Source of the DNA: Roseicyclus persicicus
GTDB lineage: Bacteria; Pseudomonadota; Alphaproteobacteria; Rhodobacterales; Rhodobacteraceae
Length of the DNA stretch: 64,000 nt
Direction: 5' to 3'
Assembly: GCF_012395815.1 (NCBI RefSeq)
Contig: NZ_JAAZQQ010000002.1
Span: forward strand, 1 to 64,000
Each line of letters begins with the position of its first letter. Position 1 is the stretch's first letter. Both the position numbers and the translations under genes were made by a program. The notes under the pieces were generated by a model, which worked only from the letters and a program-made list of their open reading frames with translations, made no database searches and was not told the DNA's origin. Positions 1 to 64,000 of the stretch are shown here, in pieces.

Positions 1-90
1 ATATCCCGGCCGAGCGCAGTGACCTCCGGGGCCAGCGCCTGCAGTTCCGTGGCCACCTGGCCGGTGCGGCCGAAGACGAGGACCGTCATG
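1..90 (-). CDS. rfbD: dTDP-4-dehydrorhamnose reductase, N-terminal fragment (cut by window edge)
   Basis: Only the first 30 codons are inside the window. The reading begins MTVLVFGRTGQVATEL, an NAD(P)-binding GxxGxxG start typical of RmlD/RfbD, which reduces dTDP-4-dehydro-L-rhamnose in the last step of dTDP-L-rhamnose synthesis. The ATG lies 3 bases after the rfbB stop codon, so it is the third gene of the rfbC-rfbB-rfbD operon. The rest of the gene continues beyond base 1, so its integrity cannot be judged. Confidence 0.85.
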
Positions 91-93
91 CCG

Positions 94-1134
94 TCACCCC
101 GCCTTGCCCAGCCGCTGCCCGACGCCGTCGCGGGCCTGCAGCGCGCGCCACCAGTCCTCGTGGGCGAGGTACCAGTCGACCGTGCGGGCCAGACCCTCCT
201 CCACCGTCACCGAGGGCGACCAGCCCAGCTCCTCCCGGATCCGCGTCGCGTCGATCGCGTAGCGCAGGTCGTGGCCGGGGCGGTCGGTGACGTAGGTGAT
301 CAGCCGGTCATGCGGCGCACCCGCGGGGCGGCGTTCGTCGAGCAGTGTGCAGATCGTGCGTACCAGGTCGATGTTCCGCCGCTCGTTGTTGCCGCCGATG
401 TTGTAGCTCCGCCCCAGCGCGCCGGTCTCGCACACGAGCAGCAGCGCCTCGGCGTGATCTTCTACATAAAGCCAGTCGCGCACGTTCAGGCCCTGCCCGT
501 AGACCGGGATCGGCTTGCCCGCCAGCGCGTTCAGGATCACCACCGGGATCAGCTTCTCGGGGAAGTGGTAGGGCCCGTAGTTGTTCGAGCAGTTGGTCAG
601 CACGACCGGCAGCCCGTAGGTCTCGTGCCAGGCGCGCACCAGGTGGTCCGACGCGGCCTTCGACGCGGAATAGGGGCTGTTCGGCGCGTAGGGCGTGTCC
701 TCGGTGAAGAGGCCCGTCTCGCCAAGGGTGCCGTAGACCTCGTCGGTCGAGATGTGGTGGAAGCGGAAGCCCTCGGGCTTGCCTTGCGCCGTCCAGAAGG
801 CCCGCGCGGCCTCCAGAAGCGTGTAGGTCCCGGTGACGTTCGTCTCGATGAAGGTGCCGGGCCCGTCGATGGAGCGGTCGACATGGCTCTCGGCGGCAAG
901 GTGCATGATCGCGTCGGGGCGGTGCGCGGCGAGGATCCGGTCCATCGCCGAGCGGTCGCAGATGTCGGCCAGCTCGAAGGCGTAGAGCGGGCTGTCCGCC
1001 ACGCTCGCCACGTTGTCGAGGCAGGCGGCATAGGTCAGCTTGTCGACGTTGACGACCGCGTGCCCGCGGGCCACCGCCAGCCGCACCACGGCCGAGCCGA
1101 TGAACCCCGCCCCGCCCGTCACCAGAAGATTCAT
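94..1134 (-). CDS. rfbB: dTDP-glucose 4,6-dehydratase
   Basis: This is a 346-residue extended short-chain dehydrogenase that converts dTDP-D-glucose to dTDP-4-keto-6-deoxy-D-glucose, the second step of dTDP-rhamnose synthesis. The NAD+-binding GGAGFIG is at residues 7-13. The active-site segment STDEVYG is at 129-135 and YSASK (Tyr155, Lys159) follows, all as expected for RmlB. The length matches the family. The start ATG overlaps the rfbC stop as ATGA, which indicates translational coupling. It could only be confused with another dTDP-sugar dehydratase; the rfbC and rfbD neighbours make the rhamnose assignment firm. Confidence 0.95.
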
Positions 1135-1703
1135 GCAGCAGAATCCTCATACAAGAACGGGCTGTCGAACCCGGCGAAGGCCCCCGCCGCCGCATCCTTG
1201 GCCGACAGGATCGGGGCCGTGTCGCCCAAGCCCCAGTCGATCCCGAGGTCGGGATCGTCGTAGCGCAGCGCGCCCTCGGTCTCGGGCGCGTAGCCGTCGG
1301 AACACTTGTAGATGATCTCGGTATCCGGCGCCCGCGTCACGAAGCCATGCGCGAAGCCCGCGGGGATCATCAGCTGGCGGCCGTTCTCGAAGCTCAGCTC
1401 GATCCCGAACCACTTGCCATAGGTCGGCGATCCCTTGCGGATGTCCACGGCCACGTCGAACAACAGCCCCCGCCCGCAGCGCACCAGCTTGGCCTGCGCC
1501 CGCGGCGGCTTCTGGAAATGCAGCCCCCGCACCGTGCCGACCTGCGCCGACAGCGAGTGGTTGTCCTGCACGAACTCGATATCGATGCCGTGCTGCGCCA
1601 GCTTCGACCGGCTCCACGTCTCCGAGAAAAACCCCCGCGAATCCCCGAACCGCGCTGGCGTCACAACAACCAACCCGGGCAAACCGGTCTCTTCAATCAA
1701 CAT
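1131..1703 (-). CDS. rfbC: dTDP-4-dehydrorhamnose 3,5-epimerase
   Basis: This 190-residue cupin-type epimerase acts on dTDP-4-keto-6-deoxyglucose in rhamnose nucleotide synthesis. Residues 17-30 show the family start ([14 protein letters not shown]). The catalytic His is at 62 in RGLHFQ, a Lys follows at 72, and FAHGFVT lies near 117-123. It is the first gene of the operon: 257 bases without a gene lie upstream, and the ATG is preceded by a purine-rich GGAAG. The rhamnose donor could serve the rhamnosyltransferase-like protein encoded near 14 kb, but that link is inference. Confidence 0.95.
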
Positions 1704-1960
1704 AACTATGCTTCCGCTTCAATGACGCGGCCATGAGACGCCACGGACGCTCAAGAATGCAAAACCACAGGTCACGCGGGGGTTCAACCATCAGTGCTGC
1801 ACATCGATCGAACGGCATATTCTGCTGCTTTCCTTGGCGAGAAATGTTGGTCCCTGGTTAGTAGTTTGGCGTCTTGTGGTGCCGGGACCCCGTGGTTGAC
1901 TAGGCTTGATTGCTGGCCATCCGATGAGGCGTGCAGTTCTTTCCCCTCGAACAGCCCTGC

Positions 1961-2281
1961 CTAGCCTTCCGCCGCCGACAGCAGGATCGGCTGGCCGTGC
2001 GGCGTGGCCCGGGCCGCTGCTTGCCAACGCTCTGTCATCCGTTGCACTTCCTCGGCCGCCGCAACGCCGCGCTCCTCCAGCAGCGAGACAAGCGCCTCGG
2101 CCCAGACCGTCCAGTACGTCACGGCATCGGCATCCTGAACGCGGGGCCCGAACACCGCTGCCCACTCCCTCCACTCGAACTGGCCCGCCTCGTTGAGGGC
2201 GACGGTCAGGGCGAAGAGCTGCGCCTGCCAGGGTTCCTGGAAGGGAGCCTCAGGCAGGTTCAAGGTAGGGCTCCCAGGCAT
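1961..2281 (-). CDS. nitrile hydratase accessory/activator protein
   Basis: This is a 106-residue protein of the nitrile hydratase accessory family, small helical proteins related to the N-terminal half of the beta subunit that help load the metal and mature the alpha subunit. Visible hallmarks are the N-terminal NLPEAPFQEPWQAQLFALTV and the later FEWREWAAVFG, which are common in this family. It starts inside the end of the beta-subunit gene (32-base overlap), giving the order alpha, beta, activator. That order is typical of cobalt-type enzymes. There is no catalytic residue to check; the assignment rests on sequence style and context. Confidence 0.85.
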   Translation of the reverse strand: MPGSPTLNLPEAPFQEPWQAQLFALTVALNEAGQFEWREWAAVFGPRVQDADAVTYWTVWAEALVSLLEERGVAAAEEVQRMTERWQAAARATPHGQPILLSAAEG

Positions 2282-2906
2282 CGATGCTCACTCTGAGGGT
2301 CGGGTCCGCGTCCTCGCCGAAGAGGTCGCCGGCGTCGAAGCGGGCGGTGTAGAGAGGGCAGGGCTGCTCTCCCAGGCCATGCGCATTGCTGTCCGGGTAG
2401 ACATGCGACCCGTGCAGCGCCTCGACGATGCCCACATGCCCCCGCGCGTAGGAGGGCAGGCGGGTGTGTCCCGCAGGCTGGTGGTTGCGGCAGCGCACCC
2501 GGTCGCCCACGGCGAAGATCGGCGCCGGTCCCGGCCGTTCCGTCGGGCCGCCCTTGGCCAGCACCTCGGGCATCGCTGTGGCGGAGAGGCGCCGGTCGGC
2601 CCTCACGCCGGGCCGGAGCGCATGGCCTTCGGCCAGTTCTTCGGGCGTCACCTCGCCGGCGCGCACGAGCAGCGTCTCCAACGCCCGCAGCCAGATCTCG
2701 TAGTAGCTCGACGCGTAGTAGACGGCCGGCGGCAGGCTTTCGCGCGCATGGCGGGAGACGTCGATGTTCCAGTACCCCAACGCAGCAGACGCCAACGTCA
2801 CCCCGAGCACACGCTTTTCCCAGTCCGCGTGGAAGCGCTCTCCCTCGTCCTCCGGGATGACGGCGCCGAACCCATGGCGTCCCCCGATGTCCTGTGGCCC
2901 GTTCAT
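2250..2906 (-). CDS. nthB: nitrile hydratase subunit beta
   Basis: This is the 218-residue structural subunit of nitrile hydratase, which hydrates nitriles to amides together with the alpha subunit. The protein begins MNGPQDIGGRHGFG, the standard beta-subunit start, so the ATG at 2906 is chosen over the longer open frame that runs upstream through the alpha gene. The C-terminal half carries GHTRLPSYARGHVG, the SH3-like beta-barrel signature of this family. It sits 34 bases downstream of the alpha subunit and overlaps the accessory gene, which makes a three-gene operon. Confidence 0.93.
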   Translation of the reverse strand: MNGPQDIGGRHGFGAVIPEDEGERFHADWEKRVLGVTLASAALGYWNIDVSRHARESLPPAVYYASSYYEIWLRALETLLVRAGEVTPEELAEGHALRPGVRADRRLSATAMPEVLAKGGPTERPGPAPIFAVGDRVRCRNHQPAGHTRLPSYARGHVGIVEALHGSHVYPDSNAHGLGEQPCPLYTARFDAGDLFGEDADPTLRVSIDAWEPYLEPA

Positions 2907-2940
2907 GCCGCCTCCGGGGCGAGCGGCTGGCCGCAGCCGA

Positions 2941-3513
2941 TCATGCTGTCCCGCGGACGAGCCGGGCCAGCGCCTCGGCGTCCAGGCCCTCGGTGCCCGG
3001 CGGCCGCTCGGGAATGACGAGGTAGCGGATCTCGGCCGTCGAGTCCCAGACACGGATCTCCGTCGTCTCCGGCAGCTGCACGCCGAACTCTGCGAGCACC
3101 GCCCGCGGCTCGCGCACGGCGCGGGAACGGTAGGCCGGGGCCTTGTACCACGTCGGCGGCAGCCCCAGCACGGGCCACGGGTAGCAGGAACAGAGCGTGC
3201 AGACGACGAGGTTGTGCCGTTCGGCCGTGTTGAAGACGGCGACCATGTGTTCGCCCTGACGCCCGAAATACCCCATCGAGGCGATGGCGGCGGTCGCGTC
3301 CTCCTCCAGCCACGCGGCGAAGTCCGGATCGCTCCAGGCCCGGGCGACGACGGCGGCGCCGTTCCGGGGACCGACCTTGTTTTCGTAGGTGTCGATGATG
3401 GCATCGACGGCGGCGGGATCGACGAGGCCCTTCTCGACGAGGATCGTCTCGAGCGCGCGGACCCGCGCCGTCATCTCGTCCAGTTCGTTGTCGTGGTGCG
3501 GGTGGTCGTGCAT
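2941..3513 (-). CDS. nthA: nitrile hydratase subunit alpha, cobalt type
   Basis: This is a 190-residue metal-binding subunit. The claw motif is Cys105-Thr-Leu-Cys108-Ser-Cys110. Thr in the second position (CTLCSC) is the mark of cobalt-type enzymes, whereas iron types have CSLCSC. The motif is followed by [14 protein letters not shown], also canonical. The start [14 protein letters not shown] is chosen because the 65 extra residues of the longer frame do not resemble the family. The His-rich N-terminus is common in cobalt types. No amidase gene, the usual next step in nitrile breakdown, is visible nearby. Confidence 0.95.
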
Positions 3514-3649
3514 GGCGGCCCCTCCTGCCGTCACTATGCCCAGTCTTGGTGTCTGTTCCAAGCGGTTGACCCGCCGGGACGATTTGGCCGACACTTGCAC
3601 GAGGTTGAACGACGTCGGAGACATGCCGGCTCGAAAAAGGGGGCTCACC

Positions 3650-4753
3650 ATGAACCGCGTCTTCTTGGCCATCCTGTCTCTTGGACTGGCGGTGGCAGGC
3701 AGCGTCACGCCGGCCTCTGCCGACAGGCTCGATCCGCGATGGGATGCGGATCGGAGCCGCTACATTGGCCTGTCGGACCTCGCCTGCGCAGGCAACACAG
3801 GCGCCCTCCAGGAGTTGAGCCGCGATGCCGGGCAATTCGGCAACCCGGTTGCGATGAACGCCTACGCCTGGCTTGCGCTTCCCAGCAGCAACTGCACCGG
3901 TGCCCCCGTTCACCGCGACACCGCCCTCGACTACTGGTACTTGTCTGCAGAAGCCGGCTTTCCGCCGGGCATGTACAACTGGGCGATGGCGAACCTCGAC
4001 GGTGTCTTCGGTCTGGACCGCGATGTCGGTGAAGGCTTGCACTGGCTCGAGAACGCGGCAGGTGCCGGCTTCGCGCTCGCGGCGTCGGAGCTCGCCCTCA
4101 TCTACGCGGAGGGTCGCCACGGGGTGCGCCCGGACGCGGGCCCGGCACGGCACTACCTCCGCACGGCAGACCAGCTTGGTCTTGCGCCCGACAGGCTGCA
4201 AGACCTCACGGGGCGTGTCGATGCGGCCCTTGCCAGAGGCGCCCCCCGTCCGCAGCCGCAACCCGCTCCACAACCCGGGCCGGCCGCGCCTGCCGGCGGT
4301 GACGGCTATTTCCAGGTGTCCATCGGCACCGCATCCTCCTACGGGGGGCGCGTGCCGCGGCTGGGCGACCGCCAGAGCATGGGCAACTGGGTCGACGAGG
4401 TGGTCTACGTCGCGCAAGCCTTCGGTCGCGAAGGCGGCTGCTGGACGACGGGAAGCCTCTGGATGGTGGGCCGTAGCCGGGTCGAGTTGACCCAGTATGC
4501 AGCCGCCACGCTGGAGCAGATGATCCAGAACTCGGCGCAGGACCGCCAGGCGGGACGGTCGGCGCCTTATGTGCAGGATTTCCGCGACCTCAATGACGGC
4601 ATCTCCTTCGTGGAGCGGAACCAGGGACGGGTCGACAACACCGGCCTTCCCTTCATGTGGACCCTCGCCGAGGCGCAGGCTTATGGTCCGCGGTGTTCCG
4701 GCAATACGGGTGACGTCGTCTATCCTGCCCCGGTTCGGGCGCAGGCCCGTTGA
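3650..4753 (+). CDS. secreted Sel1-repeat protein with a Pro-rich linker
   Basis: This 367-residue protein has a signal peptide ending near ASA-D (residues 22-25). Its N-terminal half shows Sel1-like helical repeats, for example [27 protein letters not shown] and [20 protein letters not shown] with YAEGRHGV, roughly residues 50-190. A Pro/Gln-rich linker (about 200-222) leads to a C-terminal domain of about 140 residues that I do not recognise. The start at 3650 is chosen because the hydrophobic signal begins there and AAAAAGGGGG lies just upstream. It is divergent from the nitrile hydratase operon. Function is unknown; Sel1 repeats usually mediate protein contacts. Confidence 0.75.
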
Positions 4754-4864
4754 TCCCGCTGCTGCTGACCTCCCGCTACGCGGTGTATGCCTGGTCCAAG
4801 TCGGCTCCTCACCCCATTTCGCGTGTCCTAAACGTGGCCAATCGGTCGGCGAACGCATTCCGCG

Positions 4865-5154
4865 TGCTCTGGTGAAAGGGTCAACCATCGACTGGGTGCC
4901 GCTGGCAGAGCTGCCCGGCCGGGTAACTATTTTTCTTCGAGACCCAGGAACATGACGTGATCGTCGCCAATGGCGCGCCGGCGGAGACCTTCATCGACTA
5001 CGTTGGACGGCAGGTATTCGACAACTACGCCGAGTATGTCGCCCTCTACGGCGAGGAGCGGATCATCACCGAGGCGCCTTATCCGCGCATCTCCACCCCC
5101 CGCCTGCTGCCCTCGGCGCTGAAGGCGCGGCTGGGGATCGGAAGGGCGGCCTGA
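4865..5154 (+). pseudogene. truncated, frameshifted copy of a Hint-domain protein (C-terminal part)
   Basis: This stretch repeats the last third of the intact Hint-domain gene at 5343-6233. It reads ALVKGSTIDWVPLAELP, then a two-base deletion near 4930-4950 shifts the frame, and the remainder reads IDYVGRQVFDNYAEYVALYG to the end GIGRAA. The equivalent intact sequence is ALVNGSSIDWVPLAELP and VDYVGRQAFENYAEYVALYG. The first two-thirds, including the catalytic Cys region, are absent. It is therefore a remnant of a tandem duplication or of unequal recombination. Confidence 0.85.
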
Positions 5155-5342
5155 GGGGCGCGATATCGCACGACCGCAGGACAGGCTGTCATGGTCGCTG
5201 CGTCTGCGGCGTGCCTGTTCCGCTGTGGCACCCCAAGAAAACCGTTGAATTCGCATACCGGCGTGCGACCGTGCGACAGCGGACGACGCGTCTGAGTCGC
5301 GGCGCGGCTGGTCGGCGGATGTCGATGCTTTGGGGGAACGGC

Positions 5343-6233
5343 ATGGCGAGCTACTTCGTTTCGTCAACTGCGCAGTACAGCTCGTCCACACAGACACTGA
5401 TTGGTGCATTTGACGACGACGTCATCCTCTCCGACGGCAAGCCGGGCGAGACGACCTTTGAGCTGAACGAAGCCCTCGCCCACCCGCAGACCGACGTCCA
5501 ATACAAGGGAAAGGTCGTCATCGACGGCATCGAATATCCGGTATTCCAGACAGGGTTCGGAAGCGGTGTGTACCTTATCGCATCGTACAAACCCCTTGCG
5601 GAGATGAACTTTCCGGCTTCGCTGACGCTGCCTCTTGCCGATACATCCAGCTTCACGGTCTGTTTTGCCGCCGGCACCGGCATCGCCACGCCGAACGGCG
5701 AGCGCGCGGTCGAGACACTGGCGATCGGAGATGGGATCCTCACGGCGGACGGCCGGTGCGTCGAGGTAATCTGGATCGGCCGACAGATCGTGCAGAAGAT
5801 CTTTGCCGGCGACCGGATGATGCCGGTGCGGATCCGGGCCGGGGCCCTCGGTGAAGGCCTCCCGCATGGCGACCTGACGGTCACCGCCGATCACGCGCTG
5901 ATCCTCGACGGTCTCGCGATTAACGCAGGGGCGCTGGTGAACGGCAGCAGCATCGACTGGGTGCCGCTGGCGGAGTTGCCCGAGCGCGTGACCTATTATC
6001 ACATCGAGACCGAGGGCCACGACGTCATCCTCGCCAACGGCGCGGCGGCGGAAACCTACGTGGACTACGTCGGGCGGCAAGCCTTCGAGAACTACGCAGA
6101 GTACGTCGCCCTCTACGGCGAGGAGCGGATCATCACCGAGGCGCCCTGGCCCCGCATCTCCACCCCCCGTCTCCTGCCCCCTGCGCTGAAGGCGCGGCTG
6201 GGGATCGGTCAGAGCGTCGCCCTGCGCGCGTGA
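5343..6233 (+). CDS. Hint-domain (Hedgehog/intein, Hint_2 type) protein
   Basis: This 296-residue protein has about 105 N-terminal residues of unknown fold, followed by a Hint domain. The domain opens with TVCFAAGTGIATPNG (self-cleavage Cys near residue 110) and continues with VETLAIGDG, VRIRAGALG, TADHALILDG and YYHIETEGHDVILA, the order seen in Hint_2 proteins of Rhodobacterales. The start at 5343 is preceded by TGGGGGAA; upstream in-frame starts lack this. Hint domains cleave or splice their own backbone. These bacterial ones are thought to act in surface or secreted proteins, but their true role is unknown. Confidence 0.8.
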   Translation: MASYFVSSTAQYSSSTQTLIGAFDDDVILSDGKPGETTFELNEALAHPQTDVQYKGKVVIDGIEYPVFQTGFGSGVYLIASYKPLAEMNFPASLTLPLADTSSFTVCFAAGTGIATPNGERAVETLAIGDGILTADGRCVEVIWIGRQIVQKIFAGDRMMPVRIRAGALGEGLPHGDLTVTADHALILDGLAINAGALVNGSSIDWVPLAELPERVTYYHIETEGHDVILANGAAAETYVDYVGRQAFENYAEYVALYGEERIITEAPWPRISTPRLLPPALKARLGIGQSVALRA

Positions 6234-6428
6234 GTCGGGCACGTGCCCAGTGCGACACCAAGCCTTACACGGAGCGGAGGGCCCTAATCTGCCCCCCTGA
6301 GCACTGGACCGCTTGAAGCTGGAGTTTTCGGCTAGACTTTCCTGGCTGGAAGAGGAGTGGCGCAGTTCGGCCTGTCGCCTTTGCGTTTCGGAGCGCAGGC
6401 ACTTACTTGCGCCTGATCCTGTTCCTCG

Positions 6429-7715
6429 ATGAATATCCACCAAATGCTGCTCGAGCTCGCAATTCTGGTTTGCCTCATCGCTCTTAATGGCGCACTGGCC
6501 ATGTCGGAGCTTGCTATCGTGTCGTCTCGTCCTGCCCGGCTGAAAGCAAGGGGCGATCGTAGGTCACTGCAGGCGCTAAGGCTCGCCGAGGACCCAGGTC
6601 GGTTTCTCTCGACGGTCCAGATCGGCATCACGCTGGTAGGAATACTGTCGGGTGCTTTCTCCGGTGCGACCCTCGGTCTTCGGGTCTCGACCGCATTGCA
6701 GGACATAGGTCTCGCCTGGTCTGTAGCTCAGCCTGTCGGTGTTGGATCTGTCGTGGTGGGCGTTACCTATTTCTCTCTCATTATTGGCGAACTGGTCCCT
6801 AAACAGCTCGCCCTTTCCAACCCTGAAGGCATCGCGGCGCGGGTGGCTCCGGCGATGGCTACCCTTGCACTGGTTGCGGCACCGCTTGTCTGGGTGCTCG
6901 ATCGATCCGGTAAGGCTGTCCTTCGCATGCTGGGGCAGGACAGACGTCAGGCGGCAAAGGTCAGCGACGAAGAAATCCAACTGATCATAGCGGAGGCCGA
7001 AAGCGCCGGTGTGATCGAGAAAGCCGAAACCGCCATGATAGAAGGGGTAATGCGTATCGCCGATCGCACGGCCAAGGGGCTGATGACGCCGCGGCATGAG
7101 GTTACTACGGCTGACGCTCGACAAAGCCGGTCGGAAATTCTTGATCAGTTCCGCTTGTCTGGCAGGACCCGTTTGCCGTTGCGCGACGGGGGCCCAGACT
7201 ACATTGTCGGCATCTTGCACGCTCGCGATCTGCTTTCTGCCGAACCAGACAATTTCGACCCACGAGGCATCATGATGAATGCCCCCGTGATCCACGATGC
7301 CCTACCCGCACTTGAGGTCATCGAGCGGTTGCGAGCATCGTCCGAGCATATGCTGCTCGTCTACGATGAGTATGGTCACTTCGAAGGGATCGTGACCGCG
7401 ATGGACGTTCTCGGTGCCATTGCGGGCGGTTTCGACGAGATCGAGACTGACGAGCCAAAAGTCGTCGAACGGGAGGATGGCTCACTGCTTGTGGCGGGCT
7501 GGATGCCGGTCGACGAGTTTGTCGACCGCATCAATGTGTCAGGCGTAGAAGCCGGCGACTTCGAGACCGTTGCGGGTCTGTTCCTGGATATGTCGGAAGA
7601 ACTGCCACGCGTCGGCCAGGTCGTTCGGATCGGTGACTGGCGAGTGGAAGTCGTGGATATGGATGGGCGTCGGATCGACAAGCTCTTGGTGCACAGGGAC
7701 AGTGGAGGCAGATGA
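6429..7715 (+). CDS. hemolysin-family (CNNM/CorC/HlyC) membrane protein with CBS pair
   Basis: This is a 428-residue inner-membrane protein. Four hydrophobic segments in residues 1-150 form a CNNM (DUF21) domain, with ILSGAFSGATLG and GELVPKQLAL as family hallmarks. A CBS-domain pair follows (roughly 195-330; note GLMTPRHEV and MLLVYDEYGHFEGIVT). A CorC_HlyC domain ends the protein (DGSLLVAGWMPVDEF onward). Such proteins are linked to divalent cation (Mg2+/Co2+) transport or resistance; hemolysin is a historical name. Its stop abuts the stop of the convergent antiporter gene with no gap. Confidence 0.88.
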   Translation: MNIHQMLLELAILVCLIALNGALAMSELAIVSSRPARLKARGDRRSLQALRLAEDPGRFLSTVQIGITLVGILSGAFSGATLGLRVSTALQDIGLAWSVAQPVGVGSVVVGVTYFSLIIGELVPKQLALSNPEGIAARVAPAMATLALVAAPLVWVLDRSGKAVLRMLGQDRRQAAKVSDEEIQLIIAEAESAGVIEKAETAMIEGVMRIADRTAKGLMTPRHEVTTADARQSRSEILDQFRLSGRTRLPLRDGGPDYIVGILHARDLLSAEPDNFDPRGIMMNAPVIHDALPALEVIERLRASSEHMLLVYDEYGHFEGIVTAMDVLGAIAGGFDEIETDEPKVVEREDGSLLVAGWMPVDEFVDRINVSGVEAGDFETVAGLFLDMSEELPRVGQVVRIGDWRVEVVDMDGRRIDKLLVHRDSGGR

Positions 7716-8699
7716 TTAGGGCCAAATCGCATAAACGTAGACGGCATAGCCTGCGAGGAGAACAGCGCCTTCCCGTCGCGAGATCCTCAGCCCTGTCCAA
7801 GCAAAGACCACCAATGCCAGCGAGACACCGATCATCACTAGGTTGTCGAAAGTGACGATCTCGATCGGCACCGACCCGGGAGCAATCAGCGCAGTGAACC
7901 CGCCGATCCCAAGAATATTTTAGATGTTGGAGCCGACGATGTTGCCGAAGGCAACGTCACCCTGTCTTTTCAAACCGGCGACCACTGAGGTAACGAACTC
8001 CGGCATCGATGTGCCAACGGCTACGATAGTTAGACCAATCACTGTTTCAGAGATCCCGAAGCCGCGGGCTAGTGACACGGCTCCCTCGACGAGAAACCTG
8101 CCTCCGATCACCACGAGCACCAAACCGCCAAGCGCGATCATTGCGGAGAGCAGGAGGGAGGTTTTCGGCTGTGCTGCTGGTGTTAAGGCGGCATCGGCTC
8201 CCTGTAGGGCTAGGCTCTTGTCATACACTGCACCATGTCCTGCAGGCGCGGATGCCCTTTCCTGTCTGAATGCGAGGTATACATACGCGATCAGGGCGAG
8301 GACGAATATCGCGCCGATGCTCCGGCCGAGTGGCATTGCAAACGCGACAGCCGAGAACACGACTGCGACCATCAGCATGACGGCTCCGTCGCGCTTAAGT
8401 GCTGCCGACGCAATGACCATCGGGGTTATCAGCGCGGCAACACCAACGATGAGCAGGATATTGGCGATGTTGGAGCCCACGATGTTGCCGTAGGCAATGC
8501 CTGGCGCATTTGACAGAGCAGCCTGCACGGACGTGACAAGCTCTGGTGTTGAGGTGCCAAAGCCGACCAGTGTGAGCCCAATGACGAGCGGCGAAACGCC
8601 GAGGCGTGTGGCGACTTGGACTGCGCCTCGAACCAGAAGCTCGCCACCTGCGATCAGCAAGATGAGGCCTCCGATGAGAGGCAACCAGATTTCCGGCAT
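7716..8699 (-). pseudogene. calcium/sodium antiporter (YrbG/CaCA family) interrupted by an in-frame TAA
   Basis: The frame encodes a CaCA-type exchanger with both alpha repeats: GFGTSTPELVTS (near residue 50) and AVGTSMPEFVTS, each followed by GNIVGSNI. At 7920-7922 a TAA stop replaces the residue after the second GSNI, where the first repeat has Ala and homologues usually have Phe. Translation without that stop continues in the same frame through NILGIGGFTALIAPG and two further hydrophobic segments to a natural TAA at 7716-7718. The product would be about 327 residues, a normal family length. The stop removes the last transmembrane helices, so this is probably a recent nonsense mutation; a sequencing error cannot be excluded. 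Confidence 0.8.
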
Positions 8700-9162
8700 G
8701 CGAGGACTCCAACCGGTTCCTGGCGGACCCTAGCACATGACCGGTATTCGTCCACCGAACGACCTCGCGACTGCTGTTCAACATATTTTTTCAATGACTT
8801 CAGAGATTTGGATCTTTGCCTCCTTCAAGGGCAGTCCATGAGCAGAAGAAGATCAGTTCCGGGCCCGGGCACGCTGTGACTGCTACAAGCATTCCAGCGG
8901 CGTGATCCCGGCTAGCCCGAGACGGCTGCACAACTTGAGGTGTGCGCCGCCTCGGGCCAGCTCCCCGCGCGAAAGGCGATCAGATTTTGATGCCGACCGG
9001 GGGTCAAGTCTCCGCACCGATTGGAAGTCAATGCTCCGCGCCAACTGACCGGGCAGTTCGGAAGCTGCCTCCGTCCGCGAGCTTGCCACTCCTGCGCCTG
9101 AATCTCACCACAGAGGCTGGCAACTGTGCAAGCATGGGAAACATCATGTTGAAACCGTCTCG
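8700..9162. other. intergenic stretch with mobile-element remnant
   Basis: No convincing gene is present in these 463 bases. Short open frames exist on both strands but none has a family resemblance or a good ribosome-binding site. The notable content is a set of three 24-base imperfect tandem units at 8978-9049, listed separately, which resemble the ends of IS21-family elements. Confidence 0.5.
8978..9049 (+). repeat. three 24-bp imperfect tandem repeats, IS21-like terminal repeats
   Basis: Units are 8978-9001, 9002-9025 and 9026-9049. Units 2 and 3 share (G/A)GTCAA, then TCCGC(A/G)CC; unit 1 has GATCAGATTTTGATGCCG in register. Multiple 20-25 bp GGTCAA-type repeats near each end are a known feature of IS21-family insertion sequences. 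No istA or istB gene is nearby, so this would be a solo end left after deletion. The identification is inferred from repeat layout only. Confidence 0.45.
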
Positions 9163-10950
9163 ATGACCTGCCTCAACGACCTGACCGCCGATCCCCTGTT
9201 CTTCGTGGCCTCGGCCGTCAGCCTCCTGGCGGCGCTGGTCATGGTCTGGACGGTCAGGACGCAGTCCTTCCACGGCAAGTTCTTTTTCGCGCTCACCTTC
9301 GTCGGCGTGATCTGGACGCTGATGTCCGTGGGTTTCGAGGCGGCGTCGGCCGGCCAGGCCTGCCAGGTCGGCTGGGCGATCACGGCATGGCTCGGCAACG
9401 CGCTGGTGCCGATCGCCTGGTGCTTCTTCGTCTTCTCCTACCTCGGCAATGGCGCTTGGCCGCACGCGCGCAAGGCGCGCCGGGCCGTCGTCTCGATCCC
9501 GGTGGCGGTGCTGGCCTTGGCCGTCGCGAACCCGTGGCACAACCTCCTCTATCTCGACACCACGACGATCCCCGCCGGCAGCGACCGCGTCGACTTCGAC
9601 CACGGCCCGGTCTTCTACGCCATCATCGTCATGCTCTACGGGTTCGTGCTCGCAACGCTTTCGCGCCTCGCAGGGGCTTTCCGTCAGGCCACGCGGTCGG
9701 CATGGGGGCTGTTGGCGACGCTTGTCGCCGTCGCGGTCTCGCCGCTTGTTGCGAATGCACTTTACATCGGCCTCGGGGTGACTGTCTTCGGCGCCGATCC
9801 TACGGCCTACCTGTTCACGCTCGGCGTTCTCTTCTTCACCCAGCTCCTGGTGTCCAACAAGACCATCGACATGGCCTCCGTCGGCAAATCGATCCTGTTC
9901 GACACGATGAGCGAGCCCGTCATCTTGATCGACCGACAGCGCCGCGTCGTGTTGATGAACATGGCCGCGAGGCGCAGCGCGCTGGTCGACGGGAATGGAG
10001 CGCTCCTGAGCGAGCTCATCCCCAGTATCAACCTCCCAGTCCAGTCGGGCTGCGCCAACCAGGTCGCCATTGGGAGCCGGGTTTACGAGCCTCGGTCGGC
10101 CGGGATCGAGAACCCGCTCGATCCCGCGGGTCCGGTCCTCGGCTGGAGCGTCACCTTCATCGACATCACGGACCGCATCGCGGCCAGCGCCGCTCTTGAG
10201 GAGGCCCTGAAGCGGGCCGACGACGCCAACCGCGAAAAGGACGAGTTCATTGCCGTGGTCAGCCACGAGATGCGCACGCCACTGACCTCACTCAAGGGCG
10301 GCCTCGCGCTCGCGCTCAGCGGCCGACTGGGCGAGCTGAGCGATCAGGTGCGGTCGTCTCTGGAGATCGCGCATCGCAGCGGGGTGCGCCTGTCGCGGCT
10401 CGTGGATGACATCCTCCTGGCGCAGAAGTTGGACCTCGGTGCCCTTTCCCTCGAAAGCCAGCGGGTCGATCTTGCTCGGGCCCTCGAAGAGAGCATCGAG
10501 GAGAACCGGCCCTTCGCCGCGGCCCGTGGCGTCCGCCTCGCCACAACGCGCGTCGACCGTCCCTCCATCGTGGTCGGCGACGCCTTCGCCATGCGGCAGA
10601 TCATCGACAATCTCGTCTCCAACGCGATCAAGTTCTCGCACGAGAATGGCTTGGTCGAATGCACGCTCCGGCGCTCGGACGGCCGGCTGCGCCTGTCGAT
10701 CCGGGACACCGGACGCGGCATCCCGGACAGCAAGAAGGACCAGGTCTTCGGCCGCTTCCGGCAACTTGCGAACGGCATGGAGGGATCGTCGCAAGGCTCC
10801 GGGCTCGGCCTTCACATCGCGCGGCAGCTCGCGCGTCAGATGGACGGCGACGTCTTCTTCGAAAGCACGGAAGGCGTCGGCACGACGTTCCACCTGGAGT
10901 TCAGCCACGTGATTGACCTCGAGGCCGTGCCGCCGAGACTGGTCGGCTAA
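9163..10950 (+). CDS. membrane sensor histidine kinase (7TM N-terminus, PAS, HisKA, HATPase)
   Basis: This is a 595-residue sensor kinase. About seven hydrophobic segments in residues 10-235 resemble the histidine-kinase 7TM input domain. A PAS-like region (about 245-340, SEPVILIDRQRRVVLMNMAA) comes next. The phospho-acceptor is His368 in VVSHEMRTPL, followed by the N box (NLVSNAIKF, near 482), G1 (DTGRGIPD, near 516) and G2 (GSGLGLHI). All catalytic motifs are present. No response regulator gene lies in the window, so it is an orphan kinase. The ATG is part of an ATGA string and lacks a strong Shine-Dalgarno sequence. Confidence 0.9.
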   Translation: MTCLNDLTADPLFFVASAVSLLAALVMVWTVRTQSFHGKFFFALTFVGVIWTLMSVGFEAASAGQACQVGWAITAWLGNALVPIAWCFFVFSYLGNGAWPHARKARRAVVSIPVAVLALAVANPWHNLLYLDTTTIPAGSDRVDFDHGPVFYAIIVMLYGFVLATLSRLAGAFRQATRSAWGLLATLVAVAVSPLVANALYIGLGVTVFGADPTAYLFTLGVLFFTQLLVSNKTIDMASVGKSILFDTMSEPVILIDRQRRVVLMNMAARRSALVDGNGALLSELIPSINLPVQSGCANQVAIGSRVYEPRSAGIENPLDPAGPVLGWSVTFIDITDRIAASAALEEALKRADDANREKDEFIAVVSHEMRTPLTSLKGGLALALSGRLGELSDQVRSSLEIAHRSGVRLSRLVDDILLAQKLDLGALSLESQRVDLARALEESIEENRPFAAARGVRLATTRVDRPSIVVGDAFAMRQIIDNLVSNAIKFSHENGLVECTLRRSDGRLRLSIRDTGRGIPDSKKDQVFGRFRQLANGMEGSSQGSGLGLHIARQLARQMDGDVFFESTEGVGTTFHLEFSHVIDLEAVPPRLVG

Positions 10951-11135
10951 CCGAGCCTCATCCTCACCGTCGTGGGTTCAGCCGATCCTCGTGGAGCGCC
11001 CCGAAAGGAGCGAGCTGCGGACATGCGCCATGCTCGGCGAGGGCCGGACCTCGATCCCAAACCGCAGCCGACGCCACAAAGATCAGGAGCTGTGCCGGCG
11101 ACCGCCCAGGAGTCACCTTACGCAGGGCTGCGCTC

Positions 11136-11339
11136 CTAGCCGGCGTGTTTCTTGAAGAACGCCGCCAAGGCTCGGCGTTGGCGTCCGGTCGGGCCTTGAG
11201 ATCCACTCTGCCTGGTCGAGCCTGCCGGCGCATGTTTGAAGGCCTCACGCGCCTGGTCGGTCAGGCCGTAGAGCTCGATATACTCGAGTAACGCGTCTTC
11301 AAGCTTCTCCGTATACGCACTGCAATCGGGTTTCCCCAT
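11136..11339 (-). CDS. small hypothetical protein
   Basis: This is a 67-residue protein reading MGKPDCSAYTEKLEDALLEY, with an N-terminal acidic helix and a basic C-terminus (TGRQRRALAAFFKKHAG). The start at 11339 is chosen over a longer one because ACGGAGGCG lies a few bases upstream. No family is recognised and there is no signal peptide or membrane segment. It lies alone, convergent with the histidine kinase gene. Confidence 0.5.
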   Translation of the reverse strand: MGKPDCSAYTEKLEDALLEYIELYGLTDQAREAFKHAPAGSTRQSGSQGPTGRQRRALAAFFKKHAG

Positions 11340-11366
11340 CGACGCCTCCGTAGCTGGCAGGCGCAA

Positions 11367-11759
11367 GATAGGTCGGGGACGGTAAAGAAATGGTTAACGG
11401 TTCGTGGTCCAGTCACCTCTCGCGCCAGGGAGGGAGAGGACATGGAAGCACAATTCAAACGCGTCGATGAGCGGGCGGAAACCCTCGCCATGCTGGCGCA
11501 CGCGACGCCATCGAAGAGGCAGCGGCTGATCGAGGTGTCAACCGTCTAGCAAGAATGCCCCCCGATCGGCATTCAGCTTTCGCCCCAAGTCTAATTTGGA
11601 GAGTTGGGCCGAGGCAGCGCAGCAGGATCGAGATCACGTTCGGCAGTTCAAAGGTTCGCTGCATAATCGCCACACGCCAAGACGGGTGCGCCCCAATCCT
11701 ACTCTTCGCCTTCGCCGCCACCATCTTCCCTTGGCGCTTGCGATCAAAGTGTATGGAGC
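11367..11759. other. intergenic stretch
   Basis: These 393 bases hold no gene of recognised family. One 35-codon open frame with a strong Shine-Dalgarno sequence (11442-11549) is listed separately. Base composition is lower in GC than in the right half of the window. Confidence 0.5.
11442..11549 (+). CDS. possible 35-residue peptide with a strong ribosome-binding site
   Basis: The frame begins MEAQFKRVDERAETLAMLAH and ends at a TAG at 11547. AGGGAGAGGA ends two bases before the ATG, giving an excellent Shine-Dalgarno match. It has no signal peptide or membrane segment and would form one amphipathic helix. It may be a true small protein or the start of a larger gene truncated when the neighbouring DNA arrived. 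No family is recognised. Confidence 0.3.
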   Translation: MEAQFKRVDERAETLAMLAHATPSKRQRLIEVSTV

Positions 11760-13094
11760 CTACGCTGCCAGGAGCGTCCCCTCCCACCGTGCAACGGTCG
11801 GCCGCGCCAAATCCCCATACACTTCGCTTCCGTCGATGAGTTTGGGAAACCGGGCATAGAGATCGCGCCTGGCTGAAGTAGAAAGGACAGCCAGGCCAAC
11901 GTCACCTGGAAAGAAGCTCTCGGTCGCAGTGCCCTCGGCGAAAATGATTTCATGGCGGTCTAGCATTACGTGGAAATACTCGACCACGCCTCCCGTCACG
12001 ATTTCCACATCCTTGTCATCGACAAGATGTTTTGCGGAACAAAGCACCTCATTCAGGCCAAAGAAAAAATCCGAGCGCCAGTCCGCCACTAACATGCGAT
12101 GCTGTTGTGAGACCCAAAGGTCGCGAGCGTTCCCAAACTTCCCCCGTCTTATTCGAACGGGAGCGTGGCTTCCGAACGCCATGGTTTGAGACGAAGCAAT
12201 CCAACGGATCGGTTGAGGCCCATGATCGAGGGTGATCAAGATATCACCCTCGCGCAAGTCTTCGACAGGGACGTAGCCGTTTTCCGTCAGGATCAGTGTG
12301 CCGCGCACGAAACATATGACGTTTTCGAACCCGCTCGTGTTCGCGATATCTGTCTGTGATACGAGTGTGTCAGAGCCGTTGCCGCCGTCTAGGTCGTCGA
12401 TTGTGGCTCCCGAGCCAATAAAGACGAGATCATCCCCATCCTTTGTCTCAACATGATCGCCTGTGAAATCATCTCCCAAAACAACCGTGTCGTTGCCCTT
12501 TCCGGTGTCGATATCGTCAAGAAAGGCATCGTCGCCCAACTCAATCGCGTCGGCGCCGTCGCCGGTCTTGATATCGACTGCGATTAGGCCATTACCGGCC
12601 TGGACAGAGTCGTTTCCGTCTCCGGTTTCGATATGTTGGACGTTGGCATTGTCGCCGAAGGTGATGACATCATCGCCACCGTGGGTCTTGATGTCCTCGT
12701 CAGTCTTGAAGTTGTTCCCGAAGGCTAGGACGTCCGAGCCGTCTTTCGAACCTTCATACTTCCCGAGCGTTACATTGTTTCCGGCCGTAAGGGTGACGCT
12801 GTCCGCATCGTCCGCCTTGATATCGACATTTGCTGCGGCCACCTCATGAGCTATCGCAATGTCGACGGTCAGATTCACCTTTATTTCTATATCGAAATCA
12901 TTGGCGTTACTTTCGAGTATCTTTATTTCGAAAGATGTCGGACTGTTGTCAGGTGTCTCGAACTTTGTATCGGCGTTTGCCGCCGACGTGAAGATGAAGA
13001 CATCGCCCTCGTTGACCTCAATCGTGTCGCCCGCACGGATCTCGTTTGGGCCGAGAGGTTTCTGGTTCTTACTGACAATGTAGTACGTTGCCAT
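11760..13094 (-). CDS. RTX-like repeat protein with a C-terminal Hint domain
   Basis: This is a 444-residue acidic protein without a signal peptide, as expected for type I secretion substrates. The first 90 residues are a beta-rich region. Residues about 95-255 carry imperfect Asp/Gly repeats (THGGDDVITFGDNA, GDGNDSVQAGNG, GKGNDTVVLGDD) that resemble calcium-binding RTX repeats. A Hint domain follows, opening at ICFVRGTLILTENG with later VEDLREGDIL, VRIRRGKFG, VSQQHRML and EYFHVMLDRHEIIFAEG. The RTX-Hint combination suggests a secreted protein that processes itself. GC is lower than in neighbouring genes, a sign of transfer. Confidence 0.78.
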   Translation of the reverse strand: MATYYIVSKNQKPLGPNEIRAGDTIEVNEGDVFIFTSAANADTKFETPDNSPTSFEIKILESNANDFDIEIKVNLTVDIAIAHEVAAANVDIKADDADSVTLTAGNNVTLGKYEGSKDGSDVLAFGNNFKTDEDIKTHGGDDVITFGDNANVQHIETGDGNDSVQAGNGLIAVDIKTGDGADAIELGDDAFLDDIDTGKGNDTVVLGDDFTGDHVETKDGDDLVFIGSGATIDDLDGGNGSDTLVSQTDIANTSGFENVICFVRGTLILTENGYVPVEDLREGDILITLDHGPQPIRWIASSQTMAFGSHAPVRIRRGKFGNARDLWVSQQHRMLVADWRSDFFFGLNEVLCSAKHLVDDKDVEIVTGGVVEYFHVMLDRHEIIFAEGTATESFFPGDVGLAVLSTSARRDLYARFPKLIDGSEVYGDLARPTVARWEGTLLAA

Positions 13095-13325
13095 GTTCCC
13101 GCCTCAGGAGAATTGGGGCGTTCAACACGGCAAAGCTGCAGTGGCTTCTAGGGTGGGAAGGCTGCCTCATTGTTGCCGTGCAATTGCCCAGCTTTTTTCA
13201 TCATGCTTGTGGGAATGATTTCAAACTGCAAGGTTAACCCCTAGACCGGTCCGCATACCCATCTCGGTGTGTGATTTTCGACACGCCCCGGTCGCCGAAC
13301 CAAGGAGGACAAGGACCACAGAGGC

Positions 13326-13640
13326 TTGAGGGCTCTCGTCCAAGTGCATACCTTGCTTCGCGGGATCGAACACAGATGGCCTGAACCGCTGGGATCGTCG
13401 TCCGGCTTGAGCTCGAAGCGAACCACGATCGCACCTGGCACGGTCAGCCAGATGCTCAAGCGCAGTGTCGGGTGTGATGACGTCTCGTCCCGAAGCATGC
13501 GCGTCGGTGGCGTACATAACGCCTTCCGGCTGGGCTGCATCCTGTCGGTCATCATGTTGGCGGGACGCTGGTCTTCGCGTGAGATGCCGGCAAAGTATGG
13601 CCGGCGGATACCGGCGAGCCAGCCCGCGCACGGCCGCTGA
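13326..13640 (+). pseudogene. C-terminal fragment of a tyrosine-type recombinase
   Basis: The 104-residue frame ends with SMRVGGVHNAFRLGC, LSVIMLAGRWSSREMPAKYG and a short basic tail. This matches the end of many phage-type integrases: the SxRVG segment with the second catalytic Arg, AGRW, and the nucleophile Tyr in KYG. The N-terminal domain and the first catalytic Arg are missing, and no ribosome-binding site precedes the frame. I read it as the remnant of an integrase distinct from the intact one at 15.6 kb. The family call is by eye. Confidence 0.55.
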
Positions 13641-13884
13641 GGTGGCGCAGGCAATTGCCGAAGGGGCCAAGGGAACGGTTCCGACAGTCATAACAGAATG
13701 ATGGTTCCCGCGTTGCGGCGTTCGCGGCGAATGATCAGTTGATTGAGGATTTGCGCATAATGACATGCGCACTAGCCGTTGAAGGCGCGATACCACAGAA
13801 TCCGAGGATGCCGCCTTTTCGTTGTGGAAGATCCTTGTATCGCTGAATCCCGAAAAACAGTTCAGAGAATGTAGGGAAAGAAAT

Positions 13885-14721
13885 TTGTCTGGTCCGAGAA
13901 GCGATATTTTGGGTCTAGTTCGGTTCTGTATGGTGCAGGACAATCCGCGTGGCTTTCCAACTCTCGTCGGTGTACCACGGCCCGAGCGCGAGGCGCGACT
14001 GTTCACGCGGGCGAACCTCGATCATCGCCTTCGGATGTTCGGGAATGTTCTTCTTCACACCCTAAAGCGGCAGACCGATCGCGATTTTTCGTTGGCGGTC
14101 CTGACAACAACGAACTTGCCTTCCTGGGCGTTGAACCAGCTCAGTGACATGCTGGATGAAGCGCTCGGCACGCGCGCTTTCGTGATCTCTGCACCGCCGA
14201 GTGCAATCCTCCGTCAGGCTTGCAGAGCAGCGCTGCGAAGGGGGATCGACGCCGCCGCTGACCGCTTCGTTACCTTTCGGATAGACGATGACGATGGCCT
14301 CAACGTCGAGTACATCGCGAAACTCAGGAACCAGCTGAACAAGAGCATGCAAACGGAAGTCGTGACTTTCGTGCCGGGCCTCGAATGCGTAGTGCAGGTG
14401 GAACCTGCCTTTCGGCGCGACCCCAGGCCGTTTTCGGGCGCCGGGCTTGCTGCCATCCATCATCGCGACGACGCTGATGGAACAGAAAGGTTTCTCAGCG
14501 TCTATCAGTTGGGACCGCACAGGAAGGTGTCCGAACATCTTCCGCCCGTAGTCATCGATGATGGCTTGGGTTTCCTGCGGCTGATACATGGATCGAACGT
14601 GTCAGGCGTCGGAATGAGCAGGCATGGACACCTATACCTTTGGGAGGGATACGCATCGATGAGCAAAGCCTTCGGCTTTGAAGACCCCAAAGGTCTCTTG
14701 GCGTCGCTGGTGCAGACCTGA
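13885..14721 (+). CDS. putative rhamnosyltransferase-like glycosyltransferase
   Basis: This protein of about 278 residues resembles the 'putative rhamnosyl transferase' family. Landmarks are an N-terminal ILGLVRFC, FTRANLDHRLRMFGNVLLHTLKRQTD, and the DDDDGLNVEYI segment, a DxD-type nucleotide-sugar site. A TTG at 13885 is taken as start because AGGGAAAG precedes it; another TTG at 13822 has no such site. The true N-terminus is therefore uncertain. The protein could use dTDP-rhamnose made by the rfb operon at the left edge, but the acceptor is unknown. Confidence 0.65.
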   Translation: MSGPRSDILGLVRFCMVQDNPRGFPTLVGVPRPEREARLFTRANLDHRLRMFGNVLLHTLKRQTDRDFSLAVLTTTNLPSWALNQLSDMLDEALGTRAFVISAPPSAILRQACRAALRRGIDAAADRFVTFRIDDDDGLNVEYIAKLRNQLNKSMQTEVVTFVPGLECVVQVEPAFRRDPRPFSGAGLAAIHHRDDADGTERFLSVYQLGPHRKVSEHLPPVVIDDGLGFLRLIHGSNVSGVGMSRHGHLYLWEGYASMSKAFGFEDPKGLLASLVQT

Positions 14722-15302
14722 TCTGGCGTCTGGTAGCCTCCAGCCGATCGGCAGCTGCAGTGGTGGCGCTCGCATCCACGAGGCGCCAGACTGCCCCCCA
14801 TCTTCGTGTGTCCGCTCTCGAGCCGGCCCTCTGCAAGTTCCGCACCACAATTCTTGCCCGCCCCGGCAGCGCCACGCCAACGCCGTGACGATCGGCATTG
14901 CTCCAACATCCTCGCAGTTCGATTGAACGACCGCGAGGATGCACCTTTCCAACCCACTGAAACGCGAACTACGAGGTGAAGCGGCGTGCCGATATCATCG
15001 TGCTCGGGCACTCTCTCGAACCGGTGGCGTTCGTTCCACCACTTTGGGACGACAGCGCCGCCGGTTGCCTGGTCGGTGCGGTGAAACCCCAGACCCCCGA
15101 CGAATAGGCGGTCGTGCAGCGGTATTTGTCGCGGGAAACCCGCACGCGCGCTTAGGACGATCCCAGCGTCCGGTTACCTGCCGTGGCAACCCGACTAAGC
15201 CTGGATGTTTCCGACGGGCGGCGTTCTTGAACCGCGCCATGAGACACCACCCTCGTGCGGCACACGGCCTTGCAATAAAGGCCGCCTCAACTTAGACTTC
15301 TC
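14722..15302. other. non-coding or degraded stretch
   Basis: About 580 bases without a credible gene. One frame reads RRADIIVLGHSLEPVAFVPP near 14985-15045 but is soon broken by stop codons, which suggests decayed coding sequence. A strong inverted repeat at 14907-14941 is listed separately. Confidence 0.45.
14907..14941. repeat. inverted repeat with 9-bp perfect arms and nested stem
   Basis: CATCCTCGC at 14907-14915 pairs with GCGAGGATG at 14933-14941. The 17-base loop itself contains GTTC-GATT-GAAC, a second 4-bp stem. It is not followed by a T tract, so a simple intrinsic terminator is unlikely. It could be a recombination site or a protein-binding palindrome within the island. Confidence 0.4.
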
Positions 15303-15451
15303 CACACATCAAGAGTGGGGCTCGCGCCTCTACCAACCTGCCAAACCCGGCAAGGTGGTCGCCCGAAAGGGGATGTGGCCGGTTCGGCAACGAAAGGGGT
15401 TGCTTCACCCTCTCATCGATCGCCGTGCCGGTCCCCGAAAAGGAGACCGAG
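15303..15451 (+). ncRNA. putative structured 5' leader RNA, copy 1
   Basis: This sequence is about 80% identical to 16714-16865. Four hairpins can be drawn. P1 is 15315-15321 with 15326-15333, containing one bulged base. P2 is 15336-15342 with 15349-15356. P3 has CCC-GAAA-GGG inside GGTC/GGCC at 15357-15380. P4 is TTCG-GCAA-CGAA at 15383-15394. P3 and P4 have GNRA tetraloops. In P1 a U-A pair here is C-G in copy 2 and a G-U pair is A-U, so pairing is kept while sequence changes. It ends at AAAGGAGACCGAG-ATG. No known RNA family was recognised. Confidence 0.5.
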
Positions 15452-15642
15452 ATGGCTTCATTCCGTGACATCACCTTCGACGCATCTGCTTCGCCAGCGG
15501 CGCGATCGGTGAGATCCCGAACCTGTTCAAGGACATGTTACGTACCCACGCGGTCGAACGCGACCGGCCGGGGCGTGGCTGCTTGTGCCTGTACTTCCTC
15601 GTTCTTCGTTATTGGTGCCGTGCACTCGAAGGAAAACCACCG
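15452..15642 (+). pseudogene. remnant coding sequence after leader copy 1
   Basis: The ATG at 15452 follows a strong AAGGAG. The first codons read MASFRDITFD, but the frame then becomes unlike a real protein. A shifted frame from about 15483 reads CFASGAIGEIPNLFKDMLRT, which looks like the true continuation, so a frameshift is likely. The piece ends where the recombinase gene begins. No family is assigned. Confidence 0.35.
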
Positions 15643-16707
15643 GTGCCGCGCATGACCAGACAAAACAGGTCCGTCTCGGACACTGCCGCAAGCTGGCTCA
15701 AGACCTGCGAGCGCAATGGCCTCGAACGCTCCACGATCAAGACCTACGCGAGCCATCTGCACGTTCACATCCTCCCAAGGATCGGGGGTCTCTTAGTGTC
15801 GGATCTGACGCGGTCCGACATCCGGGACTTCATGGACGGCCTGCTCGACGATGGCGTCTCCCGGACCATGGTCAGGAAGGTCATGGTCACACTGCGATCA
15901 ATGCTCGCAGAGGCCGTAGAGCGGGAGTGGGTCCATCACAACGTCGCCTCCGACGTCCGGCTGAAACGCGGCAATGGCCGTGATCGCAAGCGCGTCGTGA
16001 TCCCCACGAAGGACGAAATCCGCACGATCATGACGAAGGCGCCGGCGAGCCACAGGACGATGTTCACCGTGGCCATCTTCACGGGCATGCGGATTTCGGA
16101 ATTGCGCGGTCTCTTCTGGGATGCCGTCGACTTCGACCGCAGGGTCATCAAGATCAAGCGCCGGGCCGACGAGTTCGGCCAGATCGGGCCGCCGAAGAGC
16201 AGGGCAGGGGAGCGCGACATCCCCATGGCTCCGACCGTGCTCGACGCGCTCGCAGCCTGGAAGAAATCCGGCCTGACCACCGACGATGGGCCCGTCTTCC
16301 CCAATGCGGCCGGGGGGATCCAGAACTACAACAACCTCTACAACCGTGTGTTCAGGCCGATGCTGATCGAGAACGGCATCACCGACGAAGCAGGCGCCGC
16401 CAAGTTCGGCATCCATGCCCTGCGACATGCCGCTGCTTCGCTGTTCATCGAGCAGGGGTGGAACCCGAAGAAGATCCAAACCTTGCTCGGGCACGCGTCG
16501 ATCAACATGACTATGGACGTCTACGGCCACCTCTTCGAGAACCTCGAGGAGGATGTCGCGATGTTCGAGAAGCTGGAGAACGACCTGTTCTCTGCCGGCG
16601 CGAAACAATCCGATGGCTGCCGATCACCTGAACCGTCGAGGCCTGTGGTCATCGGCACCGATCCGATCCCCCCCACCGATCTTGCGTCGGCAGCAACCAA
16701 GGTCTAG
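15643..16707 (+). CDS. tyrosine-type site-specific recombinase (integrase)
   Basis: This recombinase of about 354 residues has an N-terminal core-binding domain (SWLKTCERNGLERSTIKTY onward, about 15-100) and a complete catalytic domain. The catalytic residues are Arg150 (TGMRISELRG), His258 and Arg261 (HALRH), His284 (LGHAS) and Tyr294 (DVYGH). A GTG at 15643 is preferred because GAAGGA lies about 8 bases upstream; an ATG at 15652 is possible. It lies between two leader-RNA copies and was probably the mobility gene of the surrounding island. No tRNA or clear attachment site was found. Confidence 0.92.
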   Translation: MPRMTRQNRSVSDTAASWLKTCERNGLERSTIKTYASHLHVHILPRIGGLLVSDLTRSDIRDFMDGLLDDGVSRTMVRKVMVTLRSMLAEAVEREWVHHNVASDVRLKRGNGRDRKRVVIPTKDEIRTIMTKAPASHRTMFTVAIFTGMRISELRGLFWDAVDFDRRVIKIKRRADEFGQIGPPKSRAGERDIPMAPTVLDALAAWKKSGLTTDDGPVFPNAAGGIQNYNNLYNRVFRPMLIENGITDEAGAAKFGIHALRHAAASLFIEQGWNPKKIQTLLGHASINMTMDVYGHLFENLEEDVAMFEKLENDLFSAGAKQSDGCRSPEPSRPVVIGTDPIPPTDLASAATKV

Positions 16708-16713
16708 CTTTTT

Positions 16714-16865
16714 CCCTGCATCAAGAGCGAGGCGCATGCCTCCGCCAACCTGCCAGACCCGGCAAGGTGGTCGCCCGAAAGGGGATGTGGCCAGTTCGGC
16801 AACGAAGGGGTTCGCGTCATCCAAAGAGCGTTCATCGCGCCGGTCTCACACCAAGGAGACCGAGA
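16714..16865 (+). ncRNA. putative structured 5' leader RNA, copy 2
   Basis: This is the second copy of the element at 15303-15451. P1 is 16727-16733 with 16738-16745 (GCGAGGC / GCCTC-C-GC). The core GGCAAGGTGGTCGCCCGAAA and the TTCG-GCAA-CGAA hairpin are identical to copy 1. It ends at CCAAGGAGACCGAGA-ATG, directly before the gene at 16866, so it would form that gene's 5' untranslated leader. A role in translation or transcription control is inference. Confidence 0.5.
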
Positions 16866-17459
16866 ATGCTTTCGCGCAGACAGTTCATAAAGACCGCGGC
16901 CGTAACGACGGCCGCCGCGTCGCTTGCCGAGCCGACCGAGGCCGTCACCGGGACACCCCGGCTGCCGCTCAAGGCTGAACCGCGTAGGAGAACCATCTTT
17001 GCCCGGTCGCATGTCGGCGGCCAGCTGCGGCTCTACAGCGATGCCGCTGACCAGCCGCGCGCCCTCATCCGGCAGGACGCTCTCGACCGCGCCTTCGGAA
17101 AGGGGGCAGGGCAGGGTCTCCTGCAACCCGATCACTGGCGCATGATCGACGAGGGCTGGTTCTCAGGCGACGACCTCTTCCTGCCCACGGATCCCGACTG
17201 CTCCGAGTTCGCCGTGTGGCAGGCCAACTACCACCACGATTGCGAGGCGCATGACATCCTCGCCGATCTGCTCGGCGTGCATCTCTCGCCGTGGGGTGGT
17301 CGGCTGGACCGGGTCGGCCTCTCGTTCGCCGAACACCCCTGCACCCCGCGCTTCGCGACCGCGACCCTCGTCCACGCCGATTGCCTGCCCCATCTCGTGC
17401 GGGAGGTGGCCGAACGGTCGGACTGGATCTCGGTCCATCCGGATCCGGTGAGCACATGA
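16866..17459 (+). CDS. exported hypothetical protein with a twin-arginine-like signal
   Basis: This 197-residue protein starts MLSRRQFIKTAAVTTAAASL, a twin-arginine-type signal (SRRQFIK). The mature part is acidic and contains DEGWFSGDDLFLPTDPDCSEF and YHHDCEAHDILADLLGVHL; four or more Cys are spread through it. No enzyme family is recognised. The ATG is fixed by AAGGAG six bases upstream, directly after the putative leader RNA. The stop overlaps the next start as ATGA, so the two genes form an operon. The RR motif may be coincidental, because the mature protein looks like a cytoplasmic one. Confidence 0.6.
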   Translation: MLSRRQFIKTAAVTTAAASLAEPTEAVTGTPRLPLKAEPRRRTIFARSHVGGQLRLYSDAADQPRALIRQDALDRAFGKGAGQGLLQPDHWRMIDEGWFSGDDLFLPTDPDCSEFAVWQANYHHDCEAHDILADLLGVHLSPWGGRLDRVGLSFAEHPCTPRFATATLVHADCLPHLVREVAERSDWISVHPDPVST

Positions 17460-17974
17460 CCCGCCGCAAGGAGGGGCGCATCGAGATCCAGTTACCGAGG
17501 ATCGCCATGTCGCCCGCTGAATTGCCCCCGCAGCGGCTCCACACCGTTGTGGACCTGCCCCCTCGGCCTGACGGGTTCGAACCGTCGGTCACATTCGGCG
17601 CCTTTCCCGGCACCGCCTATCCAAGGCATCGACCTCGCCGGCTGCGATACCTCGGGTCGGTGGAATGGGCCTGGAGCCCTGCCCACAACCGCTTCGAGGC
17701 CTATCACCTGCACCGCGGACGCGGGCATTGGTGCCTCTATATCCGGGATCTCGATCCGTTGGAGACGCAGTTCACCTGGCTGGAGGCTGCCTACGTCGAC
17801 CGGCGCGGTGTCGATGAGCGCACGGCCGCCATCCATCTGATGATCGCGATGTGGGAGGTGTGCGCCACGGACTACGAGATGGAGCGGTTCCACTGGATCA
17901 ACGAGGAAGCCTTTCTGTCCGTGGAGGAATGGATGGCGATCGCGCGGATGGTCTGGGTCGACATCTTGTCCTGA
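17456..17974 (+). CDS. hypothetical protein, second gene of the leader-RNA operon
   Basis: This 172-residue protein starts MTRRKEGRIEIQLPRIAMSP and is rich in aromatic residues (WAWSPAHNRFEAYHLHRGRGHWCLYIRDLD). It has no signal peptide or membrane segment. No family is recognised. Translational coupling to the upstream gene through an ATGA overlap indicates a shared role. It ends 289 bases before the next operon. Confidence 0.6.
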   Translation: MTRRKEGRIEIQLPRIAMSPAELPPQRLHTVVDLPPRPDGFEPSVTFGAFPGTAYPRHRPRRLRYLGSVEWAWSPAHNRFEAYHLHRGRGHWCLYIRDLDPLETQFTWLEAAYVDRRGVDERTAAIHLMIAMWEVCATDYEMERFHWINEEAFLSVEEWMAIARMVWVDILS

Positions 17975-18263
17975 GCTTCCCTCGGACGCGCAACCTTGGG
18001 CGGGCTGCCTGTACGTCGCAGGCGTAAACAGGCTGACCGGGGGCCTCGGATCCGGCCTGACCAAGAAAAAATCTTAGTGAAACGCCACCATAATTCGTGG
18101 CTCTTCCCCCTTGTATGCTTGCTCCTGACGGCGATCAGCGGTCGGTTCAAATCCCTCAGGTCAGCGTGGTTCTTGCGCCACCAAGATCGAGGGACAGCAG
18201 CCGCCATCTGCGCGCTTTCGAGGCCGGTTTTGGGGCCGCGGACACAAACTAGGAGCAGGGCCA

Positions 18264-18854
18264 ATGTTCAAGGCGTCGGGTGATGTACAGGCAGAGGGCG
18301 AAAAGGGCGTCCCCGTCATGGCGGTTGCGGGCAGGCGGCATGGTCCGGGCCCCGACTGCCACCCCCTGGCCGAGGATGGGGCGAAGATCATGGATGGGAT
18401 TGTGGCGGAACTTGCACCGTCGACGTCGCTGGAGGCGAGCTACGCAGAGGACATTGCGGACGTTGCCGCCCAGATCTGCAGGCAGAAGAGCATGCGCGAC
18501 GCCAGCTACCGCTCCCTCGGCCAGGACGTTGTCTGGCGCCGTGTTCGTCATTTGCGTGGTTTCGAGGGCAAGAGGGTCGAGGTGATTGCCACGTCCCTTG
18601 CACGGGGCTGGTTCAATGGTGAGCAGGAGGCCATTGCTGAACTGGATGGCATGGGCTTGTCGACGGATGTCATCTTGGCTGCCGTTCATCTGGCCAATCA
18701 GACGTATTTCCGTGAGATCGACCTCTCGATCGAGCGGCTTGAGAGGAGGAGGCAGCGCCTGCTCGAGGAGTACCACCACCTGAAGAAGAGCCGTCTGCTC
18801 CGGGAGCAGGTCGAGGATGCGGAGGTGGTGTCGCATGCCCAGCGAACGCAGTAA
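18264..18854 (+). CDS. hypothetical protein with helical C-terminus, first of a three-gene operon
   Basis: This 196-residue protein has a disordered N-terminus and a helical, highly charged C-terminal half (EIDLSIERLERRRQRLLEEYHHLKKSRLL) likely to form a coiled coil. SLEASYAEDIADVAAQICRQ starts its folded part. No family is recognised. AGGAGC lies upstream of the ATG. The next gene begins 20 bases before this one ends. Confidence 0.6.
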   Translation: MFKASGDVQAEGEKGVPVMAVAGRRHGPGPDCHPLAEDGAKIMDGIVAELAPSTSLEASYAEDIADVAAQICRQKSMRDASYRSLGQDVVWRRVRHLRGFEGKRVEVIATSLARGWFNGEQEAIAELDGMGLSTDVILAAVHLANQTYFREIDLSIERLERRRQRLLEEYHHLKKSRLLREQVEDAEVVSHAQRTQ

Positions 18855-19287
18855 GGGGCGCCTCGGTCGGTCCTCGACTGGGCCCCGGACAGAGGAAGGC
18901 AAGGCCCGCTCTTCGAGGAATGCCCTCACCCACGGCATGACGTCGTCGAAGCCCGATGAGGCGAGCATCCGAGCGCGGCTGGAGGAGGTGGAGGAGCATT
19001 TCGGTATGGGCTGTGTGCCCTACCACCTCGCCTTCACCTTCGCAGTGGCACAGGGGCGCGTAGACACTGCGAGGTCGTCGCGTGGGAGCTGCTACCCCAC
19101 CACGGCGTCCGTGGCGCCCGTCTGTGCCCCATTATGGCTTGGAGAAGACGCCGTCTCCACCTCGGGTGGGCGTGGGAGGAGCCTTCAGGACCGGTACCTC
19201 TCCGAGGCCATCTCCGCGAGGAGTAAGGCCCTCACTGCTATCTTCCGTCACCTGTCGAACAAACGCCAAAAAGGAGGCCTGTCGTGA
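18835..19287 (+). CDS. hypothetical protein with GPRTxEGKxxSSxNAxxHG motif
   Basis: This 150-residue protein begins MPSERSKGRLGRSSTGPRTE, and the motif TGPRTEEGKARSSRNALTHG (residues 15-34) is a widespread N-terminal signature of small proteins of unknown function. The motif is Arg/Lys-rich and may bind nucleic acid, but this is inference. The rest of the protein shows no recognised domain and is Ser-rich. It overlaps the genes on both sides, which indicates tight coupling. Confidence 0.6.
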   Translation: MPSERSKGRLGRSSTGPRTEEGKARSSRNALTHGMTSSKPDEASIRARLEEVEEHFGMGCVPYHLAFTFAVAQGRVDTARSSRGSCYPTTASVAPVCAPLWLGEDAVSTSGGRGRSLQDRYLSEAISARSKALTAIFRHLSNKRQKGGLS

Positions 19288-20249
19288 CCAAACGCCTGAA
19301 GGTCTACCACGATCGCGAGGAGCCGACCCCCTCCGAGCCCCTCTGCAGAAGGTGGCGAGAGGCCTTTGTCGCTCGTTATCTTGAGCACTTCGACGGGCCT
19401 CGCGCGGCGGTGGAAGCTGGGTATCCTCCCCGTGCCGCAGCCTGGGTCTCGTCCATCCTGCTCGCGCTCCGTCCCATCCGCCAGAGGCTGTCTTACCTTC
19501 GCGAAAGGCCGTCCAGCCCGAAGTCTCCCGCGAGCAGCTTCGCCGACTTGGTCGAGGAGGAGGCCTTCGAAGAAGCGACGAATCTCTACGTCACCAACCC
19601 CTTCACCGGCGAGCTCGAGCTCGATCTCTCCAGCGCGACGAAGGCACAGATGCGGGGCCTCGGCTTCACGCGGAGGACGGTATCGAGGGGAGGGGTGACG
19701 AGCGAGGAGACCGTGATCAAGCGGCTTCCCCGTCAGCCGGCTGTCAATGCCATCCGCCGGCGCATCGGTCTCGACCAGCCCGATCCGAGCCTCACCCGAG
19801 GCGAGGGGGCGGGCGAAATTTCTTTCAGGGTTCGTCATAGCTTTCCGATACTGGATGAAGACGGCAAGGTCGTGGAAATCGACGCTACGGGTGTGGAGTT
19901 CCAGGAATGGAAGCGTGAGAAGGAGGCCCGCTCGCGGCGTCAGAAGGAGGTGATGAGGGCGAGAGCGAGGAAGGCGCGCGTCTTGGGCTATCCCGACCCG
20001 TCCATCGAGGCGCGGGAGAATGTAGAACATTTCGCGCGCAGCAGCACTATGGACCTGGACCAGCCGCGCAACTCCATGCAGCCCGTGCATGACGATGAGC
20101 ACGGCACTTGCGACATCATCCCTTCCGGCGAGGGGGGCGATGAGGACGCTTGGCTGGACCAGGGATGGGGGGAGGAAGAAGATCCTCTTGTTATTGCCTA
20201 TGAGAGCACTGAACATGAGCGCAACGAGCCCTACCTCTCCGACCTCTGA
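19284..20249 (+). CDS. terminase small-subunit-like protein
   Basis: This is a 321-residue protein. Residues about 20-75 (RWREAFVARYLEHFDGPRAA onward, with EAGYPPRAAA) match the helix-turn-helix start of phage terminase small subunits of the Terminase_2 type, which recognise DNA for packaging. The remaining 240 residues are charged and unrecognised, with an acidic C-terminus. The GTG start overlaps the previous stop (GTGA) and is preceded by a perfect AAGGAGG. No large terminase, portal or capsid gene is nearby, so it is not part of an intact prophage and may have been co-opted. Confidence 0.6.
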   Translation: MTKRLKVYHDREEPTPSEPLCRRWREAFVARYLEHFDGPRAAVEAGYPPRAAAWVSSILLALRPIRQRLSYLRERPSSPKSPASSFADLVEEEAFEEATNLYVTNPFTGELELDLSSATKAQMRGLGFTRRTVSRGGVTSEETVIKRLPRQPAVNAIRRRIGLDQPDPSLTRGEGAGEISFRVRHSFPILDEDGKVVEIDATGVEFQEWKREKEARSRRQKEVMRARARKARVLGYPDPSIEARENVEHFARSSTMDLDQPRNSMQPVHDDEHGTCDIIPSGEGGDEDAWLDQGWGEEEDPLVIAYESTEHERNEPYLSDL

Positions 20250-20779
20250 CGGTGGACGTGATCATGCATTTCCCGAAACGAACTAGATGAACAGGACGCT
20301 CTGTAAGCCAGACGTTCCCAAGCGACCTGTCGGCAAGGTCGAGCGAGCGGGAGTCATGACGGCGTCTCGCTATGGCCGTTCATATTGGACTTTGCGGGGC
20401 AGGGCAGCAATGGGTTGAAATCTGAAATACTGTTAATAATCAATATCTTGAATACTTGTCTGTTCCATCCCTCCGACCAGAAGATTGGCAGTCCAAATCC
20501 ACGCCGCCCCCCATCACGCACGCCTTCTGCCCGTCGCGCCCTCCCAGGGTTCATCCCTTTACCGCCTCGCCGCAGCCTGCAGCGCACCCGCCATCATCCC
20601 TTTCGCGCCTCCTCCAACCCGACGCTCAGCGCCGCCGCCCCGCCCATCCATCGGGCCCTGATCCCGCCCCGCACCAGGACCATCGCCCCCCGACAGAACG
20701 TCGCTCCCCCACACCTCCGGCTTGTCCGCGCGCCGACGCGTCGCCATGCTCGCAGGGCAAGTCCAGGACGAGCAGACCA
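20250..20779 (+). other. long C-rich upstream region of the GT61 operon
   Basis: No supported gene occurs in these 530 bases. An AT-rich patch at about 20415-20460 could hold a promoter. From about 20490 to 20780 the plus strand is strikingly rich in C and poor in G. As RNA this would be unstructured, the kind of sequence that favours Rho loading. It is also the boundary between the lower-GC island and the high-GC block. Confidence 0.4.
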
Positions 20780-21913
20780 GTGCCTTACCGATTGCAGGAC
20801 CTTCCCCTCCGAGGCGCCCCGACCGGGGCAGGGGGCGGGGACGTCGCGGTCGGAACAGCCGCATCAAATGACGCGGCGGCGGGGCAGACCCTGATCCACG
20901 AAGGCTGGCGCCCCGGCGTGGCCCTCGACGGGCACCCCCTGTGCCTGCCGGACGACCCCACCTACGCCCTCGACGTCTATACCCGCGCCGTTGCGCCCCG
21001 GCGCTGCGAGGCGTGGCTCCTGCGCGGCGACATCGTCGTGGAGCCGCTGCACCGGGGCATCCTGCTCGACGGTCGGCCCGTCGAGCCGACCTCGCTCGTT
21101 CGCGCCGAGACGGCCGCCGGGCTGGCCGCGCGCAAGGCCACCGAGCAAGGCCCCGCCGAGCCGCCCGAGCAGGCGCCGATCGACGCCGCGATCCATTTGC
21201 AGCACCTGTGGGAGGGCTCCTTTTTCGACGCGCCCCACAGCCTGCTGCCCCGCATCTTCCAGGCCGAAGATCTCGGGATCGACCCGGCCATCCCGCTGCT
21301 GGTGTCCGAGGCCTTCCTGCTCCACAGCAAGGCCGCCGATTTCCTGCAGCCCCTTGTCGCCGGGCGGCGGCGCATCGTGGTGCACCGCCATGGCCACCGG
21401 CTGCGCTGCCGGTCGCTCTACCTGCTCGATCCCTACCGGTTCGACCGCGCGTCCTGGGACAGGATCTCGGCCGCCACCCCCGCCGCCGACCCGCCCGCGC
21501 CGATCGGGCCGCGCATCGCCCTGATCCGCGGCAGCAATGCTTTCCTCCGCCGCGTCACGCGGGGCTACGACATCCTGGTCGAGGCCCTTTGCGCGGCGGG
21601 ATTCGACCGCGTCGATCCGGGCGCGCTGTCGGTCGGGCAGCAGAAACGGATCTTCGCCGCCGCCACCCACATCGTCACCGAGAACGGCGGCGCGCTCACC
21701 AACATCATGCACCGGCTGGGGCGCCCGCTGCGCATCGACAGCCTGATCGCGGCGGACTACCGCACGACCACCTTCCAGGTCATGTCCACCATGTACGGCT
21801 ACGACTTCCGGTCCCATGTCCTGCCCTCGACCAGGACGGCCGCGGGGATCGAGATGCAGCTGGACCGGGACACCGCCGCGGCCATCCTCGCATCGGCACG
21901 GGAGACGGAATGA
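20780..21913 (+). CDS. glycosyltransferase family 61 protein
   Basis: This protein of about 377 residues has the C-terminal signature of GT61/DUF563 enzymes: IALIRGSNAFLRRV, then a stretch ending THIVTENGGALTNIMHR. Its substrate is unknown; relatives add sugars to exported polysaccharides. The open frame extends to 20456, but that part is a translation of C-rich DNA without family resemblance. The GTG at 20780 is a tentative start and a TTG at 20792 is possible. Its stop overlaps the next gene as ATGA, pairing it with a nucleotide-sugar enzyme. Confidence 0.72.
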   Translation: MPYRLQDLPLRGAPTGAGGGDVAVGTAASNDAAAGQTLIHEGWRPGVALDGHPLCLPDDPTYALDVYTRAVAPRRCEAWLLRGDIVVEPLHRGILLDGRPVEPTSLVRAETAAGLAARKATEQGPAEPPEQAPIDAAIHLQHLWEGSFFDAPHSLLPRIFQAEDLGIDPAIPLLVSEAFLLHSKAADFLQPLVAGRRRIVVHRHGHRLRCRSLYLLDPYRFDRASWDRISAATPAADPPAPIGPRIALIRGSNAFLRRVTRGYDILVEALCAAGFDRVDPGALSVGQQKRIFAAATHIVTENGGALTNIMHRLGRPLRIDSLIAADYRTTTFQVMSTMYGYDFRSHVLPSTRTAAGIEMQLDRDTAAAILASARETE

Positions 21914-22950
21914 AGATCGCCATGTTCGGCGCGTCGGGCTTCGTCGGAAGCAACCTCGCGCATCACCTGTCCCGCGACACCGCGCACGAGGTCCGCCTGT
22001 TCGACCTCGAGGAGCGCAAGCTGGCGCTGCGCTTCGAGAACGCGGCCTACAGCTTCGAGCCCCTCAGCATCGCCGACGGCAACCCCCGCGTGGACGAGAT
22101 CGTCGCCGAGAGCGACCTGGTGGTCGACCTCGCGGCCCATGTCCACCCGGCGATGTTCCTCAACCGCCCCCTCGACGTCGTGCAGCTGAACCTCTTCGAT
22201 TGCCTGACGGTGGTGCGGGCCTGCGTGCGGCATCGAAAGCGGCTCCTGCATTTCTCCACCTCCGAGGTCTACGGCAAGGCCCATGGCAGTGCCGAACCCT
22301 TCCGCGAGGATCACACCGATCTCGTCCTCGGGCCGGTCGGCAAGACCCGCTGGATCTACTCCTGCGCCAAGCAGCTGCTCGACCGGATGATCCATGCCCA
22401 CGGCGAGGAGCACGGGCTCGACTACACGCTGGTCCGCCCGTTCAACTTCGTCGGCCCCCTGATGGACAAGTTCTCGCGCGACTGGAGCCGCGACGACAAC
22501 CCGCGCGTCTTCGCCAACTTCATGTCGTCGCTGGTCTACGACCGCCCGCTGCAGCTGGTCGACGGCGGGCGCAGCCGCCGCTGCTTCACCTACATCGACG
22601 ATGCGGTCTCGGCGCTGCGGGCGATCATCGACGCGCCCGAGGCGATGAACCGGCAGGTCGTGAACATCGGCAACCCCGCCAACGAGACCTCGATCCGGGA
22701 CCTGGCCGAGCTGATGGTGCGCCACTACCGCCGGCTCTGCCCCGGGGCGCCGGTGCCGGCCATCGTCGACGTGCCCTCGGCCACGTTCTACGGCGAGGGC
22801 TACGAGGACTGCGACCGCCGCCTGCCCGACATCTCCAAGCTGCGGGCGATCGGCTGGTCGCCCCGCTTCGGCCTCGACGAGACGATCCACCGCTCCATGG
22901 CGTATTTCGTGCACAACCACGCCCGCCTCGTGGCGTCCCTCGGCGAATAG
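21910..22950 (+). CDS. NAD-dependent epimerase/dehydratase, UDP-glucuronate decarboxylase-like
   Basis: This is a 346-residue extended SDR enzyme with NAD+-binding GASGFVG at 7-13. STSEVYG at 116-122 and Tyr150-x3-Lys154 (YSCAK) form the active site. The segments GPVGKTRWIYSCAKQLLDRM, RPFNFVGP and SRRCFTYIDD resemble the C-terminal domain of ArnA, which oxidises and decarboxylates UDP-glucuronic acid. The Arg in FYGEGYEDCDRR lies where ArnA has its catalytic Arg. It may therefore make UDP-xylose or UDP-4-keto-pentose for the coupled GT61. Other sugar substrates remain possible. Confidence 0.8.
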   Translation: MKIAMFGASGFVGSNLAHHLSRDTAHEVRLFDLEERKLALRFENAAYSFEPLSIADGNPRVDEIVAESDLVVDLAAHVHPAMFLNRPLDVVQLNLFDCLTVVRACVRHRKRLLHFSTSEVYGKAHGSAEPFREDHTDLVLGPVGKTRWIYSCAKQLLDRMIHAHGEEHGLDYTLVRPFNFVGPLMDKFSRDWSRDDNPRVFANFMSSLVYDRPLQLVDGGRSRRCFTYIDDAVSALRAIIDAPEAMNRQVVNIGNPANETSIRDLAELMVRHYRRLCPGAPVPAIVDVPSATFYGEGYEDCDRRLPDISKLRAIGWSPRFGLDETIHRSMAYFVHNHARLVASLGE

Positions 22951-23004
22951 GGCGCCGCCCGTGGCGCTCGCCGCCGCCCGCGACCTTGGCGGCGGGCGGC
23001 GCCC
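22950..23004 (+). terminator. long GC hairpin after the epimerase gene
   Basis: GGGCGCCGCCCG at 22950-22961 pairs perfectly with CGGGCGGCGCCC at 22993-23004, with a smaller GC stem inside the loop. There is no T tract, so classical intrinsic termination is uncertain. It separates the GT61/epimerase pair from the phosphopantetheinyl transferase gene. Confidence 0.4.
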
Positions 23005-23048
23005 GGGCTAGCCTCCGGGCCGGACCGCAGGAAGGGGCCGCCGCGACC

Positions 23049-23720
23049 ATGCCGCCGCATCGTCCACCGCAAGACCGGCCGCCCGGCGCCGCGCTCGCCG
23101 CCGCCGCCCGCGACCTTTGCGGGGCGCGCATCGGCTGGGCCTGGGCGGACCCCGGCCACCACCACCCGTTGTGGCCCGGCGAGGCGCTGGACGGCGCCGT
23201 GCCGCGGCGCGCCGCCGAGTTCTCGGCCGGTCGGGCGGCCGCGCGGCAGGCCATGGCGGCGCTGGGCCTGCCCCCGGCGGCGCTTCCCGTTGGTCGGGAC
23301 CGGGCGCCGGTCTGGCCCGAGGCCATGGTGGGCAGCATCAGCCACAGCCGCACCGCCTGCCTCGCGGCCGTGGCGCGGCGCGCCGACCATGCCGGTCTCG
23401 GCATCGACATCGAGGCCGCGCCAGGCCCCGAGCCGGCCATGTGGCCGTCCTACATGACCGACGCCGAACGCGCGGCCCTGCCCAGCGACGGCGTGGCGGC
23501 GCAGTCCATGGCCTTCGCGCTGTTCTCGGCCAAGGAGGCCGCCTTCAAGGCGCAGGGCGGGCAGGTCGGATTTCGCGACATCGCGATCGGCCTCGACCTC
23601 GCCGGGGGCCGGTTCGAGGCCCGGTTTCCCCCGGTCGCCGGACATGCGCCGCCCCTGCTGGAGGGGCGGATCGCCGTCGTGGCCGGGCACGTGCTGGCCG
23701 TGGTCGCGCGGCCGGCCTGA
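23049..23720 (+). CDS. 4'-phosphopantetheinyl transferase (EntD/Sfp type)
   Basis: This 223-residue enzyme moves the phosphopantetheine arm of CoA onto a Ser of carrier proteins. All motifs are visible: GSISHS at 95-100, GIDIE at 118-122 with the Mg2+-binding Asp and Glu, and FSAKEAAFK at 159-167. The ATG at 23049 is chosen because the longer frame is out-of-frame translation of the upstream gene. It is the obvious activator of the two carrier domains encoded at 31.1-37.5 kb, although it is not in the same operon. Confidence 0.92.
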   Translation: MPPHRPPQDRPPGAALAAAARDLCGARIGWAWADPGHHHPLWPGEALDGAVPRRAAEFSAGRAAARQAMAALGLPPAALPVGRDRAPVWPEAMVGSISHSRTACLAAVARRADHAGLGIDIEAAPGPEPAMWPSYMTDAERAALPSDGVAAQSMAFALFSAKEAAFKAQGGQVGFRDIAIGLDLAGGRFEARFPPVAGHAPPLLEGRIAVVAGHVLAVVARPA

Positions 23721-23724
23721 CCGC

Positions 23725-24717
23725 TCAGCCCCGCCACAGCGGCGCCAGGGCCACGGCGGGCGGCCGGTCGCGGAACAGCCGCACGGCGATCATGTCCGCG
23801 ATGCCCGGCACCGGGGTGTCGGCCCCGGCCTCGCGCCGCAGCCAGTCGGCCACGCCCTGCATCACCCGGTCGCGCTCGGCCCGCAGCCGGGCGAGGGCGG
23901 CCGCGCGGACGGCCTCGCGCGGGGCGCCCTCGGCGGCCAGCTCGGCCGTCGCGGCGGCCACCGCCGCCGGATCGGCCGGCACGACGCGGGCGAAGGGATG
24001 GGGCAGCATCTCCAGCCGCCCGCCGGTCGCCTCGGTCGTGACGATCGGCAGCCCGCACAGGGCGTATTCGATGCTGGCCCGCATCGGGCCTTCGCGCTCG
24101 GACAGGCACAGCCCCACCCGCGCCCGGGCCAGCTGGCCGGCATAGTCCGGACCGGACAGGGCCCTGTAGGCGCCGTCGCCGAGGCGGTGATTGATGAACT
24201 CCGCCCGGGGCAGGTCGGCCATCACCCGCAGGATGTCGGCCGGGGTCGGGCGCCAGTAGACCAGCATCGCCCGGTCGATCGCCGCGGCCAGCGCATGGCG
24301 CTTGTAGGGCTCCAGCACGGCCACGTAGACGGCGTCGAACTCCCCGGGCTCGGCCGGGGCGACGGGCCTGAAGATGGATTCATCGCCGAAGGCCAGCAGG
24401 TTGCCCGGGCTGGCCGCGATGCCGGCGCCCCGCAGCGCCTGCAGCTCGGCCTCGGAGTTCGCCAGCACCAGGACGCGCGCAAGCGGCAGGCGCTGCCGCA
24501 ACCGGGCCAGGTCGGCGGCCAGCGCCGCCACCTCGGCGGGTCGGTCATGGGCCCAGGCCAGCGTCAGGATGTGGTACGACGCCCGGCCCTCGAACAGCTC
24601 GGGGTAGTCGCCGACCAGGCCCGCCACGGCCCCTTCGGCCAGCCGCCGCTTGCCCAGCGTGATCGGGGGATCCGCGCAGAGGATGCCGCCATACACCGCG
24701 GGCCGGGTTGCCTGCAT
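23725..24717 (-). CDS. GT4-like glycosyltransferase
   Basis: This 330-residue protein has a GT-B layout. The C-terminal half holds LSEREGPMRASIEYALCGLPIV, where Glu-x7-Glu is the hallmark nucleotide-sugar site of GT4 enzymes, followed by TTEATGGR. A preceding segment, VAVLEPYKRHALA, matches the start of the second Rossmann domain. The donor and acceptor are unknown. It is convergent with the phosphopantetheinyl transferase gene, with 4 bases between the stops, and divergent from the gene at 24793. Confidence 0.8.
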   Translation of the reverse strand: MQATRPAVYGGILCADPPITLGKRRLAEGAVAGLVGDYPELFEGRASYHILTLAWAHDRPAEVAALAADLARLRQRLPLARVLVLANSEAELQALRGAGIAASPGNLLAFGDESIFRPVAPAEPGEFDAVYVAVLEPYKRHALAAAIDRAMLVYWRPTPADILRVMADLPRAEFINHRLGDGAYRALSGPDYAGQLARARVGLCLSEREGPMRASIEYALCGLPIVTTEATGGRLEMLPHPFARVVPADPAAVAAATAELAAEGAPREAVRAAALARLRAERDRVMQGVADWLRREAGADTPVPGIADMIAVRLFRDRPPAVALAPLWRG

Positions 24718-24792
24718 CGGGATTTCCCTGTCTGCTAGAGCGCCGGCGCCCCATCGGGCGCCCGTGAGTCGAGGATCACCGGAAAGGCGGCG

Positions 24793-26667
24793 ATGTCAAA
24801 CGAGGAGCTGTTGGCAGCCGCCGCCGAGCTTGACCGCGAGGACGGCGAGGCCGCGCTTGCGCGGCTTGCGGCCCTGCCGCCCGAACCGCAGGGCGCCGCC
24901 CTTGACGATGTCCGCCTCGCGCTGGCGCGGCGCGCCGTGCTGCTGCTCGGCGCCTCGGGGCAGCTGGGCGGGGCCAAGGTGCGCGCCGCCCTCGCGCTGA
25001 TCGACGCCGATCACGCCGCGACCGCCGACCGCGACCCCTGGCTCCTGTGCGGCATGGTCGAGGACGCGGCCCGCGCCCTGCCGCCCGGTGTCGGCATGGG
25101 CCTCGCGCTGCATCGCCTCTGGCCGCTCCTGCCGAGGCTGCCCTACCACGTGCAGTACGAGATGCTGACGGCGACCTTCCTGCACGGCCAGTCCGCCCGG
25201 CTGTTCGCCCTGTGGCGGCACCTGCTGCGCGGGGATCCCGGCTTCGTGCCGGATTTCTGGCAGTTCCAGACGCTCGCCCGCAGCGTGTTCGAGACCGACC
25301 GCCGCACCGCGGCCGACCTCGTGGCGCCGCTTTCGGCCGATTGCGGCCGGCCCGACCTCGGCCCGCTCCTGTCGGTCTATGCCACCTTGCTGCGCCAGAC
25401 CGACTATCTCGGCGGCCTTGCCGCGGCGCGGGCGTTGCCGGACCCGCTGCACCGGGCGCGGCTGGCCGACTACCTGCTCGGGGCCGGCCAGACCGAAGAC
25501 ACCATCGCCGCCGCCGTGGCCGCCCATGCCGACCTTTGCGACGGCGACGCCCCCGAGGACGAGGCCAAGCGCCGCTACATGGCGGCGCGGCAGGCGGGGT
25601 CCGAGGGGCGCTGGGGCGAGGTGCTGTCGCTGACCGACGACGCCGTGCTGAACACGCCCGCGGTCGGTCACGCCGCGCTGTGCCTGCGCGCGCTTGCCCA
25701 TGTGCAGCGCGACGAGACCGGGGCCGCCGCCGAGATCCTCGATCACGTCCGCAACGGCGGGCACGCGCCCTGGTTCCTCGCCATGCGCGCCGACCAGATC
25801 AAGGCCGCCGCCCGCCTGCGCGCGGACACCGGGCAGGCGACCGGGGATCACCCCGCCCCCGCCCTGCGTCGCAGCGCCGGCCGCCCGCTGGCCCAGTCGC
25901 TCTGGGTCGGCCCGCGGCTGCGCTGGATCGAGGAGCTGTCGATCCGGTCCTTCCTCGCCAACGGGTGGCGCTACGCGCTCTACGTCTACGAGATGCCCGA
26001 GAACGTGCCCGAGGGCGTCGAGATCCTGGACGCCGCCGCGATCCTGCCGGCATCCGATCTCTTTGCCGAAAGCCGGAGCAGCGGCATCCACAAGGGCTCG
26101 CTCGGCGCCTTTTCCGACCTGTTCCGCTATGCCCTGATCGCGCAGCGCGGCGGCATGTGGACCGACACCGACGTGCTGAACCTCGACCTGTTCGACCCCG
26201 ATGGCGCGCGGTTCCTGGCGACCGAACGCATCGACGCCGGGGTGGTGGGCCTGAACGGCGCGATGATGGCCGCCCCCGCCGGCTGCGCCCTGCAACGGCG
26301 GGCGCTGGACCGCGCGCGGGCGATCCGCGCCGCCGAGGAGATCCGCTTCACCCGGATCGGGCCGCAGCTCCTGGCCGAGCTGGTCGGCGACGGGCTGGCC
26401 GGCGATCCCGCCTACCACGTCCTGCCCGTGGCCTTCCTGAACCCCTTCGGCTGGATGGAAACCGGGCGGCTGCTCGCGCCCTTCGCCGAGGTCGCCCGCG
26501 CGCCGCGGCTGGCGCAGGCCCGCAACATCCATGTCTATACCGAAACCTGGCGCCTGCTGGGCCTCGGGCTCGACGGCGTGCCCGACGGCGACGGCTTTCT
26601 CGCCACGCTGGCCCGCCGTCTCGCCGAGACCCCCGGCCGCCCGGTCCGCGCGCTGATGGAGGGCTGA
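24793..26667 (+). CDS. large glycosyltransferase, GT32/OCH1-like, with helical N-terminal half
   Basis: This 624-residue protein has an Ala-rich helical first half (1-350), TPR-like in style. The C-terminal catalytic part has LWVGPRLRWIEELSIRSFLA, HKGSLGAFSDLFRYALI and QRGGMWTDTDVLNLDLF. The aDLfRy...GG.w.DtD pattern is that of GT32/OCH1-like and alpha-1,4-glycosyltransferases with a DxD metal site. It is followed four bases later by another glycosyltransferase gene, so the two are co-transcribed. Confidence 0.75.
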   Translation: MSNEELLAAAAELDREDGEAALARLAALPPEPQGAALDDVRLALARRAVLLLGASGQLGGAKVRAALALIDADHAATADRDPWLLCGMVEDAARALPPGVGMGLALHRLWPLLPRLPYHVQYEMLTATFLHGQSARLFALWRHLLRGDPGFVPDFWQFQTLARSVFETDRRTAADLVAPLSADCGRPDLGPLLSVYATLLRQTDYLGGLAAARALPDPLHRARLADYLLGAGQTEDTIAAAVAAHADLCDGDAPEDEAKRRYMAARQAGSEGRWGEVLSLTDDAVLNTPAVGHAALCLRALAHVQRDETGAAAEILDHVRNGGHAPWFLAMRADQIKAAARLRADTGQATGDHPAPALRRSAGRPLAQSLWVGPRLRWIEELSIRSFLANGWRYALYVYEMPENVPEGVEILDAAAILPASDLFAESRSSGIHKGSLGAFSDLFRYALIAQRGGMWTDTDVLNLDLFDPDGARFLATERIDAGVVGLNGAMMAAPAGCALQRRALDRARAIRAAEEIRFTRIGPQLLAELVGDGLAGDPAYHVLPVAFLNPFGWMETGRLLAPFAEVARAPRLAQARNIHVYTETWRLLGLGLDGVPDGDGFLATLARRLAETPGRPVRALMEG

Positions 26668-26670
26668 GCC

Positions 26671-29064
26671 ATGGCGAACGCCTTCACCCGCCTGACCCGG
26701 GCCCTGTTCGCCCGGCGCACCGCCGCCCCCCGGCCGCCGGTGCAGGACTGGTCCGACACGCCGCTGGCCCGCTGGCTGGACCGGCCCGAGCGCCCCCTCG
26801 GGGGCCTCGCCGCCGAGGGCGCCGACCTCTTCGCGCTGATCGCCGGCGAGACCTCGACCGAGGTGCTGGCCGCCGCCATCCGCCGCGCCCGCGCCACCGG
26901 CGACCGCCGGTCCGAGATCGCCGCCAGCGAGCGGCTGGTGGCGCTGACCGCGGCGCCCGATGTCGCCTGCCCGCTGGCCGAGCTTCTGTTCTGGTCGGGC
27001 CGGCCCGACCGCGCCGCCGCCGTTCTTGCCGCGACGCCCCGGCCCGCCGAGGCGCCCGGCACCTGGGACATGACCGCCGTGCTGCTGGCGGCCTCGGGCG
27101 CCGACCCGGTGCGCGGCCGCGACGAGGCCGTGGCCATCGCCGGGGGGGCCACGGGCGGGCTGCGCGCGGCGCTGGTCGCGCGCATCGTCGAGGCCGACCT
27201 GCGCCGGGGCGACACCGCCGCCGCCCAGTCCCTTCTCGACGCCGAGCGCGGGGCCGGCGGCTGGCGCAAGCCGCTCGCCCTTCTCGCGGTCCGCACGCGG
27301 CTCGTGGCCGAGGGGCCCGAGGCGGCGCTCGCACTCCTGCAGGCCGAGGACGTGACCGCGGCGATCGGCGACGACGCCGAGGCCGCCGCGGCGATCGAGG
27401 CGCGGGTCAGGGCGGCGCTGGGCCGGCACGAGGAGGTGTGCGAGCGCCTGTTCCCCCTGATCGCCGAGGCGCCGTGGAGCTGGTCGCTCTATGCGCCGGC
27501 CGGCGAGGCGGCCTGGAACTGCGACCGGCTGCGCGACTTCGCCGATCTTCTCGACCGGGCCGCCGCGCTCTACCCGGCGCGCACCGACCTGCTGCAGCTG
27601 CGATGCACCGCCGCCGCCGACCTCGGCGAATTCGAGCTGGCCGAGCGCCTGCTGGCCGAGCTGCGTCCGCGCTCCGAATGGGCCTACCACGAAGCCCGCC
27701 TCGCGCTGGTCTGCCAGCGCCCCGGCGACGGGCAGCTGGACGCGGCGCTGGCCGAGGCCGAGGCCGCCGGCGTGCCGGCGCGGGTGCCGGCCATGGTGGT
27801 GGCCTCCTTCGCCTATTTCTACGGCGCCGCGCAGGTCGGGCTCGACCGCGCGCTCGACATGATCGCCCCCTTCGCGGACATGTCCGGCGAGGACGCGGGC
27901 TATGCCCGGCTGCGCCTGCGCCTGCTGATCGGGCTCGGCCGCGACGCGGCGGCCGAGGCGCTGTGGCAGGGCCTGCCCCCCGGGCTCCGGCGCGAGGCCG
28001 GGCTGGAGCCCTTCGGCCTCTATTTCGAGCAGCGGGCCGGCCGGCACGCGGCCGCCCGCGCCGGCTGGACCCGCCACCTTGCCCGGACGGCCCCGGTGGC
28101 GCTGAACGCGCGCTCGGCCTATCCCGACTGCCTTGCCCTGAAATACGACGCCGCCGCCGGGTCGCCCCGCGACGTGTTCCTGTTCCTGACCGTCTTCAAC
28201 GGGATCGAGTACATCGACTGGTTCCTCGCCTACTACCGCCGGCTCGGGGTGGCGCAGTTCTTCATCGTCGACAACGGCTCGACCGACGGCACCCGCGAGC
28301 GGCTCCTGGCCGAACCCGACGTGTCCCTGTTCCATGCCGGCGGCAGCTTCCGCCGCTCGGGCTGCGGCGTGTTCTGGGTCAACCACCTGCTGCGGCGCTT
28401 CGGCGCCGGCCACTGGTGCCTGCATGTCGACATGGACGAGGCCTTCGTCTTTCCGCACATGGACGCCGGCCGCAGCCTGCGCGATTTCCTCGACTTCCTC
28501 GAGGCCGAGGGGGCCGAGGGCGCGGCCGGCGCGATGATCGACATCTACCCCGCCGATCTGGCCTCCGCCGCGGCCGAGGCCGCCGGGGGCGGCGACCCCT
28601 TCGCCGCCAGCCGCTACGTCGACCGCGACTACAGCTTCCTGCCCTGCGAGACCCCGCCCTACGTCTTCGTGCAGGGCGGGCTCCGGTCGCGGCTCACCGG
28701 CCGCAGCCTGATGATGACCAAGGCGCCGCTGATCCGCATGGCACCCGATGTCGCCTACCTGGTGACCAACCACCAGCACACCCACCTGCCGCTGTCGTCG
28801 GTCCGCGTCGGCCTGCTGCACTACAAGTTCGTCGGCGACATCCGCGCCCGGCTGGCCGAGGCGATCGACCGGCAGGAGCACTTCATGGGCGCCCGCTTCT
28901 ACCGTGCGCTCGCCGCCCCGGTCGAGGCGGGCGCGGCAGGCGCGGGCGGGGGGTTCCTGTCGCCCTGGAGCGTGCCGTGCGAGGGGCCCCGAACCCTTGT
29001 CGACCTCGGCCTGATCGCTAGTTCCCCGGGGTGGGATGGCTGGAATGCCACGGCCGGGGCCTGA
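26671..29064 (+). CDS. glycosyltransferase (Glyco_tranf_2_4/GT92-like) with long TPR-like N-terminus
   Basis: This is a 797-residue protein. Residues 1-480 are Ala/Leu/Glu-rich helical repeats. Residues about 495-750 are a catalytic domain: FLFLTVFNGIEYIDWFLAYY, FIVDNGSTDGTRERL, WCLHVDMDEAFVFP (DxD) and HYKFVGD. This order matches the glycosyltransferase 2/92-like family in which NGSTDGT contacts the nucleotide sugar. The helical half may bind a partner or long substrate. It lies directly behind the GT32-like gene. Function is probably surface polysaccharide assembly; the sugar is unknown. Confidence 0.78.
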   Translation: MANAFTRLTRALFARRTAAPRPPVQDWSDTPLARWLDRPERPLGGLAAEGADLFALIAGETSTEVLAAAIRRARATGDRRSEIAASERLVALTAAPDVACPLAELLFWSGRPDRAAAVLAATPRPAEAPGTWDMTAVLLAASGADPVRGRDEAVAIAGGATGGLRAALVARIVEADLRRGDTAAAQSLLDAERGAGGWRKPLALLAVRTRLVAEGPEAALALLQAEDVTAAIGDDAEAAAAIEARVRAALGRHEEVCERLFPLIAEAPWSWSLYAPAGEAAWNCDRLRDFADLLDRAAALYPARTDLLQLRCTAAADLGEFELAERLLAELRPRSEWAYHEARLALVCQRPGDGQLDAALAEAEAAGVPARVPAMVVASFAYFYGAAQVGLDRALDMIAPFADMSGEDAGYARLRLRLLIGLGRDAAAEALWQGLPPGLRREAGLEPFGLYFEQRAGRHAAARAGWTRHLARTAPVALNARSAYPDCLALKYDAAAGSPRDVFLFLTVFNGIEYIDWFLAYYRRLGVAQFFIVDNGSTDGTRERLLAEPDVSLFHAGGSFRRSGCGVFWVNHLLRRFGAGHWCLHVDMDEAFVFPHMDAGRSLRDFLDFLEAEGAEGAAGAMIDIYPADLASAAAEAAGGGDPFAASRYVDRDYSFLPCETPPYVFVQGGLRSRLTGRSLMMTKAPLIRMAPDVAYLVTNHQHTHLPLSSVRVGLLHYKFVGDIRARLAEAIDRQEHFMGARFYRALAAPVEAGAAGAGGGFLSPWSVPCEGPRTLVDLGLIASSPGWDGWNATAGA

Positions 29065-29066
29065 AA

Positions 29067-29111
29067 CTTTCGTCGCGCGAAGACAGCCATTGTGTGCGGG
29101 CCCGACGAAAG
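29067..29111. promoter_or_regulatory. 9-bp perfect inverted repeat upstream of the 29.15 kb gene
   Basis: CTTTCGTCG (29067-29075) and CGACGAAAG (29103-29111) lie about 45-85 bases before the ATG at 29154. The position fits an operator or a hairpin ending the upstream transcript. No T tract follows. Confidence 0.35.
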
Positions 29112-29153
29112 ATACGTTTCGCTTGCAAATCACAACGGCAGGGAGACCGTGCC

Positions 29154-29492
29154 ATGAAGATGTCGTTCAGTTCCTTCCTTCGCCTGCTCGTCTCGGCGAT
29201 CCCCCTGATCGGCGCGAGCACGGCCACGTCGGCGCTTCCGATCCGCCCCGCCGAGCACCAGTCCTCGCAGTGGATGCAGACCCGCACCACCGACACCGCC
29301 GAGGCCTACACGCGCTTCATCCTCGAGAACCCCGACAGCCCGATGGTCGCCGAGGCCCGTGCGCGCCTCGCTACGCTGGCCCGGGTCGAGGCGGCGGTGA
29401 CCGCGCGGCTGCAGCCCGCCGTCGACCGGGCGCTCGAGTCCCCGCAGCAGGACGCTGCGACCGGCGGCTTCGGCCGCATCATGAACATCTGA
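29154..29492 (+). CDS. small secreted protein with one TPR-like segment
   Basis: This 112-residue protein has a signal peptide (MKMSFSSFLRLLVSAIPLIG, cleavage near TSA-LP). The mature part carries TAEAYTRFILENPDSPMVAE, which resembles one helical pair of the TPR/YbgF type. GGGAGA lies upstream of the ATG. It lies directly before the BcsS-like gene, 17 bases from stop to start, so a joint role in the envelope is likely. Function is unknown. Confidence 0.65.
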   Translation: MKMSFSSFLRLLVSAIPLIGASTATSALPIRPAEHQSSQWMQTRTTDTAEAYTRFILENPDSPMVAEARARLATLARVEAAVTARLQPAVDRALESPQQDAATGGFGRIMNI

Positions 29493-29509
29493 CGCGCGAG
29501 GATTCCGCC

Positions 29510-30217
29510 GTGACCCGATCCATCCGTACCTCCGCCGTCGTCGCCGCGATGGCCCTTGGCGTCTCGGCGCTGCCGGCCCACGCGAACGAGACCGAGATCA
29601 TCGGCATCTTCAACTCGGCCGAGAACGACTCGACATACGTCTCGGCCAGCCTGCGCTACAGCTTCGGCGACTCACTCGACAGCGGCCTGATCCTGCGCGG
29701 CGACATCGCGCGCGGCAACTACGGCTTCAACGTCGGCGGCACCTCCGTCGACGGGACCATCGACACGCTGCGCCTGCTGCTCGGCTACGCGATCCCGTTC
29801 GGTGACAACAAGCTGACCTTCTGGGGCGGTGTGAGCTCCCGCGAGCGCACCCACAGCCCGCTGGTGGCTCCGCTCGTCGACGAGGACGGCGTGGGCGGCT
29901 TCGCGGCCATCGAATACGACGCGGTGCTTCCGGGGCAGGGCAACTTCTCCGCGCTGGCCGAGTATGACAGCGTCTTCCACACCACCTACACCAGCGCCTA
30001 CGCGGTCTGGGAAGTGGGCGGCGTGATGGTCGGCCCGACGGCCAACCTCCTGTGGGAAGACGACTACGAGCGCCGCGCCCTCGGCCTGCGCGTGCAGGCG
30101 CCGCTGGGCAACGGCCTCGAACTCGTGCTGACCGGGGCCTGGGCCGAGGGGGGCAGCAACGGCAACCTCGACGTCGACTCGTCCTACATCGAACTGCAGT
30201 TCAGCAGCCGCTTCTGA
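29510..30217 (+). CDS. outer-membrane beta-barrel, BcsS-like (cellulose biosynthesis protein family)
   Basis: This 235-residue protein has a signal peptide ending PAHA-NE (residues about 1-25). The mature part consists of amphipathic beta strands (YVSASLRYSFGD, LRLLLGYAIPFGDNKLTFWGG, YAVWEVGGVMVGP) and ends in Phe, as outer-membrane barrels do. Strand style and length fit the BcsS family found near polysaccharide synthesis genes in alphaproteobacteria. The start is a GTG with GAGGA eight bases upstream. No cellulose synthase is nearby, so the name is only by resemblance. Confidence 0.6.
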   Translation: MTRSIRTSAVVAAMALGVSALPAHANETEIIGIFNSAENDSTYVSASLRYSFGDSLDSGLILRGDIARGNYGFNVGGTSVDGTIDTLRLLLGYAIPFGDNKLTFWGGVSSRERTHSPLVAPLVDEDGVGGFAAIEYDAVLPGQGNFSALAEYDSVFHTTYTSAYAVWEVGGVMVGPTANLLWEDDYERRALGLRVQAPLGNGLELVLTGAWAEGGSNGNLDVDSSYIELQFSSRF

Positions 30218-30240
30218 CCGACCCCGGGGGCCCGCCGCCC

Positions 30241-31125
30241 ATGCCTGACGATGCAAGGACGGCGGCCGGGGACGGCCCCATGCTGGATTACGACCTGCTG
30301 CGGCGGTCGGCCGTGCTGCTGGGCGACTATCGCACCGGCACGCAGTACCTGAAGCTGCTGCTGTCGCAGGTCACCGGCTTCCGTGCGCCGGTCGAGCCCT
30401 TCGGTCATTTCGATGACCGCAGCCTCGACGGCCACGGAGAGGCGATCGACATCGGCCACACGCTGGAAACCGTGGTGCGCGAGGGCGCCCTCGACACCCG
30501 CGACCTGATCCTCGACCCGAACCGCGCCATCGCCGCCTACCTCGCGCTGTTGCAGGCGCGCGTGCCGCAGGGCGACCCGCGCGGCGAGCCGTCGCCCTTC
30601 CTGCTCGACATCAAGTACGACCACTGCTTCCGCTTCGGGGCCGAGGCGCCCGGCCGGACGCCGACCCTGCTGCGCTGGCTGGTGGCGCACCGGCTGCCCT
30701 TCATCCACCTGATCCGCCGCGATGCGATCGGGCAGGCGATCTCGGCCGCCGTCGCCGAGGAGCGCGGCGTCTGGCTCGAGACCGACAGGTTCCGGGGCGA
30801 CCGGCCCGCCGGCGGCATCTACCTCGACCCCGCCGTCATCGTCGACGCCGCGATCGCCCACCGCGAGGCCCGGCGCGAGATGCAGGCCCAGCTTGCCCGG
30901 CTGGGCGCCCGTGTGCTGGTCATCGCCTACGAGGATGCCATCGGCCCGGGGCGGCCGGGCCAGCTCAGGCGGGCGATGCGGTTCCTCGACGTGTGGGTCC
31001 GAATGCCGGCCGAGGCCGCGCCTGTGACCCGGTCGCAGGCCAGCCACGAGATGGTGGCGAACCTGCCCGAGATCCTCGACGCGGCCCTCAGGGCCGACCC
31101 CGAGCTGGTCGGCCGCGCCTACTGA
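30241..31125 (+). CDS. Stf0-like sulfotransferase
   Basis: This is a 294-residue PAPS-dependent sulfotransferase. The 5'-phosphosulfate loop is in LLGDYRTGTQYLKLLL (near residues 30-45). The 3'-phosphate region is HLIRRDAIGQAISAAVAEERGVW, with the Arg-x3-Gln-Ala-x-Ser pattern of Stf0 (trehalose sulfotransferase) enzymes. The start may be 30241 or Met at 30280. It ends tail-to-tail with the NRPS gene and the two frames overlap by 7 bases. It may sulfate a surface glycan or the NRPS product; neither is shown. Confidence 0.8.
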   Translation: MPDDARTAAGDGPMLDYDLLRRSAVLLGDYRTGTQYLKLLLSQVTGFRAPVEPFGHFDDRSLDGHGEAIDIGHTLETVVREGALDTRDLILDPNRAIAAYLALLQARVPQGDPRGEPSPFLLDIKYDHCFRFGAEAPGRTPTLLRWLVAHRLPFIHLIRRDAIGQAISAAVAEERGVWLETDRFRGDRPAGGIYLDPAVIVDAAIAHREARREMQAQLARLGARVLVIAYEDAIGPGRPGQLRRAMRFLDVWVRMPAEAAPVTRSQASHEMVANLPEILDAALRADPELVGRAY

Positions 31126-34100
31126 GGCACTGCTTCGCTTGTTTTCGCTGCCCACAGCCGGCGCAGCCCGGCGATCGACGGGTCGCCCCGCCACAGCTCC
31201 TCCGCCGCGTCGATCAGTGACAGCGCAAAGGCGTCGTCCTGCGGCACCAGAACCAGGCGCAGCACGGCCTCGTAATGCGGCAGCAGGGTCTCGCTGCGCG
31301 CAAGCGCGCGGGCGCTCAGGTCGTAGGCCCGGCCACGCTGCCCGGTCATGCGGGCGACGCAGGCCTGCGCCAGCAGCGCGTCCACGCGATCAGGGCCGTC
31401 CCGGTCGAGCAGCGCGGCCAGCCCCGCCGCCTCGGCGTCGCGCCCGCGCGACAGCAGCCGCGCGACCCGCTGCAGCCCGGTCCCCGGGCGGCCGACCGTC
31501 CGCGCACCGCCATGCCCGCGCGCGATCAGCCGGTCGCCGAGCCAGGCCAGGCCCGCCGTGTCGAGCGCGTGGGCCGTGACGTGCCAGGCCCCGATGTCGA
31601 CCCGTCCGGGCCGCAGCAGCATCGCCGCCGCCTCCCGCGCAAGCCGCGCGCGCGCCCCGGCCTCGGCCAGGATCTGCAGGCGTTCCACGTCCACCACCAG
31701 CGGCAGCGCCCCGGTTTCGCGCAGCAGCGCGTCGAACAGCGGGATCGCGGCGGAGGGGTCCGGGCCGTGGGCGGCGGCGACCGCCGCGTGCAGCGCGTCG
31801 AGCTGCGCGTCGGTCCAGGCCTCCTGCCGCTGCTCCGGCGGCGACCCGTCGCCGGCGATGATCCGCTCGACGGTCTGCGCCAGCTGTGGCGCCACCGCCC
31901 GCTGCACCGCCTCCAGGTGCATCATGTCCACCGGCCACACCGCCAGGCCGCCGCGGGCCAGGATCGACCAGTCCCGCGGCGTCGCCAGGCGCGGCCACGG
32001 GTAGCCGCGGGTGCACCAGATGAAATCCGCCCGCGTCACGAAGGGGCGGGCGCGGTGCGCGCGGCGCAGCGTCTCGAGCCAGTCGAGCCGCGTGGTGCCC
32101 TGCTCCTCGCCCGTGGTGGCGCGCCGGCGCGGGACCAGCGTGTTGCCGGGGTCGACCATGATGACCTGCGCGGGCGGGCGGCCCCGATCCTCCAGCACCG
32201 CGGTCAGCGCCGCCGCGAGGTAGCCCGACAGGGAATACCCCGCGATGGCGAAGGGGCGGTCGGGCGGGATGGTCTCGGCGATGGTGTCGGCGAACACACC
32301 GCAGAGCGCCTCCAGGTCGGCCGGGCGGTCGGGCGATGCGGCGGTCCAGGGCGCGCGCAGCCCGAGGATGGACGGCCCGCCCGGGTCGAGGAACGGCAGC
32401 AGGTTGGCGATCCAGCCCGGCTCGCCCGTCAGGCCCGGCAGGCAGACCAGCGGCGGCCGCGCCGGGTTGCCCGCCCGCAGCACCAGCGACAGCGCCGACC
32501 GCGCCGCGGCAGCCGCGGGCGCAGTGGCCCGGCCGGCGGCGACCGCGTCCTCCAGCACCCCCATCCGCGGGTCGCGCAGGAAGGCCGCGGCCTCGACCGT
32601 CGTCTCAAGCTCGCGCTCGACGCGGGCCAGCATCCGGAGCGCCAGCAGAGAATGCCCGCCCAGCGTGAAGAAATCCGCCTCCCGGCCCAGGCCCACCGGC
32701 CCCAGCAGGTCGGTCCAGATCCGGGCAAGGCGCGGGTCGGCGGCGCGCGCCGCGGTGTCGCCCCCGGCCTCCTGCGCGCGGCGCCGGGCCGCGAGGCCGT
32801 CGAGCGCGCGGCGGTCGATCTTGCCGTTCGCCGTCAGCGGCAGGCCCTCGGGCAGATGCACCAGCCGGCCCGGCATCAGCTGCCGGGGCAGGCGCCGGCT
32901 GAGGCCCCGGCGCGCCTCGGCCTCCAGCGCGGCCGAGGTCGGCGCCGCGGCATCGGCCTCGGTCTCGAAGAACGCCTCGAGCGCGGTCACGGTGCCGGCC
33001 GGGCCGTCGCAGACCGCGCGCACCGCCGCGGCCCGCACCCCGGGCAGGGCGGTCAGCGCGGCCTCGATCTCGGCCGGTTCGATCCGGTAGCCGTTCAGCT
33101 TCACCTGCGCGTCGATCCGCCCGAGATGGTCGATGGCCGATCCGTCGGCCCGCCAGCGGCACAGGTCGCCGGTGCGGTAGAGCCGCAGCGCCGGCCCCGC
33201 CGGCAGCCCCAGCGCCTCGGGCCGGACGGTGACGAAGGCGCGCGCCGTGCGCTCGGGGTCCTGATTGTATCCCAGCGCCAGGCCCGGCCCGCCGACCAGA
33301 AGCTCGCCCGCGAAGCCGAAGGGCACCGCGCGCATCGCCGCGTTCACGATGACGACGCTGTTGCCGGGCAGGGGCCGCCCGATCGGCCCCGAGACCGCGT
33401 CGCCATGCTCGCGCCCGATCGGGCCGCCGGTGGTCAGGGCACCGTTCTCGGTCGGGCCGTAGACGTTCCACAGTGTGATCCCCGGATGCGCCGCGAGGAT
33501 GCGCTCGGCATGGGGGCGCGACAGCGCCTCGCCGCCGACCAGCAGCTGCCGCAGACGCGCGAAGCAGCCCGGATCCTCGTCGGCCAGCGCGTTGAACAGC
33601 GCCGTCGACAGGAAGGCGATGGTGCATCCGGGCGACGCCACGACCTCGGCGAAGTCCTGCAGGGTCGCGGGCGTCCGGGGCGGACAGATCAGCTCCGCCC
33701 TGTTCAGCAGGGCGCCCCAGATCTCGATGAAGGCCCCGTCGAAGCCCGGCGACGCCAGCTGCACGATCCCGTCCCCCGGCCCGGGCCGCACCGGGAACGA
33801 CCCGAAGGCCAGCCGCGTCAGCGCCGCATGGGGGATGACCGCGCCCTTGGCCGGGCCCGTGGTTCCCGAGGTGAACACGATGCAGGCGGGCCGCGCGGGC
33901 GACCGGTCGCCCAGCCGCGGCGCCGGGCGGCCGGGGACGGGCGTGGGGGGCAGGGCCACCGCCCGGCAGCCCGTGCCGCCGGCCGCCGCGACCGTGGCGA
34001 CGGCGGCGGCCGCCGCGGCGTCGGGGCACAGGATCACCCGGCAGCCCGAGGCGGCGACGATCCGGCCGATCCGTTCGTCGGGGTAGTCGGGGTCGATGGG

Positions 34101-35732
34101 CACCACCACCAGCCCGGCCCGCAGCACCGCCAGCGTGGCGACCGGCAGGGCCTCGCCCCGGGGCAGCATGATCCCCACCGCCATGCCCTCGTCGAGGCCG
34201 AGATCCTCGCGCAGCCAGGCGGCGAGGTCGCGGCTGCGGGCGTCGAGCGTCGCGTAGTCGCTCCGCGCCTCGCCCGCGCGCAGGGCCGCCGCGCCGGGAT
34301 GGGCCGCCACCGCCGCCGCGAAGGCCGCCGGCACGTCGTCCCGGTCGCAGCCCTCGGGCGCGGGGTTGAGCGCCGCCGCGGCGTGCCGCCCGGTGTCGTC
34401 GGCGCCGGTCAGGTCGACATCGCCCACGGCCAGGTCCGGGTCGGCGAGCAGCCGGTGCACCAGCCGCATGTAGGCGGCCAGCAGGGCCTCGCGGTCGGCA
34501 TCCGTGAACAGGTGGACCCGGGTGCGGAACGAGAATTCCAGGCCCTCGGGCGTCTCGCGGAAGTCGGCGGCCAGATCGGTGGGCACGCTTTCCTCGGGCA
34601 GGCGCCGGACCGAGGTGGCCAGGCCCGGCAGCTCCGGGGGCCTCTCGTAGCGGTTGTAGCGCAGGAAGGTGGCGCAGACCCCCTCGGCGCTGGCGGCGGC
34701 GTCCCCCGCGCGGATGCGGGCCAGCTCGGTCTGGTAGGTCCGTCCCAGCTCGGCCAGCCCGAGCCCGGGGTCGAGGTCCAGCGACACGCCCGCGTAGCCG
34801 ATCAGCATCCCGATCCGGCGCCGGTCGGCCTCGGGCCGGCGGATCGAGTAGGCCACCCCCACCGCCACGCCGCGGCTGTGGCAGAACTGCCCCAGCAGGA
34901 CGGCGAAGGCGGCGGCGCAGAGCGAATAGGTGGTCAGCCCGCGGCTGCGGGCGATCTCCGCCAGCAGGGTGGCCCCGTCGGCGCGGAGCAGGGCCGTGCT
35001 GCGGCGGGCGACCGCCAGGTTTCGCCCCGCGTCCTGGCTCAGCCGGCCCGGGACCGGCCAGGGCAGGGGCCGATGCGGCAGCGTGCCGGCCGGTGCGCGG
35101 GGCGGCGCGACCGGGGCGGGCCCCGTGGGCGCCGGCGGCGGCGGGCCGGCCTGCCCGGTCTCGGCGGCATAGAGATCGCCGATCTCGGCGGCGAGAATGC
35201 CGATCGAGGTGTCGTCGAAGGCGATGTGATGCACCGACAGCCCCAGGATGCAGAGGGTCGGCTGCAGCACGAACAGCCGGAACCGGCAGGCCGGTTCGGC
35301 GGCCAGGTCGATGCGCCCGGTCGCGTGCAGCCGAATCCGCCGGTCGAGCCACGCCTCCTGCTGCGCCGGGTCGCGCGGGGCGATCTCGACCTGCAGGGGG
35401 ATTTGCCGGGGATCGGCCAGCGCGGGCGTGGGCACCCCGCCCTCCAGCCGAACCATCAGCCGCAGCACCGGGTGCCGGTCCATGAGCCGCGCCAGGGCGC
35501 GTTCGAGGGCGGCCGCGTCGAGCGCGCCCTCGATCCGCCAGGTCCGGGTGATGGTGAAGGCGCTCGACGCGGCGTCGACCTGGTCCGCGGTCCAGATCGC
35601 CAGCTGCTCGCCGCTCAGGCTCAGGGGGCCGCCGTCCTCGTGCGGCGGCTCGGGCGCGCCCTCCTGCGCGCCATGCCGACGCAGCAGCGCGTCGCGCAGG
35701 GCCGCGGCGGAGAGGTCCGGGGCGTCGGTCAT
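31119..35732 (-). CDS. non-ribosomal peptide synthetase, C-A-T-TE with C-terminal helical extension
   Basis: This is a 1537-residue single-module synthetase. The condensation domain (about 36-460) has SVHHIAFDD at 166-174 with the catalytic second His. The adenylation domain (about 480-1000) has FTSGTTGPAKGA near 617, NVYGPTEN, YRTGDLC and KLNGYRIEPAEIE. The carrier has FFTLGGHSLL near 1020-1030. The thioesterase has IAGYSLSGY near 1160. About 230 further residues (1300-1537) form Ala/Leu-rich TPR-like helices, unusual after a TE. The start overlaps the loader gene as ATGA. The amino acid used cannot be predicted with confidence. Confidence 0.92.
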   Translation of the reverse strand: MTDAPDLSAAALRDALLRRHGAQEGAPEPPHEDGGPLSLSGEQLAIWTADQVDAASSAFTITRTWRIEGALDAAALERALARLMDRHPVLRLMVRLEGGVPTPALADPRQIPLQVEIAPRDPAQQEAWLDRRIRLHATGRIDLAAEPACRFRLFVLQPTLCILGLSVHHIAFDDTSIGILAAEIGDLYAAETGQAGPPPPAPTGPAPVAPPRAPAGTLPHRPLPWPVPGRLSQDAGRNLAVARRSTALLRADGATLLAEIARSRGLTTYSLCAAAFAVLLGQFCHSRGVAVGVAYSIRRPEADRRRIGMLIGYAGVSLDLDPGLGLAELGRTYQTELARIRAGDAAASAEGVCATFLRYNRYERPPELPGLATSVRRLPEESVPTDLAADFRETPEGLEFSFRTRVHLFTDADREALLAAYMRLVHRLLADPDLAVGDVDLTGADDTGRHAAAALNPAPEGCDRDDVPAAFAAAVAAHPGAAALRAGEARSDYATLDARSRDLAAWLREDLGLDEGMAVGIMLPRGEALPVATLAVLRAGLVVVPIDPDYPDERIGRIVAASGCRVILCPDAAAAAAVATVAAAGGTGCRAVALPPTPVPGRPAPRLGDRSPARPACIVFTSGTTGPAKGAVIPHAALTRLAFGSFPVRPGPGDGIVQLASPGFDGAFIEIWGALLNRAELICPPRTPATLQDFAEVVASPGCTIAFLSTALFNALADEDPGCFARLRQLLVGGEALSRPHAERILAAHPGITLWNVYGPTENGALTTGGPIGREHGDAVSGPIGRPLPGNSVVIVNAAMRAVPFGFAGELLVGGPGLALGYNQDPERTARAFVTVRPEALGLPAGPALRLYRTGDLCRWRADGSAIDHLGRIDAQVKLNGYRIEPAEIEAALTALPGVRAAAVRAVCDGPAGTVTALEAFFETEADAAAPTSAALEAEARRGLSRRLPRQLMPGRLVHLPEGLPLTANGKIDRRALDGLAARRRAQEAGGDTAARAADPRLARIWTDLLGPVGLGREADFFTLGGHSLLALRMLARVERELETTVEAAAFLRDPRMGVLEDAVAAGRATAPAAAAARSALSLVLRAGNPARPPLVCLPGLTGEPGWIANLLPFLDPGGPSILGLRAPWTAASPDRPADLEALCGVFADTIAETIPPDRPFAIAGYSLSGYLAAALTAVLEDRGRPPAQVIMVDPGNTLVPRRRATTGEEQGTTRLDWLETLRRAHRARPFVTRADFIWCTRGYPWPRLATPRDWSILARGGLAVWPVDMMHLEAVQRAVAPQLAQTVERIIAGDGSPPEQRQEAWTDAQLDALHAAVAAAHGPDPSAAIPLFDALLRETGALPLVVDVERLQILAEAGARARLAREAAAMLLRPGRVDIGAWHVTAHALDTAGLAWLGDRLIARGHGGARTVGRPGTGLQRVARLLSRGRDAEAAGLAALLDRDGPDRVDALLAQACVARMTGQRGRAYDLSARALARSETLLPHYEAVLRLVLVPQDDAFALSLIDAAEELWRGDPSIAGLRRLWAAKTSEAVPQ

Positions 35733-37537
35733 CTTGCCCGCCCCCCGGCCAGTGCGGTCGCGACGTCGTCGATCAGCCCGACCATGCCGCCGCCCCCGGC
35801 CGCGGCCAGCCGCGCCGCGAGCGCCGCCACCGTCGGGGCGAGGAACAGCGCCTCGGGCTCCACCGGCTGCCCGAGCAGCCGCCCGAGCGTCGCCGCCGCC
35901 CGCACCGCGGCAAGCGAGTCGCCGCCGGCGAGGAAGAAATCCGTCGTCCGGTCCAGCGGGCGGGGGCGGCCGCTGGCCTCGGCCAGCACATCGGCGAGCA
36001 GCAGTTCCAGCGCGCCCTGCGGCGGATCCACCGGGCGGGCGGCGGCATCCGACAGGTAGCGGGCGCGGGCGGCCCGGCGATCGGGCTTGCCGGTGCCGCC
36101 CACGGGCAGCAGGTCGGCCAGCACCACGCAATCGGGTGTCAGCCCCGGCCCGGCGCGGGTGGCGACGTCGAGGCGGATCCGGGCCGGGTCGGGGGCCGGG
36201 GCGTCCGGCGCGGGCCGGACCATGGCGACCGCGACCTCGCCCAGCGTGGGGTGGGGCACGCCGAACACCAACGCCGCCGCCACCGCCGCCACCGCGCGCA
36301 GCGCCTCCTCCATCGCGTGCGGCGCGATGTTCTCGCCGCCCCGGTTGATGATCTCGCTCCGCCGCGCCACGAGCCGCAGGTTGCCCGCCGCGTCCAGTTC
36401 GCCCAGATCGCCGGTGCGCAGCCAGCCCCCGGCGGTGAAGCTGGACGCCTCGGCCCCTGATCCCGCCTCGGGGATCGACGCATAGGCTGTGATCACGCCC
36501 GGCCCCCGCAACAGGACCTCGCCGTCCTCGGCGATGGCGATCTCCACCCCCGCCGCTGGCCCGACCCAGCCGTCGCGCCGGGCCGCGCCGGGCCGTTGCT
36601 GCGCGATGAAGCTGGCCGCCTCGGTCATGCCGTAGCCTTCGAGGACCTCGGCCCCGAGTGCCGCCTCGGCCAGCCGCCGCGTGGCCGCCGGCAAGGGGGC
36701 CGAGGCCGAGCGCAGGAACCGCAGCCGCAGGCCGCGGGCGAGGTCGGGCCGGGCGCGGGCCGCCAGCGCGAGGTCGTGCAGCACGGTCGGAACGGTGGTG
36801 GCCCAGGTCGCGCCGGCCCCGGCCGCCAGCGCCAGCGCCGCCTCGCCCCCGGCGGTCTCGGGCAGCAGGACGGCCCCGCCCGCCGCAAGCGGCGCGATCA
36901 GCCCGATCGACAGGCCGTTGACATGCGAGAGCGTGATCGGCGTCAGCGCGCGGTCGTCGGGCCCAAGCCCGAAACACCCGCGCACCTGCGCCGCCACATG
37001 GTCCAGGGCGGTGTGGCGCAGCGGCACCAGCTTCGGCGTGCCGGTGGTGCCCGAGGTCGGCAGCAGGAAGGCGACCGCCGTGTCCCATTGCGCGGGCGTC
37101 GCCCGGGCGGGGCCGTCGGCCCGCCAGTCGCCCGCAGGCGCCGGCAGGATCAGGGGGCAGCCGGCCCGGCGCGCCGCCGCGGCCACCGCGCTGTCGGGGG
37201 CGGCGGCGAACACGGCGCCCGGGCGCACCCGGGCCAGCAGGTCGTCCAGCATGTCGGGGCCGAGGGTCGCGGCGGCGGGCGCCACGGCAAGACAGGCGCC
37301 CAGCGTCACCAGCGCCGCCGCCGCCTCGGGGCCACGGCCGACCTCGAGGATCACCCGCTGCCCGGGGGCAAGGCCCAGCCCGGCCAGCGCCGCGCGCGTC
37401 CGTGTCATCCGGTCCGACAGCGCCGCCAGGCCGATCTCGGCGCGCGGGTCCAGCCCGATCAGCGCGGGCGCCGTCGGTGTCAGCCGCGCCTGCGCCGCGA
37501 TCGCGGCGCACCAGGCTGGCCCATCTGCACCGACCAC
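35729..37537 (-). CDS. NRPS loading protein: adenylate-forming ligase plus carrier domain
   Basis: This is a 602-residue two-domain protein. The ligase domain (about 10-500) has LLPTSGTTGTPKLVPLRH near 177, EGYGMTEAASFIAQQ near 305 and WLRTGDLGELD near 375. Its sequence is closer to acyl/aryl-acid ligases than to amino-acid A domains. The C-terminal carrier has DFFLAGGDSLAAVR near 535-545, with the phosphopantetheine Ser in GGDS. It would load an acid starter and pass it to the C domain of the next gene, giving an N-acylated single amino acid or a short acyl peptide. The gene is coupled to the NRPS by ATGA. Confidence 0.88.
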   Translation of the reverse strand: MVGADGPAWCAAIAAQARLTPTAPALIGLDPRAEIGLAALSDRMTRTRAALAGLGLAPGQRVILEVGRGPEAAAALVTLGACLAVAPAAATLGPDMLDDLLARVRPGAVFAAAPDSAVAAAARRAGCPLILPAPAGDWRADGPARATPAQWDTAVAFLLPTSGTTGTPKLVPLRHTALDHVAAQVRGCFGLGPDDRALTPITLSHVNGLSIGLIAPLAAGGAVLLPETAGGEAALALAAGAGATWATTVPTVLHDLALAARARPDLARGLRLRFLRSASAPLPAATRRLAEAALGAEVLEGYGMTEAASFIAQQRPGAARRDGWVGPAAGVEIAIAEDGEVLLRGPGVITAYASIPEAGSGAEASSFTAGGWLRTGDLGELDAAGNLRLVARRSEIINRGGENIAPHAMEEALRAVAAVAAALVFGVPHPTLGEVAVAMVRPAPDAPAPDPARIRLDVATRAGPGLTPDCVVLADLLPVGGTGKPDRRAARARYLSDAAARPVDPPQGALELLLADVLAEASGRPRPLDRTTDFFLAGGDSLAAVRAAATLGRLLGQPVEPEALFLAPTVAALAARLAAAGGGGMVGLIDDVATALAGGRAR

Positions 37538-37673
37538 GCTGACCCTCCGTGTCCCCGACGCCCGAGGCCTCGGACACTACCACCCGGCCCAAGACGTTCA
37601 AGGCGATCCTGTGCGCGCCCGGGCCGCGCCCCGCACCCCCCGCTCCGGGGGATGCCGCCGCAAGGGTCGCCCG

Positions 37674-38501
37674 TCAGGCCCGCGAGACGCCGTCGCGCCC
37701 GAGGTGCAGCGGGGCGGTGGCGGCCACGGCCTCGGGGGTCAGGCCGCAGTCGAACACCACGTCCGAGCCCAGCGAGAACACCCGCATCTCGGGCCGGATC
37801 GCATCGGCGAGGAGGGGGCTGGGCGTGGCCAGCGTCAGGCCCTGCGGCCCGCCGCCGATCAGCAGCGGCGCGATGGCGACCTGCAGCCGCGTCATCAGCC
37901 CCGCCTCGAGGAACCGGGCGATGGTGATGCCGCCGCCCTCGATCAGCACGCTGTTCAGCCCCTCGGCCTGCAGCGCGGCGAGGATCTCGGCGGGGTCGAG
38001 CTGCCCGTCGCGCAGCGGCAGGTGCAGCGCGGTGACGCCGGCCGGGCGCGGCCGGTCGACCGCCTGCACGACGATCCGGCGCGCCCCGTCGTCGGCCAGC
38101 ACCGGCGCGTCGTCCGGCAGGCGGCCGCGGGGGTCGATCACGACCCGGGCCGGGTTTCGCCCGGCGCAGAGCCGCACCGTCAGCCGCGGGGTGTCGTGCA
38201 GCGCGGTGCGCACCCCGATGACCACCGCGTCGACCAGCGCGCGCATCCTGTGCAGATGCGCCAGCCCGTCCGGCCCCGACACGTCGCGCGCGTCGCCCGA
38301 TACGGTGGCGACCCGCCCGTCCAGCGACTGGCCGATCTGGCCGACCGTGACGGGCCCCACGTCGCGCCGGGCGAGCGGCCCGTAGAGGTCGAGCGCGGCG
38401 CGTTCCCCGGGGCTCCAGCGCCCGCAGCAGGTGCAGGCAAGGCCCTGCTGCACCGCGAGCAGGCGTTTCCAGACCCGGGGCGTGACGTCAACGAACTGCA
38501 T
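37674..38501 (-). CDS. RibD C-terminal-type reductase (pyrimidine/pterin reductase-like)
   Basis: This 275-residue protein has the RibD_C/DHFR-like fold in residues about 60-270: PVTVGQIGQSLDGRVATVSGDA, VDAVVIGVRTALHDTPRLTVR, NPARVVIDPRGRLP and LNSVLIEGGGITIARFLEAGL. Such enzymes use NADPH to reduce the ribosyl side chain of a GTP-derived diaminopyrimidine. The deaminase half of RibD is absent; instead there is a 50-residue N-terminal piece with a CxxC (CTCCGRW). It overlaps the methyltransferase gene by 14 bases and ends the GTP-cyclohydrolase operon, so it probably acts on that pathway's product. Confidence 0.8.
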   Translation of the reverse strand: MQFVDVTPRVWKRLLAVQQGLACTCCGRWSPGERAALDLYGPLARRDVGPVTVGQIGQSLDGRVATVSGDARDVSGPDGLAHLHRMRALVDAVVIGVRTALHDTPRLTVRLCAGRNPARVVIDPRGRLPDDAPVLADDGARRIVVQAVDRPRPAGVTALHLPLRDGQLDPAEILAALQAEGLNSVLIEGGGITIARFLEAGLMTRLQVAIAPLLIGGGPQGLTLATPSPLLADAIRPEMRVFSLGSDVVFDCGLTPEAVAATAPLHLGRDGVSRA

Positions 38502-39276
38502 GGCTGGACTCGGCTGGGGAAGGGCGGGGCAGGGCGAGAAGGTCGAGGTGCCCGATCCGGCACCGGGTCCGGTCGGCGGCGGCATGGCGGTCGCAGCCCC
38601 AGCCCGGGGCCTCCGGCGCGCCGGCCTCGTGTGCGGCGGCGGCGATGCCGTCGGTCAGCTCGCGCTGCAGCGCGGCCATGTCGGGGCCGAGCACCCAGGG
38701 GCTGTCGGCGGTCAGCACGTCGAACCCGGCGGCCCGCAGGATCGCGGCGCTGCGGTCGGCGGCATCGGGCCCCAGCGCCGGGCCAAGCCCCTTGTCGCCG
38801 CGCTGGTGGCGGTTGAAGGCCGCGGTCACGGCGGCGTCGCGCGGGTCGTCCGGCGTCCAGTCCATCCGGCCATCGTAGCTCAGCGCCGCGTAGAACGGCA
38901 CCCCCAGCCGGCGGGCGAGGCCCGCCACCCAGGCCTCGGGCATCAGGTCCAGCAGCGCCGAGGCCGTGACCAGCGTCGCGCCCGCCAGCGGCAGGGCGTC
39001 GAGGTCGCCGAGGTCGGCCTCAACCGCCTCGGCCCCGTCCCCCGCCGCCGCGGCCGCGATGGCCAGCAGCGCGGGGTCGTTGTCGACGAAGCGCCAGCGC
39101 GCGCCGGCCGGCAACAGCGGCGCCAGCACCCGCCAGGTCGCCCCGGTGCCGCAGCCCAGGTCGACGATCACCGGCGCGGGCCCCGCCGCCTCGGCCGCCC
39201 GCCGGGCCAGCACGGCGTCACGCGCCGCCCGGTCGGCGGGGTCGCGCAAGGCCAGCCAGTCGGCGGAAAAGCCCAT
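38488..39276 (-). CDS. class I SAM-dependent methyltransferase
   Basis: This is a 262-residue protein. SAM-binding motif I is VIVDLGCGTGATWRVL (near 36-50), the acidic residue after strand 2 is in WRFVDNDPALL, and a third motif is in VEADLGDLDALP. After the Rossmann core, LVTASALLDLMPEAW and YDGRMDWTP follow. The substrate is unknown. The gene is 3 bases downstream of the PTPS-like gene and overlaps the RibD-like gene, so a role in modifying a pteridine or pyrimidine intermediate is plausible by context. Confidence 0.82.
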   Translation of the reverse strand: MGFSADWLALRDPADRAARDAVLARRAAEAAGPAPVIVDLGCGTGATWRVLAPLLPAGARWRFVDNDPALLAIAAAAAGDGAEAVEADLGDLDALPLAGATLVTASALLDLMPEAWVAGLARRLGVPFYAALSYDGRMDWTPDDPRDAAVTAAFNRHQRGDKGLGPALGPDAADRSAAILRAAGFDVLTADSPWVLGPDMAALQRELTDGIAAAAHEAGAPEAPGWGCDRHAAADRTRCRIGHLDLLALPRPSPAESSHAVR

Positions 39277-39279
39277 TGA

Positions 39280-39675
39280 TCAGACCTCCGCCTCGTACCA
39301 GGCGCGGGCGACGTGGCTTTCGTGGAGCGTGATGCGCAGCTTCTTGACCCGGCCGCCGTCGGCCAGCTTGCCCGCGCGCACCCGGGTCGCCATCGCCTCG
39401 AAGATGTGGCCGCAGAGGAACTCGGTGGTGGTGAACTTGCCCGCGAACTCGGGCACCTCGTCGAGGTTCTTGTAGCGGAGCGGCGCCAGCGTCTCGGCCA
39501 GCGCCTCGGTCGCCAGCCCGATGTCCACCACCAGCCCGTGCTGGTCGATGTCGTCGGTGAAGAAGGCCGCGTCGACCGTGAAGGTGGCGCCGTGCAGCCC
39601 CTGGGCGGGGCCGAAGACGGGCGAGGGCAGGGAATGGCCGATCATGATGTGATCGCGGACTTCGACGGCGAACAT
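39280..39675 (-). CDS. 6-pyruvoyltetrahydropterin synthase/QueD-like protein lacking key residues
   Basis: This 131-residue protein has the T-fold pattern of PTPS/QueD: His14 (IGHSLPS), His28 (GLHGATFTVD), Asp51 (VVDIG), NLDEVPEF, TTTEFLCGHIFE and a C-terminal HES-x5-WYE. Normal enzymes have a His-Gly-His zinc motif and a nearby catalytic Cys. Here the second His is Ala30 and there is no Cys before it. Either the chemistry differs or the protein binds without catalysis. No FolE-type cyclohydrolase is nearby to make the usual substrate. It is the third gene of the ribA-like operon. Confidence 0.8.
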   Translation of the reverse strand: MFAVEVRDHIMIGHSLPSPVFGPAQGLHGATFTVDAAFFTDDIDQHGLVVDIGLATEALAETLAPLRYKNLDEVPEFAGKFTTTEFLCGHIFEAMATRVRAGKLADGGRVKKLRITLHESHVARAWYEAEV

Positions 39676-39684
39676 GGGGTCTCC

Positions 39685-40641
39685 TTAAGCAGCGTCGTAG
39701 CGGATGCGGTGGCAAAGCGTGTCGGGGTCCGACAGGATCGCGCCGTAGCGGGCGGGCAGGTCGGCAAAGGCGGTCTCGCCCGAGATCAGCGCGTCGAGCG
39801 CGGGGTCGGCCAGCAGCTCCAGCGCCTTGGCCATGCGGCGGGCGTAGCTCCAGCGGGGTGCGCGGGCGGGGGGCACATGGCCGACCTGCGAGCCGACGAG
39901 GCGCAGGCGGCGGCTGTGGAAGGCCCCGCCCAGCGGCACCGGCGTGGTGCCCGCGCCGTGCCAGCTGCCCTCGACCACGGTGGCCTCCTGACCGGCGCAG
40001 GCGATGGCGGTGGCCAGCCCCGGCGCCGAGGCCGACAGGTGCAGGACCACGTCGCAGTCCGCGGGCGCGTCACCGGGCAGGGCGAAGCGGCAGCCGAGCG
40101 CGGCGGCCAGCGGCGCGCGGGCGGGGTTGGTGTCGACCAGCGTCACCTCGGCCCCCGGCAGCCGCGCGGCGAGGTAGCCGGCCAGCGCGCCGACGACGCC
40201 CGCGCCGATCACGGCGATGCGGTCGCCCGGGCAGGCGCCGCTGTCCCAGACCAGCGTCAGCGCGGTTTCCATGTTGGCGCCCAGCACCGCGCGTTCGGGG
40301 GGCAGCGCGTCGGGCAGCGGCGTCAGCGCCGCCTCGGGCAGGCGGAACCGCGCCTGGTGCGGGTGCAGCGCAAAGACCGCGCGGCCCGCCAGCGCCCCCT
40401 CGGCCACGCGGCCGACGGCGCAGTAGCCGTATTTCACCGGGAAGGGAAAGGCGCCCTCCATCGCCGGGCCGCGCATCCGGTCATGCTCGGTCTCGGGCAC
40501 GCGGCCCTCGAACACCAGCCGCTCGGTGCCGCGGCTGATGCCGGAATACAGCATCTCCACCGCCACGCCCTCGCCCAGCGCGCCGGGGCGCGTCTCGGCC
40601 CGCCCGGGGCCGACACACCAGAGCGCGGGCGCCGTGGTCAC
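39685..40641 (-). CDS. MDR-family (zinc-type alcohol) dehydrogenase of the SGISRGTE group
   Basis: This is a 318-residue protein. The N-terminal domain has MLYSGISRGTERLVFEGRVP; the coenzyme domain has IAVIGAGVVGALAGYLAARL and an acidic VTLVDTNPARA, so NAD is the likely cofactor. The usual catalytic zinc Cys is replaced in SGISRGTE, as in relatives of BchC. The substrate is unknown. The start is a GTG that overlaps the ribA stop (GTGA) and defines a coupled pair. The much longer frame reading in from the ribA gene is spurious. Confidence 0.82.
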   Translation of the reverse strand: MTTAPALWCVGPGRAETRPGALGEGVAVEMLYSGISRGTERLVFEGRVPETEHDRMRGPAMEGAFPFPVKYGYCAVGRVAEGALAGRAVFALHPHQARFRLPEAALTPLPDALPPERAVLGANMETALTLVWDSGACPGDRIAVIGAGVVGALAGYLAARLPGAEVTLVDTNPARAPLAAALGCRFALPGDAPADCDVVLHLSASAPGLATAIACAGQEATVVEGSWHGAGTTPVPLGGAFHSRRLRLVGSQVGHVPPARAPRWSYARRMAKALELLADPALDALISGETAFADLPARYGAILSDPDTLCHRIRYDAA

Positions 40642-41804
40642 AGCAGGTGCCCCGACTTGGCGGCCTTGGTCGCAAGGTAATGGGCGTTTTGCGCCGTGCG
40701 GCCGACCCGGAGCGGCACGCGCTCCACCACCTCGATCCCCTGCGCGCCGAGGCTCGCCACCTTGGCCGGGTTGTTCGTCATCAGCCGGACCTGCCCGATG
40801 CCCATGCGGCGCAGGATCTGCGCGCCGATGCGGAAATCGCGCTGGTCGTCCTCGAAGCCGAGCCAGTGGTTCGCCTCGACCGTGTCCAGACCCGCATCCT
40901 GCAGCGCGTAGGCCCGCATCTTGTTGGCCAGCCCGATCCCGCGCCCCTCCTGGTTGAGATACAGCAGCACGCCGCCCGGCCCCGCCGCCATCGCCGCCAT
41001 CGCGCCGCGCAGCTGCGGGCCGCAGTCGCATTTCAGGCTGCCCAGCACGTCGCCGGTGAAGCAGGCCGAATGCAGCCGCACGGTGACCGGCCCGGACAGG
41101 TCGGGCGTGCCGATCTCGATGGCGTAGTGTTCGGCGCCGCCGTCGTCGGGGCGGAACACGTGCACCCGCCCCGCCGCCGAGGCGTCCATCGGCAGCCGGG
41201 CCGAGCTGACGCGGGTCTGGCTCCGGGCCTCGTCCAGCGCCCCGGTGATCTCGGCCAGCGCCATCGCCGTCAGGCCCAGCGCCGCGACCGCGCCGCCGTC
41301 GCGGCCGGCCAGCGGCACGGCGAGCACGGCGGGCACCACCTGCACCGTCTTGGCGATCTCGATCGCGGCCCGGTGCAGCGCGGTGCCGGCCTGCAGGATC
41401 GGCAGGCTGGCGCCGCCGGTCGGGGCGTCGGGCCCCGCCTGCCCGGCGACCGCCGCGAGCCAGGCCAGATCGGCCCCCGCCGGCACCCGCAGGCGCAGCG
41501 TGTCGCCCTGGATCGGCGGCAGCGCGCCCAGCGCCTCGGCCCGGCGCCGCGTCAGCACCAGCTCGGGCTGCCCGAGCGCTGTCATCGCGCCGTAACGTGC
41601 GTCGGTCACCGTCTCCACCAGGGCCACCAGGACCGAGTCGCCGCCGTCCTGCAGGATCACCGGCAGGCCCAGCCGCAGGTCGCCGCGGATGCGGTGCAAC
41701 CGCTCGATCCCGCGCGGGGCGAGGGCGGGCGTGACGACGTGCTGGTCGGGCCGGTCGGGCACCGCGATCGCGGATCCGGAGGCGGCAAGTGGGCTTGTCA
41801 GCAT
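40638..41804 (-). CDS. ribA: GTP cyclohydrolase II with N-terminal extension
   Basis: This 388-residue enzyme opens GTP to 2,5-diamino-6-ribosylamino-pyrimidinone phosphate. The zinc ligands are Cys248, Cys259 and Cys261 (C-x10-C-x-C). QEGRGIGL carries the catalytic Arg, and LMTNNPAKV is typical. The first 180 residues form a degenerate extra domain, as in some alphaproteobacterial RibA proteins, and are not a DHBP synthase. It heads an operon with the MDR dehydrogenase, PTPS-like, methyltransferase and RibD-like genes. No ribE or ribH is present, so it may serve a special pathway instead of bulk riboflavin. Confidence 0.88.
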   Translation of the reverse strand: MLTSPLAASGSAIAVPDRPDQHVVTPALAPRGIERLHRIRGDLRLGLPVILQDGGDSVLVALVETVTDARYGAMTALGQPELVLTRRRAEALGALPPIQGDTLRLRVPAGADLAWLAAVAGQAGPDAPTGGASLPILQAGTALHRAAIEIAKTVQVVPAVLAVPLAGRDGGAVAALGLTAMALAEITGALDEARSQTRVSSARLPMDASAAGRVHVFRPDDGGAEHYAIEIGTPDLSGPVTVRLHSACFTGDVLGSLKCDCGPQLRGAMAAMAAGPGGVLLYLNQEGRGIGLANKMRAYALQDAGLDTVEANHWLGFEDDQRDFRIGAQILRRMGIGQVRLMTNNPAKVASLGAQGIEVVERVPLRVGRTAQNAHYLATKAAKSGHLL

Positions 41805-41952
41805 GGCAGACCTGTGTTCCCTGTCGAACCCCGCTATCTAGGGCGGTGGCCGCGCTGGCAAGGGTGTCCGCGTCGTGTCGCTGCGGCGTCGCGGGCTGGA
41901 CGCGCGGATCGCCGCGCTATCTCTGGGCGAATGTGTCGGAAAGGGTGAGGAC

Positions 41953-42678
41953 ATGGAGCGCTGGCTCGGTCTCGCAAGGTCGCTCGTGATCTATCACAAT
42001 CCCGCGACCGTGCGGGCGTGGCGCCGCTTTTATGGGCAGATCCTGCGCCCCGGCGACCTGGTGATCGACGTGGGCGCCCATGTCGGCACGCGGACCCGCG
42101 CGATGCGGCGGGCCGGCGCCCGCGTCGTGGCGCTGGAACCCCAGGCGCTGTTCGCGCGCTACCTGCGCCTGACCCTGCCGCGCGACATCGTGCTGATCGA
42201 GGCGGCGGCCGGCGGTGCCGAGACGGTGGCGCGGATGGCGGTGTCCTCGCGCCACCCCACCGTGTCGTCGCTGCAGGCGGCCTTCGTCGATGCGGCCCCG
42301 GCGGCGCCGGGCTTCGGCCATGTGCGCTGGGACCGGACCGAGGAGGTCCGGATGGTCACGCTCGACGGGCTGATCGCGCGGCACGGGGTGCCCGCCTACG
42401 TCAAGATCGACGTCGAGGGGTTCGAGATCGAGGTGCTGTCGGGCCTGTCCCGGCCGGTGCCGATGCTGTCGGTGGAATACCTGCCCGGGTTCGCCTCGCT
42501 GACCACCCGTGTGATCGCCCGGCTGGAGGAGCTCGGCCCCTACCGCTTCAACCCGGTGGTGGGGGAGCGGTCGGGCTTTCTCTGGCCCGACTGGCGCGAC
42601 GGGGCGGCGGCGCGCGAGTGGCTGGCGGGGCTGCCCGCCGACGCGGCCTCGGGCGACCTGTTCGCGCGGCTGCCCTAG
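41953..42678 (+). CDS. FkbM-family methyltransferase
   Basis: This is a 241-residue protein. SAM motif I is DLVIDVGAHVGTRTRAMRRA, followed by VVALEPQALFARYLRL. The family-specific VTLDGLIARHGVPAYVKIDV and EGFEIEVLSGL are present. FkbM-type enzymes O-methylate hydroxyls, often on glycans or lipids. GGTGAGGAC precedes the ATG at 41953. It is the only plus-strand gene inside the cluster and its stop shares the palindrome CTAG with the stop of the opposite inositol-monophosphatase gene. Confidence 0.88.
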   Translation: MERWLGLARSLVIYHNPATVRAWRRFYGQILRPGDLVIDVGAHVGTRTRAMRRAGARVVALEPQALFARYLRLTLPRDIVLIEAAAGGAETVARMAVSSRHPTVSSLQAAFVDAAPAAPGFGHVRWDRTEEVRMVTLDGLIARHGVPAYVKIDVEGFEIEVLSGLSRPVPMLSVEYLPGFASLTTRVIARLEELGPYRFNPVVGERSGFLWPDWRDGAAAREWLAGLPADAASGDLFARLP

Positions 42679-43454
42679 CCGCGGACCGTCGCGGCGAAGG
42701 CCGGGAACAGCGCCTGCGTGGCCGCGATCACGTTGCCCAGATCCTCGGGGCGCTCGCCCGGCGCCCAGCCCGCCACCTCGGCCCCGGCCTCGCGCAGCAG
42801 CACCAGCCCCGCCGCGATGTCCCAGGGCTGCAGCCGCCGTTCCCAGAACCCGTCCAGCCGCCCGGCCGCGACATAGGCGAGGTCGAGCGCCGCAGCCCCC
42901 ATCCGCCGCACCCCGGCGCAGCGTGGCATCAGGCGGGCGATGTCGGCGGCGTGGTCGTCGATATGGGCCATGCCGCCGAAGGGAATGCCGGTGCCGAACA
43001 GCGCGCGCGACAGGTCCGCGGTGTCGGCGGGCGCCATCGGCTGCCCGTTCAGCGCCGCGCCCCGTCCGCGGCAGGCGGCGAAGGTCTCGTCCTTCACCGG
43101 GTCGTGCACGACGCCCACGGTCAGCACGCCCGCCTCCTCCAGCGCGACGGACACCGCCCAGTGGCCGATCCCGCGTAGGAAGTTCGTGGTGCCGTCCAGC
43201 GGGTCGACGATCCAGCGCCGTCCGCCGCCGCCGGCCGCCCCGGTCTCCTCGCCGAGCCAGCCGTCGCCGGGCCGCGCCGCGGCGATGCCGGCGCGCAGGT
43301 GGTCCTCGGCGGCGCGGTCGGCCTCGGACACGAAGTCGCCGGCGCGCTTGGTGTCGACCCGCAGCCGCCCGCGCGCGGCCCAGTGCCCGAGCAGGATCAC
43401 GCCGGCCTCCCGCGCGAGGCGCTCCGCCAGCGCGAGGTCGTCCTCTGCAGCCAT
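42675..43454 (-). CDS. inositol monophosphatase family phosphatase
   Basis: This 259-residue enzyme belongs to the Mg2+-dependent IMPase family. Motifs are GDFVSEADRAAED, LGEETGA, WIVDPLDGTTNFLRG and WERRLQPWDIAAGLVLLREAG, giving all metal ligands (Glu, Asp, Asp, Asp). It may act on inositol phosphate, on 3'-phosphoadenosine phosphate (CysQ-like) or on another sugar phosphate. In this cluster, with a CDP-alcohol phosphatidyltransferase, removal of phosphate from a head-group precursor is plausible. The start at 43454 is 4 bases after the GT4 stop codon. Confidence 0.9.
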   Translation of the reverse strand: MAAEDDLALAERLAREAGVILLGHWAARGRLRVDTKRAGDFVSEADRAAEDHLRAGIAAARPGDGWLGEETGAAGGGGRRWIVDPLDGTTNFLRGIGHWAVSVALEEAGVLTVGVVHDPVKDETFAACRGRGAALNGQPMAPADTADLSRALFGTGIPFGGMAHIDDHAADIARLMPRCAGVRRMGAAALDLAYVAAGRLDGFWERRLQPWDIAAGLVLLREAGAEVAGWAPGERPEDLGNVIAATQALFPAFAATVRG

Positions 43455-43458
43455 CGCC

Positions 43459-44514
43459 TCAGGCCCCCGCCGCCACGCGGTCGAGCACGCCCGCCACCAC
43501 CCGCGCGGTGTCCTCCCAGCCCGGCAGGGCCGCCCCCGCCGCCGCCGAGGCCGCCGCCATCGCCGCCCGCGTGCCGTCCTCGTCCAGCACCCGCGCCAGC
43601 GCCCCGGCGAAGGCCGCGGGGTCGTCGGGCGGCACCATGAGGCCCGCCCCCGGCGCCACCGTGTCGGGCACCGCGCCTGTGGCGCAGGTGACGATCGGCA
43701 GGCCATGCGCCATCGCCTCGTCGAACACGATGCCGTAGCCCTCGTAGCGGGTCGCCAGCGCGAAGACGGCGGCCTGCCCGTAGAGCCGCGCCAGTTCCGC
43801 GCCGGGGACGCGGCCGGCCAGCCGCACCCGCCCGGCCAGCCCCGCCTCGGCCACCAGCCGCGACAGGAGCGCGGCGTGCCCCGCATCCAGCGCCGAGCCG
43901 ACGATCACCGCCTGCCAGGGCCGGTCCGCCAGCTGCGCCAGCGCGCGGATCAGCACGTCATGCCCCTTGCGCGGCACCTGGATGCCCACCGACAGGATCA
44001 GTGGCGGATCGGCCTTGTCCACCCGCCCCATCGGCCGGTCGGTGCCGGGCCGCGCGATGGTGATGCGGTCGGCGGGGACGCCGTAGTCCGACACCAGCAG
44101 CGCGGCGGTGTGCGGGCTCGGCACGAGGACATGGGCGGCCAAAGCGAGGTTGTCGCGCTCGGTCCGGTACAGGTGGTCGCGGCGGTCGGCGGGCAGGCTG
44201 CCCTCGTGCGCCAGCGGGTGGTGCACCAGCGCCACAATGGGGGCGGCCATGCCGGTCAGCACCGCGCGGTCCATCGCCCCCATCGCCAGCCCGTCGATGA
44301 TGACGGGGCAGCCCGCCGGCACCTCGGCGAGGCGGGCCGCGGCCGCGGCCATGTCGGCCGGGGTCGGATCGGGGAACGACCCGCCCAGCGCCACATGCGC
44401 CACCTCGCGGCCCAGCGCGCGCAGCCCGCACAGCAGGCGACGGTCGTAGATGTAGCCCCCCGTCAGGGTCATCAGGTCGCCGGGGACGGCGAGGGCGGCG
44501 CTCGGGGCGGTCAT
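43459..44514 (-). CDS. GT4-family glycosyltransferase
   Basis: This is a 351-residue GT-B enzyme. ILSVGIQVPRKGHDVLIRAL starts the second Rossmann domain, and ATRYEGYGIVFDEAMAHGLP has the Glu-x7-Glu signature (EGYGIVFDE). The N-terminal GDLMTLTGGYIYDRRLL is typical of a glycosyltransferase subgroup with an acceptor-binding Gly-rich loop. The donor is unknown. It is the fourth gene of a minus-strand series that starts with the CDP-alcohol phosphatidyltransferase; it most likely glycosylates the lipid or head group made there. Confidence 0.88.
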   Translation of the reverse strand: MTAPSAALAVPGDLMTLTGGYIYDRRLLCGLRALGREVAHVALGGSFPDPTPADMAAAAARLAEVPAGCPVIIDGLAMGAMDRAVLTGMAAPIVALVHHPLAHEGSLPADRRDHLYRTERDNLALAAHVLVPSPHTAALLVSDYGVPADRITIARPGTDRPMGRVDKADPPLILSVGIQVPRKGHDVLIRALAQLADRPWQAVIVGSALDAGHAALLSRLVAEAGLAGRVRLAGRVPGAELARLYGQAAVFALATRYEGYGIVFDEAMAHGLPIVTCATGAVPDTVAPGAGLMVPPDDPAAFAGALARVLDEDGTRAAMAAASAAAGAALPGWEDTARVVAGVLDRVAAGA

Positions 44515-44609
44515 GGTCAGGGGCTCCGGTCAGGGGCAGGGCAGGGCACGCGCCCGGTGCGGGACATGGGACGCGGCGGCGCGGCGTCCAGCTTCGGGCG
44601 GGCGCGGGG

Positions 44610-45542
44610 TCACGGCTTGACCGGGCGCGCGCCGGTGGCGACGGCCGCCGCGACGGCCCCGGGCAGCGCCGCCACCAGCACGGCGACACCGAAGGCGACG
44701 CTGGCCGCCAGGCCCTCGGCCGCGGTCGCGCCGGCCAGCGGCAGCAGCACCGCGGCGGCCCCCTCGCGCAGGCCCCAGCCGCTGACCGTGACCGGGACCA
44801 GCATGGTGAACAGGATCAGCGGCACCAGCACCAGCGCGGCCCCGGGCGCCAGCGCCACGCCGACGGCGGCGGCGCAAAGCGCGAAGGCCGCGATGTTGAG
44901 GAGTGCCGTGGCCGCGCTCATCGCCGCCTGCCGGGTCCGCACCCGCGGCGCCCACACGGCCCGCAGGAAGGCCGCTCCGGTGCCCGCCATCGCGCGGCCC
45001 GCCCGCCCCGGCAGCCGCGGCCCCGCCAGCGCCAGCGCCAGCACCACCGCAACCGCCCCCGCAAGGCCCGCCAGCACCGGCGGCAGGAGCCAGCCCGGCC
45101 AGTCGAAGCCCCCGGGCACCGCCAGCGTGCCGGCCACCGCCCCCGCGAACAGCAGGAGCAGCGCCGCCTGGCCCGCCAGCCGCTCGAACAGGACCGCCTG
45201 CCCCGAGGCCAGCAGCCCCGCCTGCGCCCGCGCCCGGACCGCCCGGCCCGCATCGCCCAGAACGCCCCCCGGCAGGGCCTGGTTCACGATCTGCGACAGG
45301 TAGTATTCCCGCAGCGCCGTGCGCCGGTCGAGCACGATGCCCAGCTGCCCCGCGGTCAGCCGCCAGCGCAGCGCCGACAGCACCGTCTGCGCCGTCAGCG
45401 CCGCCAGTGCCGCCGCCAGCCACAGGGGCTGCGCCGCGGCGAGGTGGCCCAGGGCCGCCCGCCCGTCGGCGACATGCCACAGCACCGCAAGCAGGCCCAC
45501 GGCCACCCCGACCTGCACCACCCGGACCAGCGGCCGCGCCAT
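44610..45542 (-). CDS. UPF0104/LPG-synthase-TM-like integral membrane protein (flippase-like)
   Basis: This is a 310-residue protein with about seven hydrophobic segments. LSALRWRLTAGQLG, YYLSQIVNQALPGGVLGDAGRAVRA and the later LIPFT-like VPLILFTMLVPVTVSGWGLREGA match the lysylphosphatidylglycerol-synthase transmembrane / UPF0104 family. Members are proposed to flip lipids or lipid-linked glycans across membranes. The soluble transferase domain of true MprF is absent. The gene lies between the GT4 and sulfatase-fold genes. Confidence 0.82.
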   Translation of the reverse strand: MARPLVRVVQVGVAVGLLAVLWHVADGRAALGHLAAAQPLWLAAALAALTAQTVLSALRWRLTAGQLGIVLDRRTALREYYLSQIVNQALPGGVLGDAGRAVRARAQAGLLASGQAVLFERLAGQAALLLLFAGAVAGTLAVPGGFDWPGWLLPPVLAGLAGAVAVVLALALAGPRLPGRAGRAMAGTGAAFLRAVWAPRVRTRQAAMSAATALLNIAAFALCAAAVGVALAPGAALVLVPLILFTMLVPVTVSGWGLREGAAAVLLPLAGATAAEGLAASVAFGVAVLVAALPGAVAAAVATGARPVKP

Positions 45543-45546
45543 CGCC

Positions 45547-47178
45547 TCAGCCCTCCCCGCCCGGCGCGGCGGTGGTGAAGCTCTGCAGGATGCGGTCGCG
45601 CATCCGGTCCATCGGCACCACGGTCGCGTCCGCCGGCGGGATCAGGCCGGGGGCAAGGCCCCAGTCCGCGGCGGCGCGGTCGACCAGGTGGGCCGGGCCG
45701 ATCACGTGGATCGGCACGTCGGGCCGGTCGTCCAGCGCGACGAAGCCCGCCGCCTGGTGGTCGCCCAGCACGATCATCAGCGGCGGGTCGTCGGCGTGGC
45801 GCGCGGCGTAGGACAGCACCACCTGCAGCGCGTAGTCGATGGCCAGCCGGTATTGCGCCCGCACCCGGTCGCGGTCGCGCCAGACCACGTCGGGCGGATC
45901 GCCCGCCGCCGCCATCGCGTCGAAGACGCGCCCGTCGCCGAGGACGTCCCAGTCGACCATCTCGGGCACAGGCACCCAGGGCGCGTGGCTCGACCCGGTG
46001 GCGAGCTGGATGAAATACGGCCGGTCATCGGGCCGCGCGTCGCGCAGCAGGCGGTCCATCGCGGCGAAGGTGAACTGGTCGGGCATCGTGACCCAGTTGA
46101 AGTTGCGCCCGGCATAGCCGAGGTCGGCCGCGGCGAGGATGGTCTCGAACCCCATCACGCTGCTTTCCGGCCAGTCGAGCGTGATCTGCGGCATCACGGC
46201 GGCGGTGTGGAACCCGGCCCGCGCGGCGAGGTGGTAGAGCGTCTGCCGGTTCGAGGCGAGCACCGCGCCATAGCGTGTCTGCCCGTCGACCCAGAGCCCG
46301 TTGGCAAAGGTGGAATGCGCCAGCCAGCTCTGCCCGCCGCGGGTGGGCGAGGCGAGCAGGCCCGAGGCCATGGCAAGGCCGCGCGCGGCCAGATCGGCCT
46401 CGCCCGCGGCCAGCGTGGCGCGGTGCAGGTCGGCGAACAGCGGCGTGTCGAGGCTGGTGCGCCCGTAGCTTTCCACGAAGACGACGATCACGTCGCGGTC
46501 GATCGCGTCGAGAAGCCCGGCACCGCCGGCGAAGGGGTCGGTCGCGGCGGCGGCCTCGAAGGCGCGCAGGTCGGCCAGCGTCGCCTGCGCCATCAGCAGC
46601 CGTTCGAGGCCCACGCGGGCGGTGAAGGCCGCGCCGGGGGGCTGCGCCGGCAGGTCCCAGCGGCCCATGGTGTCGCCGACCTCGGCGGTGGCGACCCCGG
46701 CCGCGGCGATGGCCGCCACCGCCGCGCCGGCCCGGAGCACCGCCCGCCCCGGCCGCGCCGCGGCCCAGACGCCGGTTGCCCACCACAGCGCCGCCGCGGC
46801 CGCGGCCACGGCCAGCAGCGCCGCCGCGGCCGCCAGCACCGTCAGCGCCGGCCCGATCGCACCCGTCAGGAGCCGCATCCCCGCCTCGACCAGCGCGAGG
46901 TCGGCGACCGGGTTGAAGCCCCGTGCCAGCGCCGTGAACATGGCGTAGTCCGCCGCCTTGAGCACCGCGATCAGCAGGAGAAGCGCGACGAGCCCCGCGC
47001 GCAGGGCGCGCCCGGCCCGCCCGTCGCCCACCGCCATCAGCCCCAGCAGCACGGCCGGCCATTCCAGCGGGAAGGCCGCCAGCGCGCCCCAGGTCATCGC
47101 GTCGGGGTGGTTGGGCTGCACCAGCACGAGGTAGAGGATCAGGGCGGCCAGACCCAGCCGCAGGGCGGTGCGCGTCAC
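45547..47178 (-). CDS. sulfatase/alkaline-phosphatase-superfamily membrane enzyme
   Basis: This is a 543-residue protein with about five transmembrane segments in residues 1-200, then a periplasmic sulfatase-fold domain. VIVVFVESYGRTSLDTP holds the metal-binding Glu and the Thr nucleophile, as in LtaS and phosphoethanolamine transferases. STFANGLWVDGQ, SSHAPWVP and IVLGDHQAA add the remaining metal ligands. Such enzymes move phospho-head groups rather than cut sulfates. The GTG start overlaps the preceding stop (GTGA), coupling it to the CDP-alcohol phosphatidyltransferase. Confidence 0.82.
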   Translation of the reverse strand: MTRTALRLGLAALILYLVLVQPNHPDAMTWGALAAFPLEWPAVLLGLMAVGDGRAGRALRAGLVALLLLIAVLKAADYAMFTALARGFNPVADLALVEAGMRLLTGAIGPALTVLAAAAALLAVAAAAAALWWATGVWAAARPGRAVLRAGAAVAAIAAAGVATAEVGDTMGRWDLPAQPPGAAFTARVGLERLLMAQATLADLRAFEAAAATDPFAGGAGLLDAIDRDVIVVFVESYGRTSLDTPLFADLHRATLAAGEADLAARGLAMASGLLASPTRGGQSWLAHSTFANGLWVDGQTRYGAVLASNRQTLYHLAARAGFHTAAVMPQITLDWPESSVMGFETILAAADLGYAGRNFNWVTMPDQFTFAAMDRLLRDARPDDRPYFIQLATGSSHAPWVPVPEMVDWDVLGDGRVFDAMAAAGDPPDVVWRDRDRVRAQYRLAIDYALQVVLSYAARHADDPPLMIVLGDHQAAGFVALDDRPDVPIHVIGPAHLVDRAAADWGLAPGLIPPADATVVPMDRMRDRILQSFTTAAPGGEG

Positions 47179-47921
47179 GACCGGGTCCGCCACAGCCAGA
47201 GCACGTCGCGCCCGAAGGACCAGCCCAGCACCGCGGCCCCGCCGGCCAGGATGGCCACCGCGACAGGGCCCTGCACCACCGGCGCCTGCAGCGCGATCAG
47301 CGCCGCGATCTGCACCACGCAGGCGGCCTTGCGCCCGAAGCGGTCGGGCAGCGGCGCGAGGAGCCACGGCCAGACCGCGCCCGCGGCGACGAACACGTAG
47401 CGCGGCAACCCCAGCAGCAGCACCGCCGCGCCCACGGTTCCCGCGGCCCAGGCGTTGAGCGCCAGGATCAGTCCCAGCGCCGCGTCCACCTCCATGTCGA
47501 AGCGCGCCCCGAAGGCCGACACCCGGCCCTGCCGCCGGGCCAGCCAGCCGTCCGCCCCGTCGAGCGTCAGCGCCACCAGCGCCACGGCCAGCACCGCCCA
47601 GCCCGAGGCGGGCGCCACCAGCGGCGCCAGCAGCGCGGCGGTCAGCGCCAGCCGGGCCAGCGTCACCAGATTGGCCGCGCCGAGATCGGGGTGGGGGTAG
47701 CCCCGCCGCATCCCCGCGACGGCCAACGCGGCCCCCGCAAGGTGCCCCGCCAGCGCCACGCCCACGGGCGCCGGCGACGGGCCGCCCAGCGCCGCGGCCA
47801 GCGCCGCGACGGCGGGCGCCGCGGCCAGCGCGGCAAGCCCCAGGCCCGCCACGGGGCCGTGGCGCAGCGGCAGGGGCGCAGGGATGTGCGGGGCGGCAGG
47901 GGTGCGATCGAAGTCGGCCAT
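47175..47921 (-). CDS. CDP-alcohol phosphatidyltransferase family protein
   Basis: This is a 248-residue membrane enzyme with about six hydrophobic segments. The full signature D-G-x2-A-R-x8-G-x3-D-x3-D is present as LDGADGWLARRQ then GRVSAFGARFDMEVDA. It attaches a CDP-activated alcohol to a lipid-type acceptor. Upstream residues 1-70 hold an extra hydrophobic N-terminal part. It heads the minus-strand series of five genes (phosphatidyltransferase, sulfatase-fold, UPF0104, GT4, IMPase). The lipid made is unknown. Confidence 0.88.
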   Translation of the reverse strand: MADFDRTPAAPHIPAPLPLRHGPVAGLGLAALAAAPAVAALAAALGGPSPAPVGVALAGHLAGAALAVAGMRRGYPHPDLGAANLVTLARLALTAALLAPLVAPASGWAVLAVALVALTLDGADGWLARRQGRVSAFGARFDMEVDAALGLILALNAWAAGTVGAAVLLLGLPRYVFVAAGAVWPWLLAPLPDRFGRKAACVVQIAALIALQAPVVQGPVAVAILAGGAAVLGWSFGRDVLWLWRTRS

Positions 47922-48028
47922 GGCGCGGAGTCTAGCATCGCCGCGATCCTGTCAAGCCACCGCCCCGCCGCTTGAACCCGCCGGGGGCAGGGCTAACTGC
48001 CAGAGGGGAAGTCAAAGGGCGGCGCGGC

Positions 48029-48580
48029 ATGGACCAGACACGGTATTCCAACACGGCGCGCGGGCTGCACTGGCTGATGGCGGTGCTGATCGTGCTGACG
48101 GTGCCCGCCGGCCTCGTGATGGTGCAGGAGGGCATCAGCCGCGACCTGCAGAACGCGCTGTTCCTGTATCACAAGAACGTGGGCGTCCTGCTGCTGCTGC
48201 TGGTCGCCGTCCGTCTGGCGTGGCGCTGGCGCAACCCGCCGCCGCCCAAGCCCGCAAGCCTGCCGCAGTGGCAGGCGCGCATCGCCGAGGCGACCCACGT
48301 CGCGCTCTATGCCCTGCTCGTCGCGGTGCCGGTGGCCGGCTACGTCCGGGTCCGGGCGGGCGGTTTTCCGATCGAAAGCCTCGACGCGCTGGGCGTGCCC
48401 GCCCTTGTCCCGCGTTCGGACGCGCTGGCCGAGGTGGCCAAGACGATCCATTACGGCGCCGGTCTCCTGATCGCCGCCGTGATCGCGCTCCATGTCGGCG
48501 CCGCCTTGTTTCACGGCATCGTGAAGCGCGACGGCGTGTTTTCGCGCATGTGGCCGCCGCTCGGCGGTCGGGGCCGCTGA
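48029..48580 (+). CDS. cytochrome b561 family protein
   Basis: This is a 183-residue, four-helix membrane protein that moves electrons through two b hemes. Candidate heme ligands are His in RGLHWLM, LYHKNVG, EATHVALYALL and IALHVGAALFHG, in the usual order for the YodB/CybB type. YRVRAGG-like loops precede helix 4. It is divergent from the CDP-alcohol phosphatidyltransferase gene and stands upstream of opgH. Confidence 0.9.
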   Translation: MDQTRYSNTARGLHWLMAVLIVLTVPAGLVMVQEGISRDLQNALFLYHKNVGVLLLLLVAVRLAWRWRNPPPPKPASLPQWQARIAEATHVALYALLVAVPVAGYVRVRAGGFPIESLDALGVPALVPRSDALAEVAKTIHYGAGLLIAAVIALHVGAALFHGIVKRDGVFSRMWPPLGGRGR

Positions 48581-48684
48581 CGCCATCTTGCATCCGCCAA
48601 CCGGCGAGATACCTCCGCGCCCTGCCGGGGAGAATCAGAGCGCCCGGTCATCATGTCGGGCCCGAAGGAGGGGCCGGTCAGAAA

Positions 48685-50271
48685 ATGTCAGTGGCAGAGA
48701 TCACATTCCGCCCCGTGCGGACGCGGACAGGCCTCGTGGACAGGCCCGGCTTTGGCTGGCTCATCGCGCATCTCGGGCTGACCCTGCTGGGCGCCGCGGC
48801 CATCGCCGCGGCCGTCGCGGTCGCGGTGACGGCCTGGACCCCGTCCGCCTGGGCGGCGCTGGCCCTGGTGACCCTCGGGGCGATCTGGATCGCCGGCGGC
48901 GCCGCGACCGCGCTGCTCGGCCTGCTGCAGCCGGCGGCGCCGGTCGCCCGGATCGAAGATGGTTGGCGCCCCTCGGGCCGCACTGCGCTGCTCGTGCTGC
49001 TGTGCGGCGAGGAGGCGGGCCCGCTCGCCACCCATCTCGGCGCGCTGCGCCGGGGCGCCGATGCGCTGGGCCTCGGCGACGGCGCCGCCGACATCTTCGT
49101 GCTGTCCGACACCCGTGACCCCGCCCGCATCGCCGCCGAGGAAGAGGCCCTCGCCCCCCTCGTCGCCGCGGGTGCGATCACCTACCGCCGCCGCGCCGAC
49201 AACGTCGGCCGCAAGCCGGGCAACATCGCCGACTGGCTGGCGACCCGGTCGGACGGCTACGCCTACATGCTGGTGCTCGACGCCGACAGCCGGATGAGCG
49301 CGGGCCGCGTGCGGTCCCTGATCCACCGGATGGAAAGCCAGCCGCGTCTCGGCCTGCTGCAGGCGGGCATGGCGATGGTCCCGGGCCGGAGCCTGTTCGG
49401 CCGCCACCAGCGCCTCGCCTCGCGCCTGTTGTCTCACAACTTCGGCCGCGGGCTCGCGGCCTGGTCGGGCGAGGCCGGCAACTACTGGGGCCACAACGCG
49501 ATCATGCGCGTCGCCGCCTTCCGCAGCGCGGTGTCGCTGCCGGTGCTGTCGGGCCGCGCGCCCTTTGGCGGGCCGCCGCTCAGCCACGACTTCATCGAGG
49601 CCGCCTGGATCCGCCGCGCCGGCTGGGCCGTGGCGCTCGACCCCGACATGCGCGGCAGCGCCGAGGACGGGCCGCAGACGCTGGCCGAGTTCCACAAGCG
49701 CGACCGCCGCTGGTGCCAGGGCAACCTGCAGCACGTCCGACTGATCGCCGAGCCGGGGCTAGACCCGGTCAGCCGGCTGCACCTCGCCTCGGGCATCGCG
49801 AGCTACCTCGCCGCCCCGGTCTGGTTCGCGCTGGTGGGGCTGGTCGCCACCGGGTCGGTGCGGGTCGAGGGCGCGCTGCCGCTGGTCGTGGTGGCGGGCG
49901 TGCTGCTGCTGCCCAAGCTCTGCGCGCTGGGCCACTGGCTGGTGCGTGCGCGCACCGCGGCGCGCCGGGCGCTCATCCTGCGCGCCAGCCTGGGCGAGCT
50001 GGCGCTGTCCACCCTGATCGCGCCGCTGGTGATGGTGCGCCAGACCGCGGCCGTTCTGTCGGTCCTGTCCGGGCGCGACTGCGGCTGGAAATCCGGCCGC
50101 GCGCCGCGCCTGCGGGTGCCGGCGGGCGTGCCCGAGGCGGCGGTGGGCCTGGCGCTGGTGGCCGTGGCCGCCGCGACCGAGCCGGCCTCGTCGGCCGCGT
50201 GGCTCCTGCCCGTGGCGCTGCCGCTCCTGGGCGCGCCGCTCCTGCAGCGCCTGCTCGATCGGGGGGCATGA
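48685..50271 (+). CDS. opgH: glucan biosynthesis glucosyltransferase H
   Basis: This is a 528-residue inner-membrane GT2 enzyme that makes the glucose backbone of osmoregulated periplasmic glucans. Two hydrophobic segments near the N-terminus precede the catalytic domain: FVLSDTRDP, VGRKPGNIADWL, LVLDADSRM (metal-binding DxD) and HKRDRRWCQGNLQH (the processive RxxRW region). Membrane segments follow. Length is shorter than E. coli OpgH but normal for Rhodobacterales. It overlaps opgG by an ATGA and the gene order H-G is reversed relative to E. coli. Confidence 0.92.
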   Translation: MSVAEITFRPVRTRTGLVDRPGFGWLIAHLGLTLLGAAAIAAAVAVAVTAWTPSAWAALALVTLGAIWIAGGAATALLGLLQPAAPVARIEDGWRPSGRTALLVLLCGEEAGPLATHLGALRRGADALGLGDGAADIFVLSDTRDPARIAAEEEALAPLVAAGAITYRRRADNVGRKPGNIADWLATRSDGYAYMLVLDADSRMSAGRVRSLIHRMESQPRLGLLQAGMAMVPGRSLFGRHQRLASRLLSHNFGRGLAAWSGEAGNYWGHNAIMRVAAFRSAVSLPVLSGRAPFGGPPLSHDFIEAAWIRRAGWAVALDPDMRGSAEDGPQTLAEFHKRDRRWCQGNLQHVRLIAEPGLDPVSRLHLASGIASYLAAPVWFALVGLVATGSVRVEGALPLVVVAGVLLLPKLCALGHWLVRARTAARRALILRASLGELALSTLIAPLVMVRQTAAVLSVLSGRDCGWKSGRAPRLRVPAGVPEAAVGLALVAVAAATEPASSAAWLLPVALPLLGAPLLQRLLDRGA

Positions 50272-51779
50272 TGCAGCGCCGCACGTTCCTGCTCGGCACG
50301 GCGGCCCTGGCCGTCCTGCCCGCGATCCGCCTGGCCGCCCAGCCCGCCGCGCCCGCCTCGCTGATCGAGGTGGCCCGTGCGCTGGCCGCCGCGCCCTATC
50401 TGCCGCCCTCTGGCCAGCTGCCGCCGCCCTTCGCGGGGCTGACCTACGACGCCTATCGCGGCATCCGGCCGATCCCCGGCCGCGCCGCGATGCTGCCGCT
50501 CGGCGACGACTACGCGCTGGACCTGCTGCCGCCCGGCCTGTTCTTTCCCGACCCGGTCGAGATCGACCTGCCGGACGGCGGCGGCGGCTTTGCGCAGCTG
50601 CCGCTCACGCCGGCGCTGTTCGACTTCGAGCCGCGCTACTTCGACGCCATCCCCGACACCGCGCCCGGCGCGGGGTTCTCGGGCCTGCGCCTGCGGCATC
50701 CGCTGAACACGCCGGACGTCTTGGACGAGGTGCTGGTGGTGCAGGGCGCGAGCTACTTCCGCGCCATCGGGCAGGCGATGGTCTACGGGCTGTCGGCGCG
50801 CGCGGTGGCCATCGGCACCGGCGGCCCCGTCGCCGAGGAGTTCCCGCGCTTCACCCGGCTGCGCCTGCACCCGGCCGCCGACGGCGCGGTGCGCCTCGAG
50901 GCGGTGATCGACAGTCCCTCGCTCGCCGGGCACATGGACATGGTGCTGCGCCCCGGCGCGGACACCGTGACCGAGATCGCGGTGACGCTGATGCCCCGGC
51001 GCGAGATCGCCGACATCGGTGTCGCGCCGCTGACCTCGATGTACCTCAAGGGGCCGATGCGCGCCGCGGTGTCCGACGACTTCCGCCCGCGGGTGCATGA
51101 CAGCGACGTGCTGGTGATCGAGAACGGCGGCGGCGAACGGGTCTGGCGGCCCATCGCCAACCCCGCCCGGATCGAGACCTCGGCCTTCCTCGACGACGGG
51201 CCGGTGGGCTTCGGCCTGTGGCAGACGGCGCGGTCCTTCGAGGATTTCGAGGACAGCGAGGCGCGCTACCACGACCGGCCCTCGGCCCGGGTCGAGCCGC
51301 TGGAGGACTGGGGGCCCGGCGCGGTGATGCTGGTCGAGATCCCCACCGGCGACGAATTCATGGACAACATCGTCGCCTTCTGGCGCCCCGCCGCGCCGCT
51401 GGCCGCCGGCAGCGAGCACCGCTTTGCCTACCGCCTGACCTGGACCCGCGGCCAGCCGCTTGCCGGCACGGCGATGCCGGTCCGTCAGAGCCGCAGCGGG
51501 CGTGAGCACGACCGCCCCGGCACCCGCCGGTTCGTGGTCGATTTCGCCGGCCCGCCCGACGGGCTGGTCGCGGATGTGTCTGCTACGGGGTCGGCCGAGC
51601 TGATCGGCACCAGCCTGTTCCCGCTGCCCGAGGGGCGGGGCACGCGCGTCACCTTCCTGTTGACGCCGGGCACCGAGGACAGCATCGACCTGCGCCTCGT
51701 GCTGCGCGACGCGGGCGGCGCGGCGGCGAGCCCGGTCTGGCTCTACCGCTGGACCCGGGCGCGCGACGGCGGCGTCTGA
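50268..51779 (+). CDS. opgG: periplasmic glucan biosynthesis protein G/D
   Basis: This 503-residue periplasmic protein is required for osmoregulated periplasmic glucan formation, probably for branching or trimming. It carries a twin-arginine-type signal (MMQRRTFLLGTAALAVLP). Family landmarks are GLTYDAYRGIR, LPLGDDYALDLLPPGLFF, GASYFRAIGQAMVYGLSARA and PTGDEFMDNIVAFWRP. The first ATG overlaps the opgH stop; a second ATG follows at once. opgG and opgD paralogues are hard to separate; the Tat signal is more OpgD-like. Confidence 0.92.
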   Translation: MMQRRTFLLGTAALAVLPAIRLAAQPAAPASLIEVARALAAAPYLPPSGQLPPPFAGLTYDAYRGIRPIPGRAAMLPLGDDYALDLLPPGLFFPDPVEIDLPDGGGGFAQLPLTPALFDFEPRYFDAIPDTAPGAGFSGLRLRHPLNTPDVLDEVLVVQGASYFRAIGQAMVYGLSARAVAIGTGGPVAEEFPRFTRLRLHPAADGAVRLEAVIDSPSLAGHMDMVLRPGADTVTEIAVTLMPRREIADIGVAPLTSMYLKGPMRAAVSDDFRPRVHDSDVLVIENGGGERVWRPIANPARIETSAFLDDGPVGFGLWQTARSFEDFEDSEARYHDRPSARVEPLEDWGPGAVMLVEIPTGDEFMDNIVAFWRPAAPLAAGSEHRFAYRLTWTRGQPLAGTAMPVRQSRSGREHDRPGTRRFVVDFAGPPDGLVADVSATGSAELIGTSLFPLPEGRGTRVTFLLTPGTEDSIDLRLVLRDAGGAAASPVWLYRWTRARDGGV

Positions 51780-51781
51780 CG

Positions 51782-52519
51782 CTAGAGCGCCACCTGCGCC
51801 GCCAGCGGCCGGTGATCCGAGGCCATTCGGATCCCCGGCCCATCCAGCACCCGCGCCGACACCACGCGCGCCGGCGGCGTCACCAGCACCCGGTCGAGCG
51901 GCAGGACAGGCCGCCCCACCGGGAAGGTCGCCGGCGCCGGCCCCGCCAGGGGCAGGCCGGTGATCCGGCGCGACAGCGCCAGCCCGCCCCAGGGCCGCCA
52001 TTCGTTCAGGTCGCCGCACAGGATGGTCGGCCGCGCCGTGCGCCGGAACAGGTGCTGGCCGATGGTGCGCATCTGCGCCGCGCGCAGGGCCTGCGCCAGC
52101 GACAGGTGCGTGCCCACCAGCCGCAGGGCGCGGCCGCGCAGGGTGAGGTCGACCACCACCGCGCCCCGGTGGCAGCGCCCCGGCAGGTCGACCAGCGCGA
52201 TGTCCTCGACCCGCGCGTCGGGATGCAGGAACACGATCGTCCCGAGAAAGCCGTGGCTGCCGTCGCCCCAGCGGTGCGCGGCGTCGCCGTGGACATGCGA
52301 CAGCCCGGTGGCCGCCTCGACCTCCGCCAAGTCCAGCACGCCCCGGTGCGGCGGCACCTCCTCGTCGGCTTCCTGCAGGATCAGGGCGTCCTGCCCCGGC
52401 GGGCAGACCTCGGCGGCCAGCACGCGGGCGGTGCGGGCGGGGTCGACCACGCCGTCGTTGCCGCGCCCGCGGTGGATGTTCCAGCTGACGCAGGAAAACA
52501 GCGCCTCGTCCCGTGCCAC
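51782..52519 (-). CDS. endonuclease/exonuclease/phosphatase-family protein
   Basis: This is a 245-residue EEP-fold enzyme. FSCVSWNIHRGRG starts with the conserved Asn; ALILQEADEE holds the metal Glu; LVGTHLSLAQ, ILCGDLNEW and ASDHRPLAAQV supply the remaining active-site His/Asp/Asn residues. No signal peptide is seen. The substrate (nucleic acid or phosphoester lipid) cannot be told. It is convergent with opgG, with 2 bases between stops. Confidence 0.87.
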   Translation of the reverse strand: MARDEALFSCVSWNIHRGRGNDGVVDPARTARVLAAEVCPPGQDALILQEADEEVPPHRGVLDLAEVEAATGLSHVHGDAAHRWGDGSHGFLGTIVFLHPDARVEDIALVDLPGRCHRGAVVVDLTLRGRALRLVGTHLSLAQALRAAQMRTIGQHLFRRTARPTILCGDLNEWRPWGGLALSRRITGLPLAGPAPATFPVGRPVLPLDRVLVTPPARVVSARVLDGPGIRMASDHRPLAAQVAL

Positions 52520-52674
52520 GCGCCCCTCTGCCTCCCCCGGTCCCTGTCCCGTCCAAGGATATCGCCGCCGCGCGCCGCATCAAGGCGCGGGACCCGTCGC
52601 CGCACCCCGTTGAGACCGCGCGCCGCCGCGCCACCTCGCCCGGTGACGAAACCGGGCGCGAAGGGACGGCGGCG

Positions 52675-53544
52675 ATGGCGGGCAGGGGCAGGGCGGCGTG
52701 GCAGGTGCGGGATCCCAGGATCGCGGGCCTTGTCGCGCTGGTGGCCGGTGCGCTCAGCCCGCCGCCGGGGGCCGGGCGGATCGCGCTGGCGGTGCTCTTC
52801 GGCGCGGTCTGTCACGCGGTCTTTGCCGCGGCGGTGCTGGCGATGATCGTGGCCATGTTCTTCGGCCTGAGCGAGAGCTTCGGGCGCGTGCCCTGGCCCT
52901 GGGCGGCGCTGGCCAACGCCGCGCTGCTGGTCCAGTTCCCGCTGGCGCATTCGGTGCTGCTGACGGGGCCCGGCGGGCGCTGGCTGGCCCGGGTGGTGCC
53001 GGGGCCGCACGGGCAGACGCTCGCCACGACGACCTACGCCATCATCGCCTCGGCGCAGCTGCTGGCGCTGTTCGCGCTCTGGACGCCGTCGGGCATCGTC
53101 TGGTGGCGGGCGGAGGGCGGGGCCTTCTGGGTCCTGTGCGCGGCCTACGCGGCCAGCTGGCTCCTGTTGATGAAGGCCAGCTTCGACGCGGGCGCCGAGG
53201 TGCAGTCGGGGGCGCTTGGCTGGATGTCGCTGATGGCCGCGCGCCGCCCGGTGTTCCCCGACATGCCGGTGCTGGGCCTGTTCCGGGTGATCCGGCAGCC
53301 GATCTACGTCGCCTTCGCGCTGACGCTGTGGACGGTGCCGGTCTGGACCCCGGACCAGTTGGCGCTGGCGCTGGCCTTCACCGCCTACTGCCTTGCGGCG
53401 CCGCGCCTCAAGGAGCGCCGCTTTGCCCGGCGCTACGGCCCGCGCTTCGCGCAGTACCGCGCGGAGGTGCCCTATGCCGTGCCCCGGCTGCGCGGGCCGC
53501 TTGGCCGCCCGGCCCCGCACCGGCACGGCCCGCCGCAGGGGTAG
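52675..53544 (+). CDS. membrane methyltransferase of the isoprenylcysteine/MddA-like type
   Basis: This is a 289-residue protein with about six hydrophobic segments. The C-terminal region FRVIRQPIYVAFALTLWTVP and LKERRFARRYGPRFAQYRAEVP matches the SAM-binding pattern of ICMT/PEMT-like enzymes (R-x-P-x-Y, then E-x-R-F-x-x-x-Y-G-x-x-Y-x-x-Y). The overall layout is close to methanethiol S-methyltransferase MddA or NnrU-type proteins. AAGGGA precedes the ATG. The substrate is unproven. Confidence 0.72.
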   Translation: MAGRGRAAWQVRDPRIAGLVALVAGALSPPPGAGRIALAVLFGAVCHAVFAAAVLAMIVAMFFGLSESFGRVPWPWAALANAALLVQFPLAHSVLLTGPGGRWLARVVPGPHGQTLATTTYAIIASAQLLALFALWTPSGIVWWRAEGGAFWVLCAAYAASWLLLMKASFDAGAEVQSGALGWMSLMAARRPVFPDMPVLGLFRVIRQPIYVAFALTLWTVPVWTPDQLALALAFTAYCLAAPRLKERRFARRYGPRFAQYRAEVPYAVPRLRGPLGRPAPHRHGPPQG

Positions 53545-53658
53545 GGGCCAAGGGACCAACCCGCCGCCCGGGCCGGGTGACGGCGGCATCTGCCCCGCCC
53601 GCGGGCATAGGCTTGCGCATCCAGCCATCTGAAAAGGCTGGGAAATTCCGCAATTAAG

Positions 53659-53718
53659 TTGTCATCGTCAATTTTCTTGGCAGGATTGATAGAGATCAAG
53701 TAGAATCGGCAATGACAA
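53659..53718 (+). promoter_or_regulatory. sigma-70-type promoter flanked by a 7-bp inverted repeat
   Basis: TTGGCA at 53677-53682 and TAGAAT at 53701-53706 are separated by 18 bases, a good -35/-10 pair in an otherwise very GC-rich block. TTGTCAT (53659-53665) and ATGACAA (53712-53718) flank it symmetrically and may be operator half-sites. It would drive the gene at 53761. Confidence 0.6.
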
Positions 53719-53725
53719 TGATTAA

Positions 53726-53760
53726 CCTCCGCCATGATGTTTTTTCAAAAGGAGGAAAGC
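53726..53760 (+). promoter_or_regulatory. leader hairpin that can hide the ribosome-binding site
   Basis: CCTCC at 53726-53730 can pair with GGAGG at 53751-53755 in the leader RNA. The latter is the core of the Shine-Dalgarno sequence AAAAGGAGGAAAGC directly before the ATG at 53761. The 20-base loop is A/T-rich. This would sequester the ribosome site and could make translation conditional. Only five base pairs are certain. Confidence 0.35.
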
Positions 53761-54498
53761 ATGTTCACGAAGTCCTTGGGTCGGGGCGTTTTCGCCCTCT
53801 CCGCGTCGGCGCTGGCCCTGTCGGCCGCGCTTGCCCTCGTCTCGTCGGTGTCCCCGTATCCGGGGTTCCACGGCGTCGCCTGGGCCGAAGACACGGAGGA
53901 TCCGCAGGGTCCGCAGGGCGGCGGCGGCCAGGGCCAGGGTCAGGGCGGCCCGGGTAACCAGGGTGGCCAGGGCCAGGGCCAGGGTCAAGGCCAGGGTCAG
54001 GGCCAGGGCGGGCCTGCCGGCAGCGCCGGTGGCGGTCGGCCGCCGTGGGCGGCGGAAGGCATTCCCGAGATCGAGCTCGGGCGCCTGAGCGTGGCCCGGT
54101 CGCCCGATCACGTGCTGGACCGGGCCTATGACGAGGCGCTCCTGTCCCTCGCCGCGATGGCGGCCTTCTACAACCTGTCGCTCGACGAAATGATCACCGA
54201 GCTGTCTCTGAACTGGGACAACGTCTCGCTGCTCGACTCGCCGCTTCAGAACCTCGCCCTGCTGCGGGACGCGATGGATGGCGCCATCGACCTGTCGTCC
54301 TACGGCATCACCAATGACATCGACACGCTGATGGCGGTGTTCCTCGGGGTGGCGTCGGACAAGAACGTGCCGATCACCTGGGAAACGGCCTACGCGATCT
54401 CGATCATCTTCGAGATGCCGATGTCCGAGGCCGACGCCGCGGAGCTGGCTGCCGCGGCCGAGGCGATCCGCATCGCCGTCCTCGCCGGCCACGGCTGA
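53761..54498 (+). CDS. exported Gly/Gln-rich protein, paralogue 1
   Basis: This 245-residue protein has a signal peptide (MFTKSLGRGVFALSASALAL, cleavage near AWA-ED, about residue 42). A low-complexity Gly-Gln linker follows (about 50-85, QGQGQG repeats). The C-terminal 150-residue domain begins RPPWAAEGIPEIELGRLSVA and continues VLDRAYDEALLSLAAMAAFYNLS, then SPLQNLALLRDAMDG; it is helical and acidic. The perfect AAGGAGG fixes the start at 53761 over an ATG at 53734. It has a tandem paralogue downstream. No family is recognised. Confidence 0.75.
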   Translation: MFTKSLGRGVFALSASALALSAALALVSSVSPYPGFHGVAWAEDTEDPQGPQGGGGQGQGQGGPGNQGGQGQGQGQGQGQGQGGPAGSAGGGRPPWAAEGIPEIELGRLSVARSPDHVLDRAYDEALLSLAAMAAFYNLSLDEMITELSLNWDNVSLLDSPLQNLALLRDAMDGAIDLSSYGITNDIDTLMAVFLGVASDKNVPITWETAYAISIIFEMPMSEADAAELAAAAEAIRIAVLAGHG

Positions 54499-54508
54499 GC
54501 CCGGCCCC

Positions 54509-54553
54509 CGGCCTGCCGCCCGGTCCCCCGGGGCCGGCGGCAGGCCGATTTTT
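54509..54553 (+). terminator. intrinsic terminator between the two Gly-rich paralogues
   Basis: CGGCCTGCCGCC at 54509-54520 pairs perfectly with GGCGGCAGGCCG at 54536-54547, a 12-bp stem. ATTTTTC follows at once. This is a good Rho-independent terminator and implies that paralogue 2 has separate or read-through transcription. Confidence 0.8.
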
Positions 54554-54578
54554 CAGATCAGGTACAGGAGACATCGGG

Positions 54579-55361
54579 ATGTCATTGTTCAAGACAGAGC
54601 GCCCGGCCATCCGGAACGGGATTTCCATGCTTGCCGTTGCCGCGCTGATCGGCGCGGCCGCCCTGACCGTCACGGCGACGTCGGTGTCCGGCCCCGCATG
54701 GGCCCAGACCGGCGGCCATGGCGGTGGTGGCGGCGGCGGCGGCGGCCATGAAGAAGGCGGCCACGAGGAAGGCGGCGGTGGCGGCCACGGCGGTGGCGGC
54801 CAGGGCGGCGGCCACGGTGGCGGCGACGAGGGCACGGAGGGCGGCTCGGGCAACGGCCAGGGCGGCCAGGGCGGCCAGGCAGGGCAGGGCGGTGGCGGCC
54901 GGCCGCCGTGGGCCGCGGAAGGCATTCCCGAGGTCGAACTCGGGCGCCTCAACGTCGCGCGCGCCCCGGGTCACGTGCTCGACCGCGCCTATGACGAGGC
55001 GCTTGCGCAACTGGCGGCGATGGCGGGCTTCTACAACCTGTCCCTCGACCAGATGATCGTCGAGCTGCAGACCAACTGGGACGCGCTCGCCCTGATCGAC
55101 AGCCCGCTGCAGAACCTGTCGCTCCTGCGCGACGCGCTGGATGGCACCCTCGACCTGTCCGCCTACGGCATCACCAACGACCGTGACACCCTGATGGCGG
55201 CCTTCCTGGGGGTCGCCACCGACAAGGCCGTCCCGGTGACCACGGAGACGGTGATCGCCCTGTCTATCATCCTGGAAATGCCGATGTCCGAGGCCGATGC
55301 CGCCGTGCTTGCGGCCCGGGCCGAGGCGATCCGGCAGGCCGTCGTCATCGGCCACGGTTGA
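54579..55361 (+). CDS. exported Gly/His/Glu-rich protein, paralogue 2
   Basis: This is a 260-residue protein with the same plan as its upstream neighbour. The N-terminal hydrophobic signal ends near AWA-QT (about residue 42). The linker (about 44-105) is rich in Gly, His and Glu (HEEGGHEEGGGGG), which could bind metal ions. The C-terminal domain starts RPPWAAEGIPEVELGRLNVA and is about 75% identical in style to paralogue 1, including SAYGITNDRDTLMAAFLGVA. CAGGAGA lies upstream of the ATG. The two genes come from a tandem duplication in which the linkers diverged. Confidence 0.75.
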   Translation: MSLFKTERPAIRNGISMLAVAALIGAAALTVTATSVSGPAWAQTGGHGGGGGGGGGHEEGGHEEGGGGGHGGGGQGGGHGGGDEGTEGGSGNGQGGQGGQAGQGGGGRPPWAAEGIPEVELGRLNVARAPGHVLDRAYDEALAQLAAMAGFYNLSLDQMIVELQTNWDALALIDSPLQNLSLLRDALDGTLDLSAYGITNDRDTLMAAFLGVATDKAVPVTTETVIALSIILEMPMSEADAAVLAARAEAIRQAVVIGHG

Positions 55362-55381
55362 AATCCTGCAACACCGCACGA

Positions 55382-55414
55382 CCCGAAGCCGCGCCCCGCG
55401 CGGCTTCGGGCTTG
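55382..55414 (+). terminator. strong intrinsic terminator
   Basis: CCCGAAGCCGCGC (55382-55394) and GCGCGGCTTCGGG (55398-55410) form a perfect 13-bp stem with a 3-base loop, followed by CTTGTTC. It closes the Gly-rich paralogue unit. Confidence 0.8.
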
Positions 55415-55483
55415 TTCGGGGAGCCGACGCCTTGCTATCCAGCGGTAATTATCGCTTTCGCCCATGAATTTTACGAGGCCCCG

Positions 55484-56323
55484 ATGAAAGACACCCTGTT
55501 CGCCACCCTTGTCGCCGTGGCCTCCCTCGGGCTGTCCGCCGGGACCGCCGCCGCCGATGCCGCGGGCCCCCTCGCGCTCGACGGCACCGCCAGCACGCAG
55601 GCCTCGGTCACCTACGGCCCCTATCTGCGCTTCGAGATCGGCGGCGCCCTGACGACGCTGGGGGATGCCTACTGGCTGCCCCCGGGCCAGAGCGACCCGC
55701 AGATCGATTTCGACCTCGACGGTGACGACGTGGGCTTCGGCGCGATTGCCGTGGGCTTCGACTGGCAGAACGGGGTCCGGGCCGACCTCGCGCTCCTGCG
55801 CACCGGCGACATCGGCTTTGCCGGGCCCTGCGCCTCGGCTTCGGACGGCTCGCCCTGCGACGGCACGCAGCAGGCCAACTTCCTCGACCAGCACGCTGAC
55901 ATCTCGGACGGCTCGGTCCACAGCGCGGCCCTGATGGCGAACCTGTTCTACGCCCCGCTGGAGGCCCGCGGTTCGGCGGCGACCTTCCAGCCCTATGTCG
56001 TGGCCGGCCTCGGCCTGGCGCGGAACGCGGTGGACTACTGGACGCGGGTCAACCCGGCCGCCACCCAGCCCACCCGCACCTTCGGCTCCAACACCACCAC
56101 GGATCTGGCCTGGTCCATCGGCATCGGCGCGTCGTGGCAGCTGACCCGGCCCGGCGACCGCCCGATCCTGCTGGACGTGTCGCTGCGGCACTATGATTTC
56201 GGCACCGCCGTCGGCGGCTCCACCTCGGCCCAGCAGGGCGGCATCCCGCGCGAGCCGCTGACCTTCGAACTGACCTCGCAGGTCCTGACCGTCGGCCTGC
56301 GCATCCCGCTGCAGCGCTACTGA
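55484..56323 (+). CDS. outer-membrane beta-barrel protein
   Basis: This is a 279-residue protein with a signal peptide ending near AAA-DA (residues 22-26). The mature part has alternating amphipathic strands (YLRFEIGGALTTLG, GFGAIAVGFDWQNGVRADLAL, VLTVGLRIPLQRY) and ends in an aromatic residue, as in OmpA/Omp25-like barrels. Two Cys in the CASASDGSPCDG loop may form a disulfide. GAGG precedes the ATG. It is likely a porin-like or adhesin-like small barrel; the ligand is unknown. Confidence 0.72.
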   Translation: MKDTLFATLVAVASLGLSAGTAAADAAGPLALDGTASTQASVTYGPYLRFEIGGALTTLGDAYWLPPGQSDPQIDFDLDGDDVGFGAIAVGFDWQNGVRADLALLRTGDIGFAGPCASASDGSPCDGTQQANFLDQHADISDGSVHSAALMANLFYAPLEARGSAATFQPYVVAGLGLARNAVDYWTRVNPAATQPTRTFGSNTTTDLAWSIGIGASWQLTRPGDRPILLDVSLRHYDFGTAVGGSTSAQQGGIPREPLTFELTSQVLTVGLRIPLQRY

Positions 56324-56424
56324 GCGCCGCAAGCCCGGCCGCGCGCGCCGCGAATTGACAGCCGTCCCGCCGCCCGCCATCACGGGCGGCGAGGCGCCGC
56401 GGCGGCGCCGCGAGGCGTGCGGAC

Positions 56425-57699
56425 ATGCGACAGGACGGCCCGATTTCCCTGTGGGACACGACGGCGGAGGAGCGCGCGCCCGACCCGGCCGCAAGCCTGC
56501 CCGCGCAGGTCGACCTTGCCATCGTCGGCGGCGGCTACACCGGCCTGTCCACCGCGCTGCACGCCGCCGAGGCGGGGCTGTCGGCCCATGTGATCGAGGC
56601 GCACGGGATCGGGCAGGGCGGGTCGGGGCGCAACGCGGGCCTTGTCAACGCCGGCATCTGGCTGCCGCCCGCCCAGGTGAAACAGGCACTCGGCCCCGAT
56701 TACGGCCCCCGCTTCCTGCGCCGCTTCGCCGACGGGCCGCAGACCGTCTTCGACCTGATCGAACGCCACCAGATCCGCTGTGAGGCGACGCGCGAGGGCA
56801 CGATCCACGCCGCCCACGCCGCCTCGGGCCTGCGCGACCTCGAGGGGCGGCACCGCGAATGGGTGGCCATGGGCGAGCCGGTCGACCTGCTGGACGCGGC
56901 GGCCATGGCGGAACGGGTCGGCACGCGGGCCTTTCCCGGCGGGCTGCTCGACCACCGGGCCGGCACCGTGAACCCGATGGGCTATGCCCGCGGCCTCGCC
57001 CGCGCCGCGCGGGCGGCCGGCGCGGGGATCAGCACCGGCATCCGCGTCACCGGGCTGACCAAGGCCGGCGGCGGCTGGCGGGTGGAGACGCCGCAGGGTC
57101 CGGTCGCGGCGCGCGCCGTGGTGCTGGCCACCAACGCCTACACCGACACGCTGTGGCCCGGCCTTCGGCGCAGCTATACGCCGATCCACTACGTGCAGAT
57201 CGCCACCCGCCCGCTGGGGCCCGAGGCGGCGCATATCCTGCCCGGGCGGCAGGGCCTCTGGACCACCGCGCCGATCATGATCTCATTGCGCCGCGACGCG
57301 CGCGACCGGCTGATCCTGGGTTCCATGGGCCGGCTGATCGGCACCGCGCAGTCGGGGGTGACGGCGCGCTGGGCGCGGCGCGAGCTGGCCCGGCTGTTCC
57401 CGGGCCTCGGCCCCGTCGCCTTCGAGGAGGCCTGGGACGGCCAGATCGCGATGACGCCGGACCACCTGCCGCGCATCCACCGGCTGGACGAGGGGCTCTA
57501 TACCCCGATCGGCTACAACGGCCGCGGGATCACCACCGGCACCATCTTCGGACAGGCCATCGCCGGCCTGCTGACCGGCGCCGACCCCGCCGGCCTGCCG
57601 CTGCCGATGACCGACGTGGCGCCGGTCGCCTCGGCGCCCCTGATGCGGCGGGTCTACGCGCTGGGCTTTGCCGCGAACCAGCTGATCCGCGGCCTCTGA
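56425..57699 (+). CDS. FAD-dependent amine oxidase/dehydrogenase (DAO family, PuuB-like)
   Basis: This is a 424-residue flavoprotein. The FAD dinucleotide motif is [20 protein letters not shown] (near 31-50), followed by [20 protein letters not shown], the GSGRN type seen in gamma-glutamylputrescine oxidases and related enzymes. The C-terminal [20 protein letters not shown] contacts FAD. It oxidises a secondary or primary amine; the substrate is not evident. No putrescine genes lie next to it. It stands alone between the barrel gene and ihfB. Confidence 0.88.
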
Positions 57700-57931
57700 G
57701 CGCCGCCGTGCCGCCCCGAATCGCCGCCGCCCGCCCGTCCCGCCGCCCGGCCGCGCGCGGGGCCCGGCGCGGGGGTGCCCGGACGAAACCGGGCCGCGGA
57801 TCGGCGAAACCCGGCGGAATGGCGCCCGGGGCGCCCGAATCTGCGCTGTTTTCCAAGGCTTGCCAGTGTTCAGCCCGAAAGAATGTGCCTATAGTGACCG
57901 GGCCTGCGCTATCACGGGGGAGGGACGCCAG

Positions 57932-58216
57932 ATGATACGCTCGGAGCTGATCCAGAAGCTCTCGGAAGAGAATCCGCACCTCTACCAGCGCGATGTCGAA
58001 CGGATCGTGAATGCGATCTTCGAGGAAATCATCGAGGCCATGGCCCGCGGCGACCGCGTCGAGCTGCGGGGCTTCGGCGCCTTCTCGGTCAAGAAACGCG
58101 ACGCCCGCACCGGCCGCAACCCGCGCACCGGCGAAAGCGTGGACGTCGACGAGAAGCACGTGCCTTTCTTCAAGGCCGGCAAACTGCTACGCGACAGGCT
58201 GAACGGCGAGGCGTAA
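57932..58216 (+). CDS. ihfB: integration host factor subunit beta
   Basis: This is a 94-residue DNA-bending protein that pairs with IHF-alpha in recombination, replication and transcription. [20 protein letters not shown] is a textbook IhfB start; [20 protein letters not shown] holds the beta-arm Pro region (RNPRTGE) that inserts into the minor groove. A TATAGT upstream near 57891 could be a -10 element, but no well-spaced -35 is seen. It is followed by the LapA-like gene and trpF, an arrangement common in Rhodobacterales. Confidence 0.95.
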
Positions 58217-58238
58217 GACACCCGGGAGCACTCCGACC

Positions 58239-58607
58239 ATGGCCATCCTCAGATACCTCAAATACACCTTTCTCTTCGTCGTGGCGCTCGGGCTGGTGCT
58301 GATGGCGATGGCCAACCGCGAGACCGTGGTGCTGGAGGTGATTCCCGAGGATCTGGCCGCCTGGTTCGGCATCCAGTACGCGATCGAGATGCCGCTGTTC
58401 GTGGTGATCCTCGGCGGCGTGATGCTGGGCATCCTGGTGGGCTTCGTCTGGGAATGGCTGCGCGAGCACCGGCACCGGGCCGAGGCCAAGACCCAGAAGC
58501 GCACCGCGCAGGCGCTGGAGCGCGAGGTGCAGACCCTCAAGGGCCCCGCGCGCGACAGCCAGGACGAGATTCTCGCGCTGGTGGACGGAACCGGCACGGC
58601 GCGCTGA
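58239..58607 (+). CDS. LapA/DUF1049-family membrane protein
   Basis: This is a 122-residue protein with two transmembrane helices (about 6-25 and 47-70) and a charged, helical cytoplasmic tail ([20 protein letters not shown]). NRETVVLEV between the helices is the family hallmark. LapA is linked to lipopolysaccharide assembly control in E. coli. It lies 22 bases after ihfB and 7 bases before trpF. Confidence 0.88.
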
Positions 58608-58614
58608 GCCGGCC

Positions 58615-59259
58615 ATGGACACAGCGATCAAATTCTGCGGCCTGACCCGGCCGCAGGACATCGACGCCGCGGTGGCGGCCGGGGCCCGCTACGTGGGCTT
58701 CGTGTTCTTTCCGAAATCGCCGCGCAACGTCAGCCTCGAGACCGCCCGCGCGCTGGCGCTGCGGGTGCCGCCGGGCGTCGCCAAGGTGGCGTTGACCGTC
58801 GATGCCGACGACGCCGCGCTCGACGCGCTGCTGGCGGCGGTGCCGCTCGACCTGTTGCAGCTGCACGGCCACGAAAGCCCCGCGCGCGTGGCCGAGGTCC
58901 GGGCGCGCCATGGCCTGCCGGTGATGAAGGCCGTCGGCATCGCCGAGGCGGCGGACCTGGCCGAGATCGACCGCTACCAGCCCGTCGCCGACCTTCTCCT
59001 GATCGACGCCAAGCCGCCGAGGGGCGCCGACCTGCCCGGCGGCAACGGGCTCGCCTTCGACTGGCGGCTGCTGGCGGGGCGGAAATACTGGACCAAGCCC
59101 TGGCTCCTGGCGGGCGGGCTCACGCCCGCGAACGTGGCCGAGGCGGTGCGCCTGACCGGGGCGCGGCAGGTCGACGTGTCCTCGGGCGTCGAGAGCGCGC
59201 CGGGGATCAAGGACGCGGACCGCATGGCCGCCTTCGCGGCCGCGCTCGGCGGGGCCTGA
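58615..59259 (+). CDS. trpF: phosphoribosylanthranilate isomerase
   Basis: This 214-residue TIM barrel catalyses the third step of tryptophan synthesis from anthranilate. [13 protein letters not shown] (catalytic Cys at 8), [35 protein letters not shown] and [14 protein letters not shown] are the expected motifs, and the catalytic Asp (near residue 138) is in LLIDAK. Normally trpB follows directly; here two sulfotransferase-like genes lie between. Confidence 0.96.
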
Positions 59260-59264
59260 CCGCG

Positions 59265-60302
59265 GTGGCGCGCCCGCTGCCGCCGCTGTTCCTCCATGCC
59301 GGGCACCCCAAGACCGGCACCAGCGCCCTGCAATGCGCCTTTGCCCGCTCGATCCCGCGGCTGGCCGCCCACGGCATCCACTACCCCGCGCCCCCCGACC
59401 TGAAGGCGGTGCAGGCCGGCGCGGTGTCGAGCGGCAACATCCACGCCCCGCGCCTCGCCGAGCGCTACCACGCCGCCGCGCCCCGCGTGGCGCCGGACGG
59501 ACGGCTCCTGTTCTCGACCGAGGCGGCCTTTCGCGTCCTGCCGACCGATCCCGCACCGCTGGAGGCGCTGCTGGCCGAGGGCGTGCCGGTCGAGATCGTC
59601 CTCTACCTGCGCGACCCGGTGACGCAAGTGCGCTCGGTCTATGCCCAGATGGTCGAGCGGCGCGGATACCAAGGCAATTTCGACAGCTTCCTCGAAGGGT
59701 CCCGCTTCCTCGACGCGGTGGAGCGCTTCCTCGACCTCTGCACGCGGCTGCAGGTGCCGGTCTGGGCGTGGAACTATTCCGCCGACCCCGGCGCGGCCCT
59801 CGCCGTGATGGAGGACATCCTCGGCGTTCCGGCCGGCACCCTCGACCCGCTGCCTGGGTCCCGCGTCAACCGCTCGCTCACCCGGGCAGAGATCCGCGCG
59901 CTGCAGGAGATCGCGGCGCGCCACGGCCCCGGGGCCGCCGCCGCCGCGGGCCGCGCGCTGTGCGAGCGCCTGCCCGATGTCCTGCCCGACCCGCCGCAGG
60001 CCAGCGCCGCGGCCTACGGGGCCTTCACCCGCCGCGTCGCGCCGCAGGTCGCACGGCTGAACGCCCGCCTGCCCGAGGAGGCCCGGCTGCGCATCGAGGC
60101 CTACGAAGAGGTCTTTGGCAGGGCCCCCGCCGGCCCCGCGGTCCTTGGCCCGGACCAGCGCGCCGTTCTGGCCGCGGCCGTGGGCGACTGGAGCCCGGCC
60201 GCCGCCGACCCGCTGCGCGTGCGCGCGGTGCGCGCGCTCGACGCCCGCGCGCCGGGCCTCGCCCGCAGCCTGCGCTTCGTCCGCGACCGGCTGCGGGGGT
60301 GA
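59265..60302 (+). CDS. P-loop sulfotransferase-like protein, paralogue 1
   Basis: This is a 345-residue protein. LFLHAGHPKTGTSALQCAFA near the N-terminus is a PAPS-binding P-loop of the sulfotransferase superfamily; IVLYLRDPVTQVRSVYAQMV supplies the Arg/Ser of the 3'-phosphate site. The C-terminal half is Ala/Arg-rich. The start is a GTG 6 bases after the trpF stop. The closest visible relative is the next gene. The substrate is unknown, perhaps a capsular sugar. Confidence 0.78.
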   Translation: MARPLPPLFLHAGHPKTGTSALQCAFARSIPRLAAHGIHYPAPPDLKAVQAGAVSSGNIHAPRLAERYHAAAPRVAPDGRLLFSTEAAFRVLPTDPAPLEALLAEGVPVEIVLYLRDPVTQVRSVYAQMVERRGYQGNFDSFLEGSRFLDAVERFLDLCTRLQVPVWAWNYSADPGAALAVMEDILGVPAGTLDPLPGSRVNRSLTRAEIRALQEIAARHGPGAAAAAGRALCERLPDVLPDPPQASAAAYGAFTRRVAPQVARLNARLPEEARLRIEAYEEVFGRAPAGPAVLGPDQRAVLAAAVGDWSPAAADPLRVRAVRALDARAPGLARSLRFVRDRLRG

Positions 60303-60455
60303 CCCGTCCGGCTTGTGGCCGGGCCGCACGCCTTCTAGTGTTCCGGCGGTGCCAGAGGGCAAGGCGATGCGAGGCAAAGGGATGACGGACAGGCCGCCGA
60401 TGACCGGACGGACCCGCGACGCCGCGGCCGACCGCGCGGGCCGGCGGTGCGGCCG

Positions 60456-61487
60456 ATGACGCGGCCCCGCCTGATCCTGCATGTCGGCCACCCCAAGACC
60501 GGCTCCAGCGCGCTGCAATCCGCCTTTGCCCTGTCGATCGACGCGCTGGCGCGGGCCGGCCTCCACTACCCGCGCCCGGCCAAGTTCGCCGAGGCGGTCC
60601 GGGGCGGCATCACCAGCGGGAACTTCAACCCTGCGCGCGTCGCCGACGCCTACGACGCCGCCGTCGCCGCGGCGCCGGGCTGCGCCGCGGTGCTCCTGTC
60701 CAACGAGGCCTGTTTCCGCATCTACCAGACCGACACCCAGCAGCTCGGCCGGCTGCGGGACCGGGGCGTCGAGGTCGAGGTGATCCTGTTCGTCCGCGAC
60801 CCCTTCGAGGTCGAGCTGTCGTCCCACATGCAGGGGCTCAAGCGCGGCGGCGTCTCGCGCCGGTTCCGGCTGCAGGCGGGTGGCGGCCGGTTCCTCGACC
60901 TGACCGGGGCCTTCCTCGACACCTGCGCGCGGCTTGGCCTGCGCCTGAAGGTCCGCAACTATTCGCGCCTGCGCGACCGGCTCCTGCCCGAGACCGAGGC
61001 GCTGCTCGAGGTGCCGCCCGGAACCCTGACGCCGCCACCGGTGGGGCAGGTGAACCGCTCGCTGACGCGGGCCGAGATGGCGCTGATGTCCGCCCTGAAC
61101 GCCGCGCTGCCCGGACAGGTCAGCGCCGCCATCGCCGACGCGCTGTGCACGGACCTGCCCGACATCCCGTCCGAGGCGCCGGCCGTCTCCGAGGCGGAAT
61201 ACCAGCGCTACCTCGAGATGATCGCGCCCCGGGTCGAGGCCCTCAACGCGCGCCTCCCGCCCGAGGCCGCCTATCGCCTGCGGCCCTACGCCGAGCTTGC
61301 CGACCGCCTGCGCCCCGAGACGGCCGAGGACCTGCGCCTGTCCGACCGGCAGCTTGCGGTTCTGACGCGCGCCCTCGCGGCGACGACGGGCCTCGGCGCG
61401 GGCCCGTCCGACCGCGCCCCCGATCCGACCGGCGGGGCCAACGGCCTGATGCGCCGGCTGAGGTCTCTGGCTTTACCCCGACGCTAA
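60456..61487 (+). CDS. P-loop sulfotransferase-like protein, paralogue 2
   Basis: This 343-residue paralogue of the preceding gene shares [20 protein letters not shown] (P-loop), [34 protein letters not shown] and the pattern [13 protein letters not shown]. The ATG at 60456 is taken as start because the conserved core begins directly after it; a GTG at 60447 is possible. No strong ribosome site is visible. The two genes arose by tandem duplication and together split trpF from trpB. Confidence 0.78.
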
Positions 61488-61533
61488 GCTGCCCTATCCC
61501 CATCGTCACGCCAGCCGAGAAGGACGCGCACCG

Positions 61534-62763
61534 ATGCCCGACGACATTCTCAACAGCTTCATGACCGGCCCCGACGAGAAGGGCCGCTTCGGCGACTTCG
61601 GCGGTCGCTTCGTCAGCGAGACCCTGATGCCGCTGATCCTGGAGCTGGAGCGCCAGTACGAGCACGCCAAGACCGACCGGAGCTTCTGGGACGAGATGGA
61701 GTTCCTGTGGAAGCACTACGTCGGCCGCCCCTCGCCGCTCTACTTCGCGGAACGGCTGACCGACCGGCTGGGCGGGGCCAAGATCTACCTCAAGCGCGAC
61801 GAGCTGAACCACACCGGCGCGCACAAGATCAACAACGTGCTGGGCCAGATCATTCTCGCCCGCCGCATGGGCAAGACCCGCATCATCGCCGAAACCGGCG
61901 CGGGCCAGCACGGCGTGGCCACTGCGACGGTCTGCGCCAAGTTCGGCCTGAAATGCGTGGTCTACATGGGCGCCCACGACGTGAAGCGGCAGGCGCCGAA
62001 CGTGTTCCGCATGAAGCTGCTGGGTGCCGAGGTGATCCCCGTGACCTCCGGCCGCGGCACGCTGAAGGACGCGATGAACGACGCGCTGCGCGACTGGGTC
62101 ACCAACGTGCGCGACACCTTCTACTGCATCGGCACCGTGGCGGGCCCGCACCCCTACCCGGCGATGGTGCGCGATTTCCAGTCGATCATCGGCAAGGAGG
62201 CCAAGCAGCAGATGCTGGAGGCCGAGGGCCGGCTGCCCGACACGATCATCGCGGCCATCGGCGGCGGGTCGAACGCGATGGGTCTGTTCTACCCCTTCCT
62301 CGACGACAAGGAGGTGGCGATCATCGGTGTCGAGGCTGGCGGCAAGGGCGTCGACGACCGGATGGAGCATTGCGCGTCGCTGACCGGCGGGCGGCCGGGC
62401 GTGCTGCACGGCAACCGCACCTACCTGTTGCAGGACGAGGACGGGCAGATCCTCGAGGGCCATTCGATCAGCGCGGGCCTCGACTACCCCGGCATCGGCC
62501 CGGAACACGCCTGGCTGCACGACATCGGGCGGGCGCAATACGTGTCGATCACCGACACCGAGGCGCTGGAGGCCTTCCAGCTGTCCTGCGAGACCGAGGG
62601 CATCATCCCCGCGCTGGAGCCGTCGCACGCGCTGGCCCATGTCGCCAAGATCGCGCCGGACCTGCCCAGGGATCACATCATCTGCATGAACATGTGCGGC
62701 CGGGGCGACAAGGACATCTTCACCGTCGCCCGGGCGCTCGGCTGGGACATGACGGGCGCATAA
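61534..62763 (+). CDS. trpB: tryptophan synthase subunit beta
   Basis: This 409-residue PLP enzyme joins indole and serine to make tryptophan. The PLP Lys is residue 98 in [20 protein letters not shown] binds the carboxylate of the substrate, and GGGSNAMG binds the PLP phosphate. [14 protein letters not shown] at the N-terminus is the family start. Length is normal. trpA is not in the window, so its place downstream has been taken by the acidic-protein genes or it lies elsewhere. Confidence 0.96.
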
Positions 62764-62911
62764 ACCCCCGGTCTATGGCGGTGGGGCATCGGTTTATGGC
62801 ACCCGGTCTAAACCCCGTGCCAATGGAGCCCCCCCGGCCGAGTCGGGCATCGAGGTCGGCAAGCGGGCTGCATCGCGGCCCGCCCCACCGGCACATCGAC
62901 AGGAGATGCCC

Positions 62912-63340
62912 ATGACCCGGACGAAATACCTTTCCGCCTCCACCGCCGCGCTGATCCTCGGCGCGGGCTCGGCCCTGGCCGTGCAGCAGTCGGTCATCGA
63001 CGCCATCGTCGCCGACCTGACCGCGCAGGGCTTCACCCGCATCGAGATCGAGATCGAAAGCACGGTCATCGACGTCGACGCCTATGGCGGCGGCTTCGAG
63101 GGTGACTTCTACTACGATCTGAACGGCGTCCTGATCTCGTCCGAGGTCGAGGAAGACGACAGCTATGCCAACGTCCCCGCGAGCGTCTCCGTCGAGATCG
63201 AGGACGAGGACGACGATGATGACGACGACGATGACGACGATGACGAGGACGACGAGGACGAGGACGAGGACGAGGATGAGGACGAAGACGAAGACGATGA
63301 TGATGATGATGACGACGAGGACGAGGACGAGGACGACTGA
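62912..63340 (+). CDS. exported PepSY-like protein with poly-acidic tail, paralogue 1
   Basis: This is a 142-residue protein. A signal peptide (MTRTKYLSASTAALILGAGS) is followed by one PepSY-like module: IVADLTAQGFTRIEIEIEST, then YDLNGVLISSE. From about residue 93 to the end nearly every residue is Asp or Glu, encoded by GAC/GAT/GAG triplet runs. AGGAG lies 6 bases before the ATG at 62912, which is preferred over 62906. The tail probably binds Ca2+ or other cations outside the membrane. A second gene of this kind follows. Confidence 0.75.
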   Translation: MTRTKYLSASTAALILGAGSALAVQQSVIDAIVADLTAQGFTRIEIEIESTVIDVDAYGGGFEGDFYYDLNGVLISSEVEEDDSYANVPASVSVEIEDEDDDDDDDDDDDDEDDEDEDEDEDEDEDEDDDDDDDDEDEDEDD

Positions 63341-63375
63341 CCTCACCCATCCTTGCCGGATCGGCTGACCGCATT

Positions 63376-63408
63376 CCCCGCCTGCATCTCCTGCGGGCGG
63401 GGTCATTC
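63376..63408 (+). terminator. possible intrinsic terminator after the first acidic-protein gene
   Basis: CCCCGCC (63376-63382) pairs with GGCGGGG (63396-63402) around a 13-base loop that can add two more pairs; TCATTCC follows. The T tract is poor, so termination would be partial. Confidence 0.45.
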
Positions 63409-63428
63409 CTGAAGGGCAGGACACGACC

Positions 63429-63785
63429 ATGTTGTCACGACGCAGGTTCCTGACCGGATGTCTGGCCACGGCTGCCTTGGCCGGCCCGGCCCGTGCCCAG
63501 GACGACCCGGCCACCCGGGCCGTCCTCAGGCAGCTCGAGCGGCAGGGCTTCGAGATCGTCGAGGTCAACCGCACCCTGCTCGGGCGGGTGCGCATCGTCG
63601 CCCAACGTCGGGGGCTGAGGCGGGAAATCGTGCTCGACCCGCGCAACGGGCTCGTTCTGCGGGACATCGCCGCCGGCGGCGGCGAGGGGTCCGGGATCCC
63701 CGACATCGCCGACTACGACGACGACCTCGATGACGAGGACGACGATGACGACGACGACGATGATGATGATGACGATGACGACTAG
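63429..63785 (+). CDS. exported PepSY-like protein with poly-Asp tail, paralogue 2
   Basis: This is a 118-residue protein. It starts MLSRRRFLTGCLATAALAGP, a twin-arginine-type signal with RRRF, unlike the Sec-type signal of the first paralogue. LRQLERQGFEIVEVNRTLLG and EIVLDPRNGLVLRD form a PepSY-like module. The last 20 residues are almost all Asp, encoded mainly by GAC and GAT. It is downstream of the first acidic gene and upstream of a membrane-protein gene. Using two export routes for similar proteins is unusual. Confidence 0.72.
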   Translation: MLSRRRFLTGCLATAALAGPARAQDDPATRAVLRQLERQGFEIVEVNRTLLGRVRIVAQRRGLRREIVLDPRNGLVLRDIAAGGGEGSGIPDIADYDDDLDDEDDDDDDDDDDDDDDD

Positions 63786-63815
63786 GACTGACGCCCCCCG
63801 CGCCGGGGCGACCGC

Positions 63816-64000
63816 ATGTTGAACCGTCCCGGGCTGTTCGGTGTCATCCTCGTGGTGCAGGTCGCCTGCGCCGTGTTCTTCGTGTCCGACATCCTGCTGT
63901 CGGTGCTGGGCGTCCCCGTCGACCCGGTGCCGTGGCAGTTCCGGGAACTGATGGAGCTCGGGGCCGCGACCGGGCTGGTGCTCGGGGTGGTGGTCGGCGC
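63816..64000 (+). CDS. membrane protein, N-terminal fragment (cut by window edge)
   Basis: The first 61 codons read MLNRPGLFGVILVVQVACAV and continue FFVSDILLSVLGVP with a second hydrophobic segment ATGLVLGVVVG. Two transmembrane helices separated by a short WQFRELMEL segment are visible. In relatives I recall, such a start belongs to LuxR-type regulators with an N-terminal membrane part, but the DNA-binding end is outside the window. Treat the function as unknown. Confidence 0.6.
   Translation, partial: MLNRPGLFGVILVVQVACAVFFVSDILLSVLGVPVDPVPWQFRELMELGAATGLVLGVVVG

Follow-up and report, generated by a model that had tools for sequence, protein, structure and literature searches.

A widely shared, uncharacterised bacterial gene set in Roseicyclus persicicus that may convert GTP into a pterin-type compound

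Results

The locus described here lies in a window of 64,000 nucleotides, the whole stretch of Roseicyclus persicicus DNA that was analysed, and is a copy of an uncharacterised gene set found in many bacteria. From the enzyme families it encodes, we infer that its product is a small molecule made from GTP via diaminopyrimidine chemistry, as a preliminary description of the window had proposed. We tentatively favour, at somewhat less than even confidence, a compound that contains a 2-amino-4-oxo-pyrimidine ring and is both glycosylated and methylated; a pterin glycoside is the likeliest form, and it may serve as a cofactor or a cell-envelope compound. A literature search found no paper describing the gene set.

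Layout of the locus

Five tightly coupled genes on the minus strand, encoding a GTP cyclohydrolase II (RibA2), an MDR-fold dehydrogenase, a PTPS-like protein, a methyltransferase, and a RibD-type reductase, had been proposed at 37674-41804, and Pfam searches and the junctions bear this out (Table 1): the RibA and MDR genes overlap by 4 nt and the methyltransferase and RibD genes by 14 nt, with gaps of 9 nt between MDR and PTPS and 3 nt between PTPS and methyltransferase. For the RibD-type gene, the start at 38501 was preferred over that at 38585, the same start motif being found in a relative. All five genes are real, but the list was incomplete, as a GT4 glycosyltransferase gene 1.7 kb beyond ribA proved to be a commoner partner of the set (130/157 loci) than RibA itself (73/157). 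All 13 families of the core and of a variable second ring are present in the window. MdoG, which follows them, was found in 1 of 80 named loci and in several Rhodobacteraceae loci.

Table 1. Genes of the locus and its surroundings, with positions in the window
Product	Placement	Coordinates	Strand	Evidence and remarks
RibA2, stand-alone GTP cyclohydrolase II	core	40638..41804	-	388 aa; PF00925 1.8e-59; PRK08815-like N-terminal part
MDR-fold dehydrogenase, BchC-like	core	39685..40641	-	318 aa; ADH_zinc_N only below its cut-off
PTPS-like T-fold protein, SCO6650 type	core	39280..39675	-	131 aa; PF01242 3.6e-21
Class I SAM methyltransferase	core	38488..39276	-	262 aa; PF13649 1.1e-7
Stand-alone RibD-type reductase	core	37674..38501	-	275 aa; PF01872 3.6e-36; ORF also open from 38585
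FkbM-family methyltransferase	second ring	41875..42678	+	PF05050 3.3e-13; 62/157 loci
Inositol-monophosphatase-family phosphatase	second ring	42675..43469	-	PF00459 3.6e-61; 46/157 loci
GT4 glycosyltransferase	core	43459..44514	-	PF00534 2.9e-30; 130/157 loci
Flippase-like LPG_synthase_TM membrane protein	second ring	44610..45542	-	PF03706 5.9e-26; 53/157 loci
Membrane protein with sulfatase-fold domain, LtaS/OpgB-like	second ring	45547..47178	-	PF00884 2e-9; start re-set; 57/157 loci
CDP-alcohol phosphatidyltransferase family protein	second ring	47175..47921	-	PF01066 2.7e-14; 74/157 loci
Cytochrome b561	second ring	48029..48580	+	PF01292 2.4e-32; 54/157 loci
MdoH-type glucan glucosyltransferase	second ring	48685..50271	+	NCBIfam MdoH 508.7 bits, over cut-off; 43/157 loci
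MdoG periplasmic glucan protein	neighbour, membership uncertain	50268..51779	+	PF04349 8.8e-148; start re-set

In agreement with the preliminary description, no ribE, ribH, ribB, folE, or que gene was found among the 43 ORFs scanned with Pfam, which are part of the window's ORFs; QueC, QueE, and FolE, the partners expected at a preQ0 locus, were likewise absent from the scanned ORFs. A promoter scan gave no sigma-70-like sites and one terminator-like site, against 0.7 expected.

Recurrence and distribution

We fetched 157 loci, all picked by the PTPS-like gene, of which 154 are distinct (three duplicate pairs); misbinning or contamination may affect some of the records, e.g., an Aquiluna MAG (L079) and a Pseudohaliea scaffold (L074). 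The 80 named loci served to build the profiles, so that only the 40 later loci, the 29 Rhodobacteraceae loci, and the plasmids are independent of them. Besides GT4 and RibA, the profiles found MDR and the methyltransferase in 149 of the 157 loci each and RibD in 120; RibA was missing from 84 and RibD from 37, in some cases because contigs were cut. MDR, PTPS, GT4, methyltransferase, and RibD occurred all together in 95 of the 154 distinct loci, and the exact five genes first described in 62 of them, in line with the expected conservation. The 40 loci held out from profile building gave similar figures (MDR 38, GT4 38, methyltransferase 36, RibD 30, RibA 14), while MDR, PTPS, methyltransferase, RibD, and RibA were found in none of 20 control regions, where a single GT4 was the sole match among the families. 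The set recurs and the controls are otherwise empty, indicating that the association is not due to chance. Distances among the core proteins were also correlated (Mantel r of 0.52 to 0.85 versus null maxima up to 0.22), a correlation to which shared species ancestry contributes.

The set ranges from Proteobacteria to Actinomycetota, with examples in Streptomyces, Microbacterium, Thiodictyon, Agrobacterium, and Rhizobium plasmids and on plasmid pOB3b1 of Methylosinus trichosporium OB3b, and one scan gave at least 578 relatives. In the order-wide tally, 31 of 292 genomes matched, 30 of them clearly, as the match in G158 (8.3e-4) was discounted for weakness; across the phylum, 28 of 398 matched, including the ordinary QueD of G882. 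Twenty plasmid records carry the locus, and two Streptomyces plasmids carry an orphan PTPS-like gene. Two small AT-rich genomes have a compact form consisting of creatininase, MDR, PTPS, GT4, methyltransferase, RibD, and RibA, and the locus is retained in genomes of 1.4-1.6 Mb. A phage collection gave no match.

Among the other neighbours, ABC-transporter genes lie near 22 of the 80 named loci, scattered in placement and generic in appearance. A neighbour cluster seen in 33 of the 80 was discarded as spurious ORFs running antisense over PTPS and MDR. An NRPS gene at 31119-37537 follows the RibD stop by 136 nt on the same strand and might form with the five genes a hybrid NRPS-pteridine pathway like that of pepteridine, whose Photorhabdus locus, as described in PMC5384830, also has a PTPS homolog and NRPS parts close together. 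However, the NRPS left one weak tblastn match (37% over 111 aa) in the 157 loci, and pepteridine, according to the same description, has a FolE-type start (GTP cyclohydrolase I) together with an E2-NRPS fusion, whereas the unit here has no FolE. We therefore rejected the hybrid as highly improbable and regard the NRPS, which is not conserved beside the locus, as lying outside the unit.

The PTPS-like protein

The closest solved relative of the PTPS-like protein by sequence, and the sole close one, is SCO6650 of Streptomyces coelicolor (PDB 3d7j; 1.6e-48). An AlphaFold model (pLDDT 95.3) supports the T-fold, with a TM score of 0.95 to 3d7j (53% identity) and about 0.76 to QueD. SCO6650 is labelled uncharacterised, and the Streptomyces neighbourhoods compared here are those of other Streptomyces plasmids. 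The structure paper of 2008 reportedly found the protein to be free of zinc, to lack the catalytic triad, and to be inactive as a PTPS; SCO6655, near SCO6650, is a GTP cyclohydrolase II.

The protein shares with QueD/PTPS (COG0720) the T-fold, the first two zinc histidines (His14 and His28, in 157/157 rows), and Glu119 near the C-terminus, which we take to be the pterin-anchoring site (155/157 rows, the other two being gaps), but it lacks the catalytic Cys/Glu before HGH and the third zinc His. Position 24, the site of the catalytic Cys, is Ala in 156/157 rows, with Cys only in L227, an ordinary QueD, and the third zinc position is Ala30 in 156/157; His9 is kept in 145 rows and His121 in 136. 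As given in PMC5041015, the PTPS-I, II, and III motifs require C or E plus HGH. We thus rejected a QueD/PTPS identity for the protein, the only PF01242 match in its own genome. In routine annotation the PTPS-like protein of the unit appears as a queuosine enzyme, contrary to these residues.

RibA2 and the RibD-type reductase

RibA2 has an intact zinc motif (HSACFTGDVLGSLKCDCG) and QEGRG, and the zinc Cys triad and QEGRG of GTP cyclohydrolase II are conserved in 57 rows. As anticipated, the genome has riboflavin genes elsewhere: ribD, ribE, ribBA, and ribH on contig C1, and on C5 a second stand-alone ribA with the full motif, 56% identical to that of the locus. In ribBA the zinc Cys is missing from the RibA half, indicating that riboflavin synthesis needs a stand-alone RibA. 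The suggestion that the locus RibA is dedicated to this pathway is supported for R. persicicus, with its second intact ribA, but not everywhere, as among the GTP cyclohydrolase II matches of G547 and G624 no copy other than the locus RibA has an intact motif.

These exceptions, together with the degenerate ribBA and the absence of FolE type I from the R. persicicus genome, could point to a side branch of riboflavin or folate metabolism that acts as a backup or takes up overflow. We nonetheless rejected this as quite improbable, given the genome's own riboflavin genes and FolE2; to our knowledge, the established pathways of riboflavin and folate synthesis need no GT4, methyltransferase, or MDR. 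The unit shares the RibA and RibD reductase families with the riboflavin pathway, catalytic motifs intact, but has no RibB, RibE, RibH, or deaminase, and Pfam recognised no deaminase domain family in the RibD-type protein. The best solved relatives of that protein are 2azn and 6p8c, the latter named 2,5-diamino-6-ribosylamino-pyrimidinone-phosphate reductase. NCBIfam, however, scores the protein higher as a bacterial RibD C-terminal domain than as the archaeal reductase (119.6 versus 97.9 bits; 118.4 versus 94.5 in L237, a locus of the compact seven-gene form), which leaves reduction before deamination tentative.

GTP cyclohydrolase II, RibD, and methyltransferases are also where the toxoflavin and pseudoiodinine clusters start, as outlined in PMC9911603, and the product could instead be a glycosylated azapteridine or lumazine-type (toxoflavin-like) secondary metabolite rather than a pterin. 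Such a product would fit the patchy occurrence of the set (30 clear matches in 292 genomes of the order; 20 plasmid records). Secondary-metabolite loci are patchy and often plasmid-borne. Yet the psd genes named in PMC9911603 (glyoxalase/dioxygenase, SUMF-type, WD-40) have no counterparts in the unit, which lacks their N-N-bond candidates, while those genes do not include MDR, PTPS-like, or GT4 proteins; SUMF-type and WD-40 proteins were not among the recurrent neighbours of the unit. In addition, the PTPS-like protein retains the Glu by which a 2-amino ring would be recognised, and the persistence of the unit in genomes of 1.4-1.6 Mb speaks for a cofactor-like role. We consider a toxoflavin-like product a lesser possibility.

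MDR, GT4, and the proposed pathway

The MDR gene lies directly upstream of PTPS in 124 of 149 MDR-bearing loci. Its predicted structure is confident and resembles polyol dehydrogenases and TarJ, while its best sequence matches are weak, TarJ ranking 40 by E-value. Zinc-dependent MDR alcohol dehydrogenases carry Cys/His-Glu ligands of the catalytic zinc; at these sites the consensus reads YSGISRGTE and KYGY, with no invariant Cys. A weak bchC match (37.8 bits) and the reaction-centre genes of R. persicicus might suggest a product serving phototrophy. However, reaction-centre genes occurred in 17 of the 30 genomes of the order that carry the locus versus 102 of the 262 that lack it (Fisher p 0.077); the other 13 carriers have none, and the locus is also present in Streptomyces and Microbacterium. 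This link was rejected, and we give it hardly any credence.

GT4, usually found between PTPS and the methyltransferase outside Rhodobacteraceae, is similar to many GT4 enzymes. The pteridine glucosyltransferase 5zer is a weak and distant match (4.9e-5); a pterin as the acceptor of GT4 is conjectural. The cyanobacterial and Chlorobium enzymes glycosylate biopterin-type pterins, as reported in PMC5683033; in contrast to those systems, the unit starts from GTP cyclohydrolase II.

For the favoured pterin glycoside, RibA2 would open GTP to 2,5-diamino-6-ribosylamino-pyrimidinone 5'-phosphate, which the RibD-type reductase would convert to the ribityl form without deamination. MDR would then oxidise a side-chain hydroxyl; oxidation at C2' would give a ketone closing on the 5-amino group, yielding a dihydropterin without FolE. 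GTP cyclohydrolase I reaches the same ketone intermediate by an Amadori shift. The zinc-less PTPS-like protein would bind or steer the ring, GT4 would add a sugar, and the methyltransferase a methyl group. In larger genomes, the membrane genes of the second ring could serve attachment to, or export through, the envelope.

The second ring

The second ring is variable and comprises the CDP-alcohol phosphatidyltransferase, the flippase-like protein, cytochrome b561, the sulfatase-fold protein, and others. The inositol-monophosphatase-family gene was found in the Rhodobacteraceae and named sets and in 0 of the 40 held-out loci. Some of these genes could be the main actors: the CDP-alcohol phosphatidyltransferase, flippase-like, and sulfatase-fold proteins might build a lipid- or glucan-linked envelope molecule with a GTP-derived head group. 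Consistent with this, the CDP-alcohol gene (74/157 loci) and the flippase-like gene (53/157) were each found in 0/20 controls and occur also in Actinomycetota, the latter in Streptomyces and Microbacterium, and a true MdoH, present in 43/157 loci, adjoins b561 in the window. However, many loci have no envelope genes, the CDP-alcohol gene is missing from about half, and none of these genes occurs within 20 kb of the locus in the two small AT-rich genomes. We rate an envelope molecule of this kind as a lesser possibility.

Discussion

The unit is widespread, spans two phyla, and is kept in genomes of 1.4-1.6 Mb, suggesting that it should make something useful. Rather speculatively, and with no great expectation, it could represent a third entry into pterin biosynthesis, in which GTP cyclohydrolase II, a RibD-type reductase, and MDR replace the Amadori rearrangement without FolE; the pterin would then receive a sugar and a methyl group and, in larger genomes, be linked to the envelope, cytochrome b561 acting as its redox partner. 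The result would be a so far unrecognised extracytoplasmic pterin cofactor across Proteobacteria and Actinomycetota that small AT-rich genomes keep. With a core of five to seven genes, the unit is small enough to be reconstituted directly. A 2026 review (PMC13259868) counts the identity of the pterins active in the periplasm, and their route to it, among the open questions; if the product of this gene set is a pterin, it would bear on both.

Gene content of the locus and its host

The window is the start of contig C3 in a nearly complete 3.71-Mb genome that also carries photosynthetic reaction-centre genes. Judged by its PTPS-like protein, the host was nearest, among the named matches listed, to Roseibacterium sp. 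SDUM158017 (95%), which places it within the Rhodobacteraceae group. Analysis of open reading frames, families and start junctions bore out the preliminary description of five tightly coupled genes. Further genes adjoin them (see the table), among which the start of the sulfatase-fold gene and the CDP-alcohol gene overlap by 4 nt.

Features of the window and the ribBA gene elsewhere in the same genome
Feature	Position	Strand	Remark
RibA2, MDR dehydrogenase, PTPS-like protein, SAM methyltransferase (MT), RibD-type reductase	37674-41804	-	the five genes
FkbM methyltransferase, inositol-monophosphatase-family protein (IMPase), GT4 glycosyltransferase, flippase-like LPG_synthase_TM protein (LPG_TM)	within 41.9-51.8 kb		adjoin the five genes
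Membrane sulfatase-fold protein, CDP-alcohol phosphatidyltransferase, cytochrome b561, MdoH, MdoG	within 41.9-51.8 kb
MdoH and MdoG periplasmic-glucan genes	48685-51779		adjoin cytochrome b561
NRPS pair	31119-37537	-	directly downstream of the operon
NRPS A-T protein	35729-37537	-
NRPS C-A-T-TE protein	31119-35735	-
GT61, GT2 and BcsS-like genes	20456-31125		suggest a polysaccharide locus
Hint-domain protein	5211-6233
Hint-domain protein	11760-13094
Phage-type integrase	15535-16707
ribBA, contig C1 (stretch L068)	13314-14444		GTP cyclohydrolase II half without the zinc Cys

Conservation of the unit across genomes

Genomes with the PTPS-like protein numbered 31 of 292 in the order (one match too weak to count), 45 of 385 in the class and 28 of 398 in the phylum; the phylum figure includes an ordinary QueD. 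A scan of named genomes gave at least 578 confirmed relatives, the best 80 of which were taken as named loci and used to make family profiles. Together with 29 Rhodobacteraceae loci, 8 plasmids and 40 loci from further genomes, which were held out, this gave 157 loci examined with surroundings of 20 kb or similar; 20 stretches out of the same 40-genome set served as controls.

Profile searches of the 157 loci found MDR and MT in 149 each, GT4 in 130, RibD in 120 and RibA in 73, along with CDP-alcohol (74), FkbM (62), sulfatase-fold (57), b561 (54), LPG_TM (53), IMPase (46) and MdoH, near the unit in 43. The 40 held-out loci had MDR and GT4 in 38 each, MT in 36, RibD in 30 and RibA in 14, with a second ring of CDP-alcohol (17), MdoH (11), b561 (9), sulfatase-fold (8), LPG_TM and FkbM (7 each) and IMPase (0). 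The control stretches yielded one GT4 and no other profiled family, and all 13 profiled families were present in the window. Three duplicate pairs left 154 distinct loci, 95 of which had the complete MDR-PTPS-GT4-MT-RibD core; RibA, MDR, PTPS-like, MT and RibD, the five genes of the preliminary description, stood together in 62. MDR was the direct upstream neighbour of PTPS in 124 of the 149 loci having both. Pairwise distances of the core proteins correlated (Mantel r, 0.52 to 0.85; null maxima up to 0.22 in 200 permutations each), to which the common descent of the hosts contributes. The NRPS pair, considered as a part of the unit, was rejected; it was not conserved with the operon, having a single weak match in the 157 loci.

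The unit is present in more than one phylum. In Rhizobium sp. SL42, genes for sulfatase, LPG_TM, FkbM, CDP-alcohol, ribA, MDR, PTPS, GT4, MT, RibD and cytochrome b form an uninterrupted block. Plasmid p1 of Streptomyces fungicidicus encodes CDP-alcohol, MDR, PTPS, GT4, MT, LPG_TM, creatininase and RibA, with no RibD found in the stretch examined, and S. globisporus encodes CDP-alcohol, MDR, PTPS, GT4, RibD, creatininase and RibA. Comparable sets occur in Microbacterium and Thiodictyon. As counter-examples, Arthrobacter showed MDR, PTPS and GT4 only, and two Streptomyces plasmids carry an orphan PTPS-like gene of the SCO6650 type (the S. coelicolor homolog) without any other unit gene.

A compact seven-gene form was observed in two small AT-rich genomes, G450 (1.6 Mb; locus GC, 26%) and G547 (1.4 Mb; 28%), at loci L237 and L238. 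It consists of creatininase, MDR, PTPS, GT4, MT, RibD and RibA, with none of the others among the 13 profiled families within 20 kb. A creatininase-family protein was found in 11 of 157 loci versus 0 of 20 controls. It matched the creatininase and MftE models below cut-off and ArfB more weakly; the single creatininase gene of the window genome lies outside the locus. According to a published account, a creatininase-family protein performs the formamidase step of riboflavin synthesis in Sinorhizobium (PMC9478397), and a role after GTP opening would fit by analogy.

Properties of the encoded enzymes

The PTPS-like protein, modeled with confidence (pLDDT, 95.3), closely matched SCO6650 (PDB 3d7j) in sequence (1.6e-48) and fold (TM, 0.95); QueD and PTPS were the next fold matches (TM, about 0.76). 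Across a 157-row alignment, His14 and His28 were invariant and Glu119 was retained, but the catalytic Cys and the third zinc His were replaced by Ala in 156 rows, the sole exception (L227) being an ordinary QueD without other unit genes. One review assigns particular signature motifs to each PTPS subfamily and calls the function of PTPS-V unclear (PMC5041015).

The RibD-type protein of the window had no deaminase family match in Pfam. Its best solved relatives were 2azn and 6p8c, and NCBIfam scored it higher as a bacterial than as an archaeal RibD reductase domain. The MDR model (pLDDT, 93.9) has a fold like those of idonate, xylitol and sorbitol dehydrogenases and of TarJ, the last with a TM of 0.78 both ways and rank 40 by E-value. 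TarJ acts at C2 of ribitol phosphate. The classical zinc ligands were absent from the MDR consensus. GT4 matched many GT4 enzymes, a pteridine glucosyltransferase weakly among them.

Relation to riboflavin and folate metabolism

The operon was described as lying outside any riboflavin or folate locus; ribD, ribE, ribBA and ribH are on contig C1. FolE2 was present in the genome; neither a type I FolE nor a second PTPS was found there. Each of the 17 locus-bearing genomes tested had two or more RibA matches. Both stand-alone RibA copies of the window genome, on contig C5 and in the window, keep the zinc Cys. The ribBA match is degenerate in G547 and a further genome, G624, as it is in the window genome, so that in those two the locus RibA alone is intact. 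The unit thus draws on the common intermediate through a RibA that is either its own or shared.

A putative route from GTP to a glycoside

Our best-supported claim, in its general form, is that the unit very probably encodes a dedicated GTP-to-glycoside pathway. We infer a more specific chain from GTP to a pterin, in which the ribosyl group would be reduced to ribityl and re-oxidized at C2', giving a ketone that would close to a dihydropterin. GTP cyclohydrolase I arrives at the same ketone via an Amadori rearrangement. Possible functions of the variable envelope ring are export, anchoring and redox recycling. The parts of the unit are known protein families, and the SCO6650 structure was released in 2008; a search of the open-access literature, mostly outside subscription papers, found no description of the unit. 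It resembles the loci of GTP-derived cofactors or natural products, and there is an open chance that it represents a new pterin route.
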